The notes under the pieces are model-generated. The model was not told the DNA's origin. It was given only the letters and a program-made list of their open reading frames with translations, and made no database searches. Positions 1-58,783 of a stretch of 58,783 bases of DNA are shown one piece after another. Source of the DNA: Propionimicrobium lymphophilum DSM 4903 (GTDB lineage: Bacteria > Actinomycetota > Actinomycetes > Propionibacteriales > Propionibacteriaceae); assembly GCF_000423485.1 (NCBI RefSeq), contig NZ_AUIB01000009.1, positions 15,573 through 74,355 on the forward strand, read 5' to 3'. Position numbers and translations under genes: made by a program. Numbering within the stretch: the first letter of the stretch is position 1; every line of letters begins with the position of its first letter.

Positions 1-751
1 TCGGCTCCAACACCACAGGCGTTGCCGTCACCGTCAACTCTGGTAGCTGCAGGTGGTCGGTGGTTCTCATCGACAACGTCATGTCACCAATCGCCCTATA
101 GATCTCATCCTCAGCACCCACACGGGGCTTGTAGCTGAACACCTGCATCCCATTGCGTTTATCGGGCACGAACCAGCGCTCGCGGTAACGGGTAATGAAC
201 CTACCCAAACGCTCGCCGCCGTCGAGGAGCCGGAATTGCGCCCACACATCCATCAGCCCATTCGACGCGGGCGTGCCGGTGAGCCCGACCCAGCGCTTAA
301 CGAAGGGCCGCATTTTCACCAGCGCAGTGAACCTTTTGGCTCGATGATTTTTGAAGCTGGAGAGTTCGTCGATGACGACCATGTCGAACGGCCAGCTACC
401 CCCGAGTTGGTTCACCAACCATGGGATGTTTTCACGATTGATGACGGTTACCATCGCAGACTTGGCTAACGCCGCCAGCCGGTCTTGCTTGGTTCCAACA
501 GCCACCGCCACCGTGAGCCCATCAAGGTGATCCCACTTCGCGATTTCTGCAGGCCACGTATCGCGTGCTACTCGTAGCGGCGCGACAACCAGCACTCGGG
601 AGATGGTGAAGTAGTCGAGCATGAGCTGCCAGATCGCCGTCAACGTGATGACGCTCTTACCCAACCCCATGCCAAGGAGAATCGCGGCCTCGTCGTGGTC
701 GATGATGAACTGGGTCGCCTGCCACTGGTAGTTATGCGGCTGATAATGCAT
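1..751 (-). CDS. SNF2/DEAD-like phage helicase, N-terminal part (runs off window)
   Basis: This is the first 250 residues of a superfamily 2 helicase of the SNF2 type; the C-terminal RecA-like domain lies beyond base 1. The reading frame starts at an ATG at 751 and stays open to the edge. A Walker A motif GMGLGKS is at about residues 27-33, a Walker B variant MVVIDELSS (DE followed by LS rather than AH) at about 120, and motif III as GLTGTPASNG. The start overlaps the end of the VRR-NUC gene by 20 bp, so the two are translationally coupled. In prophages this helicase sits next to VRR-NUC and the D5 primase and is thought to work in phage DNA replication or recombination. The family is clear; the exact role is inferred from the neighbourhood. 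Confidence 0.85.
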   Translation of the reverse strand, partial: MHYQPHNYQWQATQFIIDHDEAAILLGMGLGKSVITLTAIWQLMLDYFTISRVLVVAPLRVARDTWPAEIAKWDHLDGLTVAVAVGTKQDRLAALAKSAMVTVINRENIPWLVNQLGGSWPFDMVVIDELSSFKNHRAKRFTALVKMRPFVKRWVGLTGTPASNGLMDVWAQFRLLDGGERLGRFITRYRERWFVPDKRNGMQVFSYKPRVGAEDEIYRAIGDMTLSMRTTDHLQLPELTVTATPVVLEP

Positions 752-1010
752 CAAGCACCTCCCGTATGCCGTCAACCGAATCAACAACGAAGGTCTGGAA
801 TCCCTGGTCGCGCAGTTGGTTCATCCGATGCTGTTGGATTGGGCGTGGCTGTTTGCCTGGTGCTTTGAGCTCAACGAAAACAGCCCGGTTTCTCATCAGG
901 CATATCCGGTCAGGTACACCCGTGGTTCCAGGGCAGACAAGCTTCCAGCACAAGCCGCCAGAGGCTTCAACGGCTTTCTTGAGCTTCGCTTCGATTGTTT
1001 TCTCGTTCAT
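732..1010 (-). CDS. VRR-NUC domain nuclease
   Basis: A 92-residue protein that is essentially one VRR-NUC domain, a compact PD-(D/E)xK nuclease fold common in phages and also found in FAN1-type enzymes. Visible motifs are PGTTGVPDR (the PD) followed by VFVELKAPG (the E-x-K) and a conserved Q in PIQQHRM. I chose the ATG at 1010 because AGGAGTGACC lies directly upstream; the frame is open to 1127, but those extra codons have no ribosome site. It overlaps the downstream SNF2 helicase gene, and helicase plus VRR-NUC is a recurrent phage pair that may process branched DNA. Confidence 0.88.
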   Translation of the reverse strand: MNEKTIEAKLKKAVEASGGLCWKLVCPGTTGVPDRICLMRNRAVFVELKAPGKQPRPIQQHRMNQLRDQGFQTFVVDSVDGIREVLDALSAA

Positions 1011-1046
1011 GGTCACTCCTTGAGTTCGATTCAGGGGTGACGGCAT

Positions 1047-1127
1047 GTGACGAGTCGTTCCTAACCTTTTATATAGAGAAAAACACAATGTAATTTCACA
1101 TGCGTAAGGTAGGGAATGGCTCGTCAC
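1047..1127. repeat. Long imperfect inverted repeat between primase and VRR-NUC genes
   Basis: The arms GTGACGAGTCGTTCCTAACC (from 1047) and its near complement ending in GGGAATGGCTCGTCAC (to 1127) can pair over about 20 bp with a few mismatches. The loop is AT-rich (TTTTATATAGAGAAAAACAC). It fills the gap after the primase stop codon and just before the VRR-NUC ribosome site. It could be an RNA processing or attenuation structure, or an origin-like element. No function is shown by the sequence. Confidence 0.6.
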
Positions 1128-1144
1128 AGCTCGTCACCATGGGG

Positions 1145-3406
1145 TTAGTTGCCGAATTCGGATGCGATCGCGAGCCCGTAGACGTACATGCCGTGTTTGG
1201 TCTTTTTCCGCACGAATCCGGCTTGTTCGACCGCAGCGTTGAAGTCGACCATCGGGCGCGCCCATCCTGAGGTGTTTTGCGCCCACGCCCGATACGTCTG
1301 GTAGAGGTCACCAGCCCTCTCCGATAATCCGTCCTTGACGTCGCATGAGTCCTCAAGGAACTGGGCGAACCAGTCGTTGTCCTCCTTATATGCTTGCGAG
1401 GCTTGAACCACCTGAGGCGGGGCTTTGAGCTTGTAGCCCTCGGCGTGGATGAGACGCGCGCCCTCCATGATCCAGGAAAGGATTGCTCCGCCTGCGTTTT
1501 CGAACAGGTGGTCGGCGTAGTTTTTCACGTCCGTATCGCCTTCGATGGTGGCGTTGAACGGGATGACGATGAGCCTGCGCCAGATGCCTGCGTCCATGGC
1601 TCCCACACGCGGCAGGTGATTCGTGTAGAGCACGAGCGTGTGGGAGGGTGTGAAGGCGAAGGGGTCCTTGAACTTTTTCTCTGCCGAGATCTGATCGGTC
1701 GAGGCTAGCTGTTTGACGTTCGAGGTTGATAGGCGCATGCCTTCTTCGGTTTCAGCCGCGATCAAGAGCCGTTTGCCTCTGGCTTCGGCGAGTTCGGGTT
1801 TGACGTTGCGGCGTACCCCGACAGTGAGCGCGTCGGCTGAGATCGTGCCCGAATACGTCCCCAACACTCGGGCGATGGTGTTCCAGAAGGTGGATTTGCC
1901 GTTGCGGCCGTCCCCGTAGGCGATGACGAGGGCTTCGACGAAGACTTGCCCGATAGCTGCCAGGCCGACAATGCGCTGCACGTAACCAATCAGCTCAGGA
2001 TCTCCTTGGAAGAACACGTCCAGGGCGTCGGCCCAGATCTGTGCGCCCTCCTTGCTGGGGCTGACAGCGGTCTGTTTGGTCAGCAGATCGGCTGGGTTGT
2101 GCTCGTGGCTACTACTGTCGCGTAGATCCCATGTACCTGACGGGGTGTTGAGCTGGTAGGGGTCGACGTCGAGGTCGCGGATACGTACCTGCAAGATTGG
2201 CCCGGCTTCTTTCAACGTGGCCGTGATGTTGCGTGATAAACGCCTGGAGAGAACGAACTTGTGGTAGTTCTTTGCCTCATCCCATGCCCGGAACGCGGTC
2301 GCTTGCACAGGCGTGAGCTTGGCGATGCCGCGTGCTTTCGACGAGGCGGAGGCCATGACTAGATCTGCGCCGGTTGCCGTCATGGTCTCCCACGTGGACG
2401 CGATCAGGCGGTCGGCTTCTTCGAGCTGGCGGGAGGTCAATTCCTGAACCACGCCTTGTGCGGACAGGTCGTTCTCATCCCACACGCCATGGTCGTAGAC
2501 AAGCCACTTGGTGGCGAGCGAGTAGCGGATCTTGTTCGCATACTCGCCAGCTAATGTGTCTGCCTGACCGACATCGGAAAAATCATCCGGGCGCAAACCC
2601 GCCAACGCCTCATAAGCCTCTGGCGGCAGATAGCTCGGGTCGGAGGCGACCTTCGTGGCGAACCTGCACGCCGAGTTCCAGATCGTCTGCAGTTCACCCT
2701 CGCTGAGTGGTGGTTCGCAGAGGTTGGCTTTGCGGTCGAAGAGGTCTCGTGCTTGGTCGGTATCGCCGTAGCGGATGAGGACTCGCCCGGCGAAGCGCGA
2801 CAACGTAGCGTTGCGCGAGCCTTCACCAATCACGAGAGTACTTTGATCGAAGGCAGCAAACACATCGATCTCGTCAGCCGCATCCAACCACTCATCAAGC
2901 AGCTGGTTACCGTCGTGAATCGTGACGTGTGGGTTAGGGGTGCCGTAGATGAACCTGCCTGCGTCCAGAGCGTTACGATCGAAGAATCCAAACCGGCTCG
3001 CGAGGCGGTGTTTCAGCCTGGCGTATTCGTCGGCGTTCGTGATCGTGTGGATTGGGAAGTAGACGTGGAAACGTGGCCTAGCCGAAAGCACGCCCTTCGG
3101 CTTCATGTGGTTGCGGGAGGTGGCGGTCATGAACTCGACCCCAGACATCAACTCGCCAAGCTTCTCAGGCGTAATCCACTCGGTCTGTGTTTCGGTGTGG
3201 TCGTTGTCGATGTCCATGACCACGCAGTCCGACGCTATGAAGGCTGCGGTTGAGCGGCGATCATTCACGTACGTGGCCGCCACATGATCAAAACCCACGA
3301 CCCCCGATAGCGAGGCCGCATCAGTGACCTCGTGTCGATGCGGGTAGTGGTTATTGTTCTGCACGCCTGTAACCGTGGCGGAAAACAAAGTGAAGGGCGT
3401 GGTCAT
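1145..3406 (-). CDS. Phage primase-helicase (AEP primase + D5/P4-type helicase)
   Basis: A 753-residue replication protein. The N-terminal ~170 residues look like an archaeo-eukaryotic primase domain, with acidic DIDND near residue 66 and RPRFHVYFP near 110. A linker is followed by a D5_N-like region. The SF3/D5 helicase core has Walker A GDGRNGKST at about residues 495-503, Walker B-like RLLIAAETEEG and sensor-like LVLYTNHLPRV. The C-terminal winged-helix part is the usual end of P4-type primases. The stop codon of the upstream DUF4406 gene overlaps this ATG (ATGA). Such proteins prime and unwind phage or plasmid DNA. Length and domain order match the family, and I see no defects. Confidence 0.92.
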   Translation of the reverse strand: MTTPFTLFSATVTGVQNNNHYPHRHEVTDAASLSGVVGFDHVAATYVNDRRSTAAFIASDCVVMDIDNDHTETQTEWITPEKLGELMSGVEFMTATSRNHMKPKGVLSARPRFHVYFPIHTITNADEYARLKHRLASRFGFFDRNALDAGRFIYGTPNPHVTIHDGNQLLDEWLDAADEIDVFAAFDQSTLVIGEGSRNATLSRFAGRVLIRYGDTDQARDLFDRKANLCEPPLSEGELQTIWNSACRFATKVASDPSYLPPEAYEALAGLRPDDFSDVGQADTLAGEYANKIRYSLATKWLVYDHGVWDENDLSAQGVVQELTSRQLEEADRLIASTWETMTATGADLVMASASSKARGIAKLTPVQATAFRAWDEAKNYHKFVLSRRLSRNITATLKEAGPILQVRIRDLDVDPYQLNTPSGTWDLRDSSSHEHNPADLLTKQTAVSPSKEGAQIWADALDVFFQGDPELIGYVQRIVGLAAIGQVFVEALVIAYGDGRNGKSTFWNTIARVLGTYSGTISADALTVGVRRNVKPELAEARGKRLLIAAETEEGMRLSTSNVKQLASTDQISAEKKFKDPFAFTPSHTLVLYTNHLPRVGAMDAGIWRRLIVIPFNATIEGDTDVKNYADHLFENAGGAILSWIMEGARLIHAEGYKLKAPPQVVQASQAYKEDNDWFAQFLEDSCDVKDGLSERAGDLYQTYRAWAQNTSGWARPMVDFNAAVEQAGFVRKKTKHGMYVYGLAIASEFGN

Positions 3407-3840
3407 GGGGTGACCTCCTTGAAATCAGAATCGAAAAACTTGATCGGCAATTCGAGGTCACGTGCCCACCCGATCTCTAAGCGCATACCAGGGCTGACGT
3501 GTCCGACGTATGCCCACAGTGCTTCGCACTTGGCGAGAAGCACCCGGTTGAAAAACATTGCTAGCTCACGCTGATCGGGATCGGCGTCGTCCATGAACTG
3601 GGGATAGTGCAGATGCGGGGCGAATGGGATTTTGCCCGCGCTTACTGCGAGCCCGCAGAATTGGCGGGCGAGCTCAACGTTCGCCTCGGTGTCGCCGGAG
3701 TAGGGCGAGCAGATATAAATCAAGGGCCGGTAGCCGAATTGTTCACGCTGGAGCTTCTTAAGCGCGTGGTAGCTCGTCAGGTCCAGATAGCCTTCGGTGT
3801 TCTTCTTCGACAGCCCAATATCGAGTGTCGTGACGGTCAT
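3403..3840 (-). CDS. DUF4406 domain protein
   Basis: A 145-residue protein matching the DUF4406 family, which is related to nucleoside 2-deoxyribosyltransferases. Characteristic stretches are YICSPYSGDTEANVELARQF, then IPFAPHLHYPQF, then GMRLEIGWARDL near the end. In the wider fold the Asp/Glu and Tyr of these motifs bind a nucleotide. In phages the protein is common next to primases, and its substrate is unknown. It overlaps the genes on both sides by 4 bp (ATGA), so it is part of one operon with the antirepressor and the primase. Confidence 0.85.
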   Translation of the reverse strand: MTVTTLDIGLSKKNTEGYLDLTSYHALKKLQREQFGYRPLIYICSPYSGDTEANVELARQFCGLAVSAGKIPFAPHLHYPQFMDDADPDQRELAMFFNRVLLAKCEALWAYVGHVSPGMRLEIGWARDLELPIKFFDSDFKEVTP

Positions 3841-4610
3841 GCTTGCACCTGACTTTCACGCTCGATCATTGGGAGGATGCCGAGCTGGTTCTTCAAAAGG
3901 TCGTAGATGAACAAGCGTCCCTTTTGCGTCCAGTACATGTGGGTGCGGGTCTGTCCTTCGCCGTATTCGTGGGTTTTCGACTGGGTATATCCCTGCTCGG
4001 CGTACTTGGCGTAGAGGAACCACCGGCCAGACTGATGAAACTGGATCTGCATGTCACGTAGGATCCGGTTGAGCTTCTTCGCGGAAAGTCCGTAGTCCTT
4101 CGCAATCGCCGTCGTCGTCAACAACGAATCGGACTGCAACACGACGTCGTAGTACGAGACTTTCGGTGCCGCCTCCAACAAGGCTTGCTCTGCTGCCAGG
4201 CGCTTGGCCCGCTCGGCACGCAGCGTGGCGATGGCATGCTCCAGGAATTCATCATCAGCGAGCAGTTCGTCGTATGCATACATGCCGTGGCGACGAATCG
4301 TCGGCAACACCTCATCGAACACCCAGGATTCGAACTTCTGCGCTGCCGGGAGCTTCGAGGAAATAATGAGGCGGTAGAGGTCGCCTTCGGTAATGAAGGT
4401 GGCTTCTTGTTCGCGTCCCATGGCATCGACGATGGGGTAACGTTTTAGACCCCCATCGGCGCGAACATGATCGCGTACTGCCTTGCTGGCGTTAACGTAG
4501 CCGAGCGCGGTGGCGACGTCCTTGCCGCAGAAAAGGATCTGACCATCAGTGGTGGTAGTGCGGATGGTGCCGAACACGTCGTTGGTAAATGTTTGAATCT
4601 GGCTTCCCAT
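3837..4610 (-). CDS. Phage antirepressor (BRO-N + KilAC)
   Basis: A 257-residue antirepressor. The N-terminal BRO domain (about residues 5-105) has FCGKDVATALGYVNASKAV and TFITEGDLYRLI. A short coiled region (LRAERAKRLAAEQALLEAAP) leads to a C-terminal KilAC domain with ITTTAIAKDYG-like DNA-binding residues (LLTTTAIAKDYGLSAKKLN). These proteins release prophage repression or regulate early genes. I chose the ATG at 4610 because GGAAGGAA lies just upstream; the frame is open for 18 more codons without a ribosome site. It overlaps the DUF4406 gene by 4 bp. A conserved ATTTAACACTTTT motif lies about 70-100 bp upstream. Confidence 0.92.
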   Translation of the reverse strand: MGSQIQTFTNDVFGTIRTTTTDGQILFCGKDVATALGYVNASKAVRDHVRADGGLKRYPIVDAMGREQEATFITEGDLYRLIISSKLPAAQKFESWVFDEVLPTIRRHGMYAYDELLADDEFLEHAIATLRAERAKRLAAEQALLEAAPKVSYYDVVLQSDSLLTTTAIAKDYGLSAKKLNRILRDMQIQFHQSGRWFLYAKYAEQGYTQSKTHEYGEGQTRTHMYWTQKGRLFIYDLLKNQLGILPMIERESQVQA

Positions 4611-4680
4611 GGCGGGGTTCCTTCCCGAGACCCCGTCGAGAAAAAGTCGTGCCGGGCGGCACAAGGAGTTTAGGGCCTCA

Positions 4681-4714
4681 CCCCACTGCCGACGAACCTA
4701 AAAGTGTTAAATCC
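4681..4714 (-). promoter_or_regulatory. ATTTAACACTTTT-type repeated motif, copy 1
   Basis: Read on the minus strand this is ATTTAACACTTTTAGG, then TTCGTCGGCAGTGGGG. A second copy with the same 5' half and the same GTCGGCAGTGGGGTGA end is at 9399-9433, and a third partial copy is at 32731-32755. Copies 1 and 2 lie about 55-105 bp before the next phage gene in the direction of reading. A regulator-binding or promoter-associated site is my inference. Confidence 0.4.
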
Positions 4715-4758
4715 ATGCTGGGTATACCCCGCAGACAAACAGTGCTGCGTGAGTGAAC

Positions 4759-4953
4759 ATGGATGGCATGAGTGAGATTGATAAGGGAACGGTGTGGGCG
4801 ATGGCGAAAAACATGCGCCTGATGTGTCTACTTGAATACATGGAAGAACTCGAAGCTAACACGGAGCAGTTCGAAGAAAACCAGCAAATCGGCCAATATT
4901 TAAACGAACTACTCAACACCAAACCATCACTGCTGTTGGGTGATAAAAGTTAG
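4759..4953 (+). CDS. Small hypothetical acidic protein
   Basis: A possible 64-residue protein on the strand opposite to the phage operon, between the antirepressor and the polymerase genes. The sequence is acidic and helical in character (LLEYMEELEANTEQFEENQQ) and has no recognised domain. Codon choice looks coding, but the ribosome site is poor; possible starts are GTG 4753, ATG 4759 or ATG 4768. It ends at the base before the polymerase stop codon. The opposite strand is also open here, so this may not be a gene. Confidence 0.35.
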   Translation: MDGMSEIDKGTVWAMAKNMRLMCLLEYMEELEANTEQFEENQQIGQYLNELLNTKPSLLLGDKS

Positions 4954-6921
4954 CTAGTCTTTGCGGTAATAGGAGCATTCATACCCGTCAGCCTCTAGCG
5001 GTAAACCGGTAGCCCAATCGGGCACGCTAGCCATGAGCGCACAAATATCTTCAACCGTCGCCTTACTGGTGGCGGGTTCGTCGATGACGATTTCGTCGTG
5101 AACATGCATCACAATCCGATGCCCCGACTTGGCGACGGCGTGCATGCCGGTGACGAGCAGGTCACGAGCGATCGCTTGGACGATATTCTCGACGAGTTTC
5201 CCGCCATAGGTTTCTAACTGTCCCCAGCGGCGTGCTGTGGTGGTTCCGGTGTAGGTGATGGATGTTCCACCCCACTGGTTCTCACCCAGACGCGGCTGGA
5301 CGTAAGCAAGCCGTCTGTCGGAGGGCAGTTCGATGAAGAGAATCCCAGACTCAACGGAGAATCGCAGGTTACGCAAGCGGATTGGCTGGCGAGATGTGAT
5401 CGCGGCGATGACTGCTTCTTCGACGTCTGCCCAGAGCCCAACGATGTGTGGGTTGGCTTGCCGCCATGCGTCCACGATCGGTTTGAGCTCGTGCTCGACT
5501 AAGCCCATGGTGAGGGCTCCCATGGCTTTAAGCGCGCCGACGGAGCCGCCATAACCACAGGCGAGCACCGCTATTTTCCCTTTCTGACGAAGCTCACCGT
5601 TAACGCCGTGTTTCTCGACTGGGACGCCGAACATGCGGGAAGCGGTTTCGCAGTAGAGGTCTTTACCTTCGCGGAACGCGTCCAGGGTGGTTGTTTCTCC
5701 TGCGAGCCATGCGATGACGCGCGCTTCGATTGCGGAAAAGTCCGCAACGATAAACCTGTGGCCGGTGCTGGGGATGAAGGCGGTGCGGATGAGTTGGCTG
5801 AGGGTGTCGGGCACGGACTCGTAGAGCAGCTCAAGTGCGTCGAGGTTGCCTGTTCTGACGAGCGTGCGTGCTTGGTCGAGATCTGTCAGGTAATTCCTTG
5901 GCAGGTTTTGGACTTGGACGAGGCGTCCTGCGAAGCGTCCGGTACGCCCTGCACCGTAGAATTGGATGAGCCCGCGTGCCCGGCCGTCACTGCCTGCGAC
6001 GTTTTGCATCGCCTGGTATTTCTTCACCGAAGATTTCGCCAGATCACCGCGCAGTTCGAGGACTTCCTTCACCGCGCCAGTCGCGGTATCGAGGGCGGCA
6101 TCAACGTCGGCTTTCGCTAGTGATTCGAGTTCGCAGCCATTGGTTTGGAGCCATTGTTTGAGCTGGATTGGCGAGTTCGGATTCTCCAACCCAGTCAATG
6201 TCTGTGCCCGCGCAAGCGACGCGTTACGGTGATGTTCATCCACGGCAACGGCATTGTCCACGAGCGTGTGGTCGAGAAGAATCCCGGCATCATTAATGCG
6301 TTGATCAAGAGCGTAGGTGTCCCATTCGGACTCTGGCATCGGAAAAAACGCCAGTCTGTCGTGGATGGCGAGCTCAACCTCGACATCGCGCCGGTTGTAG
6401 TCGATAAACCGCGCCCACCCGGTCGGATCCGCTGATGGTGGGTTACGTCGCTTACCGCCATTCAAGACTGAGGGTGCGGCGGGTGTGCAAAACTGCTTAA
6501 TCAGCTTCTTACCCGCACCATCCTTTTGAACGTCAAGTTTCAAAACCGTGGCTACCGCGTCGAGGCTCATCGGCAGACCAAGGTAGGCCGACCAGATCAT
6601 AGTGCAGCGCCACTGCCTTGGGTCAAGAAACCCCTCACCGAGAAGCTCAGGATGATGGCGGCGAATCCAGGCAGACAGGCAGACTCGTTCGAAAGCGGCG
6701 TTATGTGCCCACTTGACCACGCCCGGATCCACCAAAGCCGCCAGCACCTCGTCGGGCATAGATTGTCCGCCTGCGAGATCCACAACCTTAACTGGGCCAC
6801 CGTCGACCGAATATCCGAACAGGAGAAGCTCGAAGTCTGGGTGCTCGCAATACGGGTAGACGCCTGTCTTGGCGAGTTGGGCGGGGCTGAAAGATTCAAT
6901 ATCACAAAAGAGTGTTCGCAT
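4954..6921 (-). CDS. Phage DNA polymerase, family A (PolA-like)
   Basis: A 655-residue replicative DNA polymerase of the phage family A type. The N-terminal 3'-5' exonuclease domain starts with LFCDIESFSPAQL, where D and E are the metal ligands. The polymerase domain has motif A VADFSAIEARVIAWLAG near residue 395, motif B-like RQKGKIAVLACGYGG near 450, and motif C VMHVHDEIVIDEP near 605. No 5'-3' nuclease domain is present, as usual for phage enzymes. AAAGGAA lies upstream of the ATG. It is followed on the same strand by the antirepressor-primase operon and preceded by the DUF2815 gene, the usual order in this prophage module. Confidence 0.95.
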   Translation of the reverse strand: MRTLFCDIESFSPAQLAKTGVYPYCEHPDFELLLFGYSVDGGPVKVVDLAGGQSMPDEVLAALVDPGVVKWAHNAAFERVCLSAWIRRHHPELLGEGFLDPRQWRCTMIWSAYLGLPMSLDAVATVLKLDVQKDGAGKKLIKQFCTPAAPSVLNGGKRRNPPSADPTGWARFIDYNRRDVEVELAIHDRLAFFPMPESEWDTYALDQRINDAGILLDHTLVDNAVAVDEHHRNASLARAQTLTGLENPNSPIQLKQWLQTNGCELESLAKADVDAALDTATGAVKEVLELRGDLAKSSVKKYQAMQNVAGSDGRARGLIQFYGAGRTGRFAGRLVQVQNLPRNYLTDLDQARTLVRTGNLDALELLYESVPDTLSQLIRTAFIPSTGHRFIVADFSAIEARVIAWLAGETTTLDAFREGKDLYCETASRMFGVPVEKHGVNGELRQKGKIAVLACGYGGSVGALKAMGALTMGLVEHELKPIVDAWRQANPHIVGLWADVEEAVIAAITSRQPIRLRNLRFSVESGILFIELPSDRRLAYVQPRLGENQWGGTSITYTGTTTARRWGQLETYGGKLVENIVQAIARDLLVTGMHAVAKSGHRIVMHVHDEIVIDEPATSKATVEDICALMASVPDWATGLPLEADGYECSYYRKD

Positions 6922-7000
6922 GACGGGGTTCCTTTCGCATCAGAGGAAAATGTGGAGGGAACCAACGGCATGTGCTGGTTCCCTCCACGTGTGGGGATGG

Positions 7001-7552
7001 TTAGTTAAGGAAGTCTTCATCAGTGGCGAAGGCACCGAAGTCGGTCTCAGCCGAGACACGCCCGCCGCCGAGACTTTCACCGTCACGGGTCTTTTGAATG
7101 TTTCCCAGTGCGCAGGCGATTCCTCGGTTGCCGTTCGTGTTAAACGCGTAGAAGGACAGGGATACTCGTGCGTAGCAGCCTGAGTAGACCTCGGCGCGGT
7201 CCAGGATTGGTGCCACATGCTGATCGACGATCTGTGGAGCCGTCAGGGAGTTGGCGTTGAGGAAGTAGGCGCCCTTGTAGGCTTCGTCGTCACGCTCGAT
7301 ATCTCCATCGCGCAGCGGGAGCTTGAGGGCTGCCTTGTTGGGTCGCTTGCCACCAAACTTCCCGATACCTGCTTCGATCGCCGCATCCACCGCGCGCTCG
7401 ATCGCAGTGATCGTGGCGGTATCAGTCTTGGGGATGATCAGGGAGACGGAGTACTTGGGCTTGCCTCCTTGGATCGAGTTCGGCTCCCACACATGCGCAT
7501 AGCTGAGGCGTACTTCGCCGGTCACAATACGGGTCGGATTCTGAGTAGTCAT
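7001..7552 (-). CDS. DUF2815 protein (probable phage single-strand DNA-binding protein)
   Basis: A 183-residue protein of the DUF2815 family. Recognisable parts are VRLSYAHVWEPNSIQGGKPK and YSVSLIIPKTD near the N-terminus, LPLRDGD with ERDDEAYKGAYFLNA in the middle, and YSGCYARVSLSFYAFNTNGN with GIACALGNIQKTRDGE towards the end. The fold is OB-like, and the family is generally regarded as the single-strand DNA-binding component of this replication module. It lies between DUF2800 (24 bp away) and the polymerase. The acidic tail (ATDEDFLN) resembles the protein-interaction tails of SSBs. Confidence 0.88.
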   Translation of the reverse strand: MTTQNPTRIVTGEVRLSYAHVWEPNSIQGGKPKYSVSLIIPKTDTATITAIERAVDAAIEAGIGKFGGKRPNKAALKLPLRDGDIERDDEAYKGAYFLNANSLTAPQIVDQHVAPILDRAEVYSGCYARVSLSFYAFNTNGNRGIACALGNIQKTRDGESLGGGRVSAETDFGAFATDEDFLN

Positions 7553-7575
7553 AATCTTGTTCTTCTTTCTGTTCG

Positions 7576-8712
7576 TTACTTGTTTGGTTGAAAATCGGTG
7601 GCCGCGCTCACCAGGTCGAGCGGCGGCCGTTTGTCGGATGCAGGCACCAATGTGGGTTTGCCTGCAGGTTTGGTCACGAGATCACCGAGGATCTCGTTGA
7701 AGGCGGGTTTACCCATCAGCTTTTCCATTGCTGTAAGAGTGATGAGCTTGCGATCCCAGATGTCCTTGTAACCAGCCGCTTCAGCCGCTGCAGCAACGTC
7801 GGTTTCGGAGGTGTATTTGCGTACCGACCGTCCGGCGACGAGCTTGAACCCCTCAAAGACCACGCCCTGGTTGACGGCTTTCGACAGGGCGTAGGCTTCG
7901 ACATCCGCCGCCCATGTTTTGAGCTGCGGTATACGGGCCAGCACGTCAGCGATCTCTGTATCGCTAAGTTCTGCTGGTGGAGTGAACTCGAGCTTGGCAA
8001 GCGCAAGATTGGCTTCGGCTCGTGCTCGACACGTTGGCGCGATACGACAGAACTGACACCACGAGCCAGGACAAAACTCACCCTTACCTGCAGCGGCGAG
8101 CTCGGCTTTAGGTTTGACCTCGGTTTCAGCCCAGTGTTCGAGCTCGGCAACAGAGATTTCCCAGGTGTCGACGTTGCCCCGGCGCGGCTGATAGATCGTC
8201 ACTGATACCGTCTCGATGTCATACAGGATCCCGAAGGCGTGAAGCGCTCCGAGCGCATACAGCATCAACTGCGGATTGTTCGCGGCTTCAACCAACACGC
8301 CTTGCCCGTACTTCAGATCAATAATCTGCAAGGTAGGTTCGGCGATGATCACGCAGTCCCCGGTGCCAAAACCGCCAGGAACAATGTGGGAGAAGTCCAG
8401 GCGTTGCTCGATCAGCACCTGCGGATCACCACAGGTCTCCAGGGCGATGGAGATGTGTTCTTGGACGTAAGCGACGTAGTCGTCTGTCAAGGTTTCCATC
8501 TCGTCATCAATCCAGGTCGAGACTGGACGTTTCGAGCGCTGCTTGAGTGCTCGGCGGAGTTTGTGCTCGGCGAGGGCGTGGGCGGCGGTGCCTTGCTCGG
8601 CCGCAGCCGACGTCGACTCCGGCTCATCGGATTCCAGACGAGCGGAGGGGGTGCAGTTGAGCCACCTGTGAGCACCAGAAGCTGAGAGGAGTGCGTGATC
8701 AGACGGTGCCAT
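7576..8712 (-). CDS. DUF2800 / Cas4-like PD-(D/E)xK nuclease
   Basis: A 378-residue protein of the phage DUF2800 family, a RecB/Cas4-like exonuclease fold. It begins HALLSASGAHRWLNCTPSAR. The catalytic region has GTGDCVIIAEP followed by LQIIDLKYGQG (D and D-x-K). A Cys-rich segment EFCPGSWCQFCRIAPTCRAR could bind a metal or an iron-sulfur cluster, as in Cas4. I chose ATG 8712 because of GAAAGGGA just upstream; the frame is open to 8784. It overlaps the upstream gene by 14 bp. It probably works with the DUF2815 protein as an exonuclease plus SSB recombination pair. Confidence 0.88.
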   Translation of the reverse strand: MAPSDHALLSASGAHRWLNCTPSARLESDEPESTSAAAEQGTAAHALAEHKLRRALKQRSKRPVSTWIDDEMETLTDDYVAYVQEHISIALETCGDPQVLIEQRLDFSHIVPGGFGTGDCVIIAEPTLQIIDLKYGQGVLVEAANNPQLMLYALGALHAFGILYDIETVSVTIYQPRRGNVDTWEISVAELEHWAETEVKPKAELAAAGKGEFCPGSWCQFCRIAPTCRARAEANLALAKLEFTPPAELSDTEIADVLARIPQLKTWAADVEAYALSKAVNQGVVFEGFKLVAGRSVRKYTSETDVAAAAEAAGYKDIWDRKLITLTAMEKLMGKPAFNEILGDLVTKPAGKPTLVPASDKRPPLDLVSAATDFQPNK

Positions 8713-9112
8713 CAGCAATCCCTTTCGCTTGTTGAAGCAGCCAGCCGAACTTCGACGGATCCACCGCTGAGAGCTTGTCGGCACCAGCCTCGACGATCAG
8801 CTCACGAACCTTTGCGGTGTGGCCTTGCGCTGAGAGCTCGGAAAGAAAAGCACGTACTTCTTCGAGCGTCACTATCAGTTCAGGTTCAACCTCTGGCTCG
8901 TCCGCGAGTAGTTCTGGCTGGTTATGCGTGGCTGGGATGGTTTCGAAGGGTTCCTTGATCTGCAGGGCAAGCTCCGGGCGTTCACCAGGCATTCCTGCGT
9001 GGTCTTCGAAGCTCTCCTCAACGATCTGCTGAGCCCGCGCAAGCAAATCAGCAAGCGACCGCAGCGCCTGGTTCCCATCACGAATAAAGGCGTTAATTTC
9101 CGGCATCATCAT
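8699..9112 (-). CDS. Hypothetical phage protein
   Basis: A 137-residue protein of unknown function inside the replication operon. The N-terminal ~40 residues look helical (MPEINAFIRDGNQALRSLAD). The middle is acidic and Pro/Glu-rich. The C-terminal part, with LEEVRAFLSELSAQGHTAKV and GADKLSAVDPSKFGWLLQQA, resembles a short helical domain often found in this position in actinobacterial and Firmicutes prophages. It overlaps the DUF2800 gene and, by 4 bp, the 78-residue gene before it, so it is co-translated with both. No enzymatic motif is visible. Confidence 0.7.
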   Translation of the reverse strand: MMMPEINAFIRDGNQALRSLADLLARAQQIVEESFEDHAGMPGERPELALQIKEPFETIPATHNQPELLADEPEVEPELIVTLEEVRAFLSELSAQGHTAKVRELIVEAGADKLSAVDPSKFGWLLQQAKGIADGTV

Positions 9113-9345
9113 TTGGACTCACCAGCCTTGAGAGCATCAGCCAGAGCCATGAGGTCGTCATCGGTGTTTTCGGTGATGTCGATCTGCTTAACCGAATCAC
9201 CAGGGACAAGAATCATGACTTTGCGCGGGGTACCAAGCAGTAGGCGCATGAGCCGTTCACGCAGCGTCACATTCTTGGTGGCGACGATTCCTGGATCGTC
9301 AGGGATACGCCGGGCAATATGAAGCTTGAGACTATGTCGAGCCAT
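9109..9345 (-). CDS. Hypothetical small phage protein
   Basis: A 78-residue protein, basic at the N-terminus (MARHSLKLHIARRIPDDPG) and acidic at the C-terminus (ITENTDDDLMALADALKAGE). No known domain is recognised. AAAGGTAAG lies upstream on the coding strand, and the gene overlaps the next one by 4 bp. Its place between the sigma-like gene and the DUF2800 block suggests a replication or regulation accessory. Confidence 0.65.
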   Translation of the reverse strand: MARHSLKLHIARRIPDDPGIVATKNVTLRERLMRLLLGTPRKVMILVPGDSVKQIDITENTDDDLMALADALKAGESK

Positions 9346-9350
9346 CGGGC

Positions 9351-10040
9351 TTACCTTTCTTCCATGTTGGTGGGAGCAGCCCGGTTGGCTTCTCCCTTCA
9401 CCCCACTGCCGACACCGCCCGAAGTGTTAAATCGAGCCTCCTCAACCGCCTGCCGGATCAGCAATTTCACCTCTGCCACCAGCTGCGATACCCGAGCACG
9501 GCTCAACCCCATATCGCGCGCCACCTGCGCCTGATTGAGCTTGTCGGTTGCAAGCAGACGAGTCATCACCTCACGATGCTGGGGATCCAACTTAGCGATG
9601 ACGCCACGCATCACCTTGAGCTCACAGGCACGCTGGACACTGTCCTCACGTTCAATAACCTGATCTTCAGCGCTCATACCTGGCGAAGCGGGGTCAAGAT
9701 TGATCTCGAGCATCTGCTCATACGAAAACGATGCGTTGTTCGGCAGACGGCATCCACGTCGAGGAGCGCACCCAGCCCCGCACGTGCATTTCTTCTTACC
9801 CTTGCCGCGATCGGCGCGAACCGCCTTATGCGTGGCCGCTTCTTCTGCGTTCCACAACTCGTCGAGAATCTTCTGTGCCGTGCGGGGCTTGACCTGGTCG
9901 AGCGGAACACCAGTAGCTGCGGCGCGTTGCTGGCGGTCGGTAACGATCATGAGAGCAAACTCGCCAGGGTCAATGTCGAAAGCGTCAGTGACGGACTCGT
10001 TCTTGTTGTTGTCTGCTTCGTGCTTGAAGGTGACCTTCAT
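9351..10040 (-). CDS. Sigma-70 region 4-like transcription regulator
   Basis: A 229-residue protein. A Cys/Arg/Lys-rich middle (GKGKKKCTCGAGCAPRRGCR) could be a metal-binding knuckle. The C-terminal part carries a sigma region 4-type helix-turn-helix: LDPQHREVMTRLLATDKL followed by NQAQVARDMGLSRARVSQLV. Such sigma-like proteins control transcription in this class of prophage. The last ~25 codons contain the copy 2 motif CACTTCGGGCGGTGTCGGCA, read as protein ...FNTSGGVGSGVKGEAN. The gene starts the leftward operon. Confidence 0.75.
   Translation of the reverse strand: MKVTFKHEADNNKNESVTDAFDIDPGEFALMIVTDRQQRAAATGVPLDQVKPRTAQKILDELWNAEEAATHKAVRADRGKGKKKCTCGAGCAPRRGCRLPNNASFSYEQMLEINLDPASPGMSAEDQVIEREDSVQRACELKVMRGVIAKLDPQHREVMTRLLATDKLNQAQVARDMGLSRARVSQLVAEVKLLIRQAVEEARFNTSGGVGSGVKGEANRAAPTNMEER
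9399..9433 (-). promoter_or_regulatory. ATTTAACACTTTT-type repeated motif, copy 2
   Basis: On the minus strand it reads GATTTAACACTTCGGGCGGT followed by GTCGGCAGTGGGGTGA. It matches copy 1 at 4681-4714 at both ends. It lies within the 3' end of the sigma-like gene and about 55-90 bp upstream of the next start codon (9345). It may be a control site for that gene. Confidence 0.4.
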
Positions 10041-10396
10041 CGAAGGATCTCCATTTCTCCGGGAATCCCGGTGATTTGGAGACCTGATCTGTTTGGCTCA
10101 GATCACTGGTAAGAACTGCTAGGAAGACGACAAAGGCGAGCCACCCCACCCGCCCCTCAGCAAAGAGGGGTTGGGTGAGGTGACCCGCCGAGCGCTCCCA
10201 GAGCAGGTCTCACTAGTGATTTGTTTGTCTAACCCCACGGCCTGCACCCGCCATAGGGCTTTGCTCATCCGCCAGATGAGCTCCCGAACAATCACGCTCA
10301 GGCTTGGAGAACGTCAGTGCCGGTGGCCACCGCAAGCACCTCGCCCTCACCCGTACGGTCATGACAGACGTCAAAACCGGACGGGGTAACGCGCGG
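10041..10396. other. Intergenic region with a small GC hairpin
   Basis: There is no convincing gene between the sigma-like gene and the 47-residue gene. The stem CCCCTC (10153-10158) pairs with GAGGGG (10165-10170) around AGCAAA; no U-run follows in either direction, so it is a weak terminator at best. The leader of the leftward operon and its promoter should lie here. Confidence 0.4.
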
Positions 10397-10540
10397 TTAC
10401 TTGCCGTGCTTGGACGGCTTAGTCTGCGCCAACGCCGACGCGGCAACAGACTTCGAGTCCTTGCCATAACGGCCATCGCGCAGCACAGCTGATGCCTTGC
10501 GTGCCACAGCACGCGATGTCTGCTTGCGGTTCCTACCCAC
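10397..10540 (-). CDS. Small basic protein with K-S-V-A-A-S-A-L-A-Q motif
   Basis: A 47-residue, very basic protein. The frame is open up to 10669, but the start is set by AAGGAGGTG six bases before a GTG at 10540, giving VGRNRKQTSRAVARKAS at the N-terminus. The pattern KAS..LR......K..KSVAASALAQ is shared by many small proteins of mobile elements and enterobacterial accessory regions. Their function is unknown to me. It is transcribed away from the defence operon and starts about 240 bp from it. Confidence 0.65.
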   Translation of the reverse strand: MGRNRKQTSRAVARKASAVLRDGRYGKDSKSVAASALAQTKPSKHGK

Positions 10541-10692
10541 GCTCTTCACCTCCTTCGCTCGCGCTACGACACCCACCACCAGTTGGTGCGTGTTCATGAG
10601 CGTTCGCGCGAGTCGGCGTGCGATAATGAGAGTGATGTTGCTCGTCTCGTCGGCTCGTGTTTTGCTCACACTTCAATCAAAGTGGACGAATT

Positions 10693-10752
10693 TTCTAGAC
10701 GACGGACGATGAAAGGGCAGGAATTTCTAGATCTTCTAGAGTTTCTTCTAGA
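10693..10752. promoter_or_regulatory. Cluster of four TTCTAGA sites upstream of the defence operon
   Basis: TTCTAGA occurs at 10693, 10725, 10734 and 10746, all within 60 bp. The first and the last are followed by CG-rich GACGACGG or CGGTGTG. The central TCTAGA is palindromic. The cluster ends 24 bp before the likely start of the NBR1-Ig gene, where a promoter or operator is expected. Binding by the operon's own HTH protein is an inference. Confidence 0.45.
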
Positions 10753-10775
10753 CGGTGTGTGACGGAGGTGGATCA

Positions 10776-11633
10776 TTGACCCTGAGCGCCTTTTGCCGCG
10801 CAATTTACAAGCCAAAAGCTCCGATAAAATCGCAGAGTAAGTTCGCACGCGCAGTTTTTGAGGCAGCAGGAAGCGCCGCAGTCTATTCCACTCCGTACTG
10901 GACGGCGCTCTTTCGCGGCGACCAAGAAGTATCTGACCCAGTTCGCGGTTCGCTACCGAATCAGATCAAGAAACAGGCACTGCACAAGTTCTTGCTAGGT
11001 CACATCACCCCACCCCGTCGCGCCACATACACGCTGGAAGATCGATGCCGCGAAATCGGCGCTTCCGCCGGTCTTCCGTCAAGCATGGAAATTGAACCTG
11101 ACGCCTTCATCTGGGCACTGACCGACTGGTTTGATGCGATCATCCATGATCCAGACCATTGCGATGTCCTCGAACGCTGCTACCGACTTCGCCTTGAAGG
11201 CCAGGAACCAGGCGAAATAAACCCTGCACCGCAGCCGCTCTATCAAGGAGATCGCGTCGACGTGACGGAACCGCCCGCACTGCAAAAACACAAGCCAGGA
11301 TTTTGGGACGAGTTCACTCACACCTGGACATTGCGCAACGTTGGCAGCATCGACTGGACCGGTCGGACACTCGTCTGTACGAATCCAACAAACCCGCGAA
11401 TACGACCCGTCGGCACCACACAAATCACCATTCCTGACAGCCCACCGGCGACGGGAAAGTTCATCAAGATTTCTTGCACGTTTCGGGCACAAGGCTATGA
11501 AGGGGTGGCCTCAAGCCACTGGGAAATGCACAACGCGGATGGCGAGAACTGCTTCCCTCGTGAAAGCATGACCTTCAATGTCGATGCCACAGTTATTAAC
11601 CCGGATCTTCACGCGATAAGGCAGGAACGATGA
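10776..11633 (+). CDS. NBR1-Ig-like (FW) domain protein, first gene of the defence operon
   Basis: A 285-residue protein. I prefer the TTG at 10776 because GGAGGTGG ends five bases upstream; a GTG at 10755 is the alternative. The N-terminal ~130 residues have no clear match and are basic and helical. From about residue 160 to 270 the sequence fits the NBR1-Ig-like (FW) fold: FTHTWTLRNVGSIDWTGRTL, then GTTQITIPDSPPATG, then GVASSHWEMHNADGENCFP. This four-Trp domain is known from autophagy receptor NBR1 and from bacterial proteins, often joined to regulators. The stop overlaps the ATG of the HTH gene (ATGA), so it belongs to the RM/Hachiman operon. It could sense or recruit a protein partner; this is inference. 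Confidence 0.75.
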   Translation: MTLSAFCRAIYKPKAPIKSQSKFARAVFEAAGSAAVYSTPYWTALFRGDQEVSDPVRGSLPNQIKKQALHKFLLGHITPPRRATYTLEDRCREIGASAGLPSSMEIEPDAFIWALTDWFDAIIHDPDHCDVLERCYRLRLEGQEPGEINPAPQPLYQGDRVDVTEPPALQKHKPGFWDEFTHTWTLRNVGSIDWTGRTLVCTNPTNPRIRPVGTTQITIPDSPPATGKFIKISCTFRAQGYEGVASSHWEMHNADGENCFPRESMTFNVDATVINPDLHAIRQER

Positions 11634-11860
11634 GCGAAGCTGAATTAGAAAACTGGGTCACCATGAAAGAAGCACAAGCTCACCTTGGTGTGCGCCGGGA
11701 GACCATCACGAAATGGATCGCGACCCATAATCTTCCTGCCTACAAGGTCGGCAGGGTCTGGAAGTTCAAACTCTCAGAAATCGATGAATGGGTTCGTACC
11801 GGTCAAGCCGCAGAAGAACCACATACCAACAACATTCACGAGCCTAAGGAGGAACGCTAA
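11630..11860 (+). CDS. HTH (excisionase-family) DNA-binding protein
   Basis: A 76-residue protein with a MerR/excisionase-type winged helix (HTH_17). The motif is WVTMKEAQAHLGVRRETITK followed by WIATHNLPAYKVGRVWKFKL and SEIDEWV. Standalone proteins of this kind often precede methylase genes in defence islands and bind DNA as local regulators. Its start overlaps the NBR1-Ig stop by 4 bp, and its TAA shares one base with the Mod ATG. An autoregulatory role at the TTCTAGA cluster is plausible but untested. Confidence 0.85.
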   Translation: MSEAELENWVTMKEAQAHLGVRRETITKWIATHNLPAYKVGRVWKFKLSEIDEWVRTGQAAEEPHTNNIHEPKEER

Positions 11861-13629
11861 TGCCAGAACTGAACTGGGTCGGCAAAGACAAGGTGATCAC
11901 CCACCACCTCGACGTTCCCTACCGCGTCCTCGACCGCCAATACTCATATGACGAGCACGGCCAGCACGATGCGGACAACGGCTCACAGAACATGATTATT
12001 CACGGCGACAACCTCGAGGCCCTCAAAGCGCTCCTGCCACGCTATGAAGGAAAAGTCGACTGTATCTACATCGATCCTCCCTATAACACAGGCAACGAAG
12101 GCTGGATCTACAACGACGCCGTCAACGACCCACGAATCAAGAAATGGCTTGGCGAAGTCGTCGGCAAAGAAGGCGAAGACCTCTCACGCCACGACAAATG
12201 GCTATGCATGATGTATCCAAGGCTTCGTCTTTTGCAAAAACTACTGTCTCCCGAAGGCGTGATGGCGGTCAGCATTAGCATGCACGAGCTTCCAAACCTT
12301 CTACCTGTATTGCAGGAGGTTTTCTCAACAAAACAAGTCGTACCGATTACAGTACAAACCTCCGGTGGTAAACCTTCAAAAGGTTTCAGTATCAGTAATG
12401 AATACCTAGTAGTTGTTGCGCCGGTCGAGTTCAATCCGAATACATACGATGAAGGAAAGAAGAAATATAGTTCGGCGTACCATGGAATGAACTTAGCTAC
12501 CTTCGATCAGGTTCAGCGACCAAACCAGACCTATCCGATTTTCATTGATAGCGCGGGGAAAATAGTCGGAGTCGGTCCTTCCTTGCAGGAGCGTGTGTCT
12601 ACTGGTGCTTTTAGTGGCGACCTTTCTGAATTCAAGTTTGATTATTCGGAAGCACCTCAAGGGTGCGAAGCAGTTTGGCCAGTTACAGCGAAAGGCATCC
12701 CTTGCGTCTGGAGGTTGATCCCTGATCGACTTTTGAGTGATTGGGAAAAAGGATTCATTAAAGTCGTTCCGTCGACAGACAAAACGAAGAATGCATGGAC
12801 GGTTCAATACCTCTCTGGCGGAGTGATTAAGAAGATTAAGTCCGGTGAATTTCAAACGCGTCGTGTTTCCGACAATCCTAAAATCCCAACCCTCGAAGTA
12901 ATTAACTATGAGACAAGTTCATCTAGCGTCCCCACAGTTTGGCTAGATAAACAGCTTTTTACCACTCGCGGCGGAGAGCAAATCGCAGATCTTCTCGGCA
13001 GTAAATCTGCTTTTCAATACCCAAAGCCTGTCGACTTGGTTAAGCAATATTTACAACGCGTGACCTCAAGAACATCGGTTGTACTCGACTCCTTTGCCGG
13101 GTCCGGAACTACGGCCCATGCGGTCCTCGAACTAAATTCCGAGGATGCAGGAGAACGTAACTTTATTCTCGTGGAGCTCGGAGACTATGCAGATAGTGTT
13201 ACCGCCACACGCGTCAAGAGAGTCATCAAACAACAGCTGGAAGGAGATTTGTTGTCGGCAAAGTTGGATAAATCTTTCTCCTTCTATGAACTTGGCGAGC
13301 CGCTGCTTATTGATGGTGATTTGAATTCCGACGTTCCTCTTGAGCGGGTCCGTGAGTATGTGTGGTTCACCGAAACTGGGCAGCCGTTCTCGAATCCGAC
13401 CAGTGCTCATCCGTATTTCCTGGGTCGGCATGAGGATGCGTCGTTGTTTTTCGTGTTCGAGCCGGATCGTGTGACGAGTTTGGATCGTGGCTATCTGGCT
13501 TCGATCCCGTCTGAGTGTGCGGCTAGTTCGTATGTGATTTATGCCGATACCTGTTTGTTGTCGGATAAGGAGCTGCGCTCGCTGAATATCACGTTTAAGA
13601 AGATCCCTCGGGATATCAGCCGTCTCTAA
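11860..13629 (+). CDS. mod: Type III restriction-modification methyltransferase (Mod)
   Basis: A 589-residue site-specific adenine methyltransferase. Motif IV is DCIYIDPPYNTGNEGW near residues 67-82 (DPPY) and comes before the SAM-binding motif I VVLDSFAGSGTTAHAVLELN near residues 406-425, the beta-class order typical of Mod. The middle ~200 residues, where AT content rises slightly (12300-13130), should be the variable target-recognition domain. AAGGAGG lies 5-8 bases before the ATG. Mod recognises the target sequence for both modification and cleavage. The Res gene follows 11 bp later. Confidence 0.95.
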   Translation: MPELNWVGKDKVITHHLDVPYRVLDRQYSYDEHGQHDADNGSQNMIIHGDNLEALKALLPRYEGKVDCIYIDPPYNTGNEGWIYNDAVNDPRIKKWLGEVVGKEGEDLSRHDKWLCMMYPRLRLLQKLLSPEGVMAVSISMHELPNLLPVLQEVFSTKQVVPITVQTSGGKPSKGFSISNEYLVVVAPVEFNPNTYDEGKKKYSSAYHGMNLATFDQVQRPNQTYPIFIDSAGKIVGVGPSLQERVSTGAFSGDLSEFKFDYSEAPQGCEAVWPVTAKGIPCVWRLIPDRLLSDWEKGFIKVVPSTDKTKNAWTVQYLSGGVIKKIKSGEFQTRRVSDNPKIPTLEVINYETSSSSVPTVWLDKQLFTTRGGEQIADLLGSKSAFQYPKPVDLVKQYLQRVTSRTSVVLDSFAGSGTTAHAVLELNSEDAGERNFILVELGDYADSVTATRVKRVIKQQLEGDLLSAKLDKSFSFYELGEPLLIDGDLNSDVPLERVREYVWFTETGQPFSNPTSAHPYFLGRHEDASLFFVFEPDRVTSLDRGYLASIPSECAASSYVIYADTCLLSDKELRSLNITFKKIPRDISRL

Positions 13630-13640
13630 GGAGTTTGGTT

Positions 13641-16283
13641 ATGGAGTTGAAGAAGTATCAAAACCGGGTGATCGCCGATCTAAAGGATTACCTCACGCAG
13701 GTCAACGAGCAGCCCACTCTGAGCGAAGCTTTCAAGATGTTTTGGGAGTCTCGCCAGATCGAGGTTGGCACCCCGCAGATGCCGGGCTACCAGAATGTGA
13801 TCGATGGCGTCCCGCACGTGTGTTACAAGGTCCCAACTGGAGGTGGGAAGACGTTTTTGGCGTGTGCGTCGGTGAAGCCGATATTTGAGGCTTTGCCGCC
13901 GACGCGGAAACAGGCTGTGGTGTGGCTGGTGCCGTCGGATTCGATTTTGACGCAGACGTTGGCGGCGTTGAAGAATTCCTCGCACCCGTATCGGCAGAAG
14001 CTGAATACTGATTTTGGTGGCCGGGTTGAGGTGTATTCGAAGGAAGAGTTGCTGGCGGGGCAGAATTTCAGCCCGTCGACGGTGGCTGAGCAGTTGTCGG
14101 TGATGGTGCTCTCGTATGACTCGTTCCGCTCACGGACAAAGGACGGGCGCAAGGCATACCAGGCCAATGGGAATCTCGCCTCGTTCGCGACTGCGTTTGG
14201 TGCCCCGGAGCAGCCGATCGAGAACGCGGATGAGACGGCTTTGTTTCAGGTGATTAACCAGTTGAATCCTGTGGTGATCGTGGATGAGTCGCATCACGCG
14301 ACGAGCACGTTAAGCCAGGAGATGCTCACGAATTTCAACCCTGCGTTCATTCTTGATTTGACCGCGACCCCGAAGCGGCAAGCGAACGTGATCTCGTATG
14401 TGGATGCGCTCTCGCTCAAGAACGAGAGCATGGTTAAACTTCCGGTCATCGCGTATAACCGGTCCTCACAGAAGGATGTTGTTACGGATGCGATCGATCT
14501 TCGCCGTTCTCTAGAGGTCGCCGCTACACAGCAGTATGAGAATGGTGGCGCTTATATTCGCCCGATCGTGTTGTTCCAGGCTCAGCCGAAGACGAGCGAG
14601 GATGCGACTTCGTTTGAGCGGTTGCGTGACAAGCTGGTTAAGGCGGGTATTCCTGCCGAGCAGATCGCGATCAAGACCGCCGACGTGAACGAGCTCAAGG
14701 GCGTGGACCTGCTGAGCGAGGAGTGTCCGATCAGGTTCATCATCACGGTGAACGCGTTGAAGGAAGGTTGGGATTGTCCCTTTGCCTACATTTTGGCGTC
14801 GTTGGCGAACAAGACCAGTCAGGTCGATGTTGAGCAGATCCTTGGCCGTGTTCTGCGCCAACCCCACGCGAAGAAGCAGCCGAACACGTTGTTGAACATG
14901 AGTTACGTGTTGACCTCCTCGAACGATTTCGGGGCCACGCTCAAACAGATCGTTGCGGGTCTCAACAGTGCTGGATTCTCCAAGCGTGACTTCCGTGCAG
15001 CCGATCAAGTTGCTTTCGACTTCACTGGCGCGAACCAGTCCAGTAAACCCGCCCCTACGTCGTCAGACTCAGTGGAAGGTATGGACGTTGAAGAGTTCCT
15101 GGAGTTCGATGAAGAACAGGTTGCAGCTGATCTGGATGCGCGCGAAGAATCCGCTAGTTCACCAGAGCCTTCGCCGGATCTGACGGTTGCTTCGATGATC
15201 GAGCAGGCGGCTCAGCAGGGTGCGGACTATGAGCAGGAGGCCGAAGAAGCCGCCCAGATGGGTGAGGGTTACGTTCCCTCGGATTTGGAGGATGCTGTGG
15301 ACACGAGCTTCGTCAACCCCGAATTCGCTGACGAGATCGAAACCCTTCGCCTTCCCCAATTCGTCATCCAAGAACCCGGATCAGCATTGTTCCCGACCGC
15401 TCATGAGGGATACAACGAGCTCAAGCACGAGGCACTAGCAGGTGACTTCGACTTGGCTACGAAAGACATCGATATCGACTTGTCGACGGCAGATGAACAG
15501 ATGTACAAGATCGACGTGCGAAAGGACTCCGAGGTTCCTAAAGCCTTCCGGATGTCGAGCACCGACCAAAAGTTCATGCGCGAACACTTCTCGAAACTGA
15601 GCATCGAAGGACAAAAACGTAACACAGCTGAAGCGATCTACCAACGGATCAAACCGATCAATTCGATCACTGACTCTGACTTGCGCGCATACATCGTGCG
15701 GATGGTTGAGGCCTTCGACACCGAGCAACTGCTGACCTATCAAGAACACCCGCATGCGGTAGCAAGCAAGGTCAAACAGAAAATTGACGGTCTTTTGGAA
15801 GCGCACAAGGTCAAGAGGTTCTATGAGGACATCGAGACCCGCCGCGTTGATGTTCAACCGCTCTATGCGTTCCCGAAAGCGATCCAGCCCGTTCATGCTT
15901 CCTCCCTGATTGGCGGCTCCCTGTATGAGGCCGAAGACAAGATGAACGGCTTTGAGCTCGAACTCGCTGGTCGCTTCTCTGGAATGGACAACGTTCGCTG
16001 GTGGCACCGTGTCATTGAACGCAAGGGCTTTTGCCTCAACGGGCCGTTCAACCACTACCCAGATTTCGTCGTGATGACCACCAGCGGCACCATCGTGGTT
16101 GTCGAGACCAAGGGCGAGCATTTGAAGAACGACGATTCTAACCGCAAGATCAGGCTCGGGCGGGCGTGGGCGAACATGTCTGGCAATGGTTATCGCTACT
16201 ACATGGTCTTCGAAGATGGCGTCACTCCACCTGACGGGGCGGTTACTTTGTCGGAGCTCGTGCGTATCCTCGAAAAGCTGTAG
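13641..16283 (+). CDS. res: Type III restriction enzyme Res subunit
   Basis: An 880-residue SF2 helicase-nuclease. The start ATG at 13641 has AAGGAG eight bases upstream. Helicase motifs: VPTGGGKTFLACASV (Walker A) near residue 68, VVIVDESHHATS (DESH) near 212, LDLTATPKR (motif III) near 238, and ILGRVLRQP (motif VI) near 412. An acidic linker sits around residues 475-560. Near the C-terminus YPDFVVMTTSG followed by VVVETKGEH gives the PD...E-x-K endonuclease site. Res translocates and cuts DNA between two head-to-head unmodified Mod sites. Key residues are all present. It is part of a single operon with Mod and the Hachiman genes. Confidence 0.95.
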   Translation: MELKKYQNRVIADLKDYLTQVNEQPTLSEAFKMFWESRQIEVGTPQMPGYQNVIDGVPHVCYKVPTGGGKTFLACASVKPIFEALPPTRKQAVVWLVPSDSILTQTLAALKNSSHPYRQKLNTDFGGRVEVYSKEELLAGQNFSPSTVAEQLSVMVLSYDSFRSRTKDGRKAYQANGNLASFATAFGAPEQPIENADETALFQVINQLNPVVIVDESHHATSTLSQEMLTNFNPAFILDLTATPKRQANVISYVDALSLKNESMVKLPVIAYNRSSQKDVVTDAIDLRRSLEVAATQQYENGGAYIRPIVLFQAQPKTSEDATSFERLRDKLVKAGIPAEQIAIKTADVNELKGVDLLSEECPIRFIITVNALKEGWDCPFAYILASLANKTSQVDVEQILGRVLRQPHAKKQPNTLLNMSYVLTSSNDFGATLKQIVAGLNSAGFSKRDFRAADQVAFDFTGANQSSKPAPTSSDSVEGMDVEEFLEFDEEQVAADLDAREESASSPEPSPDLTVASMIEQAAQQGADYEQEAEEAAQMGEGYVPSDLEDAVDTSFVNPEFADEIETLRLPQFVIQEPGSALFPTAHEGYNELKHEALAGDFDLATKDIDIDLSTADEQMYKIDVRKDSEVPKAFRMSSTDQKFMREHFSKLSIEGQKRNTAEAIYQRIKPINSITDSDLRAYIVRMVEAFDTEQLLTYQEHPHAVASKVKQKIDGLLEAHKVKRFYEDIETRRVDVQPLYAFPKAIQPVHASSLIGGSLYEAEDKMNGFELELAGRFSGMDNVRWWHRVIERKGFCLNGPFNHYPDFVVMTTSGTIVVVETKGEHLKNDDSNRKIRLGRAWANMSGNGYRYYMVFEDGVTPPDGAVTLSELVRILEKL

Positions 16284-16314
16284 GCGGGAAGGACACCTTT
16301 TGGGAGAAGACGAG

Positions 16315-17235
16315 ATGACACAGGCAACGATCACGCCAACGCTGCGCGGTGACACGTTCGCGTCCACGTTCACCGAGGTGGCGCATTCGAACATGTTAGG
16401 TCTTCGAAACGACGAACAGTTACGCCTGTTCCATCTGTCTGTCCAAAACAACCGCTTCGACCACACAGCCCTCGTCAAATTCCTCAAACGCAACGTTGGA
16501 CGCTACGTCTTCTCGCGCGCCGAATACGAAGGCTATAAGCAGCGAGACGATCTCGAAGAGGTCGCTCTCGACGCGGTGAACCGGATGCGTTCACAACAAG
16601 ACGGCATGGGGCTGGGCGAAATCTTGCTCTACGTCCTGCTCGAACAAATCCTCGAAGCACCCAAAGTGCTGAGTAAGATCGAGCTCAACCAGGCCCGAGG
16701 TCAGATCCACAGCCGCTGTGACGCCATCCACCTGCTCACACCAGACGGTCAGCGAACCACCAGCAGCATCGTGTTTGGAACCTCCAGTGTGGTCGGCAAC
16801 ATCGGTGATGCCATCACTGCAGCATTCGACCGCGTCGTAGATATTGAACAGCACCGAACACGCGAAGTTCAGCTCGCTGAGAATACCGTGTTCACCAAGA
16901 CCCTCGACGAAACGACCGCAGGGTACGTGAAGGATCTGTTGATCCCAAATCCTGGCGGGGCACCCGTGTTCGATACCGCTTATTCGATGTTCTTGGGCTA
17001 CGACATCGGTTTAGATCCGAAAAACTATGGCAACCAACAGTATCGGTCTGCGCTCGATCAGAAAATGCAGGGAGATATCGCCGCGCACGCCCAAATGATC
17101 GCCAACGAGATCAACACACGAAACCTCGATAATTACTCGTTCTACATCTACGTTTTGCCCCTCAATGAAGTAGACGTCGATGCGGGAACGATCATGGATG
17201 GGCTCGTGGGCGGGCCAGGTGGTAGCCATGTCTGA
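16315..17235 (+). CDS. hamA: Hachiman protein HamA (DUF1837)
   Basis: A 306-residue protein. Family features: GLGEILLYVLLEQILEAPKV with LSKIELNQARGQ (residues 99-130), SRCDAIHLL (D136), and VFGTSSVVGNIGDAITAAFD. In DUF1837 proteins that I know, the FG.. segment normally reads G-E-x-K and supplies the nuclease residues; here it reads GTSS (155-158). D136 and E102 are kept. HamA and HamB form the Hachiman antiphage complex, in which HamA is a nuclease held in check by the helicase. GGGAGAAG precedes the ATG. The stop overlaps the HamB start (ATGTCTGA). Family assignment is good; catalytic competence is uncertain. Confidence 0.82.
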   Translation: MTQATITPTLRGDTFASTFTEVAHSNMLGLRNDEQLRLFHLSVQNNRFDHTALVKFLKRNVGRYVFSRAEYEGYKQRDDLEEVALDAVNRMRSQQDGMGLGEILLYVLLEQILEAPKVLSKIELNQARGQIHSRCDAIHLLTPDGQRTTSSIVFGTSSVVGNIGDAITAAFDRVVDIEQHRTREVQLAENTVFTKTLDETTAGYVKDLLIPNPGGAPVFDTAYSMFLGYDIGLDPKNYGNQQYRSALDQKMQGDIAAHAQMIANEINTRNLDNYSFYIYVLPLNEVDVDAGTIMDGLVGGPGGSHV

Positions 17236-19867
17236 CAAGCAAGTAACCGTCGGCGAGCTCGTATTTTCCGACATTGATTCCAACAAATTTCTCAAACAGC
17301 TGTACGCAAACCTGCTCTACAACTACGGCTTACATCGGTTGGGGCTGGCGGATCGTCAACCGTACGATGTGGATCTTGAAGCAGCGCTGCGATTCGCTGA
17401 CCTGCTGTCGAAATCAACCCACCCCACCAGCCGTGACCGGCATAGGGTGTGGGCGCAAGAAATCGCGCTCCTGTGCCACATCCTCTACCCACAAGATGCG
17501 CGAACGAAAGCATATGTCCCTGCAATCTTCACCACGTTAGGTAACTACCCAGGCCTGAAGCAGTTGGGCGTGACTTCCGATGCGGGCATCCTTGACGCCG
17601 CATTCAATGCTTACCAGGCCGAGTACCTCACCGTGCCCGGTGACAAAACGATGAAGTTCTTCGCGCCGCAAAAGAAAATCTACGACCGCCTCACCGACGG
17701 CAAGTTTTCCTTCTCAGCCCCAACATCCTTGGGCAAGTCCTTCATCATGCGCACCTTCATCACCAACCAGATCAAATCCGGGGTGAAGGCCAACTTTGCG
17801 ATCATCGTGCCGTCAAAAGCGCTGATCAACGAGACCCGCTCGAAACTGATCGCTGACCTTGGCGAAGACCTTGAACGGCACAACTACCGAATCGTCAGTG
17901 CCGCCGGTGACATCGTGCTCGAAGGCGATCACAACTTCATCTTCGTACTCACCCCAGAACGCCTGCTTTACCTTCTGATCGGCAAACCTACGATCGAATT
18001 CGAGTACGTCTTTTTCGACGAATCACACAAACTCTCAGGCAAGAACAGCCGCGCCCCGTTCTACTACCAAACCGTGACAATCCTTCAACACCGCCACAAG
18101 CCACCACACTTCGTCTTCGCTTCACCCAACATTCCCAACCCAGAGGTATTCCTAAGGCTGGTTGACCCTAACTCTGACGAGAATGAAACCAACGCGGTCG
18201 CAACCCAGTATTCGCCAGTCGCACAATTCAAATACCTCGTCAACCTGCACGAGAACACCATCTCCAGCTACAACGACCACACCCAAGAATTCACGCACCT
18301 AGCCTCACTTCAAGCTCAGGACGCTACCGCACAGGGCATAACCCGATTTGTTAGTGAATCATCACAAGGTTCAGATCACCGTGGGCAAACCATCGTGTTC
18401 CATTCTGCCCGACATCACGCAGTGCAAGCGGCGCGTGCCTATGCCCAGGGTATGGCAGACCTCAATGATAAAGACTTGGACGCTCTCGCAAAAGACATCG
18501 AACGCGACGTCCACGAGGACTACTACCTCAGCGGTCTTATCCGTAGAGGCGTCAGCTACCACATCGGCTACCTTCCACCAGCAATCCGCGAACGCATCGA
18601 AGGTCTGTTCCGCGAAGGCAAAATCTCGACAATATTTTGTACCAGCACGCTTCTAGAAGGAGTCAACCTTCCCGCCGACAACCTCGTCATCACAACCAAC
18701 AAAATCGGCAGAGCAGGAATGACAGCAGTCGACTTCAAGAACCTGATCGGCCGAGTCGGGCGTATCGAGTTCAACCTCTACGGCAACGTATTCATCATCG
18801 TGGGCGACCAACTTGCATCCGAGCAAAAGGCCAAGGAACTCCTACAAGCGAACGTTCCTGCACAGAAGTTATCTGTGCAAACTGACTCACAAATTATCAG
18901 CAAGAAAATGAAGCAAGGTGTCGTCAAGGATCTACAGGAAGGTCGCATCGAATTCTCCAAAGGGAATGAGAGCTATGAGCGTTATGATATGAAACGCAAA
19001 TTCGGTCTCATGCTCTTGCGCGACATCACTACCGGACGTCAAAGCCTGGTGCGTGAAGAATTCTCCGACTACCTCGACGACCAAACCGTCAGCCGAATCC
19101 GAGAGTCCTTCGCGCAAAGAGAAGGGCAACAAGATGACGATATCAATGTCTCCGTTGACCAGGCAGAAGCGCTGACGTACACAATCCAAGCTGGACTCCA
19201 GTATCCACAACTTTCTCCAAACGGAAAGTTCAGTTACGACGAGACCCTCGCGTTTCTTCAGCGGCTTGCCTCAATCTTCAAATGGCGAATTTACAATCCC
19301 GAGACGTTAGGGAGAACAACCAAGGGAAGTGACCAACTCGCTATGCTGTCCTGGTACACCGTCCTCCTGTTGCAGTGGATGGAGGGACACGGTTTGCGTT
19401 CCATCATGAATCGTGCAATCGAGCATCACCGGAAAACTGGAATTGTGTGGATCAATCGGCAACCGAATCGCTACCTAGATTCGAAAGAACACCGAAACCT
19501 TGTTTTTAGTGACACGCTTGAAGCTATTGAGCAAGTAATCCTTTTTGAGCTATCGAATTACTTTCTTAAATTCTCCAACGAATACAAGAAGGTCCACGGA
19601 AAAGAGCAGTTCGACAACGACTGGTACGAGTACATCGAATACGGCACGACAAAGCAGGAAACCATCCTTCTCCAACGACTCGGATTCACCCGCGAGAGCG
19701 CCACCTACATTCGAACCAACGTCTTCAATGCGATCTTCCTTCACGAAGGAAAGCCCTACCTGAACCCGATTCTCCTCGAAAGCTCGAACATCAACGTCCG
19801 CAAAGAAGCCAACGAAATCAGATACAACGTGCCAGAAGCCTTCTCGATGCCAGCTTTTATGTTCTAA
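17228..19867 (+). CDS. hamB: Hachiman helicase HamB
   Basis: An 879-residue SF2 helicase. Motif I is FSAPTSLGKSF near residues 162-172, motif II YVFFDESHKLSG near 265, motif IV-V region FCTSTLLEGVNLPADNLVI near 475, and motif VI DFKNLIGRVGRI near 505. The ~370-residue C-terminal part contains no other domain I recognise. In Hachiman, HamB surveys DNA and releases HamA when it meets damaged or unusual DNA. The ATG overlaps the HamA stop by 8 bp, a strong sign of a two-protein complex. No gene follows in the operon; hairpins suited to termination lie 150-270 bp downstream. Confidence 0.88.
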   Translation: MSDKQVTVGELVFSDIDSNKFLKQLYANLLYNYGLHRLGLADRQPYDVDLEAALRFADLLSKSTHPTSRDRHRVWAQEIALLCHILYPQDARTKAYVPAIFTTLGNYPGLKQLGVTSDAGILDAAFNAYQAEYLTVPGDKTMKFFAPQKKIYDRLTDGKFSFSAPTSLGKSFIMRTFITNQIKSGVKANFAIIVPSKALINETRSKLIADLGEDLERHNYRIVSAAGDIVLEGDHNFIFVLTPERLLYLLIGKPTIEFEYVFFDESHKLSGKNSRAPFYYQTVTILQHRHKPPHFVFASPNIPNPEVFLRLVDPNSDENETNAVATQYSPVAQFKYLVNLHENTISSYNDHTQEFTHLASLQAQDATAQGITRFVSESSQGSDHRGQTIVFHSARHHAVQAARAYAQGMADLNDKDLDALAKDIERDVHEDYYLSGLIRRGVSYHIGYLPPAIRERIEGLFREGKISTIFCTSTLLEGVNLPADNLVITTNKIGRAGMTAVDFKNLIGRVGRIEFNLYGNVFIIVGDQLASEQKAKELLQANVPAQKLSVQTDSQIISKKMKQGVVKDLQEGRIEFSKGNESYERYDMKRKFGLMLLRDITTGRQSLVREEFSDYLDDQTVSRIRESFAQREGQQDDDINVSVDQAEALTYTIQAGLQYPQLSPNGKFSYDETLAFLQRLASIFKWRIYNPETLGRTTKGSDQLAMLSWYTVLLLQWMEGHGLRSIMNRAIEHHRKTGIVWINRQPNRYLDSKEHRNLVFSDTLEAIEQVILFELSNYFLKFSNEYKKVHGKEQFDNDWYEYIEYGTTKQETILLQRLGFTRESATYIRTNVFNAIFLHEGKPYLNPILLESSNINVRKEANEIRYNVPEAFSMPAFMF

Positions 19868-20012
19868 CCCCCGCACTAGGTACCCGCTAACGCAAGCCCA
19901 CCAGCAGACCCCCTCAACCAGAAACGTGCACCTGCGGCGCGGACGTCATGGCGACGAGCACCAGATCACCGGACGTCCAGCACCCCAACGAACAGCCTCA
20001 GAAACGACAAAA

Positions 20013-20029
20013 CCCCTGCTCAACAGGGG
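20013..20029 (-). terminator. Hairpin terminator (CCCCTG/CAGGGG)
   Basis: CCCCTG pairs with CAGGGG around CTCAA. On the minus strand it is followed by TTTTGTCG, so it best fits leftward transcription; on the plus strand only TTCAAG follows. Confidence 0.55.
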
Positions 20030-20049
20030 TTCAAGGGCTCATGCGGCTT

Positions 20050-20097
20050 TTATTATTTTCGACGTCTAAGTATCCACTAGGACGTCGAAAATGATAA
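20050..20097. repeat. 14-nt-loop inverted repeat, copy A
   Basis: The arms TTATTATTTTCGACGTC (20050-20066) and GACGTCGAAAATGATAA (20081-20097) pair over 17 bp with one mismatch. The loop is exactly 14 nt, TAAGTATCCACTAG. Related copies with 14-nt loops are at 27942-27991 and 31342-31391, and a half copy is at 34327. Confidence 0.75.
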
Positions 20098-20098
20098 A

Positions 20099-20165
20099 CA
20101 CCCTCTTGCGTTAGCGAGTGCTGCGCAAGGGGGTGTAAATTTTTGCCACCGTTAGCGGGTACAAG
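20099..20165 (-). repeat. CGCTAACG-type 3'-end repeat, copy A (stem-loop)
   Basis: CACCCTCTTGCG (20099-20110) pairs with CGCAAGGGGGTG (20124-20135) and is followed on the plus strand by TAAATTTTTG, so it can terminate HamB transcription. The unit continues to CGTTAGCGGGTACA (to about 20162). On the minus strand it matches the sequences just after the ABC-F gene stop (28046) and the DUF2726 helicase stop (40606). Confidence 0.65.
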
Positions 20166-20442
20166 TTTTGCGGGAGCACGTAGGGTGTTTTGCCGAGGCG
20201 AAGTTTAACTGAGTGAAGTAATTCCTGACTGCAGTGATTCATCTGAATCATGATTTCCCCGTCCTGGGTTTGGTCGGAGCCGAACTCGTACCACATTTAC
20301 TCGTACCAAAGTCTTATTTGCGATGTACTTTGGTGCGGCAGTTCGGCTCGTTGTGACGATGTATAGCGGGAAGTCGCGAACTTAGAGTGCTTAACAGGTC
20401 GCTATTTGTAGGCGACTAGTGGATTCTCTAGGAGCGCTTGGG

Positions 20443-21327
20443 ATGCAGTATCGAAGAAAACGCAGACGCCTTGGCTGTCTAGTTTTGACAGTCGCCATCG
20501 TTGCGATGATCACCGTTTCGTCGGTGGTCAAGGACGCGTTACAGCATTTCGCATCGCCCTATAACTCCGAGAGCGTTTTCGTTTATAACTTGTCAGATCA
20601 GGTTGAAGTGATCAACATCCAGGGCGATAAGAAGAGGGCTCCGGCGTCTTTGGTGAAGATTGCGACCGTTTATGCCTCATTGCAGCACTTGGAAGATTTG
20701 TCAGCATCTGCGCCAGTAGATCATGCATCGTACGAGTTGGCTGTAAGGAATGACCTTGCCATGGCTGGTTTTGTTCCCGGGGAACGGACGACATATCGGG
20801 ATCTGCTGTATGGGACGATTTTGGCTTCTGGTGGGGAAGCAGCTAATGCGTTAGCCACGAATGTGGCTGGTAGCTCTGAACTGCTGGTTCCTGACATGAA
20901 TCGACTTGCTAAAGAACTCGGGTTACGTAACACCCGGTTCACCAACGTGGAAGGTCGAGACGAGTTCGGTCAATGGATGTCGGCCAGAGATATTGCCTAT
21001 TTGACTGAAGCTGCACTACAGAACGGGCATTTTCGTGTGCTTTTCACCACATCGACGTTCATAACAAGCAACACGTCCGTGCATCCGAGTGGAATCCGAC
21101 TTGAACATTCGGTGTTGTCCAAAGTCAATCTCGCACCGGGAAGTGACTTTCGCATTCTCGGCGGAAAATCTGGAACCACAAAGAAAGCCGGATTGTGTTG
21201 GGTCGTGCTCGCTGAAAAAGCAGGAAAGCAGTACGTCATCGTCACGATGGGTTGTCCTTACGACGACATCAACAACCCGGGTGATGGGCATATCCAAGAC
21301 ACTCTACGTATCTTGCGAGATCTATGA
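20443..21327 (+). CDS. Serine-type D-Ala-D-Ala carboxypeptidase
   Basis: A 294-residue penicillin-binding protein of the DacA type. ATG 20443 has AGGAG eight bases upstream. A basic start (MQYRRKRRRLG) and one membrane helix (about residues 11-30) anchor it outside the membrane. The active-site SxxK is S69-L-V-K72 (PASLVKIAT), the second motif region is ASGGEAAN near 130, and KSGT (GGKSGTTKKAG) lies near 242. It trims the terminal D-Ala of peptidoglycan stem peptides. The next four genes encode an ABC transporter and a two-component system in tight overlap, so it is probably part of a cell-envelope response cassette, in which removal of D-Ala could lower the binding of glycopeptide-type drugs (inference). 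Confidence 0.87.
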   Translation: MQYRRKRRRLGCLVLTVAIVAMITVSSVVKDALQHFASPYNSESVFVYNLSDQVEVINIQGDKKRAPASLVKIATVYASLQHLEDLSASAPVDHASYELAVRNDLAMAGFVPGERTTYRDLLYGTILASGGEAANALATNVAGSSELLVPDMNRLAKELGLRNTRFTNVEGRDEFGQWMSARDIAYLTEAALQNGHFRVLFTTSTFITSNTSVHPSGIRLEHSVLSKVNLAPGSDFRILGGKSGTTKKAGLCWVVLAEKAGKQYVIVTMGCPYDDINNPGDGHIQDTLRILRDL

Positions 21328-21401
21328 CTCGATTAGGAGCTACCAGGAAAACGGGCATATCTGGCTGTCACACCGGAGAATGCCCACTACGAGAAAGAGA
21401 A

Positions 21402-22295
21402 ATGCTAATGGCGCTATCACTACATAACCTCACGAAACGATATGGGAAGAATGCTGCTGTCAAAAATGTGAGCCTGACTTTGACAACGGGCGTTTATGGC
21501 CTTCTTGGCGTCAATGGGGCCGGGAAAACGACGTTGATGCGGATGGTCTGCACCTTGACCCGGCCTACGAGTGGATGTATCACCTTTGACGGCCAAGATA
21601 TTTTCACGATGGGTGAGGCGTACCGGCAACAGTTAGGTTATCTTCCGCAAGATTTTGGTTTCTATCCTGATCTCAATGTCATGGACTACTTGATGTACAT
21701 CGCAAGCCTCAAAGGGTTACGAGCCGATTTTGCGAAACGAAGAACATTCGACCTCCTGGAACAGGTTGGCTTGAAAGACTCTGCGAAGACGAGAATGCGT
21801 AATCTTTCCGGCGGCATGGTCAGACGTGTCGGAATTGCTCAAGCCATGCTGAATGACCCGAGAATATTGATTTTGGATGAGCCTACAGCAGGGCTCGACC
21901 CCAGTGAAAGAATCCGTTTTCGCAACCTCATTAGCGAACTCTCTGGAAACATACTGATATTGCTGTCCACTCACATTGTTTCTGACATCGAATTCATCGC
22001 AAACACCATCATCCTTATGAACCAGGGGCAATTTATCTTTACGGGAACATCTGAAGAAATCGTCGCCTCCCTCGAAAAGAGAGCGTGGGTTTTCACGGTA
22101 CCCCAAAGCCAAGTGGGTCACTATCTTGAGCAGTTCTTAGTAGCGAACGTCAAAACAGCTCCCCACGGTGCCACCGAGCTACGCGTGCTCTCTGGCTATC
22201 CGCCAACACCGCAAGCTCAAGAAACAGGCGTGACCTTAGAGGACGCATTTTTGATCTATTTCGGCACGAAAGCAAAGGAAATCCAATCATGCTGA
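21402..22295 (+). CDS. ABC transporter ATP-binding protein
   Basis: A 297-residue ATPase. The start is ATG 21402 or 21408, both just after GAGAAAGAGA. Walker A LLGVNGAGKTTLMRM, signature NLSGGMVRRVGIAQ, Walker B ILILDEPTAGLDPSE and the switch histidine in LLSTHIVSDIE are all intact. It matches the BcrA/CcmA type that drives small ABC-2 exporters acting on bacitracin- or lantibiotic-like compounds. The 3' end overlaps the permease start by 7 bp. A frame open from 21324 adds 26 codons without a ribosome site. Confidence 0.93.
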   Translation: MLMALSLHNLTKRYGKNAAVKNVSLTLTTGVYGLLGVNGAGKTTLMRMVCTLTRPTSGCITFDGQDIFTMGEAYRQQLGYLPQDFGFYPDLNVMDYLMYIASLKGLRADFAKRRTFDLLEQVGLKDSAKTRMRNLSGGMVRRVGIAQAMLNDPRILILDEPTAGLDPSERIRFRNLISELSGNILILLSTHIVSDIEFIANTIILMNQGQFIFTGTSEEIVASLEKRAWVFTVPQSQVGHYLEQFLVANVKTAPHGATELRVLSGYPPTPQAQETGVTLEDAFLIYFGTKAKEIQSC

Positions 22296-23443
22296 TGTAC
22301 GAGTTGAAGAAAATCGTGAACAACCGAGTCAACCGCGCATTGTTTGCTGCTGTTGTTGTGCTCGCAGTGGTCTTCAGCGGTTTTGCGATCAGTAGTTTCC
22401 AGTTTGTAGATTCCAGTAGTGAAACCCATACCGGTATCTCTGCTGCCCGCTCCCTCGTTGCTGATAAGAACCAGTGGCAAGGCGAACTCACCCCAGAGAC
22501 GATCAGCACGATTGCGACCAAAGAAAGTAGTACTGATTGGCAGTCCCGCTCTGACATTATCTACTTGACAAGCGAGATGCTCGTCGGTGAATTCAGCGAA
22601 TTTGATGACTACAAAGCCGTACTATCTGCTGAGCCTTCACAAATAGCATCGATTTATGACATCTACCAGGAAAACCTTCGGGTGATGAGCCACGAGTATG
22701 GTGACACCCCAGCGAAGGCACAATACCTGCAGAAGCAATACGACGCTATTGAGACTCCCTTCTATTATGAAGCGTACGATTCCTGGGACACCATGCTTTT
22801 ATATGGCACAACGTTCAGCCTGATCCTCATCATAGTTATAAGTTTCATTACCTCCGGTATCTTTGCCGACGAGTTCCGCAACCATGCGGACGCCGTCTTC
22901 TTCTCCACCACATACGGACGAAGTAAAGCCATTCGAACAAAGATCTTTGCAGGGTTGATCATCACAACAGGGGTTTATTGGGCTGGTATTGCTTTGCTGT
23001 CCGCCATATCGTTTGCGGTCATGGGAGTCAGCGGCGCAGATACCGCTTATCAGTTCTCGCAACCTTACGCTGTGTATTCGGTGACGTTTAGCCAAATGTA
23101 CGGCCTGGTTCTTGTCGGTGGGTTTGTTGCCAGTCTTCTTTCGGCTTCCATCTGCATGTTGGTCGCGTCCCGAACACGAAAAATGAGTTTGGCTGTTGCT
23201 GTTCCTTTTGTGCTGTTCTTTGTCTCTCCGTTTGTCGGACGAGCCCTGCCTTTCCTGACATTTTTCACTCTGACGCCTGATCAACTGACCAACATCATGA
23301 ACTGCGCTCGTATCCCCTACATTTACGAAATAGGGGGCGCAGTTTTTCGGCAGATCCCTTTCATCCTCGTGTTGTACACCGTTGTTGCTGTCGTCCTTCT
23401 GCCACTTGTTCATCGAAGCTACAGCAGGACAATGGCACAATAA
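22289..23443 (+). CDS. ABC transporter permease
   Basis: A 384-residue membrane protein that partners the ATPase in front of it. One N-terminal helix (about residues 17-36) is followed by a ~140-residue extracytoplasmic loop rich in polar residues and then at least five helices (LILIIVISFITSGIFADEF, VYWAGIALLSAISFAVM, LVLVGGFVASLLSASICMLV, VAVPFVLFFVSPFV, ILVLYTVVAVVLLPLV). The ADEFRNHADAVFFSTTYGRS segment looks like the coupling region of ABC-2 permeases. Overlap with the ATPase gene implies coupled translation. Confidence 0.88.
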   Translation: MLMYELKKIVNNRVNRALFAAVVVLAVVFSGFAISSFQFVDSSSETHTGISAARSLVADKNQWQGELTPETISTIATKESSTDWQSRSDIIYLTSEMLVGEFSEFDDYKAVLSAEPSQIASIYDIYQENLRVMSHEYGDTPAKAQYLQKQYDAIETPFYYEAYDSWDTMLLYGTTFSLILIIVISFITSGIFADEFRNHADAVFFSTTYGRSKAIRTKIFAGLIITTGVYWAGIALLSAISFAVMGVSGADTAYQFSQPYAVYSVTFSQMYGLVLVGGFVASLLSASICMLVASRTRKMSLAVAVPFVLFFVSPFVGRALPFLTFFTLTPDQLTNIMNCARIPYIYEIGGAVFRQIPFILVLYTVVAVVLLPLVHRSYSRTMAQ

Positions 23444-23476
23444 AGATTGGCTCGACGATTCTAGGTGAGGTGCGAG

Positions 23477-24832
23477 ATGGCTTCTGACAAGCAAGAAGCA
23501 CCCACTCTCATGCCCGACGAAAAAGATGTGGGATCTGCTGTGGGTAGCGACCGGGCTGTGGTCAAAGGACATGGGCTGATTCCACGAATGGTTGCGACCG
23601 GATTGCTACTTCTGCTGGGGCTCGTCGCATCTATCGGGCAAGATCCAGGCCCCTATCACGATCTGACCTTGGTATTCATCGTCATGCTCGTTGCGTTGAG
23701 CGTACTCGTTGTTCGTTACGTTCCGTTGCTTGGGTACGCATTGAACTGGCTAGCCTTGATCATCCAAGTGATGTTTGAGACAGATTTCACCCTGGCGCAG
23801 GCAGGCGTGGTCTACACCATGTGGGTGGTCTCCTGTTACGGTTCACGATTGATCGTAATAGTAACCGGAGTGACTGCCCCTATCGGGCTCGTTGTGGGTG
23901 CCTTGGTCGTATCGAGCAGGGCCGGGGGTGATTCACTGACTTCGTCGTCGCCTTTGTCTGGTCCGCTGTGGAGGTTAGTGAGTGAGATTAGGCCTGGTAC
24001 GACGCCACGCGCGGTATATATCGTCGCCGCTGTTTGCCTAGTCATTTTGCCGTGGCTCTTGGGTCTGATTAGGCGCAGCCAAATCCGTGCTCTGCGCGCA
24101 GAGGAACAACAGCGACAAGAACACGAGGAACGTTTAGCGGCTGAAGAACGTGCCAGACTCTCCGATGAACTTGCTGAAACCCAAAAGGCTAAAGCACAGC
24201 TTGCTAGAGATGTTCACGACGTGGTGGGACACTCCTTGGCCGTAATAGCCGCCCAAGCACAAGCAGCATCGTGCGTTGACGATGTCGAACAAATCAAACA
24301 GATTCTGTCCACCATCTCGACAACCGCCAAAACGTCACTCCAAGAAGTTCGAGCAGTCGTGCACGACACTGCTCACACAAACACCAACCCGTTCGCCCCG
24401 ATCATCCAATCAATTCAAAGCACTGGTATCGACGTGCGAACTACAATTGACGGAACACCACGTCCGCTGGCACCAGAGATCAACCAGGTCGCCACCTTGG
24501 TGCTCAAAGAGATACTGACCAACGCTCTCAAGCATGGCGACAACTCCGCCGTCATTGATATCGCACTAAGCTGGCACAACGGCCTAACGATTTCTGTCAC
24601 AAACGCCGCTAACCCACAGAATGGTGAACCAAAACTAGTCTTCGGTTTCGGGCTGGCCGGAATGCGCGACAGGCTTTCCTCAGTGGGTGGAACCTTGAAC
24701 ATCACCTCACAGCAAACACCGTCCGGCTGGAGCGTGACAACATTAGCCTGGCTGCCATTCCAAGGCGTACAAACCCCGACCCGACCCCCAGCACAGACGT
24801 CGTTCGCCCACTCGCAAGGACAAACCGCATGA
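23477..24832 (+). CDS. Sensor histidine kinase (HisKA_3, NarL-type partner)
   Basis: A 451-residue kinase. ATG 23477 follows GTGAGGTG. There are about five membrane helices between residues 36 and 197, with short loops, so the sensing may be intramembrane. A coiled segment (EEQQRQEHEERLAAEERARL) leads to the dimerisation domain with the phospho-acceptor H247 in ARDVHDVVGHSLAVI. The ATP-binding part has LKEILTNALKHG and FGFGLAGMRDRLSSVGG. The stop overlaps the response-regulator ATG (ATGA). The context suggests it detects cell-wall stress or a drug and controls the upstream transporter and carboxypeptidase. Confidence 0.93.
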   Translation: MASDKQEAPTLMPDEKDVGSAVGSDRAVVKGHGLIPRMVATGLLLLLGLVASIGQDPGPYHDLTLVFIVMLVALSVLVVRYVPLLGYALNWLALIIQVMFETDFTLAQAGVVYTMWVVSCYGSRLIVIVTGVTAPIGLVVGALVVSSRAGGDSLTSSSPLSGPLWRLVSEIRPGTTPRAVYIVAAVCLVILPWLLGLIRRSQIRALRAEEQQRQEHEERLAAEERARLSDELAETQKAKAQLARDVHDVVGHSLAVIAAQAQAASCVDDVEQIKQILSTISTTAKTSLQEVRAVVHDTAHTNTNPFAPIIQSIQSTGIDVRTTIDGTPRPLAPEINQVATLVLKEILTNALKHGDNSAVIDIALSWHNGLTISVTNAANPQNGEPKLVFGFGLAGMRDRLSSVGGTLNITSQQTPSGWSVTTLAWLPFQGVQTPTRPPAQTSFAHSQGQTA

Positions 24833-25512
24833 GCCAAATAGCAACCAACCAGATCAGCGTTTTACTCGTTGATGACCAAGAGCTATTTCGGCACGCAATC
24901 GAGATCATGGTCAACTCTCAACCCGACATGCAAGTTGTAGGGCACGCAACCAACGGCCTCGAAGCCATCAAAGAAACCACCAGACTGCAACCAGACATCG
25001 TGCTGATGGACATCCGAATGCCCGACATGGACGGAGTCGAAGCGACCAGACGAATTCTGCGCGGTGAACGAGTCGAATCACCCGGAGCAGGACCGAGAAT
25101 CATCATCTTGACCACATTCGACTTTGACTTGCTCACAGCACAAGCAATTCGCCACGGGGCAAGCGGTTTCCTCCTCAAAGATGTATCCCCGCACATGCTC
25201 CAAGAAGCAATCAGAACCGTTCACGCCGGTAATTCCGTCCTGTCACCAGAAAACCTCGACAAACTGCTCACCGGCGACATTCGCATGACACCCGCGCTAC
25301 CAGAGGAATACGATTCACTCACCGAGCGAGAACGCGAAGTCCTGCTTCTCGTTGGCCAAGGCCTATCAAACAAAGAAATCGGCCAAACTCTGTACGCATC
25401 AGAATCCACAGTGAAAACACACGTAGGCCAAATCCTTCGCAAGCTAAACCTTCGCAACCGCACCCAAATCGTCGTCTTCTGCTTCGAACACGGGCTGCGC
25501 TCGGTTAATTAG
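24829..25512 (+). CDS. Response regulator, NarL/LuxR family
   Basis: A 227-residue regulator. The receiver domain has the acidic pair D15/D16 (LLVDDQELF), the phospho-acceptor D61 (IVLMDIRMPDMDG) and Lys in FLLKDVSP. The C-terminal LuxR helix-turn-helix is LTEREREVLLLVGQGLSNKE followed by STVKTHVGQILRKL. It is co-translated with the kinase through an ATGA overlap. It most likely activates the carboxypeptidase-ABC operon. The next 110 bp up to the recombinase remnant hold no gene. Confidence 0.94.
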   Translation: MSQIATNQISVLLVDDQELFRHAIEIMVNSQPDMQVVGHATNGLEAIKETTRLQPDIVLMDIRMPDMDGVEATRRILRGERVESPGAGPRIIILTTFDFDLLTAQAIRHGASGFLLKDVSPHMLQEAIRTVHAGNSVLSPENLDKLLTGDIRMTPALPEEYDSLTEREREVLLLVGQGLSNKEIGQTLYASESTVKTHVGQILRKLNLRNRTQIVVFCFEHGLRSVN

Positions 25513-25622
25513 CATCCGGTGAACTTGGGACTGGTAGAGCGAACGGTTTTAGCAAGCACGTAAGACTTATCTCTTAGGATGTCGTATCGTTTCTGATCTT
25601 GATTTCGATTCTGCCTGGAGCC

Positions 25623-26339
25623 CTAACGCGAATCGCCGAGAGAAATGTTGGTCTTCATGCCGGTTCTGAATACGAACCTGATCTCACTCTCTCCAACCAC
25701 GGCGTGATCTATCAGTGCTGCCCACTGGGACGGCTGGAATCGTTCGACGGGCTTGTCGTCTAACTGCTTGTAGGCGGTCTTGATCGCGGTGAGCCTCGCC
25801 TGCCTGGCAGCGATCTCAGCGTCAACCGACTGTTTGCGGGCAATGGTTTTCTGGTATTTCGCATCCAACGCTGCGTAGCGGGCGTGATAGAGGTCTTGGT
25901 CTTGCGAAGCCCGCTGATTTTCCGCAATCAGCTCTTCAGTCTCATCGGCAAGGTCACGAATCTTCTCATCTAGCGAAACGGAGTCAGCCTCGAGACCAGC
26001 AGTGTCGAACATGGCGGTGATCGTCTCCGGTAGTCGGCTCTGCCCTTGATGCTGCTTGATGAGTTGATTCAACGCTTGCAGGAACGCGTCCTGAATCTGC
26101 TCGTCACGCAGCGTGGCGGTCTGGCAGGGCTGGTCGTGGTCGTATTTGGCGTTGCACCGCCACACCATGTACTTGTATTTCGTGGTCGACGCCCACGTTC
26201 TCCTGCCATACCACGCCCCACACTCACCACATTTCAGTCGGGTAGAGAACAAACCAACTTTTGAGGTTTTGATGTCCCCGTGCCGAGTGGCTAGTTCGTA
26301 TTGGACTTGATCCCACACTCTCGGCTCAATGACCGGCAA
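25623..26339 (-). pseudogene. Large serine recombinase, C-terminal fragment (minus strand)
   Basis: This 238-codon frame is only the C-terminal part of a large serine recombinase. It starts inside the conserved ..EPRVWDQVQ segment, followed by the zinc ribbon (LKCGECGAWYGRRTW and YMVWRCNAKY with PCQ), a long coiled-coil region and the C-terminal strand (VVGESEIRFVFRTGM). The resolvase catalytic domain is missing, so it cannot recombine DNA. Its truncated end abuts a second recombinase fragment in the opposite direction at 26329-26339. Confidence 0.85.
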
Positions 26340-27027
26340 TCATGAGCCGATTATCGACCTGGCTGTGTGGGAACAGGTACAAGCCGAACTCGCCAGGCGC
26401 GCAGGTAAAGGTGAAGCCAACACGCACCCGTTCGCAGGCAAAATCATCTGCGCTGATTGTGGGGGAGTTTTCTGCCGTAAAATCTGGCATTCAACCAGCA
26501 AATACCGCCGCTACATATGGAGATGCAACAACAAATACAAACCCGGCTACCACTGCACAACCCCACACGTCACCGAGCAACAAATCAAAGAAGCCTTCGT
26601 CCACGCCCTCACCGAACGAGTCAACGATCATGCCGTGCTCGATGATGCGATGCAGCTACTAGACGACACCGTCTACAACACGACAGAACTCGAAAACCGC
26701 CAGACTGAGATCGCTACGCGGATGGAAGAAACCGTAGCGTTAATGAACCAACTCGTCACCGAAAACGCCACCTCCGCGCACGACCCTGACGAATACGATG
26801 CCCGCTGGCAGCAACTCGAACAGCGCTACCAACAGCAAGAACACGAACACCAAGGGATCAGCGACCAGATAGCTGACCTCACTACCCGCCGAGTACAAGC
26901 CGTAGCTATTCACGACTATCTAGCCACCCGGCCACCACTAGAATACAGCGCCGAAGCATGGAATGTGCTCGTCAGATACCTGAAGGTTAGCGAAAGTTTG
27001 ACCTGCTGTGTCGAGTGGAAGGTCTGA
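26329..27027 (+). pseudogene. Large serine recombinase, C-terminal fragment (plus strand, unit 1)
   Basis: A 232-codon fragment beginning at NHEPIIDLAVWEQVQ. It has the zinc ribbon (IICADCGGVFCRKIW and YIWRCNNKY with GYHC), the coiled coil and the C-terminal YLKVSESLTCCVEWKV. The N-terminal catalytic domain is absent. It is closely related to the degraded copy at 32957-33433. The PD-(D/E)xK-like gene follows 161 bp later in both copies' layout. It shares the HEPII start of the minus-strand fragment, forming a palindromic junction. Confidence 0.85.
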
Positions 27028-27187
27028 CCAGCCCATAATTGTCAAGACATCACCGCTCTGTAGAGGGCAAGTTTGCGAGCATGTCAGCTGCCTTAGGTGT
27101 TAGTCTCGAAGCAGACTAGGGGATAGTTGTATTTCGGTGTTCCCTTCCTGTTTCTTAAAATGTAACGCTGTTAACTTTGGAGGGGAC

Positions 27188-27871
27188 GTGTACAGCCGAC
27201 CAATTTCTGCCGCTTATGGATCAGGGCGGGTCTATCAAAGATTCGAAACAGCCAAGCAATCTCTCATAAAGCAAGGCAAGGAAGCCTTGCAACAGGTAGA
27301 AATTCTGGATGAAAGTCGCGAGAAGCTATCTACAAAGCAGATTGGAGCCCTTTTCGCAGAAATCGTGCGGGACGAGTTTAGCCAAATCATTGATAAGTTT
27401 GACTTGCCTGTAGCTCTTTCTCCGCAAAACAGCTTTGTAATTGGTTCCTCGTCTGAATATGACTTGCTGGTAGTGAGTAAGAACGCACAGGCGTTTGAAG
27501 GAAAGTTTTTTCATCCTAAGGATGTCGTAAGTCTGGTCGAGTGTAAGGCTAGTGGGGTATTTGACGCAGGTGCGTCAACATCTTCAATTTCTAGAGCGGC
27601 GAATTTCGCTACCAGCATGAATCCGCTTATTAAGTTTGGGTATATATGTGCTTGGGAAAACCGATCGAAACGTAAGGGGTCGATAGACCATCGCAAACGA
27701 ACAGAGGACGGTCTGGAGACAGAAATTAAGCCGGACGGTTGTGTGAAAACTCTTTTCCTTGCGACTTCGACTTCAGGAAAAATTGTAGAGTTGGCCACGG
27801 ATAAAGAGATCGAGGATTTCTTTATCTTTCTGGCGGGAGGGTCTAAGCAAATAAATATGCATCAGTGCTGA
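27188..27871 (+). CDS. Putative PD-(D/E)xK nuclease-like protein, copy 1
   Basis: A 227-residue protein of unknown family to me, possibly DUF6602-like. The GTG at 27188 is chosen because GGAGGGG lies just upstream and because the second copy (33560) starts at the matching position with ATG. Conserved parts are VYQRFETAKQS, GALFAEIVRDEF, SEYDLLVVS (Asp), VVSLVECKASG (E-C-K), IDHRKRTEDGL and EIEDFFIFLAG. The spacing of Asp and E-x-K is what a PD-(D/E)xK nuclease core would show. Between the two copies roughly 55-60% of residues match by eye, with these motifs kept, so both appear to be under selection. Its position behind a serine recombinase suggests it travels with that element. Confidence 0.6.
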   Translation: MYSRPISAAYGSGRVYQRFETAKQSLIKQGKEALQQVEILDESREKLSTKQIGALFAEIVRDEFSQIIDKFDLPVALSPQNSFVIGSSSEYDLLVVSKNAQAFEGKFFHPKDVVSLVECKASGVFDAGASTSSISRAANFATSMNPLIKFGYICAWENRSKRKGSIDHRKRTEDGLETEIKPDGCVKTLFLATSTSGKIVELATDKEIEDFFIFLAGGSKQINMHQC

Positions 27872-27885
27872 AGTGTTTAGACCGC

Positions 27886-27940
27886 GCACCCAAAGTTCTT
27901 GTTTTGCACCCAAAACTGCACCCTTGCACCCAAAATCTGG
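27886..27940. repeat. GCACCCAAAA direct repeats, copy 1
   Basis: GCACCCAAAG (27886), TTGCACCCAAAACT (27904), GCACCC (27918) and TTGCACCCAAAATCTGG (27924) are arranged as direct repeats after the nuclease-like gene. The same array, with the same order, lies at 34291-34324 after the second copy. They could be recombinase binding sites at an element end. Confidence 0.6.
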
Positions 27941-27941
27941 C

Positions 27942-27991
27942 TTGTATCAAAATGAGTGTGTAAGTATCTGCTTTCACGTCGGATTTGATAA
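27942..27991. repeat. 14-nt-loop inverted repeat, copy B
   Basis: TTGTATCAAAATGAGTGTG (27942-27960) pairs imperfectly with CACGTCGGATTTGATAA (27975-27991). The loop is 14 nt, TAAGTATCTGCTTT, and shares TAAGTATC with copy A. Confidence 0.7.
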
Positions 27992-27995
27992 GTCG

Positions 27996-28060
27996 GCGTT
28001 TGCGTTAGCGAGTACGCCCCAAGGGGGTGTGAAAAATCGACCGCGTTAGCGGATACAGAT
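27996..28060 (-). repeat. CGCTAACG-type 3'-end repeat, copy B
   Basis: On the minus strand this runs from TGTATCCGCTAACG, which contains the ABC-F stop codon, through CGATTTTTCACACCCCCTTG to CTCGCTAACGCAAAC. It aligns with copies A (20099-20165) and C (40552-40620). The stem is weaker here than in copy A. Confidence 0.6.
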
Positions 28061-29665
28061 TCTTCTGTCTTGCCAGTGACTGATGAGCCACCGGTCGTGG
28101 CTGGCGATGATCAATGTGCCCGTCCATTTTGTTAATGCTTCCTCAAGGGCTTCCATGGAAGCTAGATCGAGGTAGTTAGTTGGTTCGTCGATGATGAGGA
28201 TGGCAGGGATCGAGGCAAACGCCACTGCGATTTGTGCCCGTCGTTGGTTACCTGCCGACAGCTCTGAGATGGGCGTGAACCACATTGACGGGCGCAAGAT
28301 GCCTTTGCCAGCTTCGCCGATTCCTTTAAGCCAGACATCGGTGTTGAATCCTGGGTCGTTTTCTTTGGGTAGTCGCTGGGGGACCAGGCTGACTGGTTTG
28401 CCGCGCGTGATCGTCCCGCTTGTCTCGGCCTTGGCAGGTGGTTGTGCGGTGTAAATCCAGTTCAATAACGTACTTTTCCCAGATCCGTTTGGACCAGTGA
28501 CAAGCAAGTGCTCGCCGTAAGCGAGATCGAAACTGACAGCTGCAAGCCGTTGCTTTACCGTTGCTTGCCTGGCGGATACCGCGATCCCTACGCGATCTGA
28601 TGGTTGTTCAAACTGGAACGACAAGTCATAGTTGCGAGGTTTGCGCACCTCTTGGCTGGCTAAGGCCTGCAGCCTCTTGTCGTCGTTACGCATCCTGCGT
28701 TCAGCTGTAGCGGCTGCACGGTCTGCAAAAAACTTCTTTGCTTTCCCCTCGGCTGTGGCTAGCCGTACACCACCAGAAGCAATCTTTCTGGCTTCCTGCT
28801 TGTGCTTTCGTAACTTACGTTTTTCGGCTTTTTGGAGTGCATGTATATCGGCGTATTTGCGTTGGGCTTCTGATTCCTCGGATAAATAGTTGGAATAGTT
28901 TCCCGCGCACCGATAAAGGCCTTTTACTTCGGCGCTTCCGTCAGCTTTAGCCAGCGCATCCCACACCTGCGTGTCCATGTCGTAAATAACCGTTGCGGTG
29001 TCTTCGATGAAAGCCCGATCATGGCTGCTCATCAGCACTGGGCCGTTCCAGCTAGTGATTGTTTTTGCAAGGAAGCCGATTCCTTCGCCGTCGAGATGGT
29101 TGGTGGGCTCATCTAAAATCAACGCTTTAGGTTTCATGATGACAGTGGCTGCCAGTTCAAGGCGAGCGAGTTGGCCAGGAGACAGTGTGCCCAGACTACG
29201 CATTGACCCCATGAATAGCCCTAGACCGATTCCGTCCATAACCTCAACGACCCGAGCATCTAGCGTCCAAATGTCGAGGCTTGTCATTTGGGCAAGCAAT
29301 CGGTCATATTCCCGGCTCACCTCACCAGGAGCAAAATCGCTCTCCAGTCGGGTAGAGGCAGCATAAAACTGGGTAGCAATAGTTCGCAGCGAACTAAGTG
29401 CAGAATCGAGATAGTCTTCGACCGTTCCGTTGGATTCTTCAATAACCGGAACGCGGAAAAGCTCGGGCTCCACACCGTCGAATTTGACTGTTCCTGTCTC
29501 CGGCATTAGGTCGCCTGATGCGATGCGAAGCAGCGTGGTTTTGCCACACCCGTTGGGCCCGATCAGGCAGGCGCGTTCGCCGTCACCGACATGCAAACTG
29601 ATGTGATCTAACAGCGGTACAGATGAGTAAGAAAAAAAAATATTATCGAGGTTGATTGCAGACAT
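28046..29665 (-). CDS. ABC-F family ATPase, probable ribosome-protection (antibiotic resistance) protein
   Basis: A 539-residue protein with two ATP-binding domains and no membrane segment, as in ABC-F. Domain 1: Walker A LIGPNGCGKTTLL, signature LSPGQLARLEL, Walker B ALILDEPTNHLDGEG. A long charged linker follows (ALQKAEKRKLRKHKQEARKI), the part that reaches the ribosome. Domain 2: Walker A VTGPNGSGKSTLL, signature LSAGNQRRAQIA, Walker B ILIIDEPTNYLD. Actinobacterial relatives protect the ribosome from macrolide, lincosamide or pleuromutilin-type drugs, but the spectrum cannot be read from sequence. Its stop codon lies inside a dispersed repeat. A poly-T/A stretch (AAAAAAAAT on the plus strand) sits near codon 10. 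Confidence 0.9.
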   Translation of the reverse strand: MSAINLDNIFFSYSSVPLLDHISLHVGDGERACLIGPNGCGKTTLLRIASGDLMPETGTVKFDGVEPELFRVPVIEESNGTVEDYLDSALSSLRTIATQFYAASTRLESDFAPGEVSREYDRLLAQMTSLDIWTLDARVVEVMDGIGLGLFMGSMRSLGTLSPGQLARLELAATVIMKPKALILDEPTNHLDGEGIGFLAKTITSWNGPVLMSSHDRAFIEDTATVIYDMDTQVWDALAKADGSAEVKGLYRCAGNYSNYLSEESEAQRKYADIHALQKAEKRKLRKHKQEARKIASGGVRLATAEGKAKKFFADRAAATAERRMRNDDKRLQALASQEVRKPRNYDLSFQFEQPSDRVGIAVSARQATVKQRLAAVSFDLAYGEHLLVTGPNGSGKSTLLNWIYTAQPPAKAETSGTITRGKPVSLVPQRLPKENDPGFNTDVWLKGIGEAGKGILRPSMWFTPISELSAGNQRRAQIAVAFASIPAILIIDEPTNYLDLASMEALEEALTKWTGTLIIASHDRWLISHWQDRRICIR

Positions 29666-29702
29666 AATGATCTCCAGGACGCAACGGTAGATGGGTAGCG
29701 TC

Positions 29703-29927
29703 TCAGCTGGGCTGAGCAGAGATCACAAAGTCATCGGAACATAACTCCTTGATGCTAAAAACACGACTGGCGTCAAGCACGCCGCTTTCATTGATTCTAG
29801 CTGACTCGTTGTTTGGTAGCCACAGAACCGCAGTTACGCCGCTCTTTTCTCCAGCCCTAATCAAATAGCTGAAATATCCAGCGCTCGGATAATTCCAATT
29901 GCACGTTGAAAAATTGATATAAACCAC
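29703..29927 (-). CDS. Small hypothetical protein upstream of the ABC-F gene
   Basis: A possible 74-residue protein, start GTG 29927, with no domain that I recognise (VYINFSTCNWNYPSAGYFSY, then VLWLPNNESARINESG). It ends 37 bp before the ABC-F start and is co-directional. A leader role controlling the ABC-F gene or the 3' remnant of another gene are both possible. No clear ribosome site is seen. Confidence 0.35.
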   Translation of the reverse strand: MVYINFSTCNWNYPSAGYFSYLIRAGEKSGVTAVLWLPNNESARINESGVLDASRVFSIKELCSDDFVISAQPS

Positions 29928-30060
29928 CTGATCTGTCGTCTCTCAAAACACCGTGGCTCGTAAACTACAATTATTGGTAAATGCGCTGCGATTCGGTTGC
30001 TGACCAGCTACTGCAAATTGCCTAGTGGTCGATCTCATCACTCGTGCGGAAGGGAGCGTC

Positions 30061-31110
30061 ATGGCCACAGAAGACAATAGTCGAACTGACGAGCCCAATA
30101 GACAGATGTTGATCTACCAGAGCCCAGAGAACACTGTACGTATCGAGGTCCGACTTGAGGGTGAGACGGTTTGGCTTACGCAGCAGCAGATGGCGGAGCT
30201 TTTTCAAAGTTCAAGGTCTAACATTGTCGAGCACATTGGAAACATCTACGCTGAGGGTGAACTTGATGAGGAGGCAACCTGTCGGGATTTCCGACAGGTT
30301 CGCCGTGAGGGTAGCCGCAACGTGGCGAGGACGCTGCCTCACTACAACCTAGACATGATTATTTCCCTGGGATATCGGGTTAAATCCAAGACTGCTACGC
30401 AATTTAGACGTTGGGCAACCGAGAGACTGAAAGAGTACCTCATCAAGGGCTTCACCCTAGATGATGAGCGACTTAAGAACCTTGGTGGTGGATCGTATTG
30501 GTACGAGCTTCTCGAGCGGATCCGCGATATCCGTTCGTCGGAGAAAGTGATGTACCGACAAGTGCTGGATCTATACGCAACTAGTGTTGACTATGACCCG
30601 AAGAGCGCGGAATCGGTCGCTTTTTTCAAGATGGTTCAGAACAAGTTGCATTACGCTACCCACGGGCACACAGCGGCGGAAATCATTTATAGCCGAGCCG
30701 ATGCTTCCAAACCTTTCATGGGCTTAACGACTTTCAAGGGCAATCAGCCTACTCTTGCAGAGACCAAGGTGGCCAAGAACTATTTGACGGAAGACGAATT
30801 AAAGGTGCTAAATCGTCTAGTTTCTGGTTACTTCGATTTTGCTGAAGTGCAGGCTATGAATCACCATCCGATGTACATGAGCGACTACGTCGAGCATCTT
30901 GACAATATCCTGGCAGCAACTGGGCAACAGCAGCTTCAAGGGGCAGGAAAAGTCAGCCACCAGAAAGCGATTGACAAGGCAACTGCTGAGTACCGTAAAT
31001 ATCAGGTACAGACACCTTCACAGGTCGAGAAGGACTATCTGGAAACCATTAAAGGGCTTGAATCAAGAGCCAAAAAGGCCGATCATGACATTCCTGATTC
31101 CGACGGATAA
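30061..31110 (+). CDS. RhuM family protein
   Basis: A 349-residue protein of the RhuM family, first named in a Salmonella pathogenicity island. ATG 30061 follows GGAAGGGAG; the frame is open 12 codons further. Motifs: VRLEGETVWLTQQQMAELFQ and SRSNIVEHIGNIYAEGELDE (a helix-turn-helix-like N-terminus, about residues 25-75), then GYRVKSKTATQFRRWATERL, then the C-terminal part with FFKMVQNKLHYATHGHTAAE. Standalone RhuM genes are frequent in defence and mobile islands, and a toxin-like role has been proposed, though the activity is not established. It is transcribed divergently from the ABC-F gene. Confidence 0.88.
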   Translation: MATEDNSRTDEPNRQMLIYQSPENTVRIEVRLEGETVWLTQQQMAELFQSSRSNIVEHIGNIYAEGELDEEATCRDFRQVRREGSRNVARTLPHYNLDMIISLGYRVKSKTATQFRRWATERLKEYLIKGFTLDDERLKNLGGGSYWYELLERIRDIRSSEKVMYRQVLDLYATSVDYDPKSAESVAFFKMVQNKLHYATHGHTAAEIIYSRADASKPFMGLTTFKGNQPTLAETKVAKNYLTEDELKVLNRLVSGYFDFAEVQAMNHHPMYMSDYVEHLDNILAATGQQQLQGAGKVSHQKAIDKATAEYRKYQVQTPSQVEKDYLETIKGLESRAKKADHDIPDSDG

Positions 31111-31341
31111 GCTGAATTCAAGAAGACGTGAAGACAGATAACTCGTTGACATTGTCCGAACTCCCTAGTGTCGAACTAGCTGGCGGAAGGCAAGAATCGC
31201 CCCCGCTAGCCAAAACGTGCTTCGGAATCCGAAAGAAGAAAATTACCCGTGATGGGGTAATGAGGCCCACAAAACTTGCCGAATTGATCTTGAAAACAAA
31301 AACCTCCTACTCAGCGGAAGGTTCTCGTTCTCACGTAACAG

Positions 31342-31391
31342 TTATCAAATCCGACGTCTTTGTCTCCACTAGGACGCTCATTTTGATACAA
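31342..31391. repeat. 14-nt-loop inverted repeat, copy C
   Basis: TTATCAAATCCGACGTC (31342-31358) pairs imperfectly with GACGCTCATTTTGATACAA (31373-31391). The loop is 14 nt, TTTGTCTCCACTAG, and shares CCACTAG with copy A. It is inverted relative to copy B. It lies between the converging RhuM and Abi_2 genes. Confidence 0.7.
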
Positions 31392-31470
31392 AGTGGGGCT
31401 AATACCCAAAGTGGGCTGAAAGTCTGCCTTTGAGCGCTGACGGGTATGAGTGTGGGTTTTATTGCAAGGA

Positions 31471-32400
31471 CTAGGAGGTTTTGGTTGCCCAGAGAGGATT
31501 TTCTTGCCAATTTTCTGGTGCGCCGAGCCTACTGAAGGGCACAAGATCGTTATGAGGGAATTTCTTCAAGACGCTAGGTAGCGTCTCGGTTCCTGACAGC
31601 TGCAGTTCATGCAACAGGCACTGGGCAAGAGTGAGTTGCCCAAAAGCACGGTTAGTGCACCGGCTCACGGCTTTAAGGCACGGGTCTTTCGGCAGTTTGG
31701 GTTTGACATCGAATACCCTGTTGAACATGCGAGCATGATGGGCTGAATAGTTACGCACAATATTGAGGCACTTTAGCCATGATTCAAGTTGGGGTGCGCG
31801 AAGCCTGCACCTGGCAGCTATTTCATTGCGTGCCCGGTTAGGTGCCATCCGGTACAGATGTGAAAGCATTCCCCAATCCATTACTTCCACGGCCACCCAG
31901 ATAGGAAGTTTGCCTCCATATTGGCGACGGTGATGCTCAACAAACTCTTCTCTCGATGTCTGAAGCACAGCTTCATATTTCGTCAACCACACCTCGTGAG
32001 CGTTCCCGCTACTATTGCGATAACGCTGACGGGCTGGGGCACCCATGCGCGTAGCGTCAAGATGGATAAGCGGATTGACAGCTCCTAGCTGATGCCCGAT
32101 TAATGCCCGCATCGCTAGCTCGATACGTCCAAGAACAATAAAAACACTGTCCCGTAACTGCTCATCAAAGTGGTAAAGATCGAGAACCAATTCGAAAGAG
32201 GCACCTGGACGGAAAACATTAAGGCTTTGACCAGTTTCGCGATCAAGGGCTCGCATGGAATGCCAGTAGCCAGACAGGCGATAGTAATTTAATATTTCAA
32301 GTTGCTGAGCTGCCTGATCAAGGTTTTTAACACTCATGCCACGATGGGCAAGCAGTTCTATCTGCTGCTTGTATGAGAGGAAAGGTTTCACCTGATCCAC
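31471..32400 (-). CDS. Abi_2 (AbiD/AbiF) family abortive infection protein
   Basis: A 309-residue Abi_2 protein. I chose GTG 32400 because GGGAGG lies seven bases upstream; the frame is open to 32415. It starts VKPFLSYKQQIELLAHRGMS and has LNYYRLSGYWHSM, FDEQLRDSVFIVLGRIELAMR and, near residue 215, the R-x4-6-H type segment IVRNYSAHHARMFNR typical of HEPN-like RNases. AbiD/AbiF proteins block phage growth at the cost of the cell. The gene is preceded by a structured region (32425-32489), which fits the known abiF RNA arrangement. The protein is complete. Confidence 0.9.
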   Translation of the reverse strand: MDQVKPFLSYKQQIELLAHRGMSVKNLDQAAQQLEILNYYRLSGYWHSMRALDRETGQSLNVFRPGASFELVLDLYHFDEQLRDSVFIVLGRIELAMRALIGHQLGAVNPLIHLDATRMGAPARQRYRNSSGNAHEVWLTKYEAVLQTSREEFVEHHRRQYGGKLPIWVAVEVMDWGMLSHLYRMAPNRARNEIAARCRLRAPQLESWLKCLNIVRNYSAHHARMFNRVFDVKPKLPKDPCLKAVSRCTNRAFGQLTLAQCLLHELQLSGTETLPSVLKKFPHNDLVPFSRLGAPENWQENPLWATKTS

Positions 32401-32424
32401 CTTTGCACCTCCCACCTGAAAGAA

Positions 32425-32489
32425 AAGGACCGGCCCTGGACTCCCACCTAAGCGGGCAGCGGAACCGGTCTTGTTAGAACGATTCTAAC
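32425..32489 (-). ncRNA. Structured RNA leader of the Abi_2 gene (abiF-RNA-like candidate)
   Basis: AAGGACCGG (32425-32433) pairs with CCGGTCTT (32465-32472). Inside this stem, CCC (32443-32445) and GGG (32454-32456) can close a smaller hairpin. A separate perfect palindrome GTTAGAACGATTCTAAC lies at 32473-32489. Read on the minus strand the RNA would end just before the Abi_2 ribosome site. Conserved non-coding RNAs (the abiF motif) are known upstream of Abi_2 genes; membership of this element is inferred from position and structure only. Confidence 0.5.
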
Positions 32490-32956
32490 TCAGATACGCA
32501 AAATATGCCAGCACAAAAGCTTTAGGTGTCAACCTCGATTTTCTTGTGACGACTGGACTTCACCTGCTTAGTCAATACGTGTGCTCCTAGAAGCATCAAA
32601 AAAAGAAATCCAGCCCGTCTGCAACCAAAAGTCACAGCAGGCTGAACGATTGATATCAGCCTACGACAAGCATTCTGCGGCGCCTAGCCGCTGAAACAAC
32701 TATCCCTATGGACTCCCACGAAGTAAACAGATTTAACACTTTTGGGATCGTCGACAATCAAGCAGGAACCCTAAGCAGGCCTGTCACCATTCTTCTTAAC
32801 AGGGGTTAACTTCTTGCGGGTTTCTGGCCTTCTTCTGAGAGCTTCTCGCATCAACCGATGCACTTAATTGTCTACTTGTCTCTCAGAACAGAACCCTCGC
32901 TGTGGGCAACCAGATTCAAATATTCACCAGCCAGCACCATCCGCTCTATCTTGTCC
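32490..32956. other. Intergenic region with repeated motif copy 3
   Basis: No supported gene. The only clear signal is ATTTAACACTTTTGGG with ATCGTCGAC at 32731-32755, which matches the 5' half of the motifs at 4681 and 9399 but lies on the plus strand. The right-hand part grades into the recombinase remnant. Confidence 0.45.
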
Positions 32957-33433
32957 AACGAGAAATACAAGCCCGGCTACTACTGCACAGCCCCGCCGTC
33001 ACCGAGCAACAAATCAAAGATGCCTTCGTCCAGGCTCTCACCGAACGAGTCAACAATAATGCCGTGCTCGATGATGCGATGCAGCTACTCGACGACACGG
33101 TCTATAACGTGACAGAACTCGAAGCCCGGCACACGGCACGGATAAAAGAAACCGTGGCGCTGATGAACCAGCTCATCACCGAAAACGCCAGCGTTGCGCG
33201 CGACCCAAACGAATACGATACTCGCTGGCGCCAACTCGAACAGCGCTACCAACAGCAAGAACAAGAACATCACACAATCAGCTACCAGATCGCTGACCTC
33301 ACTACCCGCCGCAGCCCGAGACTACCTAGCAACCCGGCCACCACTCGAATACAGCGACCAAGCGTGGAACGTGTTAGTCAGATACCTGACGGTTAAAGAA
33401 AGTTCGATCTGCTGTATCGAGTGGAAGGTCTGA
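32957..33433 (+). pseudogene. Degraded large serine recombinase C-terminus (unit 2)
   Basis: The frame carrying TEQQIKDAFVQALTERVNNN and the coiled coil matches unit 1 (26560-26890) closely. A frameshift near 33313 then moves the C-terminal part (AARDYLATRPPLEYSDQAWN to CCIEWKV) into another frame. The zinc ribbon and everything before it are missing or scrambled. It is therefore a dead remnant lying upstream of the second nuclease-like gene. Confidence 0.8.
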
Positions 33434-33559
33434 TCAGCCCATCATCGTCACGGCGCCACAGGTTTGCAGAGCGAGAAAGTTTCGAGCGTGTTCGTTGCCC
33501 TAGGTGTTGACCTAGAATAAAGGCAGAGGAAATGCTGCGTTCCTTGCCGTGGAGGGTAC

Positions 33560-34237
33560 ATGTACAATCAGCAAATTTCGAATATTTGTGAATCAGAACG
33601 CATATATCAAAGATTTGAGATGACCAAGCAATCGATCCTTGAACAAGGCAATGATGCCCTGTATCAAGCAGAGCTGCCTGACGTGTCTCTAGACAAGCTG
33701 AGTGGAAAACAATCGGGAGCGCTTTTTGCAGATATTATTCGAGACGAATTTAATCAATTCATCGGAAGTGTTGGGTTGGCGGTCGTACTTTCGCAGCCAA
33801 ACAGCTTTGTTGTGGGATGTGGCACTGAATTTGATTTAATTGTCATGAGAAAAGACGCCGAAGTGATTGAAGGAAGATTCTTTCATCCGAATGAGGTCGT
33901 AAGCCTGATCGAGTGTAAGGCTGGGGGAACATACGCCAAAGGTGCTTCGACAGCGTCTATTTCTAAAGCAGCTAATTCTGCTATTCGACTCAATCAACAA
34001 ATTCGGTTCGGCTATGTAAGTCTGTGGGAGAATCGGCCTAAGAACAAGTTATGGCTTGGTAACCCGACGATAGATCACCGCAAGCGAACAGAAGATGGCC
34101 TTAAGGACGAGATTAAGGGGGAAGGTGGGGCGAGAACTCTATTTCTCGCTACCAAAACTTCGGGAAAAATCGTAGAAAGAGCCACCAATATAGAGATTGA
34201 AGATTTTTTCCTATTCCTCGCAGGTCACTCTTTCTAG
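33560..34237 (+). CDS. Putative PD-(D/E)xK nuclease-like protein, copy 2
   Basis: A 225-residue paralogue of the protein at 27188. ATG 33560 follows GGAGGGT. It keeps YQRFEMTKQS, GALFADIIRDEF, TEFDLIVMR, VVSLIECKAGG, IDHRKRTEDGL and EIEDFFLFLAG. The two copies differ most between residues 25 and 50 and in the tail. Both open frames are intact although their recombinase neighbours are broken, which suggests they are useful to the host. The activity is unknown; a nuclease fold is inferred from the D...E-C-K pattern. Confidence 0.6.
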   Translation: MYNQQISNICESERIYQRFEMTKQSILEQGNDALYQAELPDVSLDKLSGKQSGALFADIIRDEFNQFIGSVGLAVVLSQPNSFVVGCGTEFDLIVMRKDAEVIEGRFFHPNEVVSLIECKAGGTYAKGASTASISKAANSAIRLNQQIRFGYVSLWENRPKNKLWLGNPTIDHRKRTEDGLKDEIKGEGGARTLFLATKTSGKIVERATNIEIEDFFLFLAGHSF

Positions 34238-34290
34238 CATCGGCTGTGTGGGGGAATTTTCCGGTATCACGTACCCAAGCTTTATTGTCC

Positions 34291-34352
34291 GCACCCAAAA
34301 CGCACCTGTTGCACCCAAAACTGGTCTTGTATCAAAATGAGCGTCTAAGCAT
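34291..34352. repeat. GCACCCAAAA array plus half copy of the 14-nt-loop repeat (copy D)
   Basis: GCACCCAAAA (34291), GCACCT (34302) and TTGCACCCAAAACTGG (34309) repeat the array after copy 1 of the nuclease-like gene. TTGTATCAAAATGAGCGTC (34327-34345) and the loop start TAAGCATC follow, but the second arm is missing. The break at TAAGCATC marks where sequence similarity to copy B ends. Confidence 0.6.
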
Positions 34353-34552
34353 CGCACAAGCAGCTGCTTTGGAGACAAAGGGTAGGGCGTTCGAGGTAGC
34401 GCGGTGAGCGGCATTTCTGCTTGTCAATGCGTTGAAGTAGGCCTGTGGTGCTAGGTAAATCGTGCAATTAATATAAAAACATTAATAACCACACAACACG
34501 CCGCGTTGACTAGGCAAGATGTTAAATCAGAGCACCACATTTTGGCCGCTTA

Positions 34553-34576
34553 CCCCACTATTCAGGTGGGTTTTTT
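34553..34576 (+). terminator. Rho-independent terminator
   Basis: CCCAC pairs with GTGGG around TATTCAG and is followed by TTTTTT. It stands 65 bp before the yefM start and insulates the toxin-antitoxin genes from upstream reading. No gene that it would terminate is evident between 34238 and here. Confidence 0.65.
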
Positions 34577-34603
34577 CACCTAGTTACAGCTACACATCAT
34601 TAA

Positions 34604-34620
34604 TGTACGTTAAACCGTAC
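34604..34620. promoter_or_regulatory. Probable YefM operator
   Basis: TGTACGTTAAACCGTAC is a near-palindrome just upstream of yefM. YefM family repressors are known to bind TGTAC-type repeats at their own promoter. The position fits autoregulation by the antitoxin-toxin complex. Confidence 0.5.
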
Positions 34621-34640
34621 TAACTGAAGAAGGAAGAAAA

Positions 34641-34883
34641 ATGACTGCCATAAGTGTTACCAAAGCCCGAGCCAACCTATACCGACTCGTAGATCAAGCC
34701 AACGAAGAATCTCAAACCATCACCATCACCGGCAAACGCGGCAACGCCGTATTAATAGGCGAAGACGATTGGAGCGCAATCCAAGAAACCCTTTACCTAA
34801 ATTCGATCCCAGGTATGAGTCAATCGATCATCGAGGCCGATCAAGAAGGTATCGAAGCCGCTAGCGATAGGCTGGAATGGTGA
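34641..34883 (+). CDS. yefM: Antitoxin YefM (Phd/YefM family)
   Basis: An 80-residue antitoxin. The N-terminal DNA-binding part is ISVTKARANLYRLVDQANEE, followed by ITGKRGNAVLIGEDDWSAI. The C-terminal tail (IEADQEGIEAASDRLEW) is the part that wraps the toxin. GAAGGAAG precedes the ATG. Its stop overlaps the toxin start by 7 bp. It neutralises YoeB and represses the operon. Confidence 0.93.
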   Translation: MTAISVTKARANLYRLVDQANEESQTITITGKRGNAVLIGEDDWSAIQETLYLNSIPGMSQSIIEADQEGIEAASDRLEW

Positions 34884-35146
34884 GTAGCTGGAAAATCGTC
34901 TACTCAAGAGCAGCGCAAAAAGACGCCAAAAAACTCACCAGTAGTGGTCTTAAACCAAAAACACAAAAACTATTAAAAGTTTTGGCTCAAGATACGTTCG
35001 TTAATCCGCCACGCTACGAAAAGCTTGTAGGGAACCTATCCGGCTACTATTCACGAAGAATCAATATCCAACGCCGTCTGGTCTACAAAGTGTTACCAGA
35101 ACAAAAAACAGTTCTTGTGTTGCGGATGTGGGCATACTATGAATAA
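34877..35146 (+). CDS. yoeB: Toxin YoeB (Txe/YoeB mRNA interferase)
   Basis: An 89-residue RelE-superfamily toxin. Motifs are WKIVYSRAAQKDAKKL at the start, ENLKGD-like YEKLVGNLSGYYSRRI and the catalytic end RRLVYKVLPEQKT with WAYYE. YoeB cuts mRNA in the ribosomal A site. Alternative starts are ATG 34877 and GTG 34880. The IS3 remnant begins about 25 bp after the stop codon. Confidence 0.93.
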   Translation: MVSSWKIVYSRAAQKDAKKLTSSGLKPKTQKLLKVLAQDTFVNPPRYEKLVGNLSGYYSRRINIQRRLVYKVLPEQKTVLVLRMWAYYE

Positions 35147-35171
35147 AACGCATAAAACAAAATAATCCACC

Positions 35172-35681
35172 TTGCGGTCAACCACATTCGTGTATACCGC
35201 GTTTGTGACCGACGTGTTTCCTCGCAAGATTGTTGGCTGGTCAACACGGGCGACTATGAGAACTGAGGCTTTACCGTTAGAGGCCTTAGAGCAGGCGATT
35301 AACTGCGCTAAAGATAATCTGGCAGGCCTGATTCATCACGCAGACCACGGGGCCGCAGTACACAAGCATTAAATACAGCCAACAGCTGGCAGGCGCCGGT
35401 ATCAGGTCATCGACCGGAACTGTTGGAGATTCCTACGATAGCGCACTAGTCGAAACCGTTAACGGGCTATACAAGACCGAATTGATCTATTCCCACACTT
35501 GGAGATCGTGCGACGAAGTCGAATGGGCGACACTGAACTGGGTGTATTGGTGGAAAAATATCCGTCTCCATGAGCCCCTGTGCTATGTCACTCCCGAGGA
35601 GATTATCGCAAGTTATAATCAACACCGGGTCAGTCAACTGACCCCCCGTATAAGAAGCGGAACAAAACCCAGTGCGCTTCA
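35172..35681 (+). mobile_element. IS3-family element remnant (3' part of OrfB and right end)
   Basis: The frame FVYTAFVTDVFPRKIVGWST to HHADHG is the middle of an IS3 OrfB (DDE transposase). A frameshift near 35352 shifts the rest, which continues as YTSIKYSQQLAGAG, DSYDSALVETVNGLYKTELI and WVYWWKNIRLHE. The 5' half and OrfA are missing. GCGGAACAAAACCC to GCGCTTCA (35657-35681) is the right terminal repeat, because its reverse complement matches the left end of the second copy at 38874. Non-functional. Confidence 0.8.
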
Positions 35682-35878
35682 TTGCTGGCATCTGTGCTGC
35701 TGTTTATGAAAGTGAATAGGCATATTACTGGGTCTGGCATAGAGAGGAAGATAGAAACTGGGGGGCAACAAGTTTGGTCACCACGACGGAAAATACCTTC
35801 AGCTATGCTCTGTTGCCAGTAGAATGGAAACCGTCTGGTGTGTTTTGTTCATTTTCTAAGTTGCGGGGGAGAAGCGTA

Positions 35879-37042
35879 ATGTCTGCGAAACTGCGTATAG
35901 CGCCTCCTCTTTACGAGTGGGCGTTGGCGCGCAGTAGGAAAACCGTCACAGACCTCGAGAAAATTTTTCCGAAATTGCCTGAATGGATATCTGGAGTTAG
36001 CGTTCCTACTTTTACAGATGCAGAAAAATTCGCTGCCAAAACTAATACGCCTTTCGCTTTTCTTTTTCTTGATACTCCTCCCGAAGAAGACCTGCCTATA
36101 GCCGATATGCGTACGCTTAAAGACTTTGCGATTCGCCAGCCTTCCGGGGATTTGCTCGACACTATTTACAATGCGCAACGCACCCAGGATTGGTATCGCG
36201 ACTATGCCCTAAGCAACGGGGCAGAAAAGTTGTTTTTTGTGGGTTCCGTAGGCGTGAATAATAACGTGAGCGAAGTAGCAGCTGAAATCAGTGATCTCCT
36301 TGATTTTGGGTTTGATTCTCGAAAACGAATTGGCAATATGTCCAGTTTGTATCGCTACTTGGTCGACAAGATCGAAGAACTCGGAATCCTGGTGCTTACT
36401 AACGGAGTGGTAGGAAACAATACTCATAGAAAACTACGTGTCGAGGAGTTTCGGGGTTTTTCTTTAAGCGATGAGATTGCGCCTCTTATTTTTGTCAATG
36501 GAGCTGACGGTTATTCTGCGAGAATCTTTACCCTTTTACACGAACTAGGGCATATCTGGCTTGGTCATAGCGCATTGTCCGACGCGGATTTATCTCTCAA
36601 CGATTCCAATAGCGCAAAATCTGAGGAGCGCTGGTGTAACCAACTCGCGGGGGAGATCCTACTTCCTAAGGATGTTCTTGAGGGCATGCGCGATACCAAG
36701 ATCACCGAAGAATCTGTTACTAAACTTGCGCGAGAAGCTGGCTGCAGCGTCCTGGTGGTGCTGCACAGCCTTTTTGATGCCAACTTTCTTAGCTGGAGCC
36801 AGTATCAGGAACTATATGGCCGGGAGCTGAGCGCGATAGCCGAAAGAGAAAGCAAGGGGAAGCAAACCGGGGGCGGAGATTTTTATAAAACTCTGCCTCT
36901 GCGCAACTCTCCTACATTTACCCGCGCTGTGATTGTCTCTACTTTAGAGGGGACTACTCTTTATCGGGATGCCTTTCGGATGCTCGGCACTAAAAAGCCT
37001 CAAACTTTCCGTAACCTGGCCGAAAAGCTGGCGGTGAGTTAA
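35879..37042 (+). CDS. ImmA/IrrE family metallopeptidase domain protein
   Basis: A 387-residue protein. ATG 35879 follows GGGGGAGAAG; the frame is open 35 codons earlier without a ribosome site. The zinc-peptidase motif is LLHELGHIWLGHS (HExxH) near residue 225, and a downstream acidic region (EERWCNQLAGEILLPKD) supplies the third ligand. The N-terminal ~80 residues (PPLYEWALARSRKTVTDLEK) look like the helical domain often found in place of an XRE repressor. The next gene, starting at the base after this stop, is a DUF4411 PIN-like protein; this pair occurs as a toxin-antitoxin-like module in many bacteria, with this protein as the likely antitoxin. Confidence 0.88.
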   Translation: MSAKLRIAPPLYEWALARSRKTVTDLEKIFPKLPEWISGVSVPTFTDAEKFAAKTNTPFAFLFLDTPPEEDLPIADMRTLKDFAIRQPSGDLLDTIYNAQRTQDWYRDYALSNGAEKLFFVGSVGVNNNVSEVAAEISDLLDFGFDSRKRIGNMSSLYRYLVDKIEELGILVLTNGVVGNNTHRKLRVEEFRGFSLSDEIAPLIFVNGADGYSARIFTLLHELGHIWLGHSALSDADLSLNDSNSAKSEERWCNQLAGEILLPKDVLEGMRDTKITEESVTKLAREAGCSVLVVLHSLFDANFLSWSQYQELYGRELSAIAERESKGKQTGGGDFYKTLPLRNSPTFTRAVIVSTLEGTTLYRDAFRMLGTKKPQTFRNLAEKLAVS

Positions 37043-37537
37043 ATGTATGTGCTGGATAGCAATGTTTTTATCGAAGCCAAAAACCGGTATTACGGATTCG
37101 ATATCGCTCCGGGATTTTGGGAATGGCTAGAGCGTGTCTATATGGCCGGGAAAATCTGCAGTATTAAACCGGTTTATGATGAACTAGCTACCGGGGATGA
37201 CGAACTTGCAGATTGGGTAAAGATGCATCCACATAAAGGGATGTTTACTGCTATCGATGGTGATCAGGCTATTTATAATTTTGTCAATCAAATTACGACT
37301 TGGGCAAAAGGTAAAGATTATAAACCTGCAGCGACACAGAAGTTTGCGGACTGCGCAGATCCATTTTTAATCGCTTTCGCTGCAGCTCACGGATATACAG
37401 TAGTAACTAATGAGCGCCCAGAACCTGATTCTCGAAGATCAGTAAAAATTCCTGACGTCTGTAAAGCGTTTGACGTAGAATACTGCGACACCTTTACTAT
37501 GTTCCGTTCGACCGGCGCTCAGCTGGTACTTAGATAG
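37043..37537 (+). CDS. DUF4411 PIN-like toxin
   Basis: A 164-residue protein starting with MYVLDSNVFIEAKNRYYGFD, the first acidic motif of PIN RNases. Further PIN-type residues are VYDELATGDDEL, FADCADPFLIAFAAAHGYTV and VVTNERPEP. DUF4411 proteins are paired with ImmA/IrrE-type genes and are predicted to be RNA-cutting toxins. The ATG follows directly after the stop of the upstream gene, so both are translated together. About 200 bp without a gene follow. Confidence 0.85.
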   Translation: MYVLDSNVFIEAKNRYYGFDIAPGFWEWLERVYMAGKICSIKPVYDELATGDDELADWVKMHPHKGMFTAIDGDQAIYNFVNQITTWAKGKDYKPAATQKFADCADPFLIAFAAAHGYTVVTNERPEPDSRRSVKIPDVCKAFDVEYCDTFTMFRSTGAQLVLR

Positions 37538-37738
37538 TTTTCGCGAGGGAGATTATCGCGACCTCAAAAAAGTAGCCGAACGCTTCCAGCAAATAAATCG
37601 CAGCTCCCAAGCCGCGTAGACCGAGAAATTTATGGCCTCTTGCCTCTTGTAATCGCCCGGTCTAGCAGCGCTCGGAAACAATATTTTTTGATTTTCCCGT
37701 TTACCCATTTGAGTAAACGGGAATCCTGGGGCGAGGCT

Positions 37739-38182
37739 TTACTGCAATTTTTGGTTCACCTTTTTGACTTCAGCGCGAGCCACTAGCCAATTGAACAACC
37801 AAATCAGCAGATAGATAAGCACTATTGTGAGAATTACCCCGAGCATATCGAAGATAGATCCCCACCATTTTAGGTAGCTGCCAGCTGCGATCCCGCAGAT
37901 AAGTACGATTCCGAAATGCATTGCGGTATTGAGGGCTATTGGTCGGGTTTCGTTACGGTAAAGCAGCCCCGCGAAACTGCTAATGATGCCGTAGGCTGCA
38001 TAAATAAGTCGCTCAATTAGTACTGCCACGTTTTCGTTTCCAAAACTGTTTAAGAATTCTGGAGCTCCAGGGCAATAGCTAGAGGAATAAAGAGAAGAGA
38101 AAATAAGTTCAATATTGGTGCCGATAGTGATCCCAATGCAAGCCCCTACCAGGGTGAGACCAACTATTTTTTTAGTTTCCAT
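37739..38182 (-). CDS. DUF3021 membrane protein
   Basis: A 147-residue protein with four membrane helices: IVGLTLVGACIGITIGTNIE, LIYAAYGIISSFAGLLY, MHFGIVLICGIAAGSYL and DMLGVILTIVLIYLLIWLFN. It fits the DUF3021 family, almost always encoded next to a LytTR regulator, as here. Such pairs control their own expression and sometimes transporters or haemolysins. The role of DUF3021 is unknown; it may restrain the regulator at the membrane. Confidence 0.85.
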   Translation of the reverse strand: METKKIVGLTLVGACIGITIGTNIELIFSSLYSSSYCPGAPEFLNSFGNENVAVLIERLIYAAYGIISSFAGLLYRNETRPIALNTAMHFGIVLICGIAAGSYLKWWGSIFDMLGVILTIVLIYLLIWLFNWLVARAEVKKVNQKLQ

Positions 38183-38223
38183 GGGTTTTATCCTTCGTGT
38201 GAGTTAGAGGTTTTCTGCGGGGA

Positions 38224-38697
38224 TTAGATTCCGAGTTTGGATTTGAAAGCTGGAAGTTGTCGGCGGGAAACGTAATAGCGAGAGCCATCTTTTAGCTGCA
38301 CACTGATCGTTCCCGAGAAAGAAAGATCAAGTTTCTTGATCGAGGCAATATTGACAATCTCCGATTGTGAAATACGTACGAAATCGTCTGCAGCTAGAGA
38401 TTCTTCGAGTTCATACATTCGGGCTTTAATCCGCCAATCACCGTTACTGGTGTGGGCAAACACCGCCTTCTTTTTAGTGAAGAACGCGAGTATCGCGCGC
38501 ACTTCCAACACCGTGGCATCGTTACCGCTTATCCCGATGAGGCGGCGAAGCGGGCGTTCGACTGCGGGGGAGAAAGAGCTATCTAGGTTACCGGAAGCAA
38601 GCTTTTGAATCGCTTGCACCTCAGCATCGACCTCCCGCGCCGTTACCGTCACGATAGTTTCGGTTACGGTGGGATCAATCGTGAGCGTGAATTTCAT
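38224..38697 (-). CDS. LytTR family transcription regulator
   Basis: A 157-residue regulator. The C-terminal LytTR domain (about residues 60-155) has RMYELEESLAADDFVRISQS, EIVNIASIKKLDL and LKDGSRYYVSRRQLPAFKSK. The N-terminal part is a short domain rather than a receiver domain, which is the usual form when paired with DUF3021. It binds direct repeats with its beta-strand domain. The membrane protein gene follows 41 bp later on the same strand. Confidence 0.9.
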   Translation of the reverse strand: MKFTLTIDPTVTETIVTVTAREVDAEVQAIQKLASGNLDSSFSPAVERPLRRLIGISGNDATVLEVRAILAFFTKKKAVFAHTSNGDWRIKARMYELEESLAADDFVRISQSEIVNIASIKKLDLSFSGTISVQLKDGSRYYVSRRQLPAFKSKLGI

Positions 38698-38856
38698 TCC
38701 GGTCCGACTCCTTTCCTCTCGCGCTTACAGGTAATATTGCGTAAAACCAGGGTGCTTAAGTATCTGTTACTTACAGTTAAAAGCCTCGTTGCCGGCAGTA
38801 CAAGTAATCTGAACTAAGCGGTATAAAATCCGCGCCAAGCTGGCAGATTTCGAGGC

Positions 38857-38868
38857 TCCCCCCCCCCG
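38857..38868. repeat. C10 homopolymer run
   Basis: A run of about ten C residues lies just left of the IS3 left end. It is unusual for this window. It may be a sequencing artefact, an insertion-site feature or a length-variable tract. Confidence 0.5.
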
Positions 38869-38923
38869 CCCTCTGAACCGTCCCAGGTTTTGTTCCGTTT
38901 GAGTAGATGGGGAAATCTGGATT

Positions 38924-39238
38924 ATGCTTGAGAGATTTGATCAGGACGCGAAGGATCGTGTGGTTCGTCTTGTTGAGGATCGGGTTCTTGCGGAGAATTT
39001 GTCCTTGCAGAAAGCGTGTCAGGTGGTTGCGCTAAGGCTTGGTGTTTCCTGGCATGCTGCTCGCCAGTGGGTGCAGCGCTGTCGTCGTGAGGGTCGTGTT
39101 CACCGTTTAGAGGAGGACGTGATTGTTGAGAATGCTAGGTTGCAGCGTGAGAATCAGCAGCTGCGTGATGCGAACGAGGTACTCAAAGCGGCGTCGGCTT
39201 TTTTCGCGTCAGAACTCGACCCGCAACGTCGGAATTGA
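38924..39238 (+). CDS. IS3-family transposase OrfA
   Basis: A 104-residue protein with a helix-turn-helix (LSLQKACQVVALRLGVSWHA with ARQWVQR) and a C-terminal leucine-zipper coil (LQRENQQLRDANEVLKAASA), as in IS3 OrfA. A TTTTTTC tract at 39197-39203 could be the site of the -1 frameshift that fuses OrfA to OrfB in IS3 elements. The frame itself is intact. Confidence 0.88.
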   Translation: MLERFDQDAKDRVVRLVEDRVLAENLSLQKACQVVALRLGVSWHAARQWVQRCRREGRVHRLEEDVIVENARLQRENQQLRDANEVLKAASAFFASELDPQRRN

Positions 39239-40065
39239 TCGCTTTCATTGACCGGTACAGGGATCGTTTTTCGGTTGAGTTCATTTGCACGATGTTGAAT
39301 GCTTATCGTGCGGGGGGGTTCATTACCTCTAGTGGTTATCGGCAATCCAAATCTCGTGGGGTAAGTGCTCGCGCTTTGCGTGATGTGGTTGTTATTGAGC
39401 GGATCAAACAGGTGCACCGTGATAATTACAGCGTTTATGGGATACGCAAGATGTGGCATGCTCTTCGCCGTGAGGGTATCAGTATTGGTCGTGAGCAAAC
39501 AGCTCGATTGATGCGTATAGCAGGTGTGAGAGGGAAGATGAAGGGCAAATGCCCGATAACTACCCGGAAAGCAAGTAGGGAAGATACCCGTCCTGATTTG
39601 GTAAAGCGTGATTTTAGAGCGCCAGCCCCGAATCGTTTGTGGGTAGCAGATATTACCTATGTTCGCACGAGTAAGGGATTTGTGTATCGGCGTTCGTAAC
39701 TGACGTGTTTTTCCCGCAAGATTGTTGGTTGGGCGCTATCGGATTCGATGCGTACGAAATCCCTACCGTTGCAGGTGCTCAATCAGGCGGTCTTGTCAGC
39801 TAAGGAAACTGCGGGTCTGTTACATCATTCAGATCATGGATCCCAATACGTAAGCATCGTCTATAACGACACGCTCACTAATGCCGGGATTAGGCTCTCA
39901 ACCCGAACCATTGGTGATTCTTACGATAACGCGTTAGCAGAAAACGTTAACGGCTCGTATAAAAATGAGCTCATCCACACCCGCCGGTGGAACGATGTAA
40001 TAGAGGTTGAAATCGCGACATTACACTCAGTACGCTTCACAGGCAGAAAAATTATGTTCGGTTGA
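39235..40065 (+). pseudogene. IS3-family transposase OrfB, frameshifted
   Basis: The first frame runs from FIDRYRDRFSVEFICTMLNA to NRLWVADITYVRTSKGFVY. It breaks at about 39700, where the conserved TAFVTDVFSRK region is damaged by small deletions. The second frame (MRTKSLPLQVLNQAVLSAKE, HHSDHGSQY, DSYDNALAENVNGSYKNELI) carries the last catalytic residues but lacks the normal WVYWWN ending. The transposase cannot be made intact. Confidence 0.85.
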
Positions 40066-40605
40066 TGTCCGCCGGATCAGCAAGAAAGTCGGCCAGCTAT
40101 CCATGAGACAACAATTCGCCCTTGGCGAGGCATTAGGTTTACATCTGCAGTTGTGACTTTTGCCACCTTTAGGCTGCGATAAGCGGTTTCGGCATTTCAA
40201 AACGGTGCCACGGACGTCGCTATTGGCCGTGACTGCTGGGCGACTCACTGTGCCAAGAACTTCAATATGGCTCGTACCCGTCTGTTCTCTTCGCCTGGTT
40301 GCAAACCTAATTTAGAGAAAATGTTTGATACATGTTTTGCGACTGCAGCAGTTGACAAGAAAAGATGCTGCTGCAATTTGAAATCAGACTTAAAGATAGC
40401 CGAGACCTAGCAGTAGCATGGCTAAGTTCTGGTCAGGAGCCTCTGGTAGGTGCTTAGCTCTTTGGATTATTGCGACGCGCCACCGATAACCTCTAGCTAG
40501 CCTGGCTAGAGCCCCTCTAGCTGAACTAGCTAACACAGACATTTAACCACACACCCTCTTGCGTTAGCGAGTGCGGCGCAAGAGAGTGTATTTTTCGCCC
40601 CCACT
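40066..40605. other. Gene-poor region with CTAG cluster and 3'-end repeat
   Basis: No gene is supported. Between 40487 and 40532 five CTAG tetramers occur in short imperfect palindromes (CTCTAGC..GCTAGAG, CTAGCTGAACTAGCTA). The stem-loop at 40552-40594 belongs to the dispersed 3'-end repeat family. Confidence 0.5.
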
Positions 40606-40620
40606 TTAGCGATTATCGGG
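40552..40620 (-). repeat. CGCTAACG-type 3'-end repeat, copy C (stem-loop terminator)
   Basis: ACACCCTCTTGCG pairs with CGCAAGAGAGTGT across TTAGCGAGTGCGG. On the minus strand the stop codon of the helicase gene (..CGCTAA) is followed by GGGCGAAAAATACACTCTCT and then the stem, the same order as in copies A and B. It probably ends the helicase transcript. Confidence 0.65.
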
Positions 40621-43600
40621 TTGCAAGCGTTCTTTTCTAGGATCCCCGAGAATTGAATGTAAATTGTAGCGCAAGTAAACCCTGGCCGTTCTGGAGTATT
40701 CGAGGTTGGAAAATTTTTTGCCTGTTTTGTCTTGATCTACGTACCTACGTAATCCGAGCGCTTTACCTGCTGGCGTTGGCCTCCAACGGTTCTCTTCGTC
40801 AATGCATTTCTCTAAGAACCCTTGTTTTTCTAGGGCTTTTTGCAAATCCATCCAAGGTTGCTCCACTTCAGCGAAGACAGCGTCACACTTCATAACTTCG
40901 GGAACCGAAACTCCCTTTTCGCCCCACTTAGCTTCCAATTTTTTCCACTCTTCCTGGAACTGGAGAAGCCGTTTGAATTCGCCCCCTTCCCGTGAAGGGC
41001 CAGTCTCGTTTTCTTCTTCCGGCTCAACGACGAGGGCTATGGGATTTTCGTGAGCTTTCTTCTGAGATAATTTGATCAACGCTTCTATCGTGCGGGCTTG
41101 GTAGTCCTCAAGATTCGCTAGCTTTAGGGTATCTAGATTGAAATCTTGATGTTTTCCACAAGTTGCTCGTTGTTGGTTGCGTCCAGCTTCAAGCAGATCA
41201 TCCGTTTCCCATTTGGAGGTTCCATCCGTCGGGATTCTGAGCAGAATCGGATACTTGCTTGGTTGGGTGAAAGAATTCTCTGGGTTCAAGACCTCTCCGC
41301 CGATTTTTTCGATGAATTCGTTCTTTAATCTGTCGCTTTCTTTGATTTTCTCATTATTTGGATCTCGATGGTTTTCGCCATCTACTTCGATGATGAGTAA
41401 AAGTCTTTTTGTTTTCTTGTCGGCCAAGCAAAAATCGAACCTTTTTCCTCTAACCTTGTCAATCAATTTTTTGGCGTCGATTATTTCTCCGGCCAGTGTT
41501 AGATGGGCTTGATTTTTTTCTTCTTGTATATCCGGGGCTTTGTGCGGATCTTCGGTGTTTTCAGACCCCGCCTTAACGTCTTCTTTTTTACCAATTACGA
41601 CTTCTCGGTAAAGTTCGACTTCGGTATCTAGAGACGAATTGATTTTGGCTAACACTTTTGCCAGCTCAACTTGCACGCAGTCTTCTGGGGCTGATCCTTC
41701 TTTGTCTTTATCGTCAGGTGTTTGGTAGCGAGTCAGATCATCGAGGATTGACCGAACGCTTGTTTGGCGGATCCCGAATAGTTCGTGCTGATAATTTTTT
41801 CCTTGAGTACAACTAACGTATCGTTCAAGTAGTCGTAAGTAGAGCTCGCCTTCGTTAGGATCTTTAGGCACGGGGTACCTTACTGGCGTAAAACTGCCTG
41901 TGAGCTCAACTTGTCTTTCGTAATCCAACATTTTCGTAGACAGGATTACATGTAATTCATTCTTCGCTCGAGATACGGCGACGTTGATTAGCCTTTTTCC
42001 CTGACTCCATTGGCCTTCCCATTGACCATCGTCGACTGGGAGCAGATAAACCGCGTCATATTCCTGGCCTTGGGCTTTGTGAACGGTAAGGCGTTTAACT
42101 CCATCATTCATCTGTTTTAATGTGAATTCGAATCCTGACGGAAGCTCCGGTGGAGTGTCCTCACCTCCTTCAGATTCTTTGTGTTCATCCCCATTCCAGC
42201 TGTTTGAGGTCTTAAGTAACTCAGCTAGCATTTTCGAAAATTCTTCCACCTGCTGTTTGTAAGGAGAAAGAACACAGACAGTTGCGTCTTTCCCTTCATC
42301 GGCACCTTTTTGCAGCAACTCTGCTATGTGACGAAGATGATCGAATTTCAAGATTTCTAGTTGGCGTTTATTCTGCGGGCTTGCACTTTCTTTCGGATCT
42401 CCTTGTGAAGCTAGCTTCTCCCGATAGTCACCTGAGTACCACGTAATTGATATGGGGCAAACAACGTCTGCATATACAGGCCAATTCTTTTGCTCGGGGA
42501 GACGGATCGATTTATTATCTGCGTTAGTTTCTTCCCATTGGCAGCCACACGTGAACTTTGCCTTTTCGTAAATGAGTCTCTTCGAAAAACCAAAGATCCC
42601 TGGGTGGCATCGATAATGAACATTGAGGAAGGTTTCAGCGTCCTGAGTTCCATACAGCTGCGCAAACACTTTTTTCGCGACAGTAAGAAAACTTTCGTCC
42701 TGGCGAGTGCTGTTTCTGTCTCCATCAAGGCAGATCTCCAGCTCAGAACCTTTGAAATTCTGAAGTTGCTTCCGGCCTTCTTCCCAGCGGGGAGCAGTGT
42801 ACCGGCTGTCTTCCTTCCATGCGGATTCATGCGAGTCTTTGTTCTGTTGCAAAGGACGCCCGATAAGATCTCCGCGATTTTTGTATATCGGGGCGAGCTG
42901 TTCTTCATCGCCAACAACAACCATGCGTTTGGCGGAACTCAACGCAACTAGCCCGACGATCAAATCGATTTGTGATGCTTCATCTACAATTACAAGATCA
43001 AATTTATTGTCTGGCAAAGCCCCGTCGATGAAACACTTTTTAAGTGAGTGAATCTTGCACAACACGACCGGAAAATCGTCGGTAAAGTCCTTGAACCGCT
43101 GCTTCTTCTCCCATCCCGAGCGCTGCCCCTTGTCATTCGGGGTGTCTATTCCTTCATAGTCATGCGGTTCCTTATCCTTCTTTTCAAAGGAATCGAATCG
43201 TCTCCCTGCATTTCCTTTTCCGCAGGTCACCTTCTTAAACCCTGGATAGACATACGAGGCTCCATCACAACGCTCGTTTGAGTTGCCCAACTTGACGCTT
43301 TTCTTTGCAGCCTCGTAAAGACGGCTACCGTATTCCTCTTCCCCACCAGAACAAATGTTTTCGAGCTTCTCATAAACATTTTCGACAGCAGCTCCGTTGG
43401 TGGAAACAACTGCGACTTTCATTCCCTTTTCGACAGCCAATGCGATGAGGCGAACGATCATCATCGTTTTCCCGGTGCCGGGAGGGCCTTGCACAAAAGA
43501 AATCGGATAAGCGAGGGCTTTAGCGATTGCTTTTACCTGTGAGTCGTTTAATTGATTTTTACCTAGAAACCACTTTGCCTGATTATCGCTAAGCTCCCTT

Positions 43601-43972
43601 GAGATGCCTTGAGCTTGATTCTTCCATGAATCAAGGTTGTCTCGTAGAAATTCAGCTTCAGGCAATAGTGGGAACTCATCAGCTTCCCCCGTCAGACGCG
43701 ACGCCTGTAGCAAAAACGCTTTCAGTAGATTTAGCTTTGCTGCAGGCAATGAATTTTCAGGACCATCGTATTGCAGATATTCATGCAGGTCGCCGTATTG
43801 CAGATCTTCATGCAGGTAATACCGGTAATACCATTGAAGAGAATAGTTCCCTTGAATGTCCGAGATTTTTTTCTCTAACTAAACGAGCTCTATCTCCACC
43901 ATCACTCGCTTTAGCCCCCATCAGTTGCGCGCACGTCAAAAGATACAGTTCAATTTCATCTAGGCTTCTCAT
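40606..43972 (-). CDS. SF1 helicase with DUF2726 nuclease domain (A7 frameshift near start)
   Basis: A very large, probably defensive, helicase-nuclease. The main frame (1047 codons, open from TTG 43749) has motif I FVQGPPGTGKTMMIVRL, motif II LVIVDEASQIDL, motif III VVVGDEEQLAPI, QGQEYDAVYLL and NVAVSRAKNELHVI, as in UPF1-like SF1 helicases. Near residue 790 a DUF2726-type nuclease-like domain follows (GKRFDFCLADKKTKRL, LLIIEVDGENHRD, DRLKNEFIEKIGG). The likely true start is ATG 43972 with AAGGAAGGG upstream (MRSLDEIELYLLTCAQLMGA). That frame joins the main one if one A is removed from an A7 run (43866-43872). So the gene is either switched off, variable, or misread here. Confidence 0.82.
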
Positions 43973-44263
43973 CGCTGCGCGCCCTTCCTTGCCCCTTCTA
44001 TTCGCACGTCAATGCCTACTCTGAAGCTATGGTAGGTGAATTTTGCGCCCCCCACAGCTGTTAGATGCTCAAAATTAAGCACGTCACGGTTGCTTTCCAA
44101 AAGAATGCTGTTCGCTGCGTAAAACGGCGTTTTTGTGTCTGCCCGTCACGCCAGGATCCTGAGGAAATAGATCAGCCCAACACCAAGAGAACTCGGGCAG
44201 CCTGGCAGCGCTCGAAGGAGCGAGCGCTCCGCCATATTTGCTGACCAGCTTGCCGCCGAACAG

Positions 44264-44563
44264 TTGATAGAGCGCTACGGAAACTCGCGTGCTCTTGAAG
44301 GCGAACACGTAGTTTTTACTGGAACTTTAAAACACGGCCAGCGCGCTGCCGTGCAACAGCTCGTAACTACTGTGGGTGGGTTAGCGGATAAGAACCTGAC
44401 GAAGAAAACTACGCTGTTGGTGGTGGGCATCCCGAATCCCCGTTCTTGGGTTGAAGGATCGTCTGCATCTCGGAAACTTCTCAAGGCATCGCAGCTACGC
44501 AACAATGGCTCACCTATCGAGGTCATTAGCGAGGAAGAATTCTTCAATCGGTTATGCGACTGA
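44264..44563 (+). CDS. BRCT domain protein, probably a fragment
   Basis: A 99-residue protein that is mostly one BRCT domain: LEGEHVVFTGTLKHGQRAAV, VGGLADKNLTKKTTLLVVG and the end EVISEEEFFNRL. BRCT domains at protein ends occur in NAD-dependent DNA ligase and in DnaQ-like exonucleases. The frame is open about 30 codons further upstream with no ribosome site (to about 44173), and TTG 44264 is a weak start. I think it is the tail of a lost larger gene. Confidence 0.6.
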   Translation: MIERYGNSRALEGEHVVFTGTLKHGQRAAVQQLVTTVGGLADKNLTKKTTLLVVGIPNPRSWVEGSSASRKLLKASQLRNNGSPIEVISEEEFFNRLCD

Positions 44564-44918
44564 AAATGTACCTTACTTAGAGAAAGCGGCGTTATAAAGC
44601 GGAAATAGGTAGCTAACGGTCGATTGAAACGGCGGGAGTATCACCGTCTCTAAGAGTCTCATGATTATTCCACCGCTGAGGCGCTCATCTTTATACGTCA
44701 TTGGCACGAGGTAATTTTTTTGAATATGGCTCGTTCGTCTAAACGATTTTATCGTTTGGCGGCTAGCAACATTTTTCGATTATTTAGCTCCGTGAAACCG
44801 ATCAGATGGTTTTGCAAGGGCGTGGTCAATCTTTGCTTTCTTAGTCGGCAAAATCCCTATAACAAAGCCTGCATTTTGGTACTCTCAAAGCAGAAATCTT
44901 GAACGTTGGAAGACAGCC
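44564..44918. other. Intergenic region before the ABC-2 exporter genes
   Basis: No convincing gene. A 60-codon plus-strand frame (44720-44902) has no family and no ribosome site. The promoter of the exporter operon should lie here. Confidence 0.35.
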
Positions 44919-45857
44919 ATGGCAAATGTTATTGAAGTCGAAGGTTTAACCAAGAGTTACAAGAATTTACGTGCCCTCAACGCGTTGAGTCTGCAGGTTC
45001 GCGAGGGTGAAATCCTCGGGCTGCTGGGGCCAAACGGCAGCGGAAAATCAACCGCAATAAACTGCATCCTTTCGCTTCTACGTTTCGACAGCGGAACCGT
45101 AAAAATCTTCGGGAAAGAAATGCGCCCGGACGCCTACGACGTCAAACGTCGCCTCGGCGTCGTGTTTCAGGACGTCGCCGTATTCAACGAGCTAACTGTC
45201 GCGCAGAACCTCGAGTATTTCTGTGGCCTATACGTCTCGGACAAGACCTCAAGGAAGAAGATGATAGACGCGGCCGTCCAGTTGGTCGGGCTGCAGGACT
45301 ACATGAAGTTTCGTCCAAAGCAGCTGTCCGGTGGTCTGCTTAGACGCCTCAACCTTGCTTGCGGAATCGCGCACGAACCAGACCTGATCTTCCTGGACTA
45401 ACCAACAGTCGCCGTCGATCCGCAAAGCCGCAACAACATCCTGGACGGCATCGTCGAACTGCGCGACCACGGCGCCAGCGTGGTCTACACCACGCACTAC
45501 ATGGAGGAAGCCGAGCAGATCTGCGATCGCATCATCATCCTCGACAAGGGCGAGATCATCGCCCAAGGCACCGTCGACGAGCTAAAGCAGCTATCGGACA
45601 TCGAAGAGAAGGTCACGCTGCAAGGCGCCGAGATTCCGGCGCCACTGCTCGAGAGCCTGCAAGCTGATCCGAAGGTCCAGTCCGTCACGAGCCGCAACGG
45701 CAGCGTCCAGGTTGTCTACCGGCACGGCCAAAACAACGTCGCAACGCTTATCCGACAGCTGAGCGAAAGGGGCGTGGCATACGAGTCGATTTACTCCGAA
45801 CGTCCGACGCTGAATGACGTCTTCCTTCAGCTCACCGGCAAGGAACTTCGGGATTAG
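44919..45857 (+). pseudogene. ABC-2 exporter ATPase, in-frame stop at the Walker B glutamate
   Basis: The complete frame would code for about 312 residues. Walker A LLGPNGSGKSTAIN, the Q-loop VVFQDVAVFNEL, signature QLSGGLLRRLNLACG and the switch HYMEEAEQI region are all present. The only defect is a TAA at 45399-45401: the Walker B reads LIFLD-stop-PTVAVDP, where the family has a catalytic Glu (LDEPT). A single G-to-T change from GAA would explain it. The protein would stop after 160 residues and lack ATPase activity. The rest of the frame is undamaged, so the loss is recent, or the base is an error. Confidence 0.85.
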
Positions 45858-45859
45858 CC

Positions 45860-47089
45860 ATGACGCATCTGATCTCCTGCAACATCAAGGTTCTGGTCAG
45901 CAACAAAGCCCTTGTGTTCTGGACGCTCGCGTTCCCGATTCTGCTGGGCATCCTATTCAAAATGGCCTTTGGCGACATCATCAACCAGGAATCCTTCGAC
46001 ACGGTCCCAGTGGCGGTCGTCAACTCGCAGACCTATCAAGACAGCCCGTTCAAGGCGGCTTTCGAGGAGCTGTCCGCTCCTGGCAGCTCGGGCATCACCG
46101 GCGCGGAAAAGCCAGTGCTCAAAGTGCAGAACGTGGGCACACTGGAATAGGGCAAGCAACTGCTGTCAGACGAAAAAGTCTCGGGCGTAGTCGAGGTGAC
46201 GGGGATGCCCGTCCCTGGCACTGATGAAAAACCCGATGCGAAGCTCACGATCTCCGCGAACGGGATGGATCAAAGCATTCTGAAAATAGTGCTCGACGAG
46301 ATAATTCAGCGCGTCGACATGATCGCAAAACTCGCCGACGCTGAGGTTGGCGCTCAAATCAGCTCCGGAACTCCGCCAGAGAGTATCGACGCGGGGCAAA
46401 TCACCCAAGCAGTGCAGCGCAATCTCGAGGCCAGCGGGTTCGTGCTGAACGACCGCAGCCCGAAGTCCCTGGATCTGATCATGGCCGAGTTCTTTTCGCT
46501 AGTGGCTATGGCGGCGCTCTACGGTGGAATGTTCTCGATGACCGTGATGAACAATGCCCAACCGCCGCTAGGGGTGATCGGCCGACGCGTCGCCGTTGCG
46601 CCAACTCACAAGGCGAAGCTGATCGGTTCGGGAATCATCTCTAGCTACCTCGTGCAGCTCGTAGGGCTAATCCTGCTGTTGGCCGTGTGCCACTTCATCT
46701 TCGGCATCGACTTCGGGCAGAACTGGGCCCTAACATTCCTACTCACTACGGTCGGTGCGCTCGTCGGGCTCTCCTTCGGGACGGCCATCTCGACGCTTGT
46801 GCCAGGCGGCGAAAACATGAAGATCGGGGTGCTGATCGGCCTGACGATGATGGGTTCCGTCATGGCGGGAATGATGGGTGGCGGAATGCGCTACATGATC
46901 GATCAAAGCGTGCCACTGATGAACAAAGTAAACCCGGTTGCTCTCATCACCGATGGCTTCTACAACCTCTTCTACCACCCAGGTTTCGAGGGGTTCTGGC
47001 TCGACGTCTTGCTGCTGCTCGGCATCTCCGTGTTGCTGCTTGGCGCGTCGCTTTTAGTTCTGCGGAGGCAACGCTATGACAGTCTTTAA
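45860..47089 (+). pseudogene. ABC-2 permease 1, in-frame stop
   Basis: A ~409-codon ABC-2 permease starting MTHLISCNIKVLVSNKALVF 3 bp after the ATPase gene. The N-terminal helix and the extracytoplasmic region run to VGTLE, where TAG (46148-46150) interrupts; the same frame resumes with GKQLLSDEKVSGVVEVTGMP. The C-terminal half has six helices (FFSLVAMAALYGGMFSMTV, GIISSYLVQLVGLILLLAVC, LTFLLTTVGALVGLSFGTAI, and others) and the polar ABC-2 signature region. CAG or GAG to TAG would be one base change. The partner ATPase carries its own stop. Confidence 0.82.
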
Positions 47090-48224
47090 AGGCTTCCTGC
47101 ATGTGCTTGCCCGCAACCTGGGCTTCGTCATTTTGTATACGGCGATCATGGCCGCGATGGGGTTGACGGTGTTCAAAGCCTCACCGATCAGCTCGGGCGC
47201 CTTCGCGGCCTGGAAGCCCGCTGTCGTGGTCATAAACGAGGGCCAGGAGACGCCGATTACGAATGCGTTTAGAGCCTATCTTGATGAACACACGACCACG
47301 CCAGAGGTCGGCACGAGCGAGCGGGAAATAGACGATGCCCTCTATTACGAGGCGCTGGCGTATGCCGTTTATCTGCCTGACGACTTCAGCGAAAAAATAC
47401 TGGCGGGGCAGAAACCCGAGATTGGTGTTAAGTCGCGGGGTAGTGCCGATAGCGCCTCAGCGGAGGTGCTTGTTACCCGTTTCCTGCGCTTGGCAAGTGG
47501 CTACGGGCAGACGATCAAAGACGAGGGCGAGCTAATAAAAGCCATCGAATCCAGCGTCGAACTGGAAAGCGACGTCGTGCTCACCAGCCAACTCGACCAG
47601 AAGACGCTCTACCACGTCAGTTCCCTTTATAACTTCGGCAGCTACACGCTCATGGCCGGAGCCATCTACGTCTTATCTATGGTGCTCGCCGCGTTTTCGC
47701 AGGTGAATGTTCGCAAGCGCACGGAGATATCGTCGGCAAGCCCGCTTCGGGTGGACGCAAGCCTGATCGCCGGGTGCGCGATTGTCGCGGCTTTGTTGGT
47801 TGCGTTGAACATCGCTCTCGTCTCTGTGCTGGTGCCTGCCGTCGCAGACACCGGAAGAGCGGGGCTGTTTGCGCTCAACACCTGTGCTTTCGGGCTGCCG
47901 GTGCTGGCGCTCTCCTTCTTGATTTCGAAGATCACAAATAACAAGGAAGCTCTTAGCGCGATCGTGAATGTGGTCGCGCTGGCCAGCGCGTTCCTGTGTG
48001 GGGCGTTTATCCCGCAGCGGATGATGCCGGATTCCGTCGCCATGTTCGGGCGTGCGCTGCCATCGTTTTATTACGTCGAAAATAACAACGCTTTGGCCGA
48101 GACGACCAGCTTTGACGGTTCTGCGGCGACACACTTTTGGGTCAACATCGGGGTGCTCCTCGGGTTCGCGATTGCGCTGTGGTTGGTTTCGCTAGCCATT
48201 GGGCGTCTTCGTCGCAGGGCGTAG
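47076..48224 (+). CDS. ABC-2 permease 2
   Basis: A 382-residue ABC-2 permease, intact. One N-terminal helix (LGFVILYTAIMAAMGLTVFK) precedes an extracytoplasmic domain (to about residue 170), then five or six helices (YTLMAGAIYVLSMVLAAFSQ, LIAGCAIVAALLVALNIALV, FGLPVLALSFLISKI, AIVNVVALASAFLCGAFIP, WVNIGVLLGFAIALWLVSLA). It overlaps the end of permease 1 by 14 bp. With the ATPase and permease 1 stopped, the exporter should not work, so this gene may be in early decay as well. Confidence 0.85.
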   Translation: MTVFKGFLHVLARNLGFVILYTAIMAAMGLTVFKASPISSGAFAAWKPAVVVINEGQETPITNAFRAYLDEHTTTPEVGTSEREIDDALYYEALAYAVYLPDDFSEKILAGQKPEIGVKSRGSADSASAEVLVTRFLRLASGYGQTIKDEGELIKAIESSVELESDVVLTSQLDQKTLYHVSSLYNFGSYTLMAGAIYVLSMVLAAFSQVNVRKRTEISSASPLRVDASLIAGCAIVAALLVALNIALVSVLVPAVADTGRAGLFALNTCAFGLPVLALSFLISKITNNKEALSAIVNVVALASAFLCGAFIPQRMMPDSVAMFGRALPSFYYVENNNALAETTSFDGSAATHFWVNIGVLLGFAIALWLVSLAIGRLRRRA

Positions 48225-48366
48225 GCACTTAAGGGCTTTCTGGATGAATCAGGTCGACTGACTTTCTGGGCTGCCCAAAGGGGCATGATCGTCCTAATGT
48301 CTGGCTAGTCGATCTTGGGGCTAAAATCGAAGATGAAGCTTTAACGAGGCAGTTTTTAGGAGCAAA

Positions 48367-49173
48367 ATGCCTACACCACCAGTTGCGTATGTAATAGCAG
48401 GTTCCGAGGCCACCGGCGGCGCCGGTTTTCAGGTGGATCTGAAGACCTATCAGCAGCTGGGTGTTTACGGAGTGGGCACGCTGTCCTGCATCGTCGCCTT
48501 CGACCCCAAGAACAATTGGGGTCACCGCTTCCACCCGGTGCCGAGACAAATAATCGAAGAGCAGATCGAGGTTGCGCTGGCTTGCTTCGACGCCGACGTC
48601 ATGAACACCGCCAAGGTCGGCATGCTCGGCACCCCCGAGACCATTGACGCGGTTGCTCAGGGCCTGGCCCAGCGCAAGTGGAAGAATCTCGTGGTCGATC
48701 CCGTGCTGATCTGCAAGGGGCAGGAACCGGGCGCGGCCCTCGACACCGACAATGCACTGCGTGAGAAGGTCCTGCCGTTGGCCAGCGTCATCACGCCGAA
48801 CGTCTTCGAGTCGAAGGCGCTGTCAGGTATGGCCGAGATCAACACTGTCGAGGAACTCGAAGAGGCCGCCAAACGAATCGGCGAGAGCGTACCTTACGTC
48901 GTCGCTAAGGGCGGGGTAGAGCTGCCGGGTGACGAAGCCATCGATGTGCTTTGGGACGGCAAGGAAATCACCCGTTTCAGCGCGCCCAAGGTTGGCAATC
49001 AGCGTGTTTCTGGCGCTGGCTGCACTATCGCGGCGGCCATCACCGCGGAGCTGGCGAAGGGTGCGGACATCAAGACCGCCGTCGGTAACGCGAAGAAGTT
49101 CGTCACCCGCGGAATAAACGCCAGGGTCAGCGCCAACACGCCTTTCGACACCGTATGGCAGGGTGCTAACTAG
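48367..49173 (+). CDS. pdxK: Pyridoxine/pyridoxal or hydroxymethylpyrimidine-type kinase (PfkB/ThiD-like)
   Basis: A 268-residue kinase of the ribokinase superfamily. It begins YVIAGSEATGGAGFQVDLKT, the substrate-binding start of ThiD/PdxK. Further motifs are KVGMLGTPETI, VVDPVLICKGQEPG, VITPNVFESKALSG and the anion-hole and base region NQRVSGAGCTIAAAITAELA (catalytic GAGC). It phosphorylates a vitamin precursor, pyridoxal (B6) or HMP (thiamine); the sequence alone does not separate the two, and the symbol is my preference. TTTAGGAGCAAA precedes the ATG. It is a core-type gene between two mobile regions. Confidence 0.88.
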   Translation: MPTPPVAYVIAGSEATGGAGFQVDLKTYQQLGVYGVGTLSCIVAFDPKNNWGHRFHPVPRQIIEEQIEVALACFDADVMNTAKVGMLGTPETIDAVAQGLAQRKWKNLVVDPVLICKGQEPGAALDTDNALREKVLPLASVITPNVFESKALSGMAEINTVEELEEAAKRIGESVPYVVAKGGVELPGDEAIDVLWDGKEITRFSAPKVGNQRVSGAGCTIAAAITAELAKGADIKTAVGNAKKFVTRGINARVSANTPFDTVWQGAN

Positions 49174-49496
49174 CTGATCAGCCGATCGAATATAGAACTG
49201 GATGATATCGCAGCGAAAGATCGCGCCACCGAACTGCTCGTGCAGCTCGTCGTCTTTTGGCAGAAGTGCGTGCGCACGACGCACCCCTTCCTAACCGACG
49301 GAGAAATTCTTGATATTAAGAAGTGTGTTCCGCACTCCTTACTCGCCGGTCGAAACGCTGGTTATCGCTAAGGACGACGTTGTGCCCTAACATTCGTGGG
49401 TGCTGCCCTCCGCGGTCTAGCTGTTTGGCGTGAGCGCGAGCTTTTTGTGGTTAACTTGAGCCGGTTGGTTTGGTTCGCAAAGCAGGAGGGTTTGCC
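49174..49496. other. Intergenic region between the kinase and mgtE
   Basis: No gene is supported. I see no clear terminator, riboswitch or repeat; the mgtE promoter should lie here. Confidence 0.35.
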
Positions 49497-50846
49497 ATGT
49501 ACTTAAAAAATATCGACAGTCTGGAAAGCCGCGTCCGCAGGGCTTTGCAGAAGGAGAATCTGAACCTAGTCAGACGTATCCTCTCATCAGCGACGCCGCG
49601 GCAGGCTGCGGCCGTGATGGAGCGGTCAAACTTCTACGATCGAGCCCTCATCTACCGGACTCTGCCAAAAGACGTCGCGGTAGCTGTCTTCGAGCTGCTC
49701 GACCCCGCTTTGCAGGCGGACTTGGTGAAGGCCCTGCAGGACGAAGAAGTGAAGGCCGTTGTGGAGTCGATGGATCCGCATGACCGTGCCGAGTTGCTCG
49801 ATGAGCTGCCCGCGAAAGTTGCCACTCGTTTGATCGAGGGCCTGTCCCCTGCAGAACGCGATTTGACCGGCATCATCCTCGGTTACCCCGAGGAATCCAT
49901 CGGACGGCGAATGAACCCCGAATTCGTCTCATTTAAGCCAAATGAATTAGCTGGCAACGCAATGAAGAGAATTCGTACGGTTTTGGACGACGTCGAAACC
50001 GTCTATACGATTCCGGTGGTCGGGGAGGGTCGTGAGCTTTTGGGTGTGTTCTCACTCAGGGACTTGATGCGCGTCGAACCTGACACACAAATCGGCGAGA
50101 TCATGAAGACCGCGGACAAGGGTTTGGCTACCGAAGACGCTGAGGAAGTCGCGCGCCGTTGTGCGAATCGGCACCGCCTGGCTCTGCCGATTGTGGATCA
50201 GGAAAATCGTTTGGTTGGAGTGCTGTCAATCGAGGATGCGCTAGATATTCTCGAGGAAGAAACCAGCGAGGACCAAGCTCGTATCTCGGGCTCGGAACCG
50301 TTGAGCCGCCCCTACCTGGCGACTCCCATTTTTGAACTGGTTAAGGCCAGGGTGGTCTGGTTGCTTGTTTTGGCAATCGGTGGAACGCTCACTATCCACG
50401 TTTTGGAAGCGTTCGAGGCGACGATTGCTCAGATGGTCGTTCTGTCTGTATTCGTGCCGTTGTTAATTGGTACCGGCGGCAACACGGGCAACCAGGCCGC
50501 AACCACCGTCACCAGGGCAATCGCGCTTGGTGATGTGCGGAAGGGGGACGTCTGGAAGGTGATAACCAGGGAGATCCGCGTCGGCGCGTTCCTGGGGCTT
50601 CTGCTCGGCCTACTCGGCTTCGTCGTGACGTCGATTTTCTACGACCTGCAGATCGGAGTCGTGATCGGCTTGACGCTGCTTTCTGTCTGCACGTTGGCCG
50701 CCACGGTCGGCGGCTCGATGCCACTGGTGGCCAGGAAACTGGGCATCGACCCAGCTGTCTTCGCGAACCCGTTCATCTCGACGTTGGTGGACGCCTCCGG
50801 CCTGATCATTTACTTCTTAATTGCTAAAGCAGTTATCGGCATTTAG
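49497..50846 (+). CDS. mgtE: Magnesium transporter MgtE
   Basis: A 449-residue MgtE. ATG 49497 follows AGCAGGAGG; the frame is open nine codons further up. The MgtE_N superhelix spans about residues 20-125 (ATPRQAAAVMERSNFYDRAL). Two CBS domains follow (DDVETVYTIPVVGEGRELLG and RHRLALPIVDQENRLVGVLS). The membrane part starts near residue 285 and has the selectivity segment LIGTGGNTGNQAATTVTRAI. The N and CBS parts sense Mg2+ and gate the channel. Length and order are as in the family. It is likely a chromosomal core gene. Confidence 0.95.
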   Translation: MYLKNIDSLESRVRRALQKENLNLVRRILSSATPRQAAAVMERSNFYDRALIYRTLPKDVAVAVFELLDPALQADLVKALQDEEVKAVVESMDPHDRAELLDELPAKVATRLIEGLSPAERDLTGIILGYPEESIGRRMNPEFVSFKPNELAGNAMKRIRTVLDDVETVYTIPVVGEGRELLGVFSLRDLMRVEPDTQIGEIMKTADKGLATEDAEEVARRCANRHRLALPIVDQENRLVGVLSIEDALDILEEETSEDQARISGSEPLSRPYLATPIFELVKARVVWLLVLAIGGTLTIHVLEAFEATIAQMVVLSVFVPLLIGTGGNTGNQAATTVTRAIALGDVRKGDVWKVITREIRVGAFLGLLLGLLGFVVTSIFYDLQIGVVIGLTLLSVCTLAATVGGSMPLVARKLGIDPAVFANPFISTLVDASGLIIYFLIAKAVIGI

Positions 50847-51100
50847 TCGTTGATTTGAATTAAAAGGCTGTCTCTAGGCGAAATTTTCGCCGAAGCGAGT
50901 TAATTTTTTAATCGACTCGGTGAATAGTTTTTGAATCTGTCTTCGGGTATTTGTGGAAAATTATTACGTTAAGCGGAAAATCGAAAGAGCAAACTCTCAA
51001 TGTTGCTCTGATTAGGCGTTTCGTTAGGCTAATCGCTTGTTTTCGTCTTGCCTATATGAGCAAGATTGCTCTAATCTCGAACATGTCGTAAGACGAGTCG

Positions 51101-51133
51101 ATAGCTCTATGCACCCCATGTGCATAGAGCTAT
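51101..51133. repeat. Perfect 14-bp hairpin
   Basis: ATAGCTCTATGCAC (51101-51114) pairs with GTGCATAGAGCTAT (51120-51133) around CCCAT. No T-run follows directly on either strand. Confidence 0.7.
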
Positions 51134-51153
51134 TGGCTTTGTGTGGGCCAGTA

Positions 51154-51183
51154 AAAATGTTTTGGCGCGAGCCAAAACATTTT
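51154..51183 (+). terminator. Perfect 13-bp hairpin, probable bidirectional terminator
   Basis: AAAATGTTTTGGC (51154-51166) pairs with GCCAAAACATTTT (51171-51183) around GCGA, with A/T-rich flanks in both directions. Confidence 0.6.
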
Positions 51184-51381
51184 ATTGAGCAGAATTTAAT
51201 TTTTCCCCTAAAGACGTGTTCTGGTGTTTGCGCGCCTCCAGGCTACGGTTCGTGCGTTGAGTCTGATGTCTCAAGGCCTCCTTTAGGTTTGAATCGGTAA
51301 AGTCCCTAGTCAGAGCGTTGTTGTGGTTTTAGCGAACCTTCTGGGGTGGCGACGTGGGTGGTTAAGACCTAATCTTTGAAT

Positions 51382-51433
51382 AGACGGTTGCCAACGTGAG
51401 CTTTGAGCTCGGGGAAGACGGTGGCAACCGTCT
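51382..51433 (+). terminator. 12-bp hairpin with long loop upstream of tRNA-Glu
   Basis: AGACGGTTGCCA (51382-51393) pairs with TGGCAACCGTCT (51422-51433), followed by CTTTATG. The 28-nt loop contains a second small palindrome, GAGCTTTGAGCTC. Confidence 0.55.
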
Positions 51434-51485
51434 CTTTATGTTCAGATTGAGCTTGGAAAACTTATCGGTTAGTATGAGCTACTGC

Positions 51486-51558
51486 GTCCCCGTCGTCTAG
51501 GGGCCTAGGACACCGCCCTTTCAAGGCGGCAACGGCGGTTCGAATCCGCTCGGGGATA
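51486..51558 (+). tRNA. tRNA-Glu (UUC)
   Basis: A complete cloverleaf of 73 nt with no encoded CCA. The acceptor GTCCCCG pairs with CGGGGAT, with G1 opposite U72. The D-arm region is TCGTCTAGGGGCCTAGGA, the anticodon stem CCGCC/GGCGG holds the loop CTTTCAA with anticodon TTC at 51520-51522, and the T-arm contains GGTTCGAATCC. The integrase gene of the adjoining element begins 135 bp downstream, so the 3' end of this tRNA is the probable attachment site. Confidence 0.95.
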
Positions 51559-51629
51559 CGACGCAAACACCATTTGACTAGGTGTTTTAGCGGTTATGGG
51601 AGCGTTGAGAACCCCCTTGGCCAAGCGCG

Positions 51630-51668
51630 CGTGCCACTACGTGCCACCTCCTTAGGTGGTGGCAGGTT
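51630..51668. promoter_or_regulatory. Probable integrase arm-binding / control repeats
   Basis: GTGCCACTAC and GTGCCACCTC are tandem, and TGCCACC pairs with GGTGGTGGCA across TCCTTA. The short repeats lie between the tRNA and the integrase start, where arm-type attachment sites or the integrase operator are expected. Confidence 0.4.
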
Positions 51669-51692
51669 GTGGCCCGGCAATTAAGGGCAACA

Positions 51693-53306
51693 ATGACAAG
51701 ACGCAAAACAACCCCAAAACGTTCACAACTTGGCTCAATTCGTCAATTGCCGTCTGGCAGGTGGCAAGCCAGATATAAAGTTGAAGCGCAAACTTTCAAA
51801 GCGCCAATGACTTTTGAAACCCGCCAAGAAGCAAACAACTGGCTAGCTGGTGAGTTCGCAGACAGGGCTAGGGGTATCTGGGTTAACCCGCTAGGTAACC
51901 CGCTAGGCCAATACGCAACCAACTGGCTAGAAAGCCGGGTAGACCTAGCTAGAAACAGCCGTGAGCGCTACAAGTGCATGATTAACCGCTATATCTTGGC
52001 AGACTACGACGGCTTTAGCCTTGCACCCATCCCCCTAGGCCAAATCAGCCCCCAACACATTCGCAAGTGGCTAACACTGGTGGCAGCTAAGGCAGAACAA
52101 TCAAGCCTTGCAAGGGAAGCGCCTAAGCCGGTTGTGTGTGATGAACCAACCACCCACCCAGCACGAGCTTGGGGACTTGCAAACGGTTGGAAAGTTAAAC
52201 CAAGCGGCAAGCTGCCTAAAGAACTCAAACAAGCTTGGGCTAAAGCTTGCCCCAAACAAGCAAAGGCCTATAAGCGCCCTCGCTCTAAAGGCGAAGATAA
52301 AACCGGGTACGCCAAACAGATTAGAGCTTGGGGAATGGAAAACGGTTGGCAGCTTTCAGCAAGTGGCAGGCTACCCGTTGACCTAACTAAAGCTTGGCTA
52401 GCCCACCACAGTTACCAGCAGGCCCAAGACAACCAAGAAGACGGCCAAGACCAAAACCACGTTAAGCCAGGAGCCCCAACCACAGCTAAGGCATATGCCA
52501 CCCTTAGAACAATCTTTAACGCGGCTATCACAGATGGACTATTGCACTTTAACCCTTGCCGAATCAGGGGAGCAGGCCAATGCAAAGCAATGGAGCGCAC
52601 CCCGGCAACCGTTGAGCAGGTTCAAGCCATAGCCGACCTAATGCCAAAACAACTAGCTAGCGCGGTAATAGTGGCAGCATGGAGCGGCCTAAGGCGCGGG
52701 GAACTGTTCGCACTAGCAAGAAAACATGTTGACCTTGAAACCGGGGCGATCAGAGTTGAACGCACACTAACCAGGCAGCGAACATTTAGCACCCCCAAAA
52801 CCGCAAGCAGCGTTAGAACCGTCTACCTACCTAGTTTTGTTCTAGACGTGCTAGCCAAACACATGGACACCTACACCCGCCACCACCCAGACGCATTGAT
52901 ATGGGCAGGCGAGACAGGCGAACCAATCAGGCAAGCGACCGTTAGCACCTATTACCGAAAAGCACGCGAACAAGTAGGCAGACCTGATTTACGTTGGCAC
53001 GACCTAAGGCACACAGGCGCAACGCTGGCATACCAAGCAGGTGGAAACGTTAGAGACGTGCAAAGGCGGCTAGGACACTCAACCGTTAGAGCCGCCATGA
53101 TCTACGCACACGCAGCAGATAAAGGGGATCAAGTGCTAGCCGAACGACTAGACGAAGCGTTTAACCCCAACAGACCACCAGAACCCACACAGCCCCAACC
53201 GCCAACCACCACACCAACCCAGCAGCCAGACCACGAAGACACCCAAACACCAACAGTTCAAAGACCAGCGTTGCGCCTAATTCAAGGCGGAAAGGCAATA
53301 GCATGA
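51693..53306 (+). CDS. Tyrosine integrase with two Lsr2-like motifs inserted in the core-binding domain
   Basis: A 537-residue integrase. ATG 51693 follows AAGGG; GTG 51669 is possible. The N-terminal AP2-like arm-binding part is SIRQLPSGRWQARYKVEAQT, and the core-binding helices start near residue 72. Between the helix QHIRKWLTLVAAK (121-133) and its usual continuation TTAKAYATLRTIFNAAITDG (263-282) lies an extra ~130 residues with two motifs: WGLANGWKVKPSGKLPKELK (160-179) and WGMENGWQLSASGRLPVDLT (213-232). Both fit the Lsr2 DNA-binding pattern W-x4-G-x7-G-[RK]-[LI]-P. Catalytic residues follow: GLRRGE (R334), WHDLRHTGATL and the Tyr in MIYAHA. It should integrate the element at tRNA-Glu. 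Confidence 0.88.
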   Translation: MTRRKTTPKRSQLGSIRQLPSGRWQARYKVEAQTFKAPMTFETRQEANNWLAGEFADRARGIWVNPLGNPLGQYATNWLESRVDLARNSRERYKCMINRYILADYDGFSLAPIPLGQISPQHIRKWLTLVAAKAEQSSLAREAPKPVVCDEPTTHPARAWGLANGWKVKPSGKLPKELKQAWAKACPKQAKAYKRPRSKGEDKTGYAKQIRAWGMENGWQLSASGRLPVDLTKAWLAHHSYQQAQDNQEDGQDQNHVKPGAPTTAKAYATLRTIFNAAITDGLLHFNPCRIRGAGQCKAMERTPATVEQVQAIADLMPKQLASAVIVAAWSGLRRGELFALARKHVDLETGAIRVERTLTRQRTFSTPKTASSVRTVYLPSFVLDVLAKHMDTYTRHHPDALIWAGETGEPIRQATVSTYYRKAREQVGRPDLRWHDLRHTGATLAYQAGGNVRDVQRRLGHSTVRAAMIYAHAADKGDQVLAERLDEAFNPNRPPEPTQPQPPTTTPTQQPDHEDTQTPTVQRPALRLIQGGKAIA

Positions 53307-53665
53307 CCAACCAGCAAGCAAACCCAGCTAGCCCCATCTATTTAGCCACATGCCCACCTTGGTGTAACCAAAAGCACCCCATCTTGATTAGTGCAGACCA
53401 AGACCCGCTAGCCGATCAACTTGGCGCAAGCGAGCTTATAGACCACGCAACCGAACTAGTTGCAGATAGCCACGGCCTAGCCGTTGAGCTAGTTCAGACC
53501 CAAAAGCTGCAAGGCGACCAGCTCAAAGACCACCCCGCCGCGCTTAACGTCTACATTGACGGGAACACAGCGGCCACAGGCCTAAGCCCCAACGACCTAA
53601 AAGCGTGGAGCACAGCACTACAACTAGCAGCAGACCTAGCCAACGAGGTGACCAAATGGCACTAG
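53303..53665 (+). CDS. DUF6907-like small protein
   Basis: A 120-residue protein overlapping both integrase genes (4 bp ATGA on the left, 10 bp on the right). The N-terminal TCPPWCNQKHP resembles the CP.WC..H segment of DUF6907 proteins of actinobacteria; the C-terminal half (SPNDLKAWSTALQLAADLAN) is helical. Position between two recombinases suggests a role in their control or in directionality, but nothing in the sequence proves this. Confidence 0.6.
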   Translation: MTNQQANPASPIYLATCPPWCNQKHPILISADQDPLADQLGASELIDHATELVADSHGLAVELVQTQKLQGDQLKDHPAALNVYIDGNTAATGLSPNDLKAWSTALQLAADLANEVTKWH

Positions 53666-54786
53666 AAACCAAAGACCAATGGCAAGCAGCGCTAGAAGGT
53701 TGGCAGCGTTCAAAGCAAATGCAAAAGCTAGCCAGTTCTACCCAACACGAATTAATCAAACGGCTAAACCAATTCGCCAAACAGATAACCCCGCTAGGGC
53801 CATGGCAAGTAACCCGAAAAGACATTAATGGCTGGCTAGCCGCTAAAGACCTAAGCGCAAACAGCAGGTACCACCGCAAAGCAGCGCTAAGGAACTTCTA
53901 CAGGTGGGCACAAGCTCAAGGCCGAATAAAAGATAACCCAGCCGATGAAACAGCCCACCCACTTGCCATAGAAGTGCCAAGCGAGTGGCAGAAATCACTA
54001 AACCAATTTGCTACATGGCAAAAATCTAAAGGTCATTCAGCAAACACGTTAAAGAAATACCGAGAAAAGCTAAGCCAGCTAGCGAACGAAACAGGAGCGC
54101 CAACCCCGTGGCGGCTATCAGCAAGCGAGCTAGCAGAATGGATAGGCGGGCATACATGGAGTAGAGAAACCGCAAGACAGGCAAGAACGTGCCTAAGGTG
54201 TTTTTACAGGTGGGCTAACAAATTCGGTTACACGCCAACCAACCCAGCACTAGCGCTAGACCCGGTTAGAACCGTGCCAGCGCTACCAAGACCAGCAAGC
54301 GAAAACGCCTACCACCAAGCACTAGACGAAGCAGGCCCAAGAGTTGATCTAATGCTAAGACTTTCAGCCCAATTAGGGCTAAGGCGTAGCGAAGTGGCAG
54401 CGCTGCACACAAGCGACCTAAACCCTGATAGCTACGGTGGCTATTGGCTAGACGTGTTAGGCAAAGGTGACAAGCGTAGAGCCGTGCCAGTACCAGACGA
54501 GTTAGCCGCCATGATTAAGCAACGGCCTAAGGGCTGGCTATTCCCAAACGGTAAAGGAGGCCACCTAAGCGCCCACTACGTTGGCAAGCTAGTGGCAAAC
54601 ACATTGCCCGAAGGCGTGACTATGCACCAGCTAAGGCACCGTTTTGCAACCAGGGCATACCAAGCAAGCCGCGATATATACGCCGTGCAACAACTTCTAG
54701 GACACTCAAGTCCAGCAGTGACCCAACGATATGTAGCAATAGACCTAGGGCAACTACGCACCGTAGTTAACGCCGTAGCAAGCTAG
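53656..54786 (+). CDS. Second tyrosine recombinase, with duplicated core-binding domain
   Basis: A 376-residue recombinase. ATG 53656 follows GAGGTG. It has two tandem SAM-like core-binding domains: about residues 5-95 (EGWQRSKQMQKLASSTQHEL to ALRNFYRWAQAQGRIKDNPA) and about 105-200 (NQFATWQKSKGHSANTLKKY to CLRCFYRWANKFGYTPTNPA). They resemble each other. Catalytic residues are R in QLGLRRSEVAAL, HQLRHRFATRAY, HSSPAVTQRY (final Tyr). It is encoded in one operon with the first integrase, so the element uses two recombinases or one acts in resolution. Confidence 0.88.
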   Translation: MALETKDQWQAALEGWQRSKQMQKLASSTQHELIKRLNQFAKQITPLGPWQVTRKDINGWLAAKDLSANSRYHRKAALRNFYRWAQAQGRIKDNPADETAHPLAIEVPSEWQKSLNQFATWQKSKGHSANTLKKYREKLSQLANETGAPTPWRLSASELAEWIGGHTWSRETARQARTCLRCFYRWANKFGYTPTNPALALDPVRTVPALPRPASENAYHQALDEAGPRVDLMLRLSAQLGLRRSEVAALHTSDLNPDSYGGYWLDVLGKGDKRRAVPVPDELAAMIKQRPKGWLFPNGKGGHLSAHYVGKLVANTLPEGVTMHQLRHRFATRAYQASRDIYAVQQLLGHSSPAVTQRYVAIDLGQLRTVVNAVAS

Positions 54787-54802
54787 GGCAAAGGTAAAGA
54801 AA

Positions 54803-55513
54803 ATGGCACACGAAAAACTAACTAAGCCAACCAGATACAGGAAAATGGCTAACAACTTCCAAGCTTTCCCAGGCACCGCAGAAATGCTAAGCGCTAAAGG
54901 TGTTACGCGGCTAACAATTACTTGCTGGCACGGCCACAAGGTGGCCCAACTCACCAAATACGGCAACGAACCTTTTTTATTTTTACCCCTATACCGAATA
55001 GGCGACATATTCAACAAAGAAGCTCAAAGGCTAGCGAATCAGGCAGCTAAGCAGATAGAGCAAGCTAGCAAAGCAACAGCCACACCACTAGAACTACCAA
55101 AGTTGCTAAGAGAACTCGACGGCAACCCGCAACCACCCAAACCGGGGCCGGATTACAGCCCGCTAGCGCGTATAACGCCAGACGGTAAAGCCCTAGCTTG
55201 GGCGTGTGTTGCTTGCTTTAAAAGAACCCCAGCCAAGAGAACACGCAGAACACAAGCACGCCGCCATACTGGCAGATTGAAACTATTTAACCTTGCAGCA
55301 ATAGCAGCAGGCCTAAACAAAGGACAACAAGAAACCGTTATAGGCGCAACCGAAAAAGCTAAGCGGCTAGCAATCGACAAATACGACGCATTAAACCCCG
55401 TGCAAGACAGACGGGCAACCGAAATAATGGCTAGGTTGTTGCGATATGCCACATCTCAAGAAATCTATACACGGTGGGAAAAAGACAACTTTGTTATAGG
55501 CAATATGCGCTAA
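54803..55513 (+). CDS. Hypothetical protein of the integrated element
   Basis: A 236-residue, basic protein with no family I recognise. GGTAAAGAAA precedes the ATG, 17 bp after the recombinase gene. Segments of note are VTRLTITCWHGHKVAQLTKY, an Arg/Lys cluster with Cys (WACVACFKRTPAKRTRRTQA) and a helical C-terminus. The basic stretch could bind nucleic acid. A strong terminator hairpin follows at 55541, so it ends the integrase operon. Confidence 0.6.
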   Translation: MAHEKLTKPTRYRKMANNFQAFPGTAEMLSAKGVTRLTITCWHGHKVAQLTKYGNEPFLFLPLYRIGDIFNKEAQRLANQAAKQIEQASKATATPLELPKLLRELDGNPQPPKPGPDYSPLARITPDGKALAWACVACFKRTPAKRTRRTQARRHTGRLKLFNLAAIAAGLNKGQQETVIGATEKAKRLAIDKYDALNPVQDRRATEIMARLLRYATSQEIYTRWEKDNFVIGNMR

Positions 55514-55540
55514 CAGATAAACGCAAGCGTTACCACAAAA

Positions 55541-55580
55541 ACACAAGCGCCTTTAGGTTTTTCGTCTAAGGCGCTTGTGT
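55541..55580 (+). terminator. Strong 13-bp terminator hairpin
   Basis: ACACAAGCGCCTT (55541-55553) pairs perfectly with AAGGCGCTTGTGT (55568-55580), followed by TCGTTTAAGG. It separates the integrase operon from the excisionase-Rep operon. Confidence 0.75.
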
Positions 55581-55736
55581 TCGTTTAAGGCACTTGTTAA
55601 CCTTATTTTCGTCTAGCTCGTAATAGGCCAAATTGCCCCACGGGAGGGCAACGCGGATATTGCCCAACGACTAGAAATCTCAAGCTTGAATGTGCTTGTT
55701 ACCTGAATAGTCCAAAGCGGTCAAAGACTGCCAGGC

Positions 55737-55763
55737 GTTCAGGGCCGTTTTTACGCCCTGAAC
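55737..55763 (+). promoter_or_regulatory. Leader hairpin before the excisionase gene
   Basis: GTTCAGGGC pairs with GCCCTGAAC around CGTTTTTAC, 14 bp before the excisionase ATG. It overlaps the expected leader and could work as an operator or an attenuator. Confidence 0.5.
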
Positions 55764-55777
55764 GAAGGAAAACCGCA

Positions 55778-56008
55778 ATGAAGGACACAGCTAGCACTTC
55801 TACTAACTCACTTGCTACTGACAAACTTTTAACTTGTAGGCAAGCAGCACAATTAGCGGGCATAGATGAACGTTCTATGCGTACGCAGTTTAATAACCGT
55901 CGTTTTGAACTGGTCAAACTTGGCAGACGCATCTATGTGCGAACAAGCACGCTAGAACAATTCGTTAACTCCAACACCTTGCCAAGCGCCAAGGAGATGG
56001 AACAGTGA
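55778..56008 (+). CDS. Excisionase-family HTH protein
   Basis: A 76-residue protein with a MerR/excisionase-type winged helix: LLTCRQAAQLAGIDERSMRT, then RRFELVKLGRRIYVRTSTLE. GAAGGAAAACC precedes the ATG. The first gene of the Rep operon, it could direct excision of the element or regulate replication. It overlaps the next gene by 4 bp (GTGA). Confidence 0.82.
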   Translation: MKDTASTSTNSLATDKLLTCRQAAQLAGIDERSMRTQFNNRRFELVKLGRRIYVRTSTLEQFVNSNTLPSAKEMEQ

Positions 56009-56355
56009 GCTATCTTCTTGAAACCAAAACCAAAGCGCGGCTAGTAGTCGTTGAATCAGATAGCCCAAGAGTTAAGGACGCGCTAGCCAAGTGCCAGACG
56101 CAAGGCCTAGACGCGCTAAACGCCTATCTGCAATACGCGAACGAAGCGCCCAAACCGCTAACTTTCCCATCTTCTAGGCAGCTAAGGCACAAATACGCCC
56201 AACGCCTAAGCAGAAAGGAATTAGCCAGAGGAATAAGGCAATTAATAGCCCTTGAATTGTTAATACCCCTACCCAAAACACCACAAAGCGAAACTGTGCT
56301 AGTGGTCGTGCCGTCTTCCAAGAGCTGCAAAGTGCAGGTGCAAACATGGCGATAA
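56005..56355 (+). CDS. Hypothetical protein of the Rep operon
   Basis: A 116-residue protein, start GTG 56005 with AAGGAGATGG upstream. The middle (FPSSRQLRHKYAQRLSRKEL with ARGIRQLIALELL) looks like a small helix-turn-helix of the kind found in replication accessories. No recognised family. It overlaps the genes on both sides. Confidence 0.55.
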   Translation: MSYLLETKTKARLVVVESDSPRVKDALAKCQTQGLDALNAYLQYANEAPKPLTFPSSRQLRHKYAQRLSRKELARGIRQLIALELLIPLPKTPQSETVLVVVPSSKSCKVQVQTWR

Positions 56356-56663
56356 TCGAAGTCAGGTTAAGCACCGACAAAAAAGGCTTTCATGACCACG
56401 ACGCAGCAAAAGAAGCAATCTCTAAACTACTTTGCGAACTTAACCCCAAAGCCCAAGTAACCGTGATTTTCTCCTTGGATAATCACGACTACGACCAACC
56501 GCACGAATGGACAATAAACCTAATAGCCCAACGGCTAGCGGCTTACCCACTTGTAAAAATTGAGTTCAAAGCCCTTAAAACTTCGGTTGCTGAAAGCTGG
56601 GAACAAGCGCTAAAGACTGCAAGGCAGAAGCTGGCAGGCGCTAAGGCGGTGAAACGTGGTTAA
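56346..56663 (+). CDS. Hypothetical protein of the Rep operon
   Basis: A 105-residue protein with an alternating strand-helix pattern (MAIIEVRLSTDKKG, QVTVIFSLDNHDYD, LVKIEFKALKTSV) and a basic C-terminus (KLAGAKAVKRG). No family is recognised. Overlap with both neighbours (10 and 8 bp) places it in the replication operon. Confidence 0.5.
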   Translation: MAIIEVRLSTDKKGFHDHDAAKEAISKLLCELNPKAQVTVIFSLDNHDYDQPHEWTINLIAQRLAAYPLVKIEFKALKTSVAESWEQALKTARQKLAGAKAVKRG

Positions 56664-57909
56664 ACAAAACCAGCAGCAACAACCACCTTGGCAACTGCCA
56701 GATCTATCAAAGGCCAGCAGCGAGCAAGAACCCCCTTGGGCATCATGGTGGCAATGTCCCGAAGGCCAAGCCGCTAATACTTGGATACCGGCAAACATGG
56801 AAGAAGTATTAGCGGGGAACTTAGAAGCGCCAAAACCAACGATAGCGCCAAGAGAGGACGGCATTTGCCTACTTTACAAAGGAGAAACCCACGCATTTAA
56901 CGGCGAATCAGAATCAGGCAAATCACTAATAGCCCAAGCAATTGCGGCAAGCATAATAAGTCAAGGCGATGATGTTTTATACCTAGATTTTGAATCAAAC
57001 AAAAGAGCCGTAACAAGAAGACTAATAGACATAGGAACACATAAAGAAGACATTGTTAAACACTTTGCATATGTCAGCCCAGATAGCCCACACAACAACC
57101 GCAATATTGACGGAAAACCTACTAGCAACAACTTAGGAATGGCTAGCGAAGTGTTCGAACAGGTCGCACAATTCCCATGGAAATTAGTTGTTATTGACGG
57201 GGTAGAAGCAGCGCTAAGCCTTTATGCGGCAGACTCAAACAGTAGCAACGACGTATGGGCATGGCAGCGCGCGCTACCGATGAAGTTAGCCGAAAGTTCA
57301 GGCGCGGCAGTCGTGCTAATCGACCATGTTGTTAAGAACAAAGACGCTCGGGGACGTTTTGCGGTAGGCAGTCAAGCAAAGTTAGGAGCGATTACAGGAG
57401 TGACTTACCTAATCGAACCGATAAGCCAAATAGGCAAAGGTTTAGAAGGAGAAGTGAAGATACTTCTAGCAAAAGACCGGCTAGGTGATTTAAGGCAACA
57501 TTGCATACCAGAGCGCGAAAACCTATCCAGGATAACCACCGTTAATATCGACTCAACCAGACCAGACGGCCCAATTATTTTCACGTTCCGAACACCGATA
57601 GACGACAAAGGCAACTTTAGGCCTACCGCAATGATGGAAAAGCTATCGAAGTTCATCGAGGAACAAAATAAACGGGGTAATTATCCTCAACAGGGCGCGG
57701 TAACGGATTATCTAAAAGATGTAGGAGTTAAAGGAAGAACCACCACCAAGATTAAAGCGCTGCAAATCTTGATAGATGAAGGATATGTGCGCGCAGACCG
57801 CAAAGGACAAGCGCGACTACATACGAGCCTTAAGCCATATAGGCAGGAAGACGACCCACTATCTGACAGGTATAAGCCCCAACCCAAACTAGTTGAGCAA
57901 CAGGAATAG
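56656..57909 (+). CDS. RepA-like RecA-fold ATPase (replicative helicase type)
   Basis: A 417-residue ATPase, start GTG 56656 after AAGGCGGTG. The RecA-like core (about residues 60-300) has Walker A FNGESESGKSLIAQA near residue 85, DVLYLDFESNKRA, and Walker B KLVVIDGVEAALSLY. GAAVVLIDHVVKNKD and GSQAKLGAITGVTYLIEP follow. This is the arrangement of RSF1010 RepA-type/AAA_25 helicases used by plasmids and integrative elements. The C-terminal ~80 residues form a winged-helix-like region (GAVTDYLKDVGVKGRTTTKI). A palindrome-rich region follows, so the element may replicate on its own after excision. Confidence 0.82.
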   Translation: MVKQNQQQQPPWQLPDLSKASSEQEPPWASWWQCPEGQAANTWIPANMEEVLAGNLEAPKPTIAPREDGICLLYKGETHAFNGESESGKSLIAQAIAASIISQGDDVLYLDFESNKRAVTRRLIDIGTHKEDIVKHFAYVSPDSPHNNRNIDGKPTSNNLGMASEVFEQVAQFPWKLVVIDGVEAALSLYAADSNSSNDVWAWQRALPMKLAESSGAAVVLIDHVVKNKDARGRFAVGSQAKLGAITGVTYLIEPISQIGKGLEGEVKILLAKDRLGDLRQHCIPERENLSRITTVNIDSTRPDGPIIFTFRTPIDDKGNFRPTAMMEKLSKFIEEQNKRGNYPQQGAVTDYLKDVGVKGRTTTKIKALQILIDEGYVRADRKGQARLHTSLKPYRQEDDPLSDRYKPQPKLVEQQE

Positions 57910-57923
57910 AAACACTAAAGATT

Positions 57924-57951
57924 AAGGCGCGGTTATACATAGCCGCGCCTT
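57924..57951 (+). terminator. Terminator hairpin after the repA-like gene
   Basis: AAGGCGCGG (57924-57932) pairs with CCGCGCCTT (57943-57951) around TTATACATAG, 14 bp after the stop codon, followed by ATCTCATGT. Confidence 0.65.
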
Positions 57952-58147
57952 ATCTCATGTCTAAGTGAAATAGAGAACACGGCGTGCAGGTGGCAGCACG
58001 TAGAACGAAGCGCAACCACTCCACACAACCAAAGCTAGGCATTTAGCCACCAACGCTATTCAAGAGCAGCAAAGAAGCAAGGCGGGGCGGTCTGGCAGGT
58101 CAAGGCACGACTTCTAAAAACAATTATTTAGGCCATTCCTTAACAAC

Positions 58148-58215
58148 GTGTCTTAGGTATCTTTCCTATTTTTCCCACCCCTTAAGGGGTGGGAAAAGGG
58201 AAAGATACAAGACAC
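58148..58215. repeat. 68-bp palindrome
   Basis: GTGTCTT, GGTATCTTTCC and TTTTTCCCACCCC on the left pair with GGGGTGGGAAAA, GGAAAGATAC and AAGACAC on the right across a TTAA centre. Arms are about 32 nt with few interruptions. Confidence 0.85.
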
Positions 58216-58504
58216 TAAGGCCCGATCAATTCCGGGAAACAACGGGAAATAGTGGGAAAGATTAAAAATTAAGCCCCAAAAAACACGTTTCAACAATTTT
58301 TTTATGGGGTACGGGAGGGGAGGAAGCCTGTGGGGTCGGAGGTAGTCTAAGGCACTTCAAAAAAATCCCCATCGACGAGCGAACGGCCATGCGACTAGGG
58401 CAAATGCAATGAATCAGGCAGCGAGCAGACACCCCTAAGCCACCTGAATATCTTGCCGTCTAAGCGCCATAACCAAACGTCACCAACCTAAACCCACGTA
58501 GACC

Positions 58505-58537
58505 GCCTATCTTTCCCAGAGTTCGGGAATGATAGGC
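58505..58537. repeat. TATCTTTCCC palindrome, copy 2
   Basis: GCCTATC, TCCC and GGGA, GATAGGC pair around AGAGTTC with small mismatches. The core CTATCTTTCCC is shared with the palindromes at 58148-58215 and 58583-58611. Confidence 0.75.
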
Positions 58538-58582
58538 ATGAATTGAACGCAACAAGCAGACCGCTGAACACTTGCCAAATAC

Positions 58583-58611
58583 CTATCTTTCCCAACGTTT
58601 GGGAAAGATAG
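58583..58611. repeat. TATCTTTCCC palindrome, copy 3
   Basis: CTATCTTTCCCAA pairs perfectly with TTGGGAAAGATAG around CGT. Probably a binding site for an element-encoded initiator or repressor. Confidence 0.8.
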
Positions 58612-58700
58612 ACAAGCAAGGCGGGCAAGTCGTGAACATGTTTATTTAGGCGAATGTTTAACGGCGACTAACAAGACGGTCAGGCCGTTGGTTGGTGGTT

Positions 58701-58755
58701 CATCGTCTGGCAGCTGGCAGGTTGTCCATCGTCTGGGTAGTGGTTCATTGTCTGG
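58701..58755 (+). repeat. CATCGTCTGG direct repeats
   Basis: CATCGTCTGG at 58701 and 58727 and CATTGTCTGG at 58746, embedded in a GGT/TGG-rich tail that runs to the window edge. The array may continue outside. Confidence 0.55.
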
Positions 58756-58783
58756 CTGGTTGGTGGTCAGCTGGTTGGTGGCT

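Follow-up and report, generated by a model that had tools for sequence, protein, structure and literature searches.

In actinobacteria, foreign DNA is silenced by Lsr2. Its C-terminal domain (PF23359; structures 2kng and 6qkp) is a helix-loop-helix built on a frame of W, G, V and G-R. The integrase modules described here share this frame and differ in having S or T as the first residue of the core tripeptide (16/16 motifs), in lying inside another domain, and in being unaccompanied by the Lsr2 dimerisation domain. The host enzymes resemble the complex tyrosine recombinases (the IntTn916 subgroup with the pSAM2 cluster, as presented in the available part of PMC8138268) in their core-binding and catalytic domains, putative arm-binding-type domain, tRNA attachment site and catalytic residues, but the loop between helices B and C of their core-binding domain has 72-138 residues instead of 11-30. 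Added parts are already a known variation in tyrosine recombinases, to judge from the examples in that part of PMC8138268: two core-binding domains in RitA, an inter-domain helix in TnpA and, in IntTn916 members, a beta-stranded part inserted into the catalytic domain. Lsr2 does not occur in the main text of this survey. A further parallel, by analogy only, is Ler, which has VGR in place of Q/RGR and, according to the available sections of PMC4466236 and PMC6936261, places only one arginine into the minor groove. Its AT-hook-like core is likewise cut to one basic residue, but Ler is an H-NS family regulator and not a module in an enzyme (PMC4466236, same sections). Gbn (PMC9239103) was considered as a similar actinobacterial module and set aside, as the accessible text of that paper does not speak of Lsr2 homology. 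The initial annotation of the present locus knew of no described Lsr2-integrase fusion, and we likewise found none in open-access PubMed Central, where a passing mention may be missed; as far as searched, an Lsr2 fold inside an integrase core-binding domain is new.

The integrase gene and its predicted domains

The window analysed here is a 58,783-nucleotide stretch of the Propionimicrobium lymphophilum DSM 4903 genome. The integrase gene lies at 51693..53306 on the plus strand, where it had been annotated, and encodes 537 amino acids from its ATG (PF00589, E 2.9e-21). An AAGGG stretch, seen by eye, precedes this ATG, and an alternative in-frame start upstream (GTG 51669) would give 545 amino acids. 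In the 545-residue numbering R342, K377, H444, R447, H470 and Y479 are all in place (and invariant in the three rows of alignment A1), so that the protein has the full catalytic set of the tyrosine recombinases, with Y479 as the nucleophile. The domain and module residue numbers below count from ATG 51693.

The full-length protein was modelled with AlphaFold2 from an alignment of 32 integrase rows that contained no Lsr2 sequence, and the mean pLDDT was 82.6. The N-terminal domain (residues 14-59; 51732..51869, plus strand) is modelled as three strands and one helix; it gave no family match to arm-binding domains, and on this predicted fold we regard it as a putative arm-binding-type domain. 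According to the model and its superpositions, the first part of the core-binding domain (residues 68-142; 51894..52118, plus strand) ends with helix B, and the fold resumes after the insert with helix C (residues 261-280; 52473..52532, plus strand). The catalytic domain follows at residues 300-492 (52590..53168, plus strand; Pfam match and superposition). The full model superposed on the integrase structures 6en2 (Z 20.4, rmsd 4.4 Å, 289 residues) and 1z19 (Z 17.6, rmsd 3.5 Å, 264 residues). The predicted core-binding fold runs across the insert, with an rmsd of 2.0 Å over 95 residues of 2kj9 (model range 69-293) and of 2.3 Å over 108 residues of the 118-residue core-binding domain chain 2kd1 (model range 63-302). 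The model thus contains both the SAM-like core-binding fold and the catalytic fold, and the enzyme is best explained as an integrase of the complex kind, with putative arm-binding, core-binding and catalytic domains.

Two Lsr2-type modules in the core-binding domain

Two Lsr2-type motifs had been proposed at residues 157-183 and 210-236, between helices that are normally contiguous in integrases. We found both. Module 1 (52158..52247, plus strand; helices 156-163 and 176-185) has its core at W160-W182 with the tripeptide SGK, and module 2 (52302..52430, plus strand; helices 204-216 and 229-246) at W213-W235 with SGR. The Lsr2 DNA-binding profile PF23359 matches the integrase in two stretches at 33.7 bits (E 2.2e-8), above its curated cut-off of 26.9, and the Lsr2-like PHROG families match as well (phrog_1223, E 2.7e-10; phrog_6269, E 5e-4), which supports the Lsr2-type assignment. 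The unnamed phrog_31427 also matches, and integrase residues 122-193 match the host's own Lsr2 of 111 amino acids (E 6.6e-5). The dimerisation domain of Lsr2, PF11774, had no match in the integrase at E up to 1. The integrase is not an Lsr2 protein: it lacks PF11774 and begins with a putative arm-binding-type domain.

The loop between helices B and C measures 11-30 residues in 50/50 aligned insertless integrases (mostly 12-14 in the insertless sister integrases), 72-85 in 12/12 single-module integrases, and 138 in the window's enzyme. The insert therefore does separate helices that are normally contiguous, and the possibility that the motif belongs to a common integrase linker, which the initial annotation had named as a reason to abandon its reading, does not agree with the short loop in all 50 insertless enzymes. 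Among the integrases read in this analysis, only the window's carries two modules. Their 23-residue cores are 52% identical, and as DNA the two motifs share 72% identity across 74 nt, with a spacing of 159 nt. The simplest reading is therefore that 53 codons were duplicated in tandem and in frame. When PF23359 was compared with ten further members, nine matched at E 3.2e-4 or better (four above and five below the cut-off) and one did not match. One member, L153, has the tripeptide TGA and no Pfam match to the Lsr2 domain.

The full-length model places helix-loop-helix units at 156-185 and 204-246, between helix 120-142 and helix 261-280. As ten-residue means, pLDDT is 90-93 for residues 161-190 and 74 for 151-160 around module 1; for module 2 it is 73-82 over 211-240, with 61 before and 45 after. 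The structure-match list (VIA, PDB) of the full-length model contained no Lsr2 entry. Module 1 was also modelled alone from four rows (mean pLDDT 69), and a Foldseek search against 350,542 PDB chains then gave three matches at E up to 10. The top two were Lsr2 C-domains, 2kng (0.8 Å over 29 columns, E 1.6) and 6qkp (E 2.3), with VIA Z values of 3.6 and 3.8. Each of these scores is weak, as is expected of so small a domain, but the ranking is specific. Structure prediction, which had been suggested as a check, hence returned for the modules a predicted Lsr2-like arrangement of two helices and a long loop, with the two Lsr2 C-domains ranking first at weak E values.

Core tripeptide and constraint on the module

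At the position of the Lsr2 RGR the integrases carry TGR, SGR, SGK, TGK, TGQ or TGA. S or T replaces the first R in 16/16 motifs ([ST]G[RKQA]), and the Q/RGR AT-hook-like core occurs in none of the 16. The comparison set consisted of PF23359 matches outside these integrases, drawn from 60 genomes of the class. RGR was present in 30/30 top loci; 48 further reads, of which 47 are distinct and one repeats L245, began with R in 46 cases, K in one and Q in one; and six other Lsr2-module proteins all had R first (RGR in five, RGP in one). Altogether R, K or Q comes first in 83/83 distinct matches outside these integrases and in no integrase motif. L197, a small Lsr2-like phage protein from beyond that sample, is an exception with SGK and was found by a pattern requiring S or T; the other six of seven viral Lsr2-like proteins with a visible core have R first (RGA in L192). 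A terminal W, as opposed to Y or F, was considered as a diagnostic of integrase modules and dropped, since it also occurs in L068, L174, L193, L249-L251 and L299.

The remainder of the motif is conserved. All 16 motifs keep the W, the G and the terminal W, across proteins that are only about 40% identical, and tripeptide position 3 is R or K in 14/16, which points to change and not to mere decay. With the first Arg replaced by Ser or Thr and the last basic residue mostly kept, the module would be expected to make contact through a single basic side chain, weakly and with little sequence or AT preference. In the L070/L198 pair, two integrases on one IMG/VR contig, the motif ±5 codons has a dN/dS of 0.20 at 88% identity, and the adjoining linkers have 0.615 at 34% identity; in this codon comparison the module is under constraint while the linkers diverge. 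The distant L157-L159 group goes partly in the opposite direction, with motif-only dN/dS of 0.66-1.14 that rest on very few changes. The net charge of the motif is small (mean +1.25 vs +1.07 in Lsr2; -3 in L043, which has TGQ). In the stretch before the module it is +2 to +8 in 12/13 members measured and 0 in the window's enzyme.

Lsr2 modules with RGR are also fused to other proteins, namely an RNase_T exonuclease (L248), a D12 adenine methylase (L249) and an ERCC4-domain protein (L250), as well as to an SMP-30-like (L251) and a DUF6461 protein (L252) that are not DNA-acting by their Pfam names. In these fusions the module is terminal (C-terminal in four, N-terminal in L252) and of the RGR type, whereas the integrase modules are internal and of the [ST]G type.

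Distribution of insert-bearing integrases

A profile covering the insert together with the helices on either side was run against genome samples, and the best 8 candidates per genome were scored in the order sample and the best 11 in the class and phylum samples. The search for further integrases with the insertion, another proposal of the earlier reading, turned up enzymes that carry a single module at this position. Among 391 genomes of the order, at least 7 gave strong matches (E 1e-22 or better), our own included (G000, G008, G103, G153, G166, G190 and G309); after a clear gap in E, the next matches, at 3e-11, were ordinary integrases aligned mostly over helix C. At least 34 of 394 genomes of the class matched at E up to 1e-9, and the insert was read in an open reading frame in at least 10 of the 394, again with our own (G000, G103, G153, G166, G494, G734 and G746, with divergent forms in G448, G594 and G729). 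The match in G630 proved to be an Lsr2-like protein, not an insert-bearing integrase, and in the other 23 the match began no earlier than profile position 66. Because some genomes are in both samples, these counts are not to be added. At a stricter limit (E up to 1e-12) the phylum sample gave our own genome alone (1/396) among the matches listed. Of the partial matches, to which G318:C45 and G063:C85 also belong, those that were read are not insert-bearing integrases: L050, L057, L060 and L062 are without the insert, L068 is a different protein with RGI, and L174 is Lsr2-like with RGR.

Other searches gave little. Single-protein scans found no insert-bearing relative in genome contigs, where one distant Lachnospiraceae integrase fragment matched, and no relative with the insert in viral contigs; with L070 as query, only its own contig was returned. 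A DNA-pattern search yielded three contigs: one with two insert-bearing integrases, that of L197, and L199, in which a motif search found no Lsr2-type motif. Integrase queries matched 1629, 316, 908 and 55 records in phage and plasmid collections. The three of these that were examined (Gordonia phage Finkle, MT835972 and plasmid pTC1) have no insert, and the L070 module region alone had no match in phages. The two insert-bearing integrases on IMG/VR contig L198 (IMGVR_UViG_2917752670_000006) lie 6.4 kb apart, which suggests tandem elements. In G153, the frame of the insert-bearing integrase L044 ends early, without the C-terminal catalytic motifs, and the gene is probably decayed.

Most related integrases are without the module. 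In a tree built without the insert columns (LG+G4, no mixture), the insert label needs three changes, at least two of which are forced by well-supported branches. A separate gain of the module is likely in the distant L157/L158 lineage, which lies about five changes per column away and whose position carries a long-branch warning.

The integrated element and its attachment sites

The integrase gene starts 133 bp past a tRNA-Glu(ttc) gene (51486..51559, plus strand; ARAGORN), the integration target of the element. A repeat search placed the attL core, which consists of the 3' part of the tRNA gene plus 5 bp, at 51518..51564 (47 bp, plus strand), and attR is an identical 47-bp copy on another contig of this genome, C12 (L208 10099-10145, minus strand). 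Since the window end (58700-58775) and the end of C12 also share an identical 76-base overlap, the element closes, with 7,575 bp from attL start to attR start. As read from the sequence, the two sites show past integration of the element only. The contig end carries low-complexity GGTTGGTGG-type repeats (window 58630-58783), and it was there, inside the element, that the assembly broke.

Downstream of the integrase the element encodes a small open reading frame that overlaps the integrase stop (53303..53665, plus strand; a weak DUF6907 match at 22.5 bits, cut-off 26), a second tyrosine recombinase (53656..54786, plus strand; ATG start in a frame that opens at 53605), an HTH_17 small protein that is a candidate excisionase (55778..56008, plus strand; 25.8 bits, cut-off 27), and an AAA_25 ATPase (56656..57909, plus strand; Pfam), which we take to be RepA-like. 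Two SAM-like core-binding stretches are recognisable in the second recombinase (PF02899 and PF13495, each twice), a likeness to the RitA recombinases of PMC8138268 as far as the available part portrays them. A recombinase of the G734 element (L215:14994-16436, minus strand) matches two SAM-like profiles at different places, neither stretch being significant alone.

Three more insert-bearing elements could be closed within single contigs, one at tRNA-Thr (16,173 bp; 46-bp repeat) and two at tRNA-Gly (7,823 and 7,958 bp; repeats of 46 bp with one mismatch and of 42 bp). In all four closed elements, tandem putative arm-type repeats flank the core at both ends. These are of CGTGCCA- and CGTGGACTC-type and are repeated two or three times at a spacing of 10 or 11 bp. 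In the window two copies of CGTGCCAC with 10-bp spacing are found at 51630..51647 (plus strand; repeat search), and a matching putative pair beside attR (L208, reverse complement 256-274) has a spacing of 11. With arm repeats kept at both ends, the N-terminal domain seems still to have its sites, and the module would be an addition and not a substitute. The att arms are not AT-rich (AT 0.35-0.56 vs 0.27-0.50 for whole elements), and seven of the eight lie slightly above their own element, by 0.004 to 0.10.

The spacing of the left repeats was compared between groups. Among 13 insert-bearing rows, seven passed a shuffle test at p 0.05, all with 10 bp; among 34 insertless rows, 20 passed, with 11 bp in 16, 10 bp in two and 9 bp in two. 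L070 was outside this test, as it has no upstream DNA. The contrast of 10 vs 11 bp (Fisher p 4e-5) is a lead only, since the groups are clades, the insert-bearing rows being mostly one, and since the window's right pair is spaced at 11 bp. Outside the Fisher table, 12 additional insertless rows gave one more that passes, at 9 bp.

Other genes in the window

The window also contains a type III restriction-modification pair (11860-16283; PADLOC MTase_III, E 1.8e-142, and REase_III, E 1.1e-85), directly followed by a Hachiman pair, HamA and HamB (16186-19867; PADLOC E 6.7e-138 and 0); the reading frames overlap as listed. At 30025-32415 there is a RhuM-family protein (PF13310) with an Abi_2/AbiD abortive-infection protein on the opposite strand, perhaps more of the same defence island. 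Genes for an IrrE-type peptidase protein (PF06114) and, after it, a DUF4411 protein (35774-37537) likely form a two-gene unit that looks like a toxin-antitoxin pair.

Discussion

Our best explanation, put forward tentatively, is that the module is an accessory DNA-contact module of low specificity that helps to assemble the recombination complex. A complex tyrosine integrase would have captured the Lsr2 C-terminal fold in the loop that joins helices B and C of its core-binding domain. The module would then give an added DNA contact, either next to the core site or on the DNA that separates core from arm sites, and this contact would steady the bent, multi-protomer recombination complex; in the window's enzyme, the duplicated module would raise valency. 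We infer the contact itself, its place and its role in complex assembly from the Lsr2 homology, the predicted fold, the dN/dS constraint and the positive stretch before the module, together with the three fusions of the module to proteins with DNA-acting Pfam domains (L248-L250). Because the att arms are not AT-rich and the arm repeats are kept, an extra DNA contact with little AT preference is favoured. Against this explanation stand the structural scores (Foldseek E 1.6 and 2.3, Z 3.8 and 3.6, pLDDT 69 for the module alone), the small motif charge with L043 at -3 and TGQ, the TGA of L153 and its missing Pfam match, the dN/dS of 0.66-1.14 in L157-L159, the two of five other fusions that are not on DNA-acting enzymes, and the fact that the module is missing from most related integrases. 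We favour DNA contact first, a protein-protein role next, and AT reading or an anti-Lsr2 role third.

A bolder version of this idea, which we consider unlikely, is that the integrase acts as its own architectural protein. The retuned silencer fold would shape att DNA by general minor-groove contact and replace a host bending factor, the duplicated form would let one protomer bridge two DNA segments, and the 10-bp (vs 11-bp) arm spacing would be a footprint on site design.

The strongest competitor, possible though doubtful, is that DNA contact has been lost and that the module serves as a protein-protein scaffold, packing between the protomers of the tetramer or docking the excisionase. The DNA-reading first Arg is indeed gone in 16/16 motifs, two members are without a basic residue at position 3, and what persists is the glycine with a hydrophobic frame (W, V/L/I, W). 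An altered protomer packing would also fit the arm spacing of 10 bp (7/7) vs mostly 11 bp (16/20 insertless). However, the C-domain is the DNA-binding part of Lsr2, three of the five other fusions are on DNA-acting enzymes, R or K follows the glycine in 14/16 motifs, and the spacing contrast is confounded by clade, with the window's own right arm pair at 11.

The initial annotation had suggested that the modules could read AT-rich target DNA or compete with Lsr2. On this reading, targeting of AT-rich DNA or rivalry with host Lsr2 over silenced regions would steer integration or lift the silencing of the element. Its premise of Lsr2-type modules stands and the host Lsr2 is present, but AT reading as proposed does not agree with the absence of RGR or QGR from the 16 motifs or with arms whose AT content (0.35-0.56) is not rich in absolute terms, the excess in 7/8 arms being little. 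Furthermore, integration at tRNA 3' ends via 42-47-bp repeats, identical or with one mismatch, indicates sequence-specific sites. There are precedents in the accessible portions of two papers, in which phage-encoded Lsr2 proteins are proposed to interfere with host Lsr2 (PMC10276819) and Ler, with half a hook, relieves H-NS silencing (PMC4466236). Nevertheless, we regard this explanation as distinctly improbable. A neutral passenger, that is, a tolerated domain insertion without a role, would agree with the rarity of the module and its lack in most related integrases, but is very unlikely given the invariant W, G and W across proteins of about 40% identity, the purifying selection on the module beside fast linkers in the L070/L198 pair, and the apparent second gain in another integrase lineage.

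The consistent change in the DNA-reading loop constitutes a direct test of the role of that loop, and the insertless sister integrases provide a natural deletion to copy. A silencer fold inside the enzyme by which foreign elements enter the chromosome connects xenogeneic silencing with site-specific integration within a single protein.
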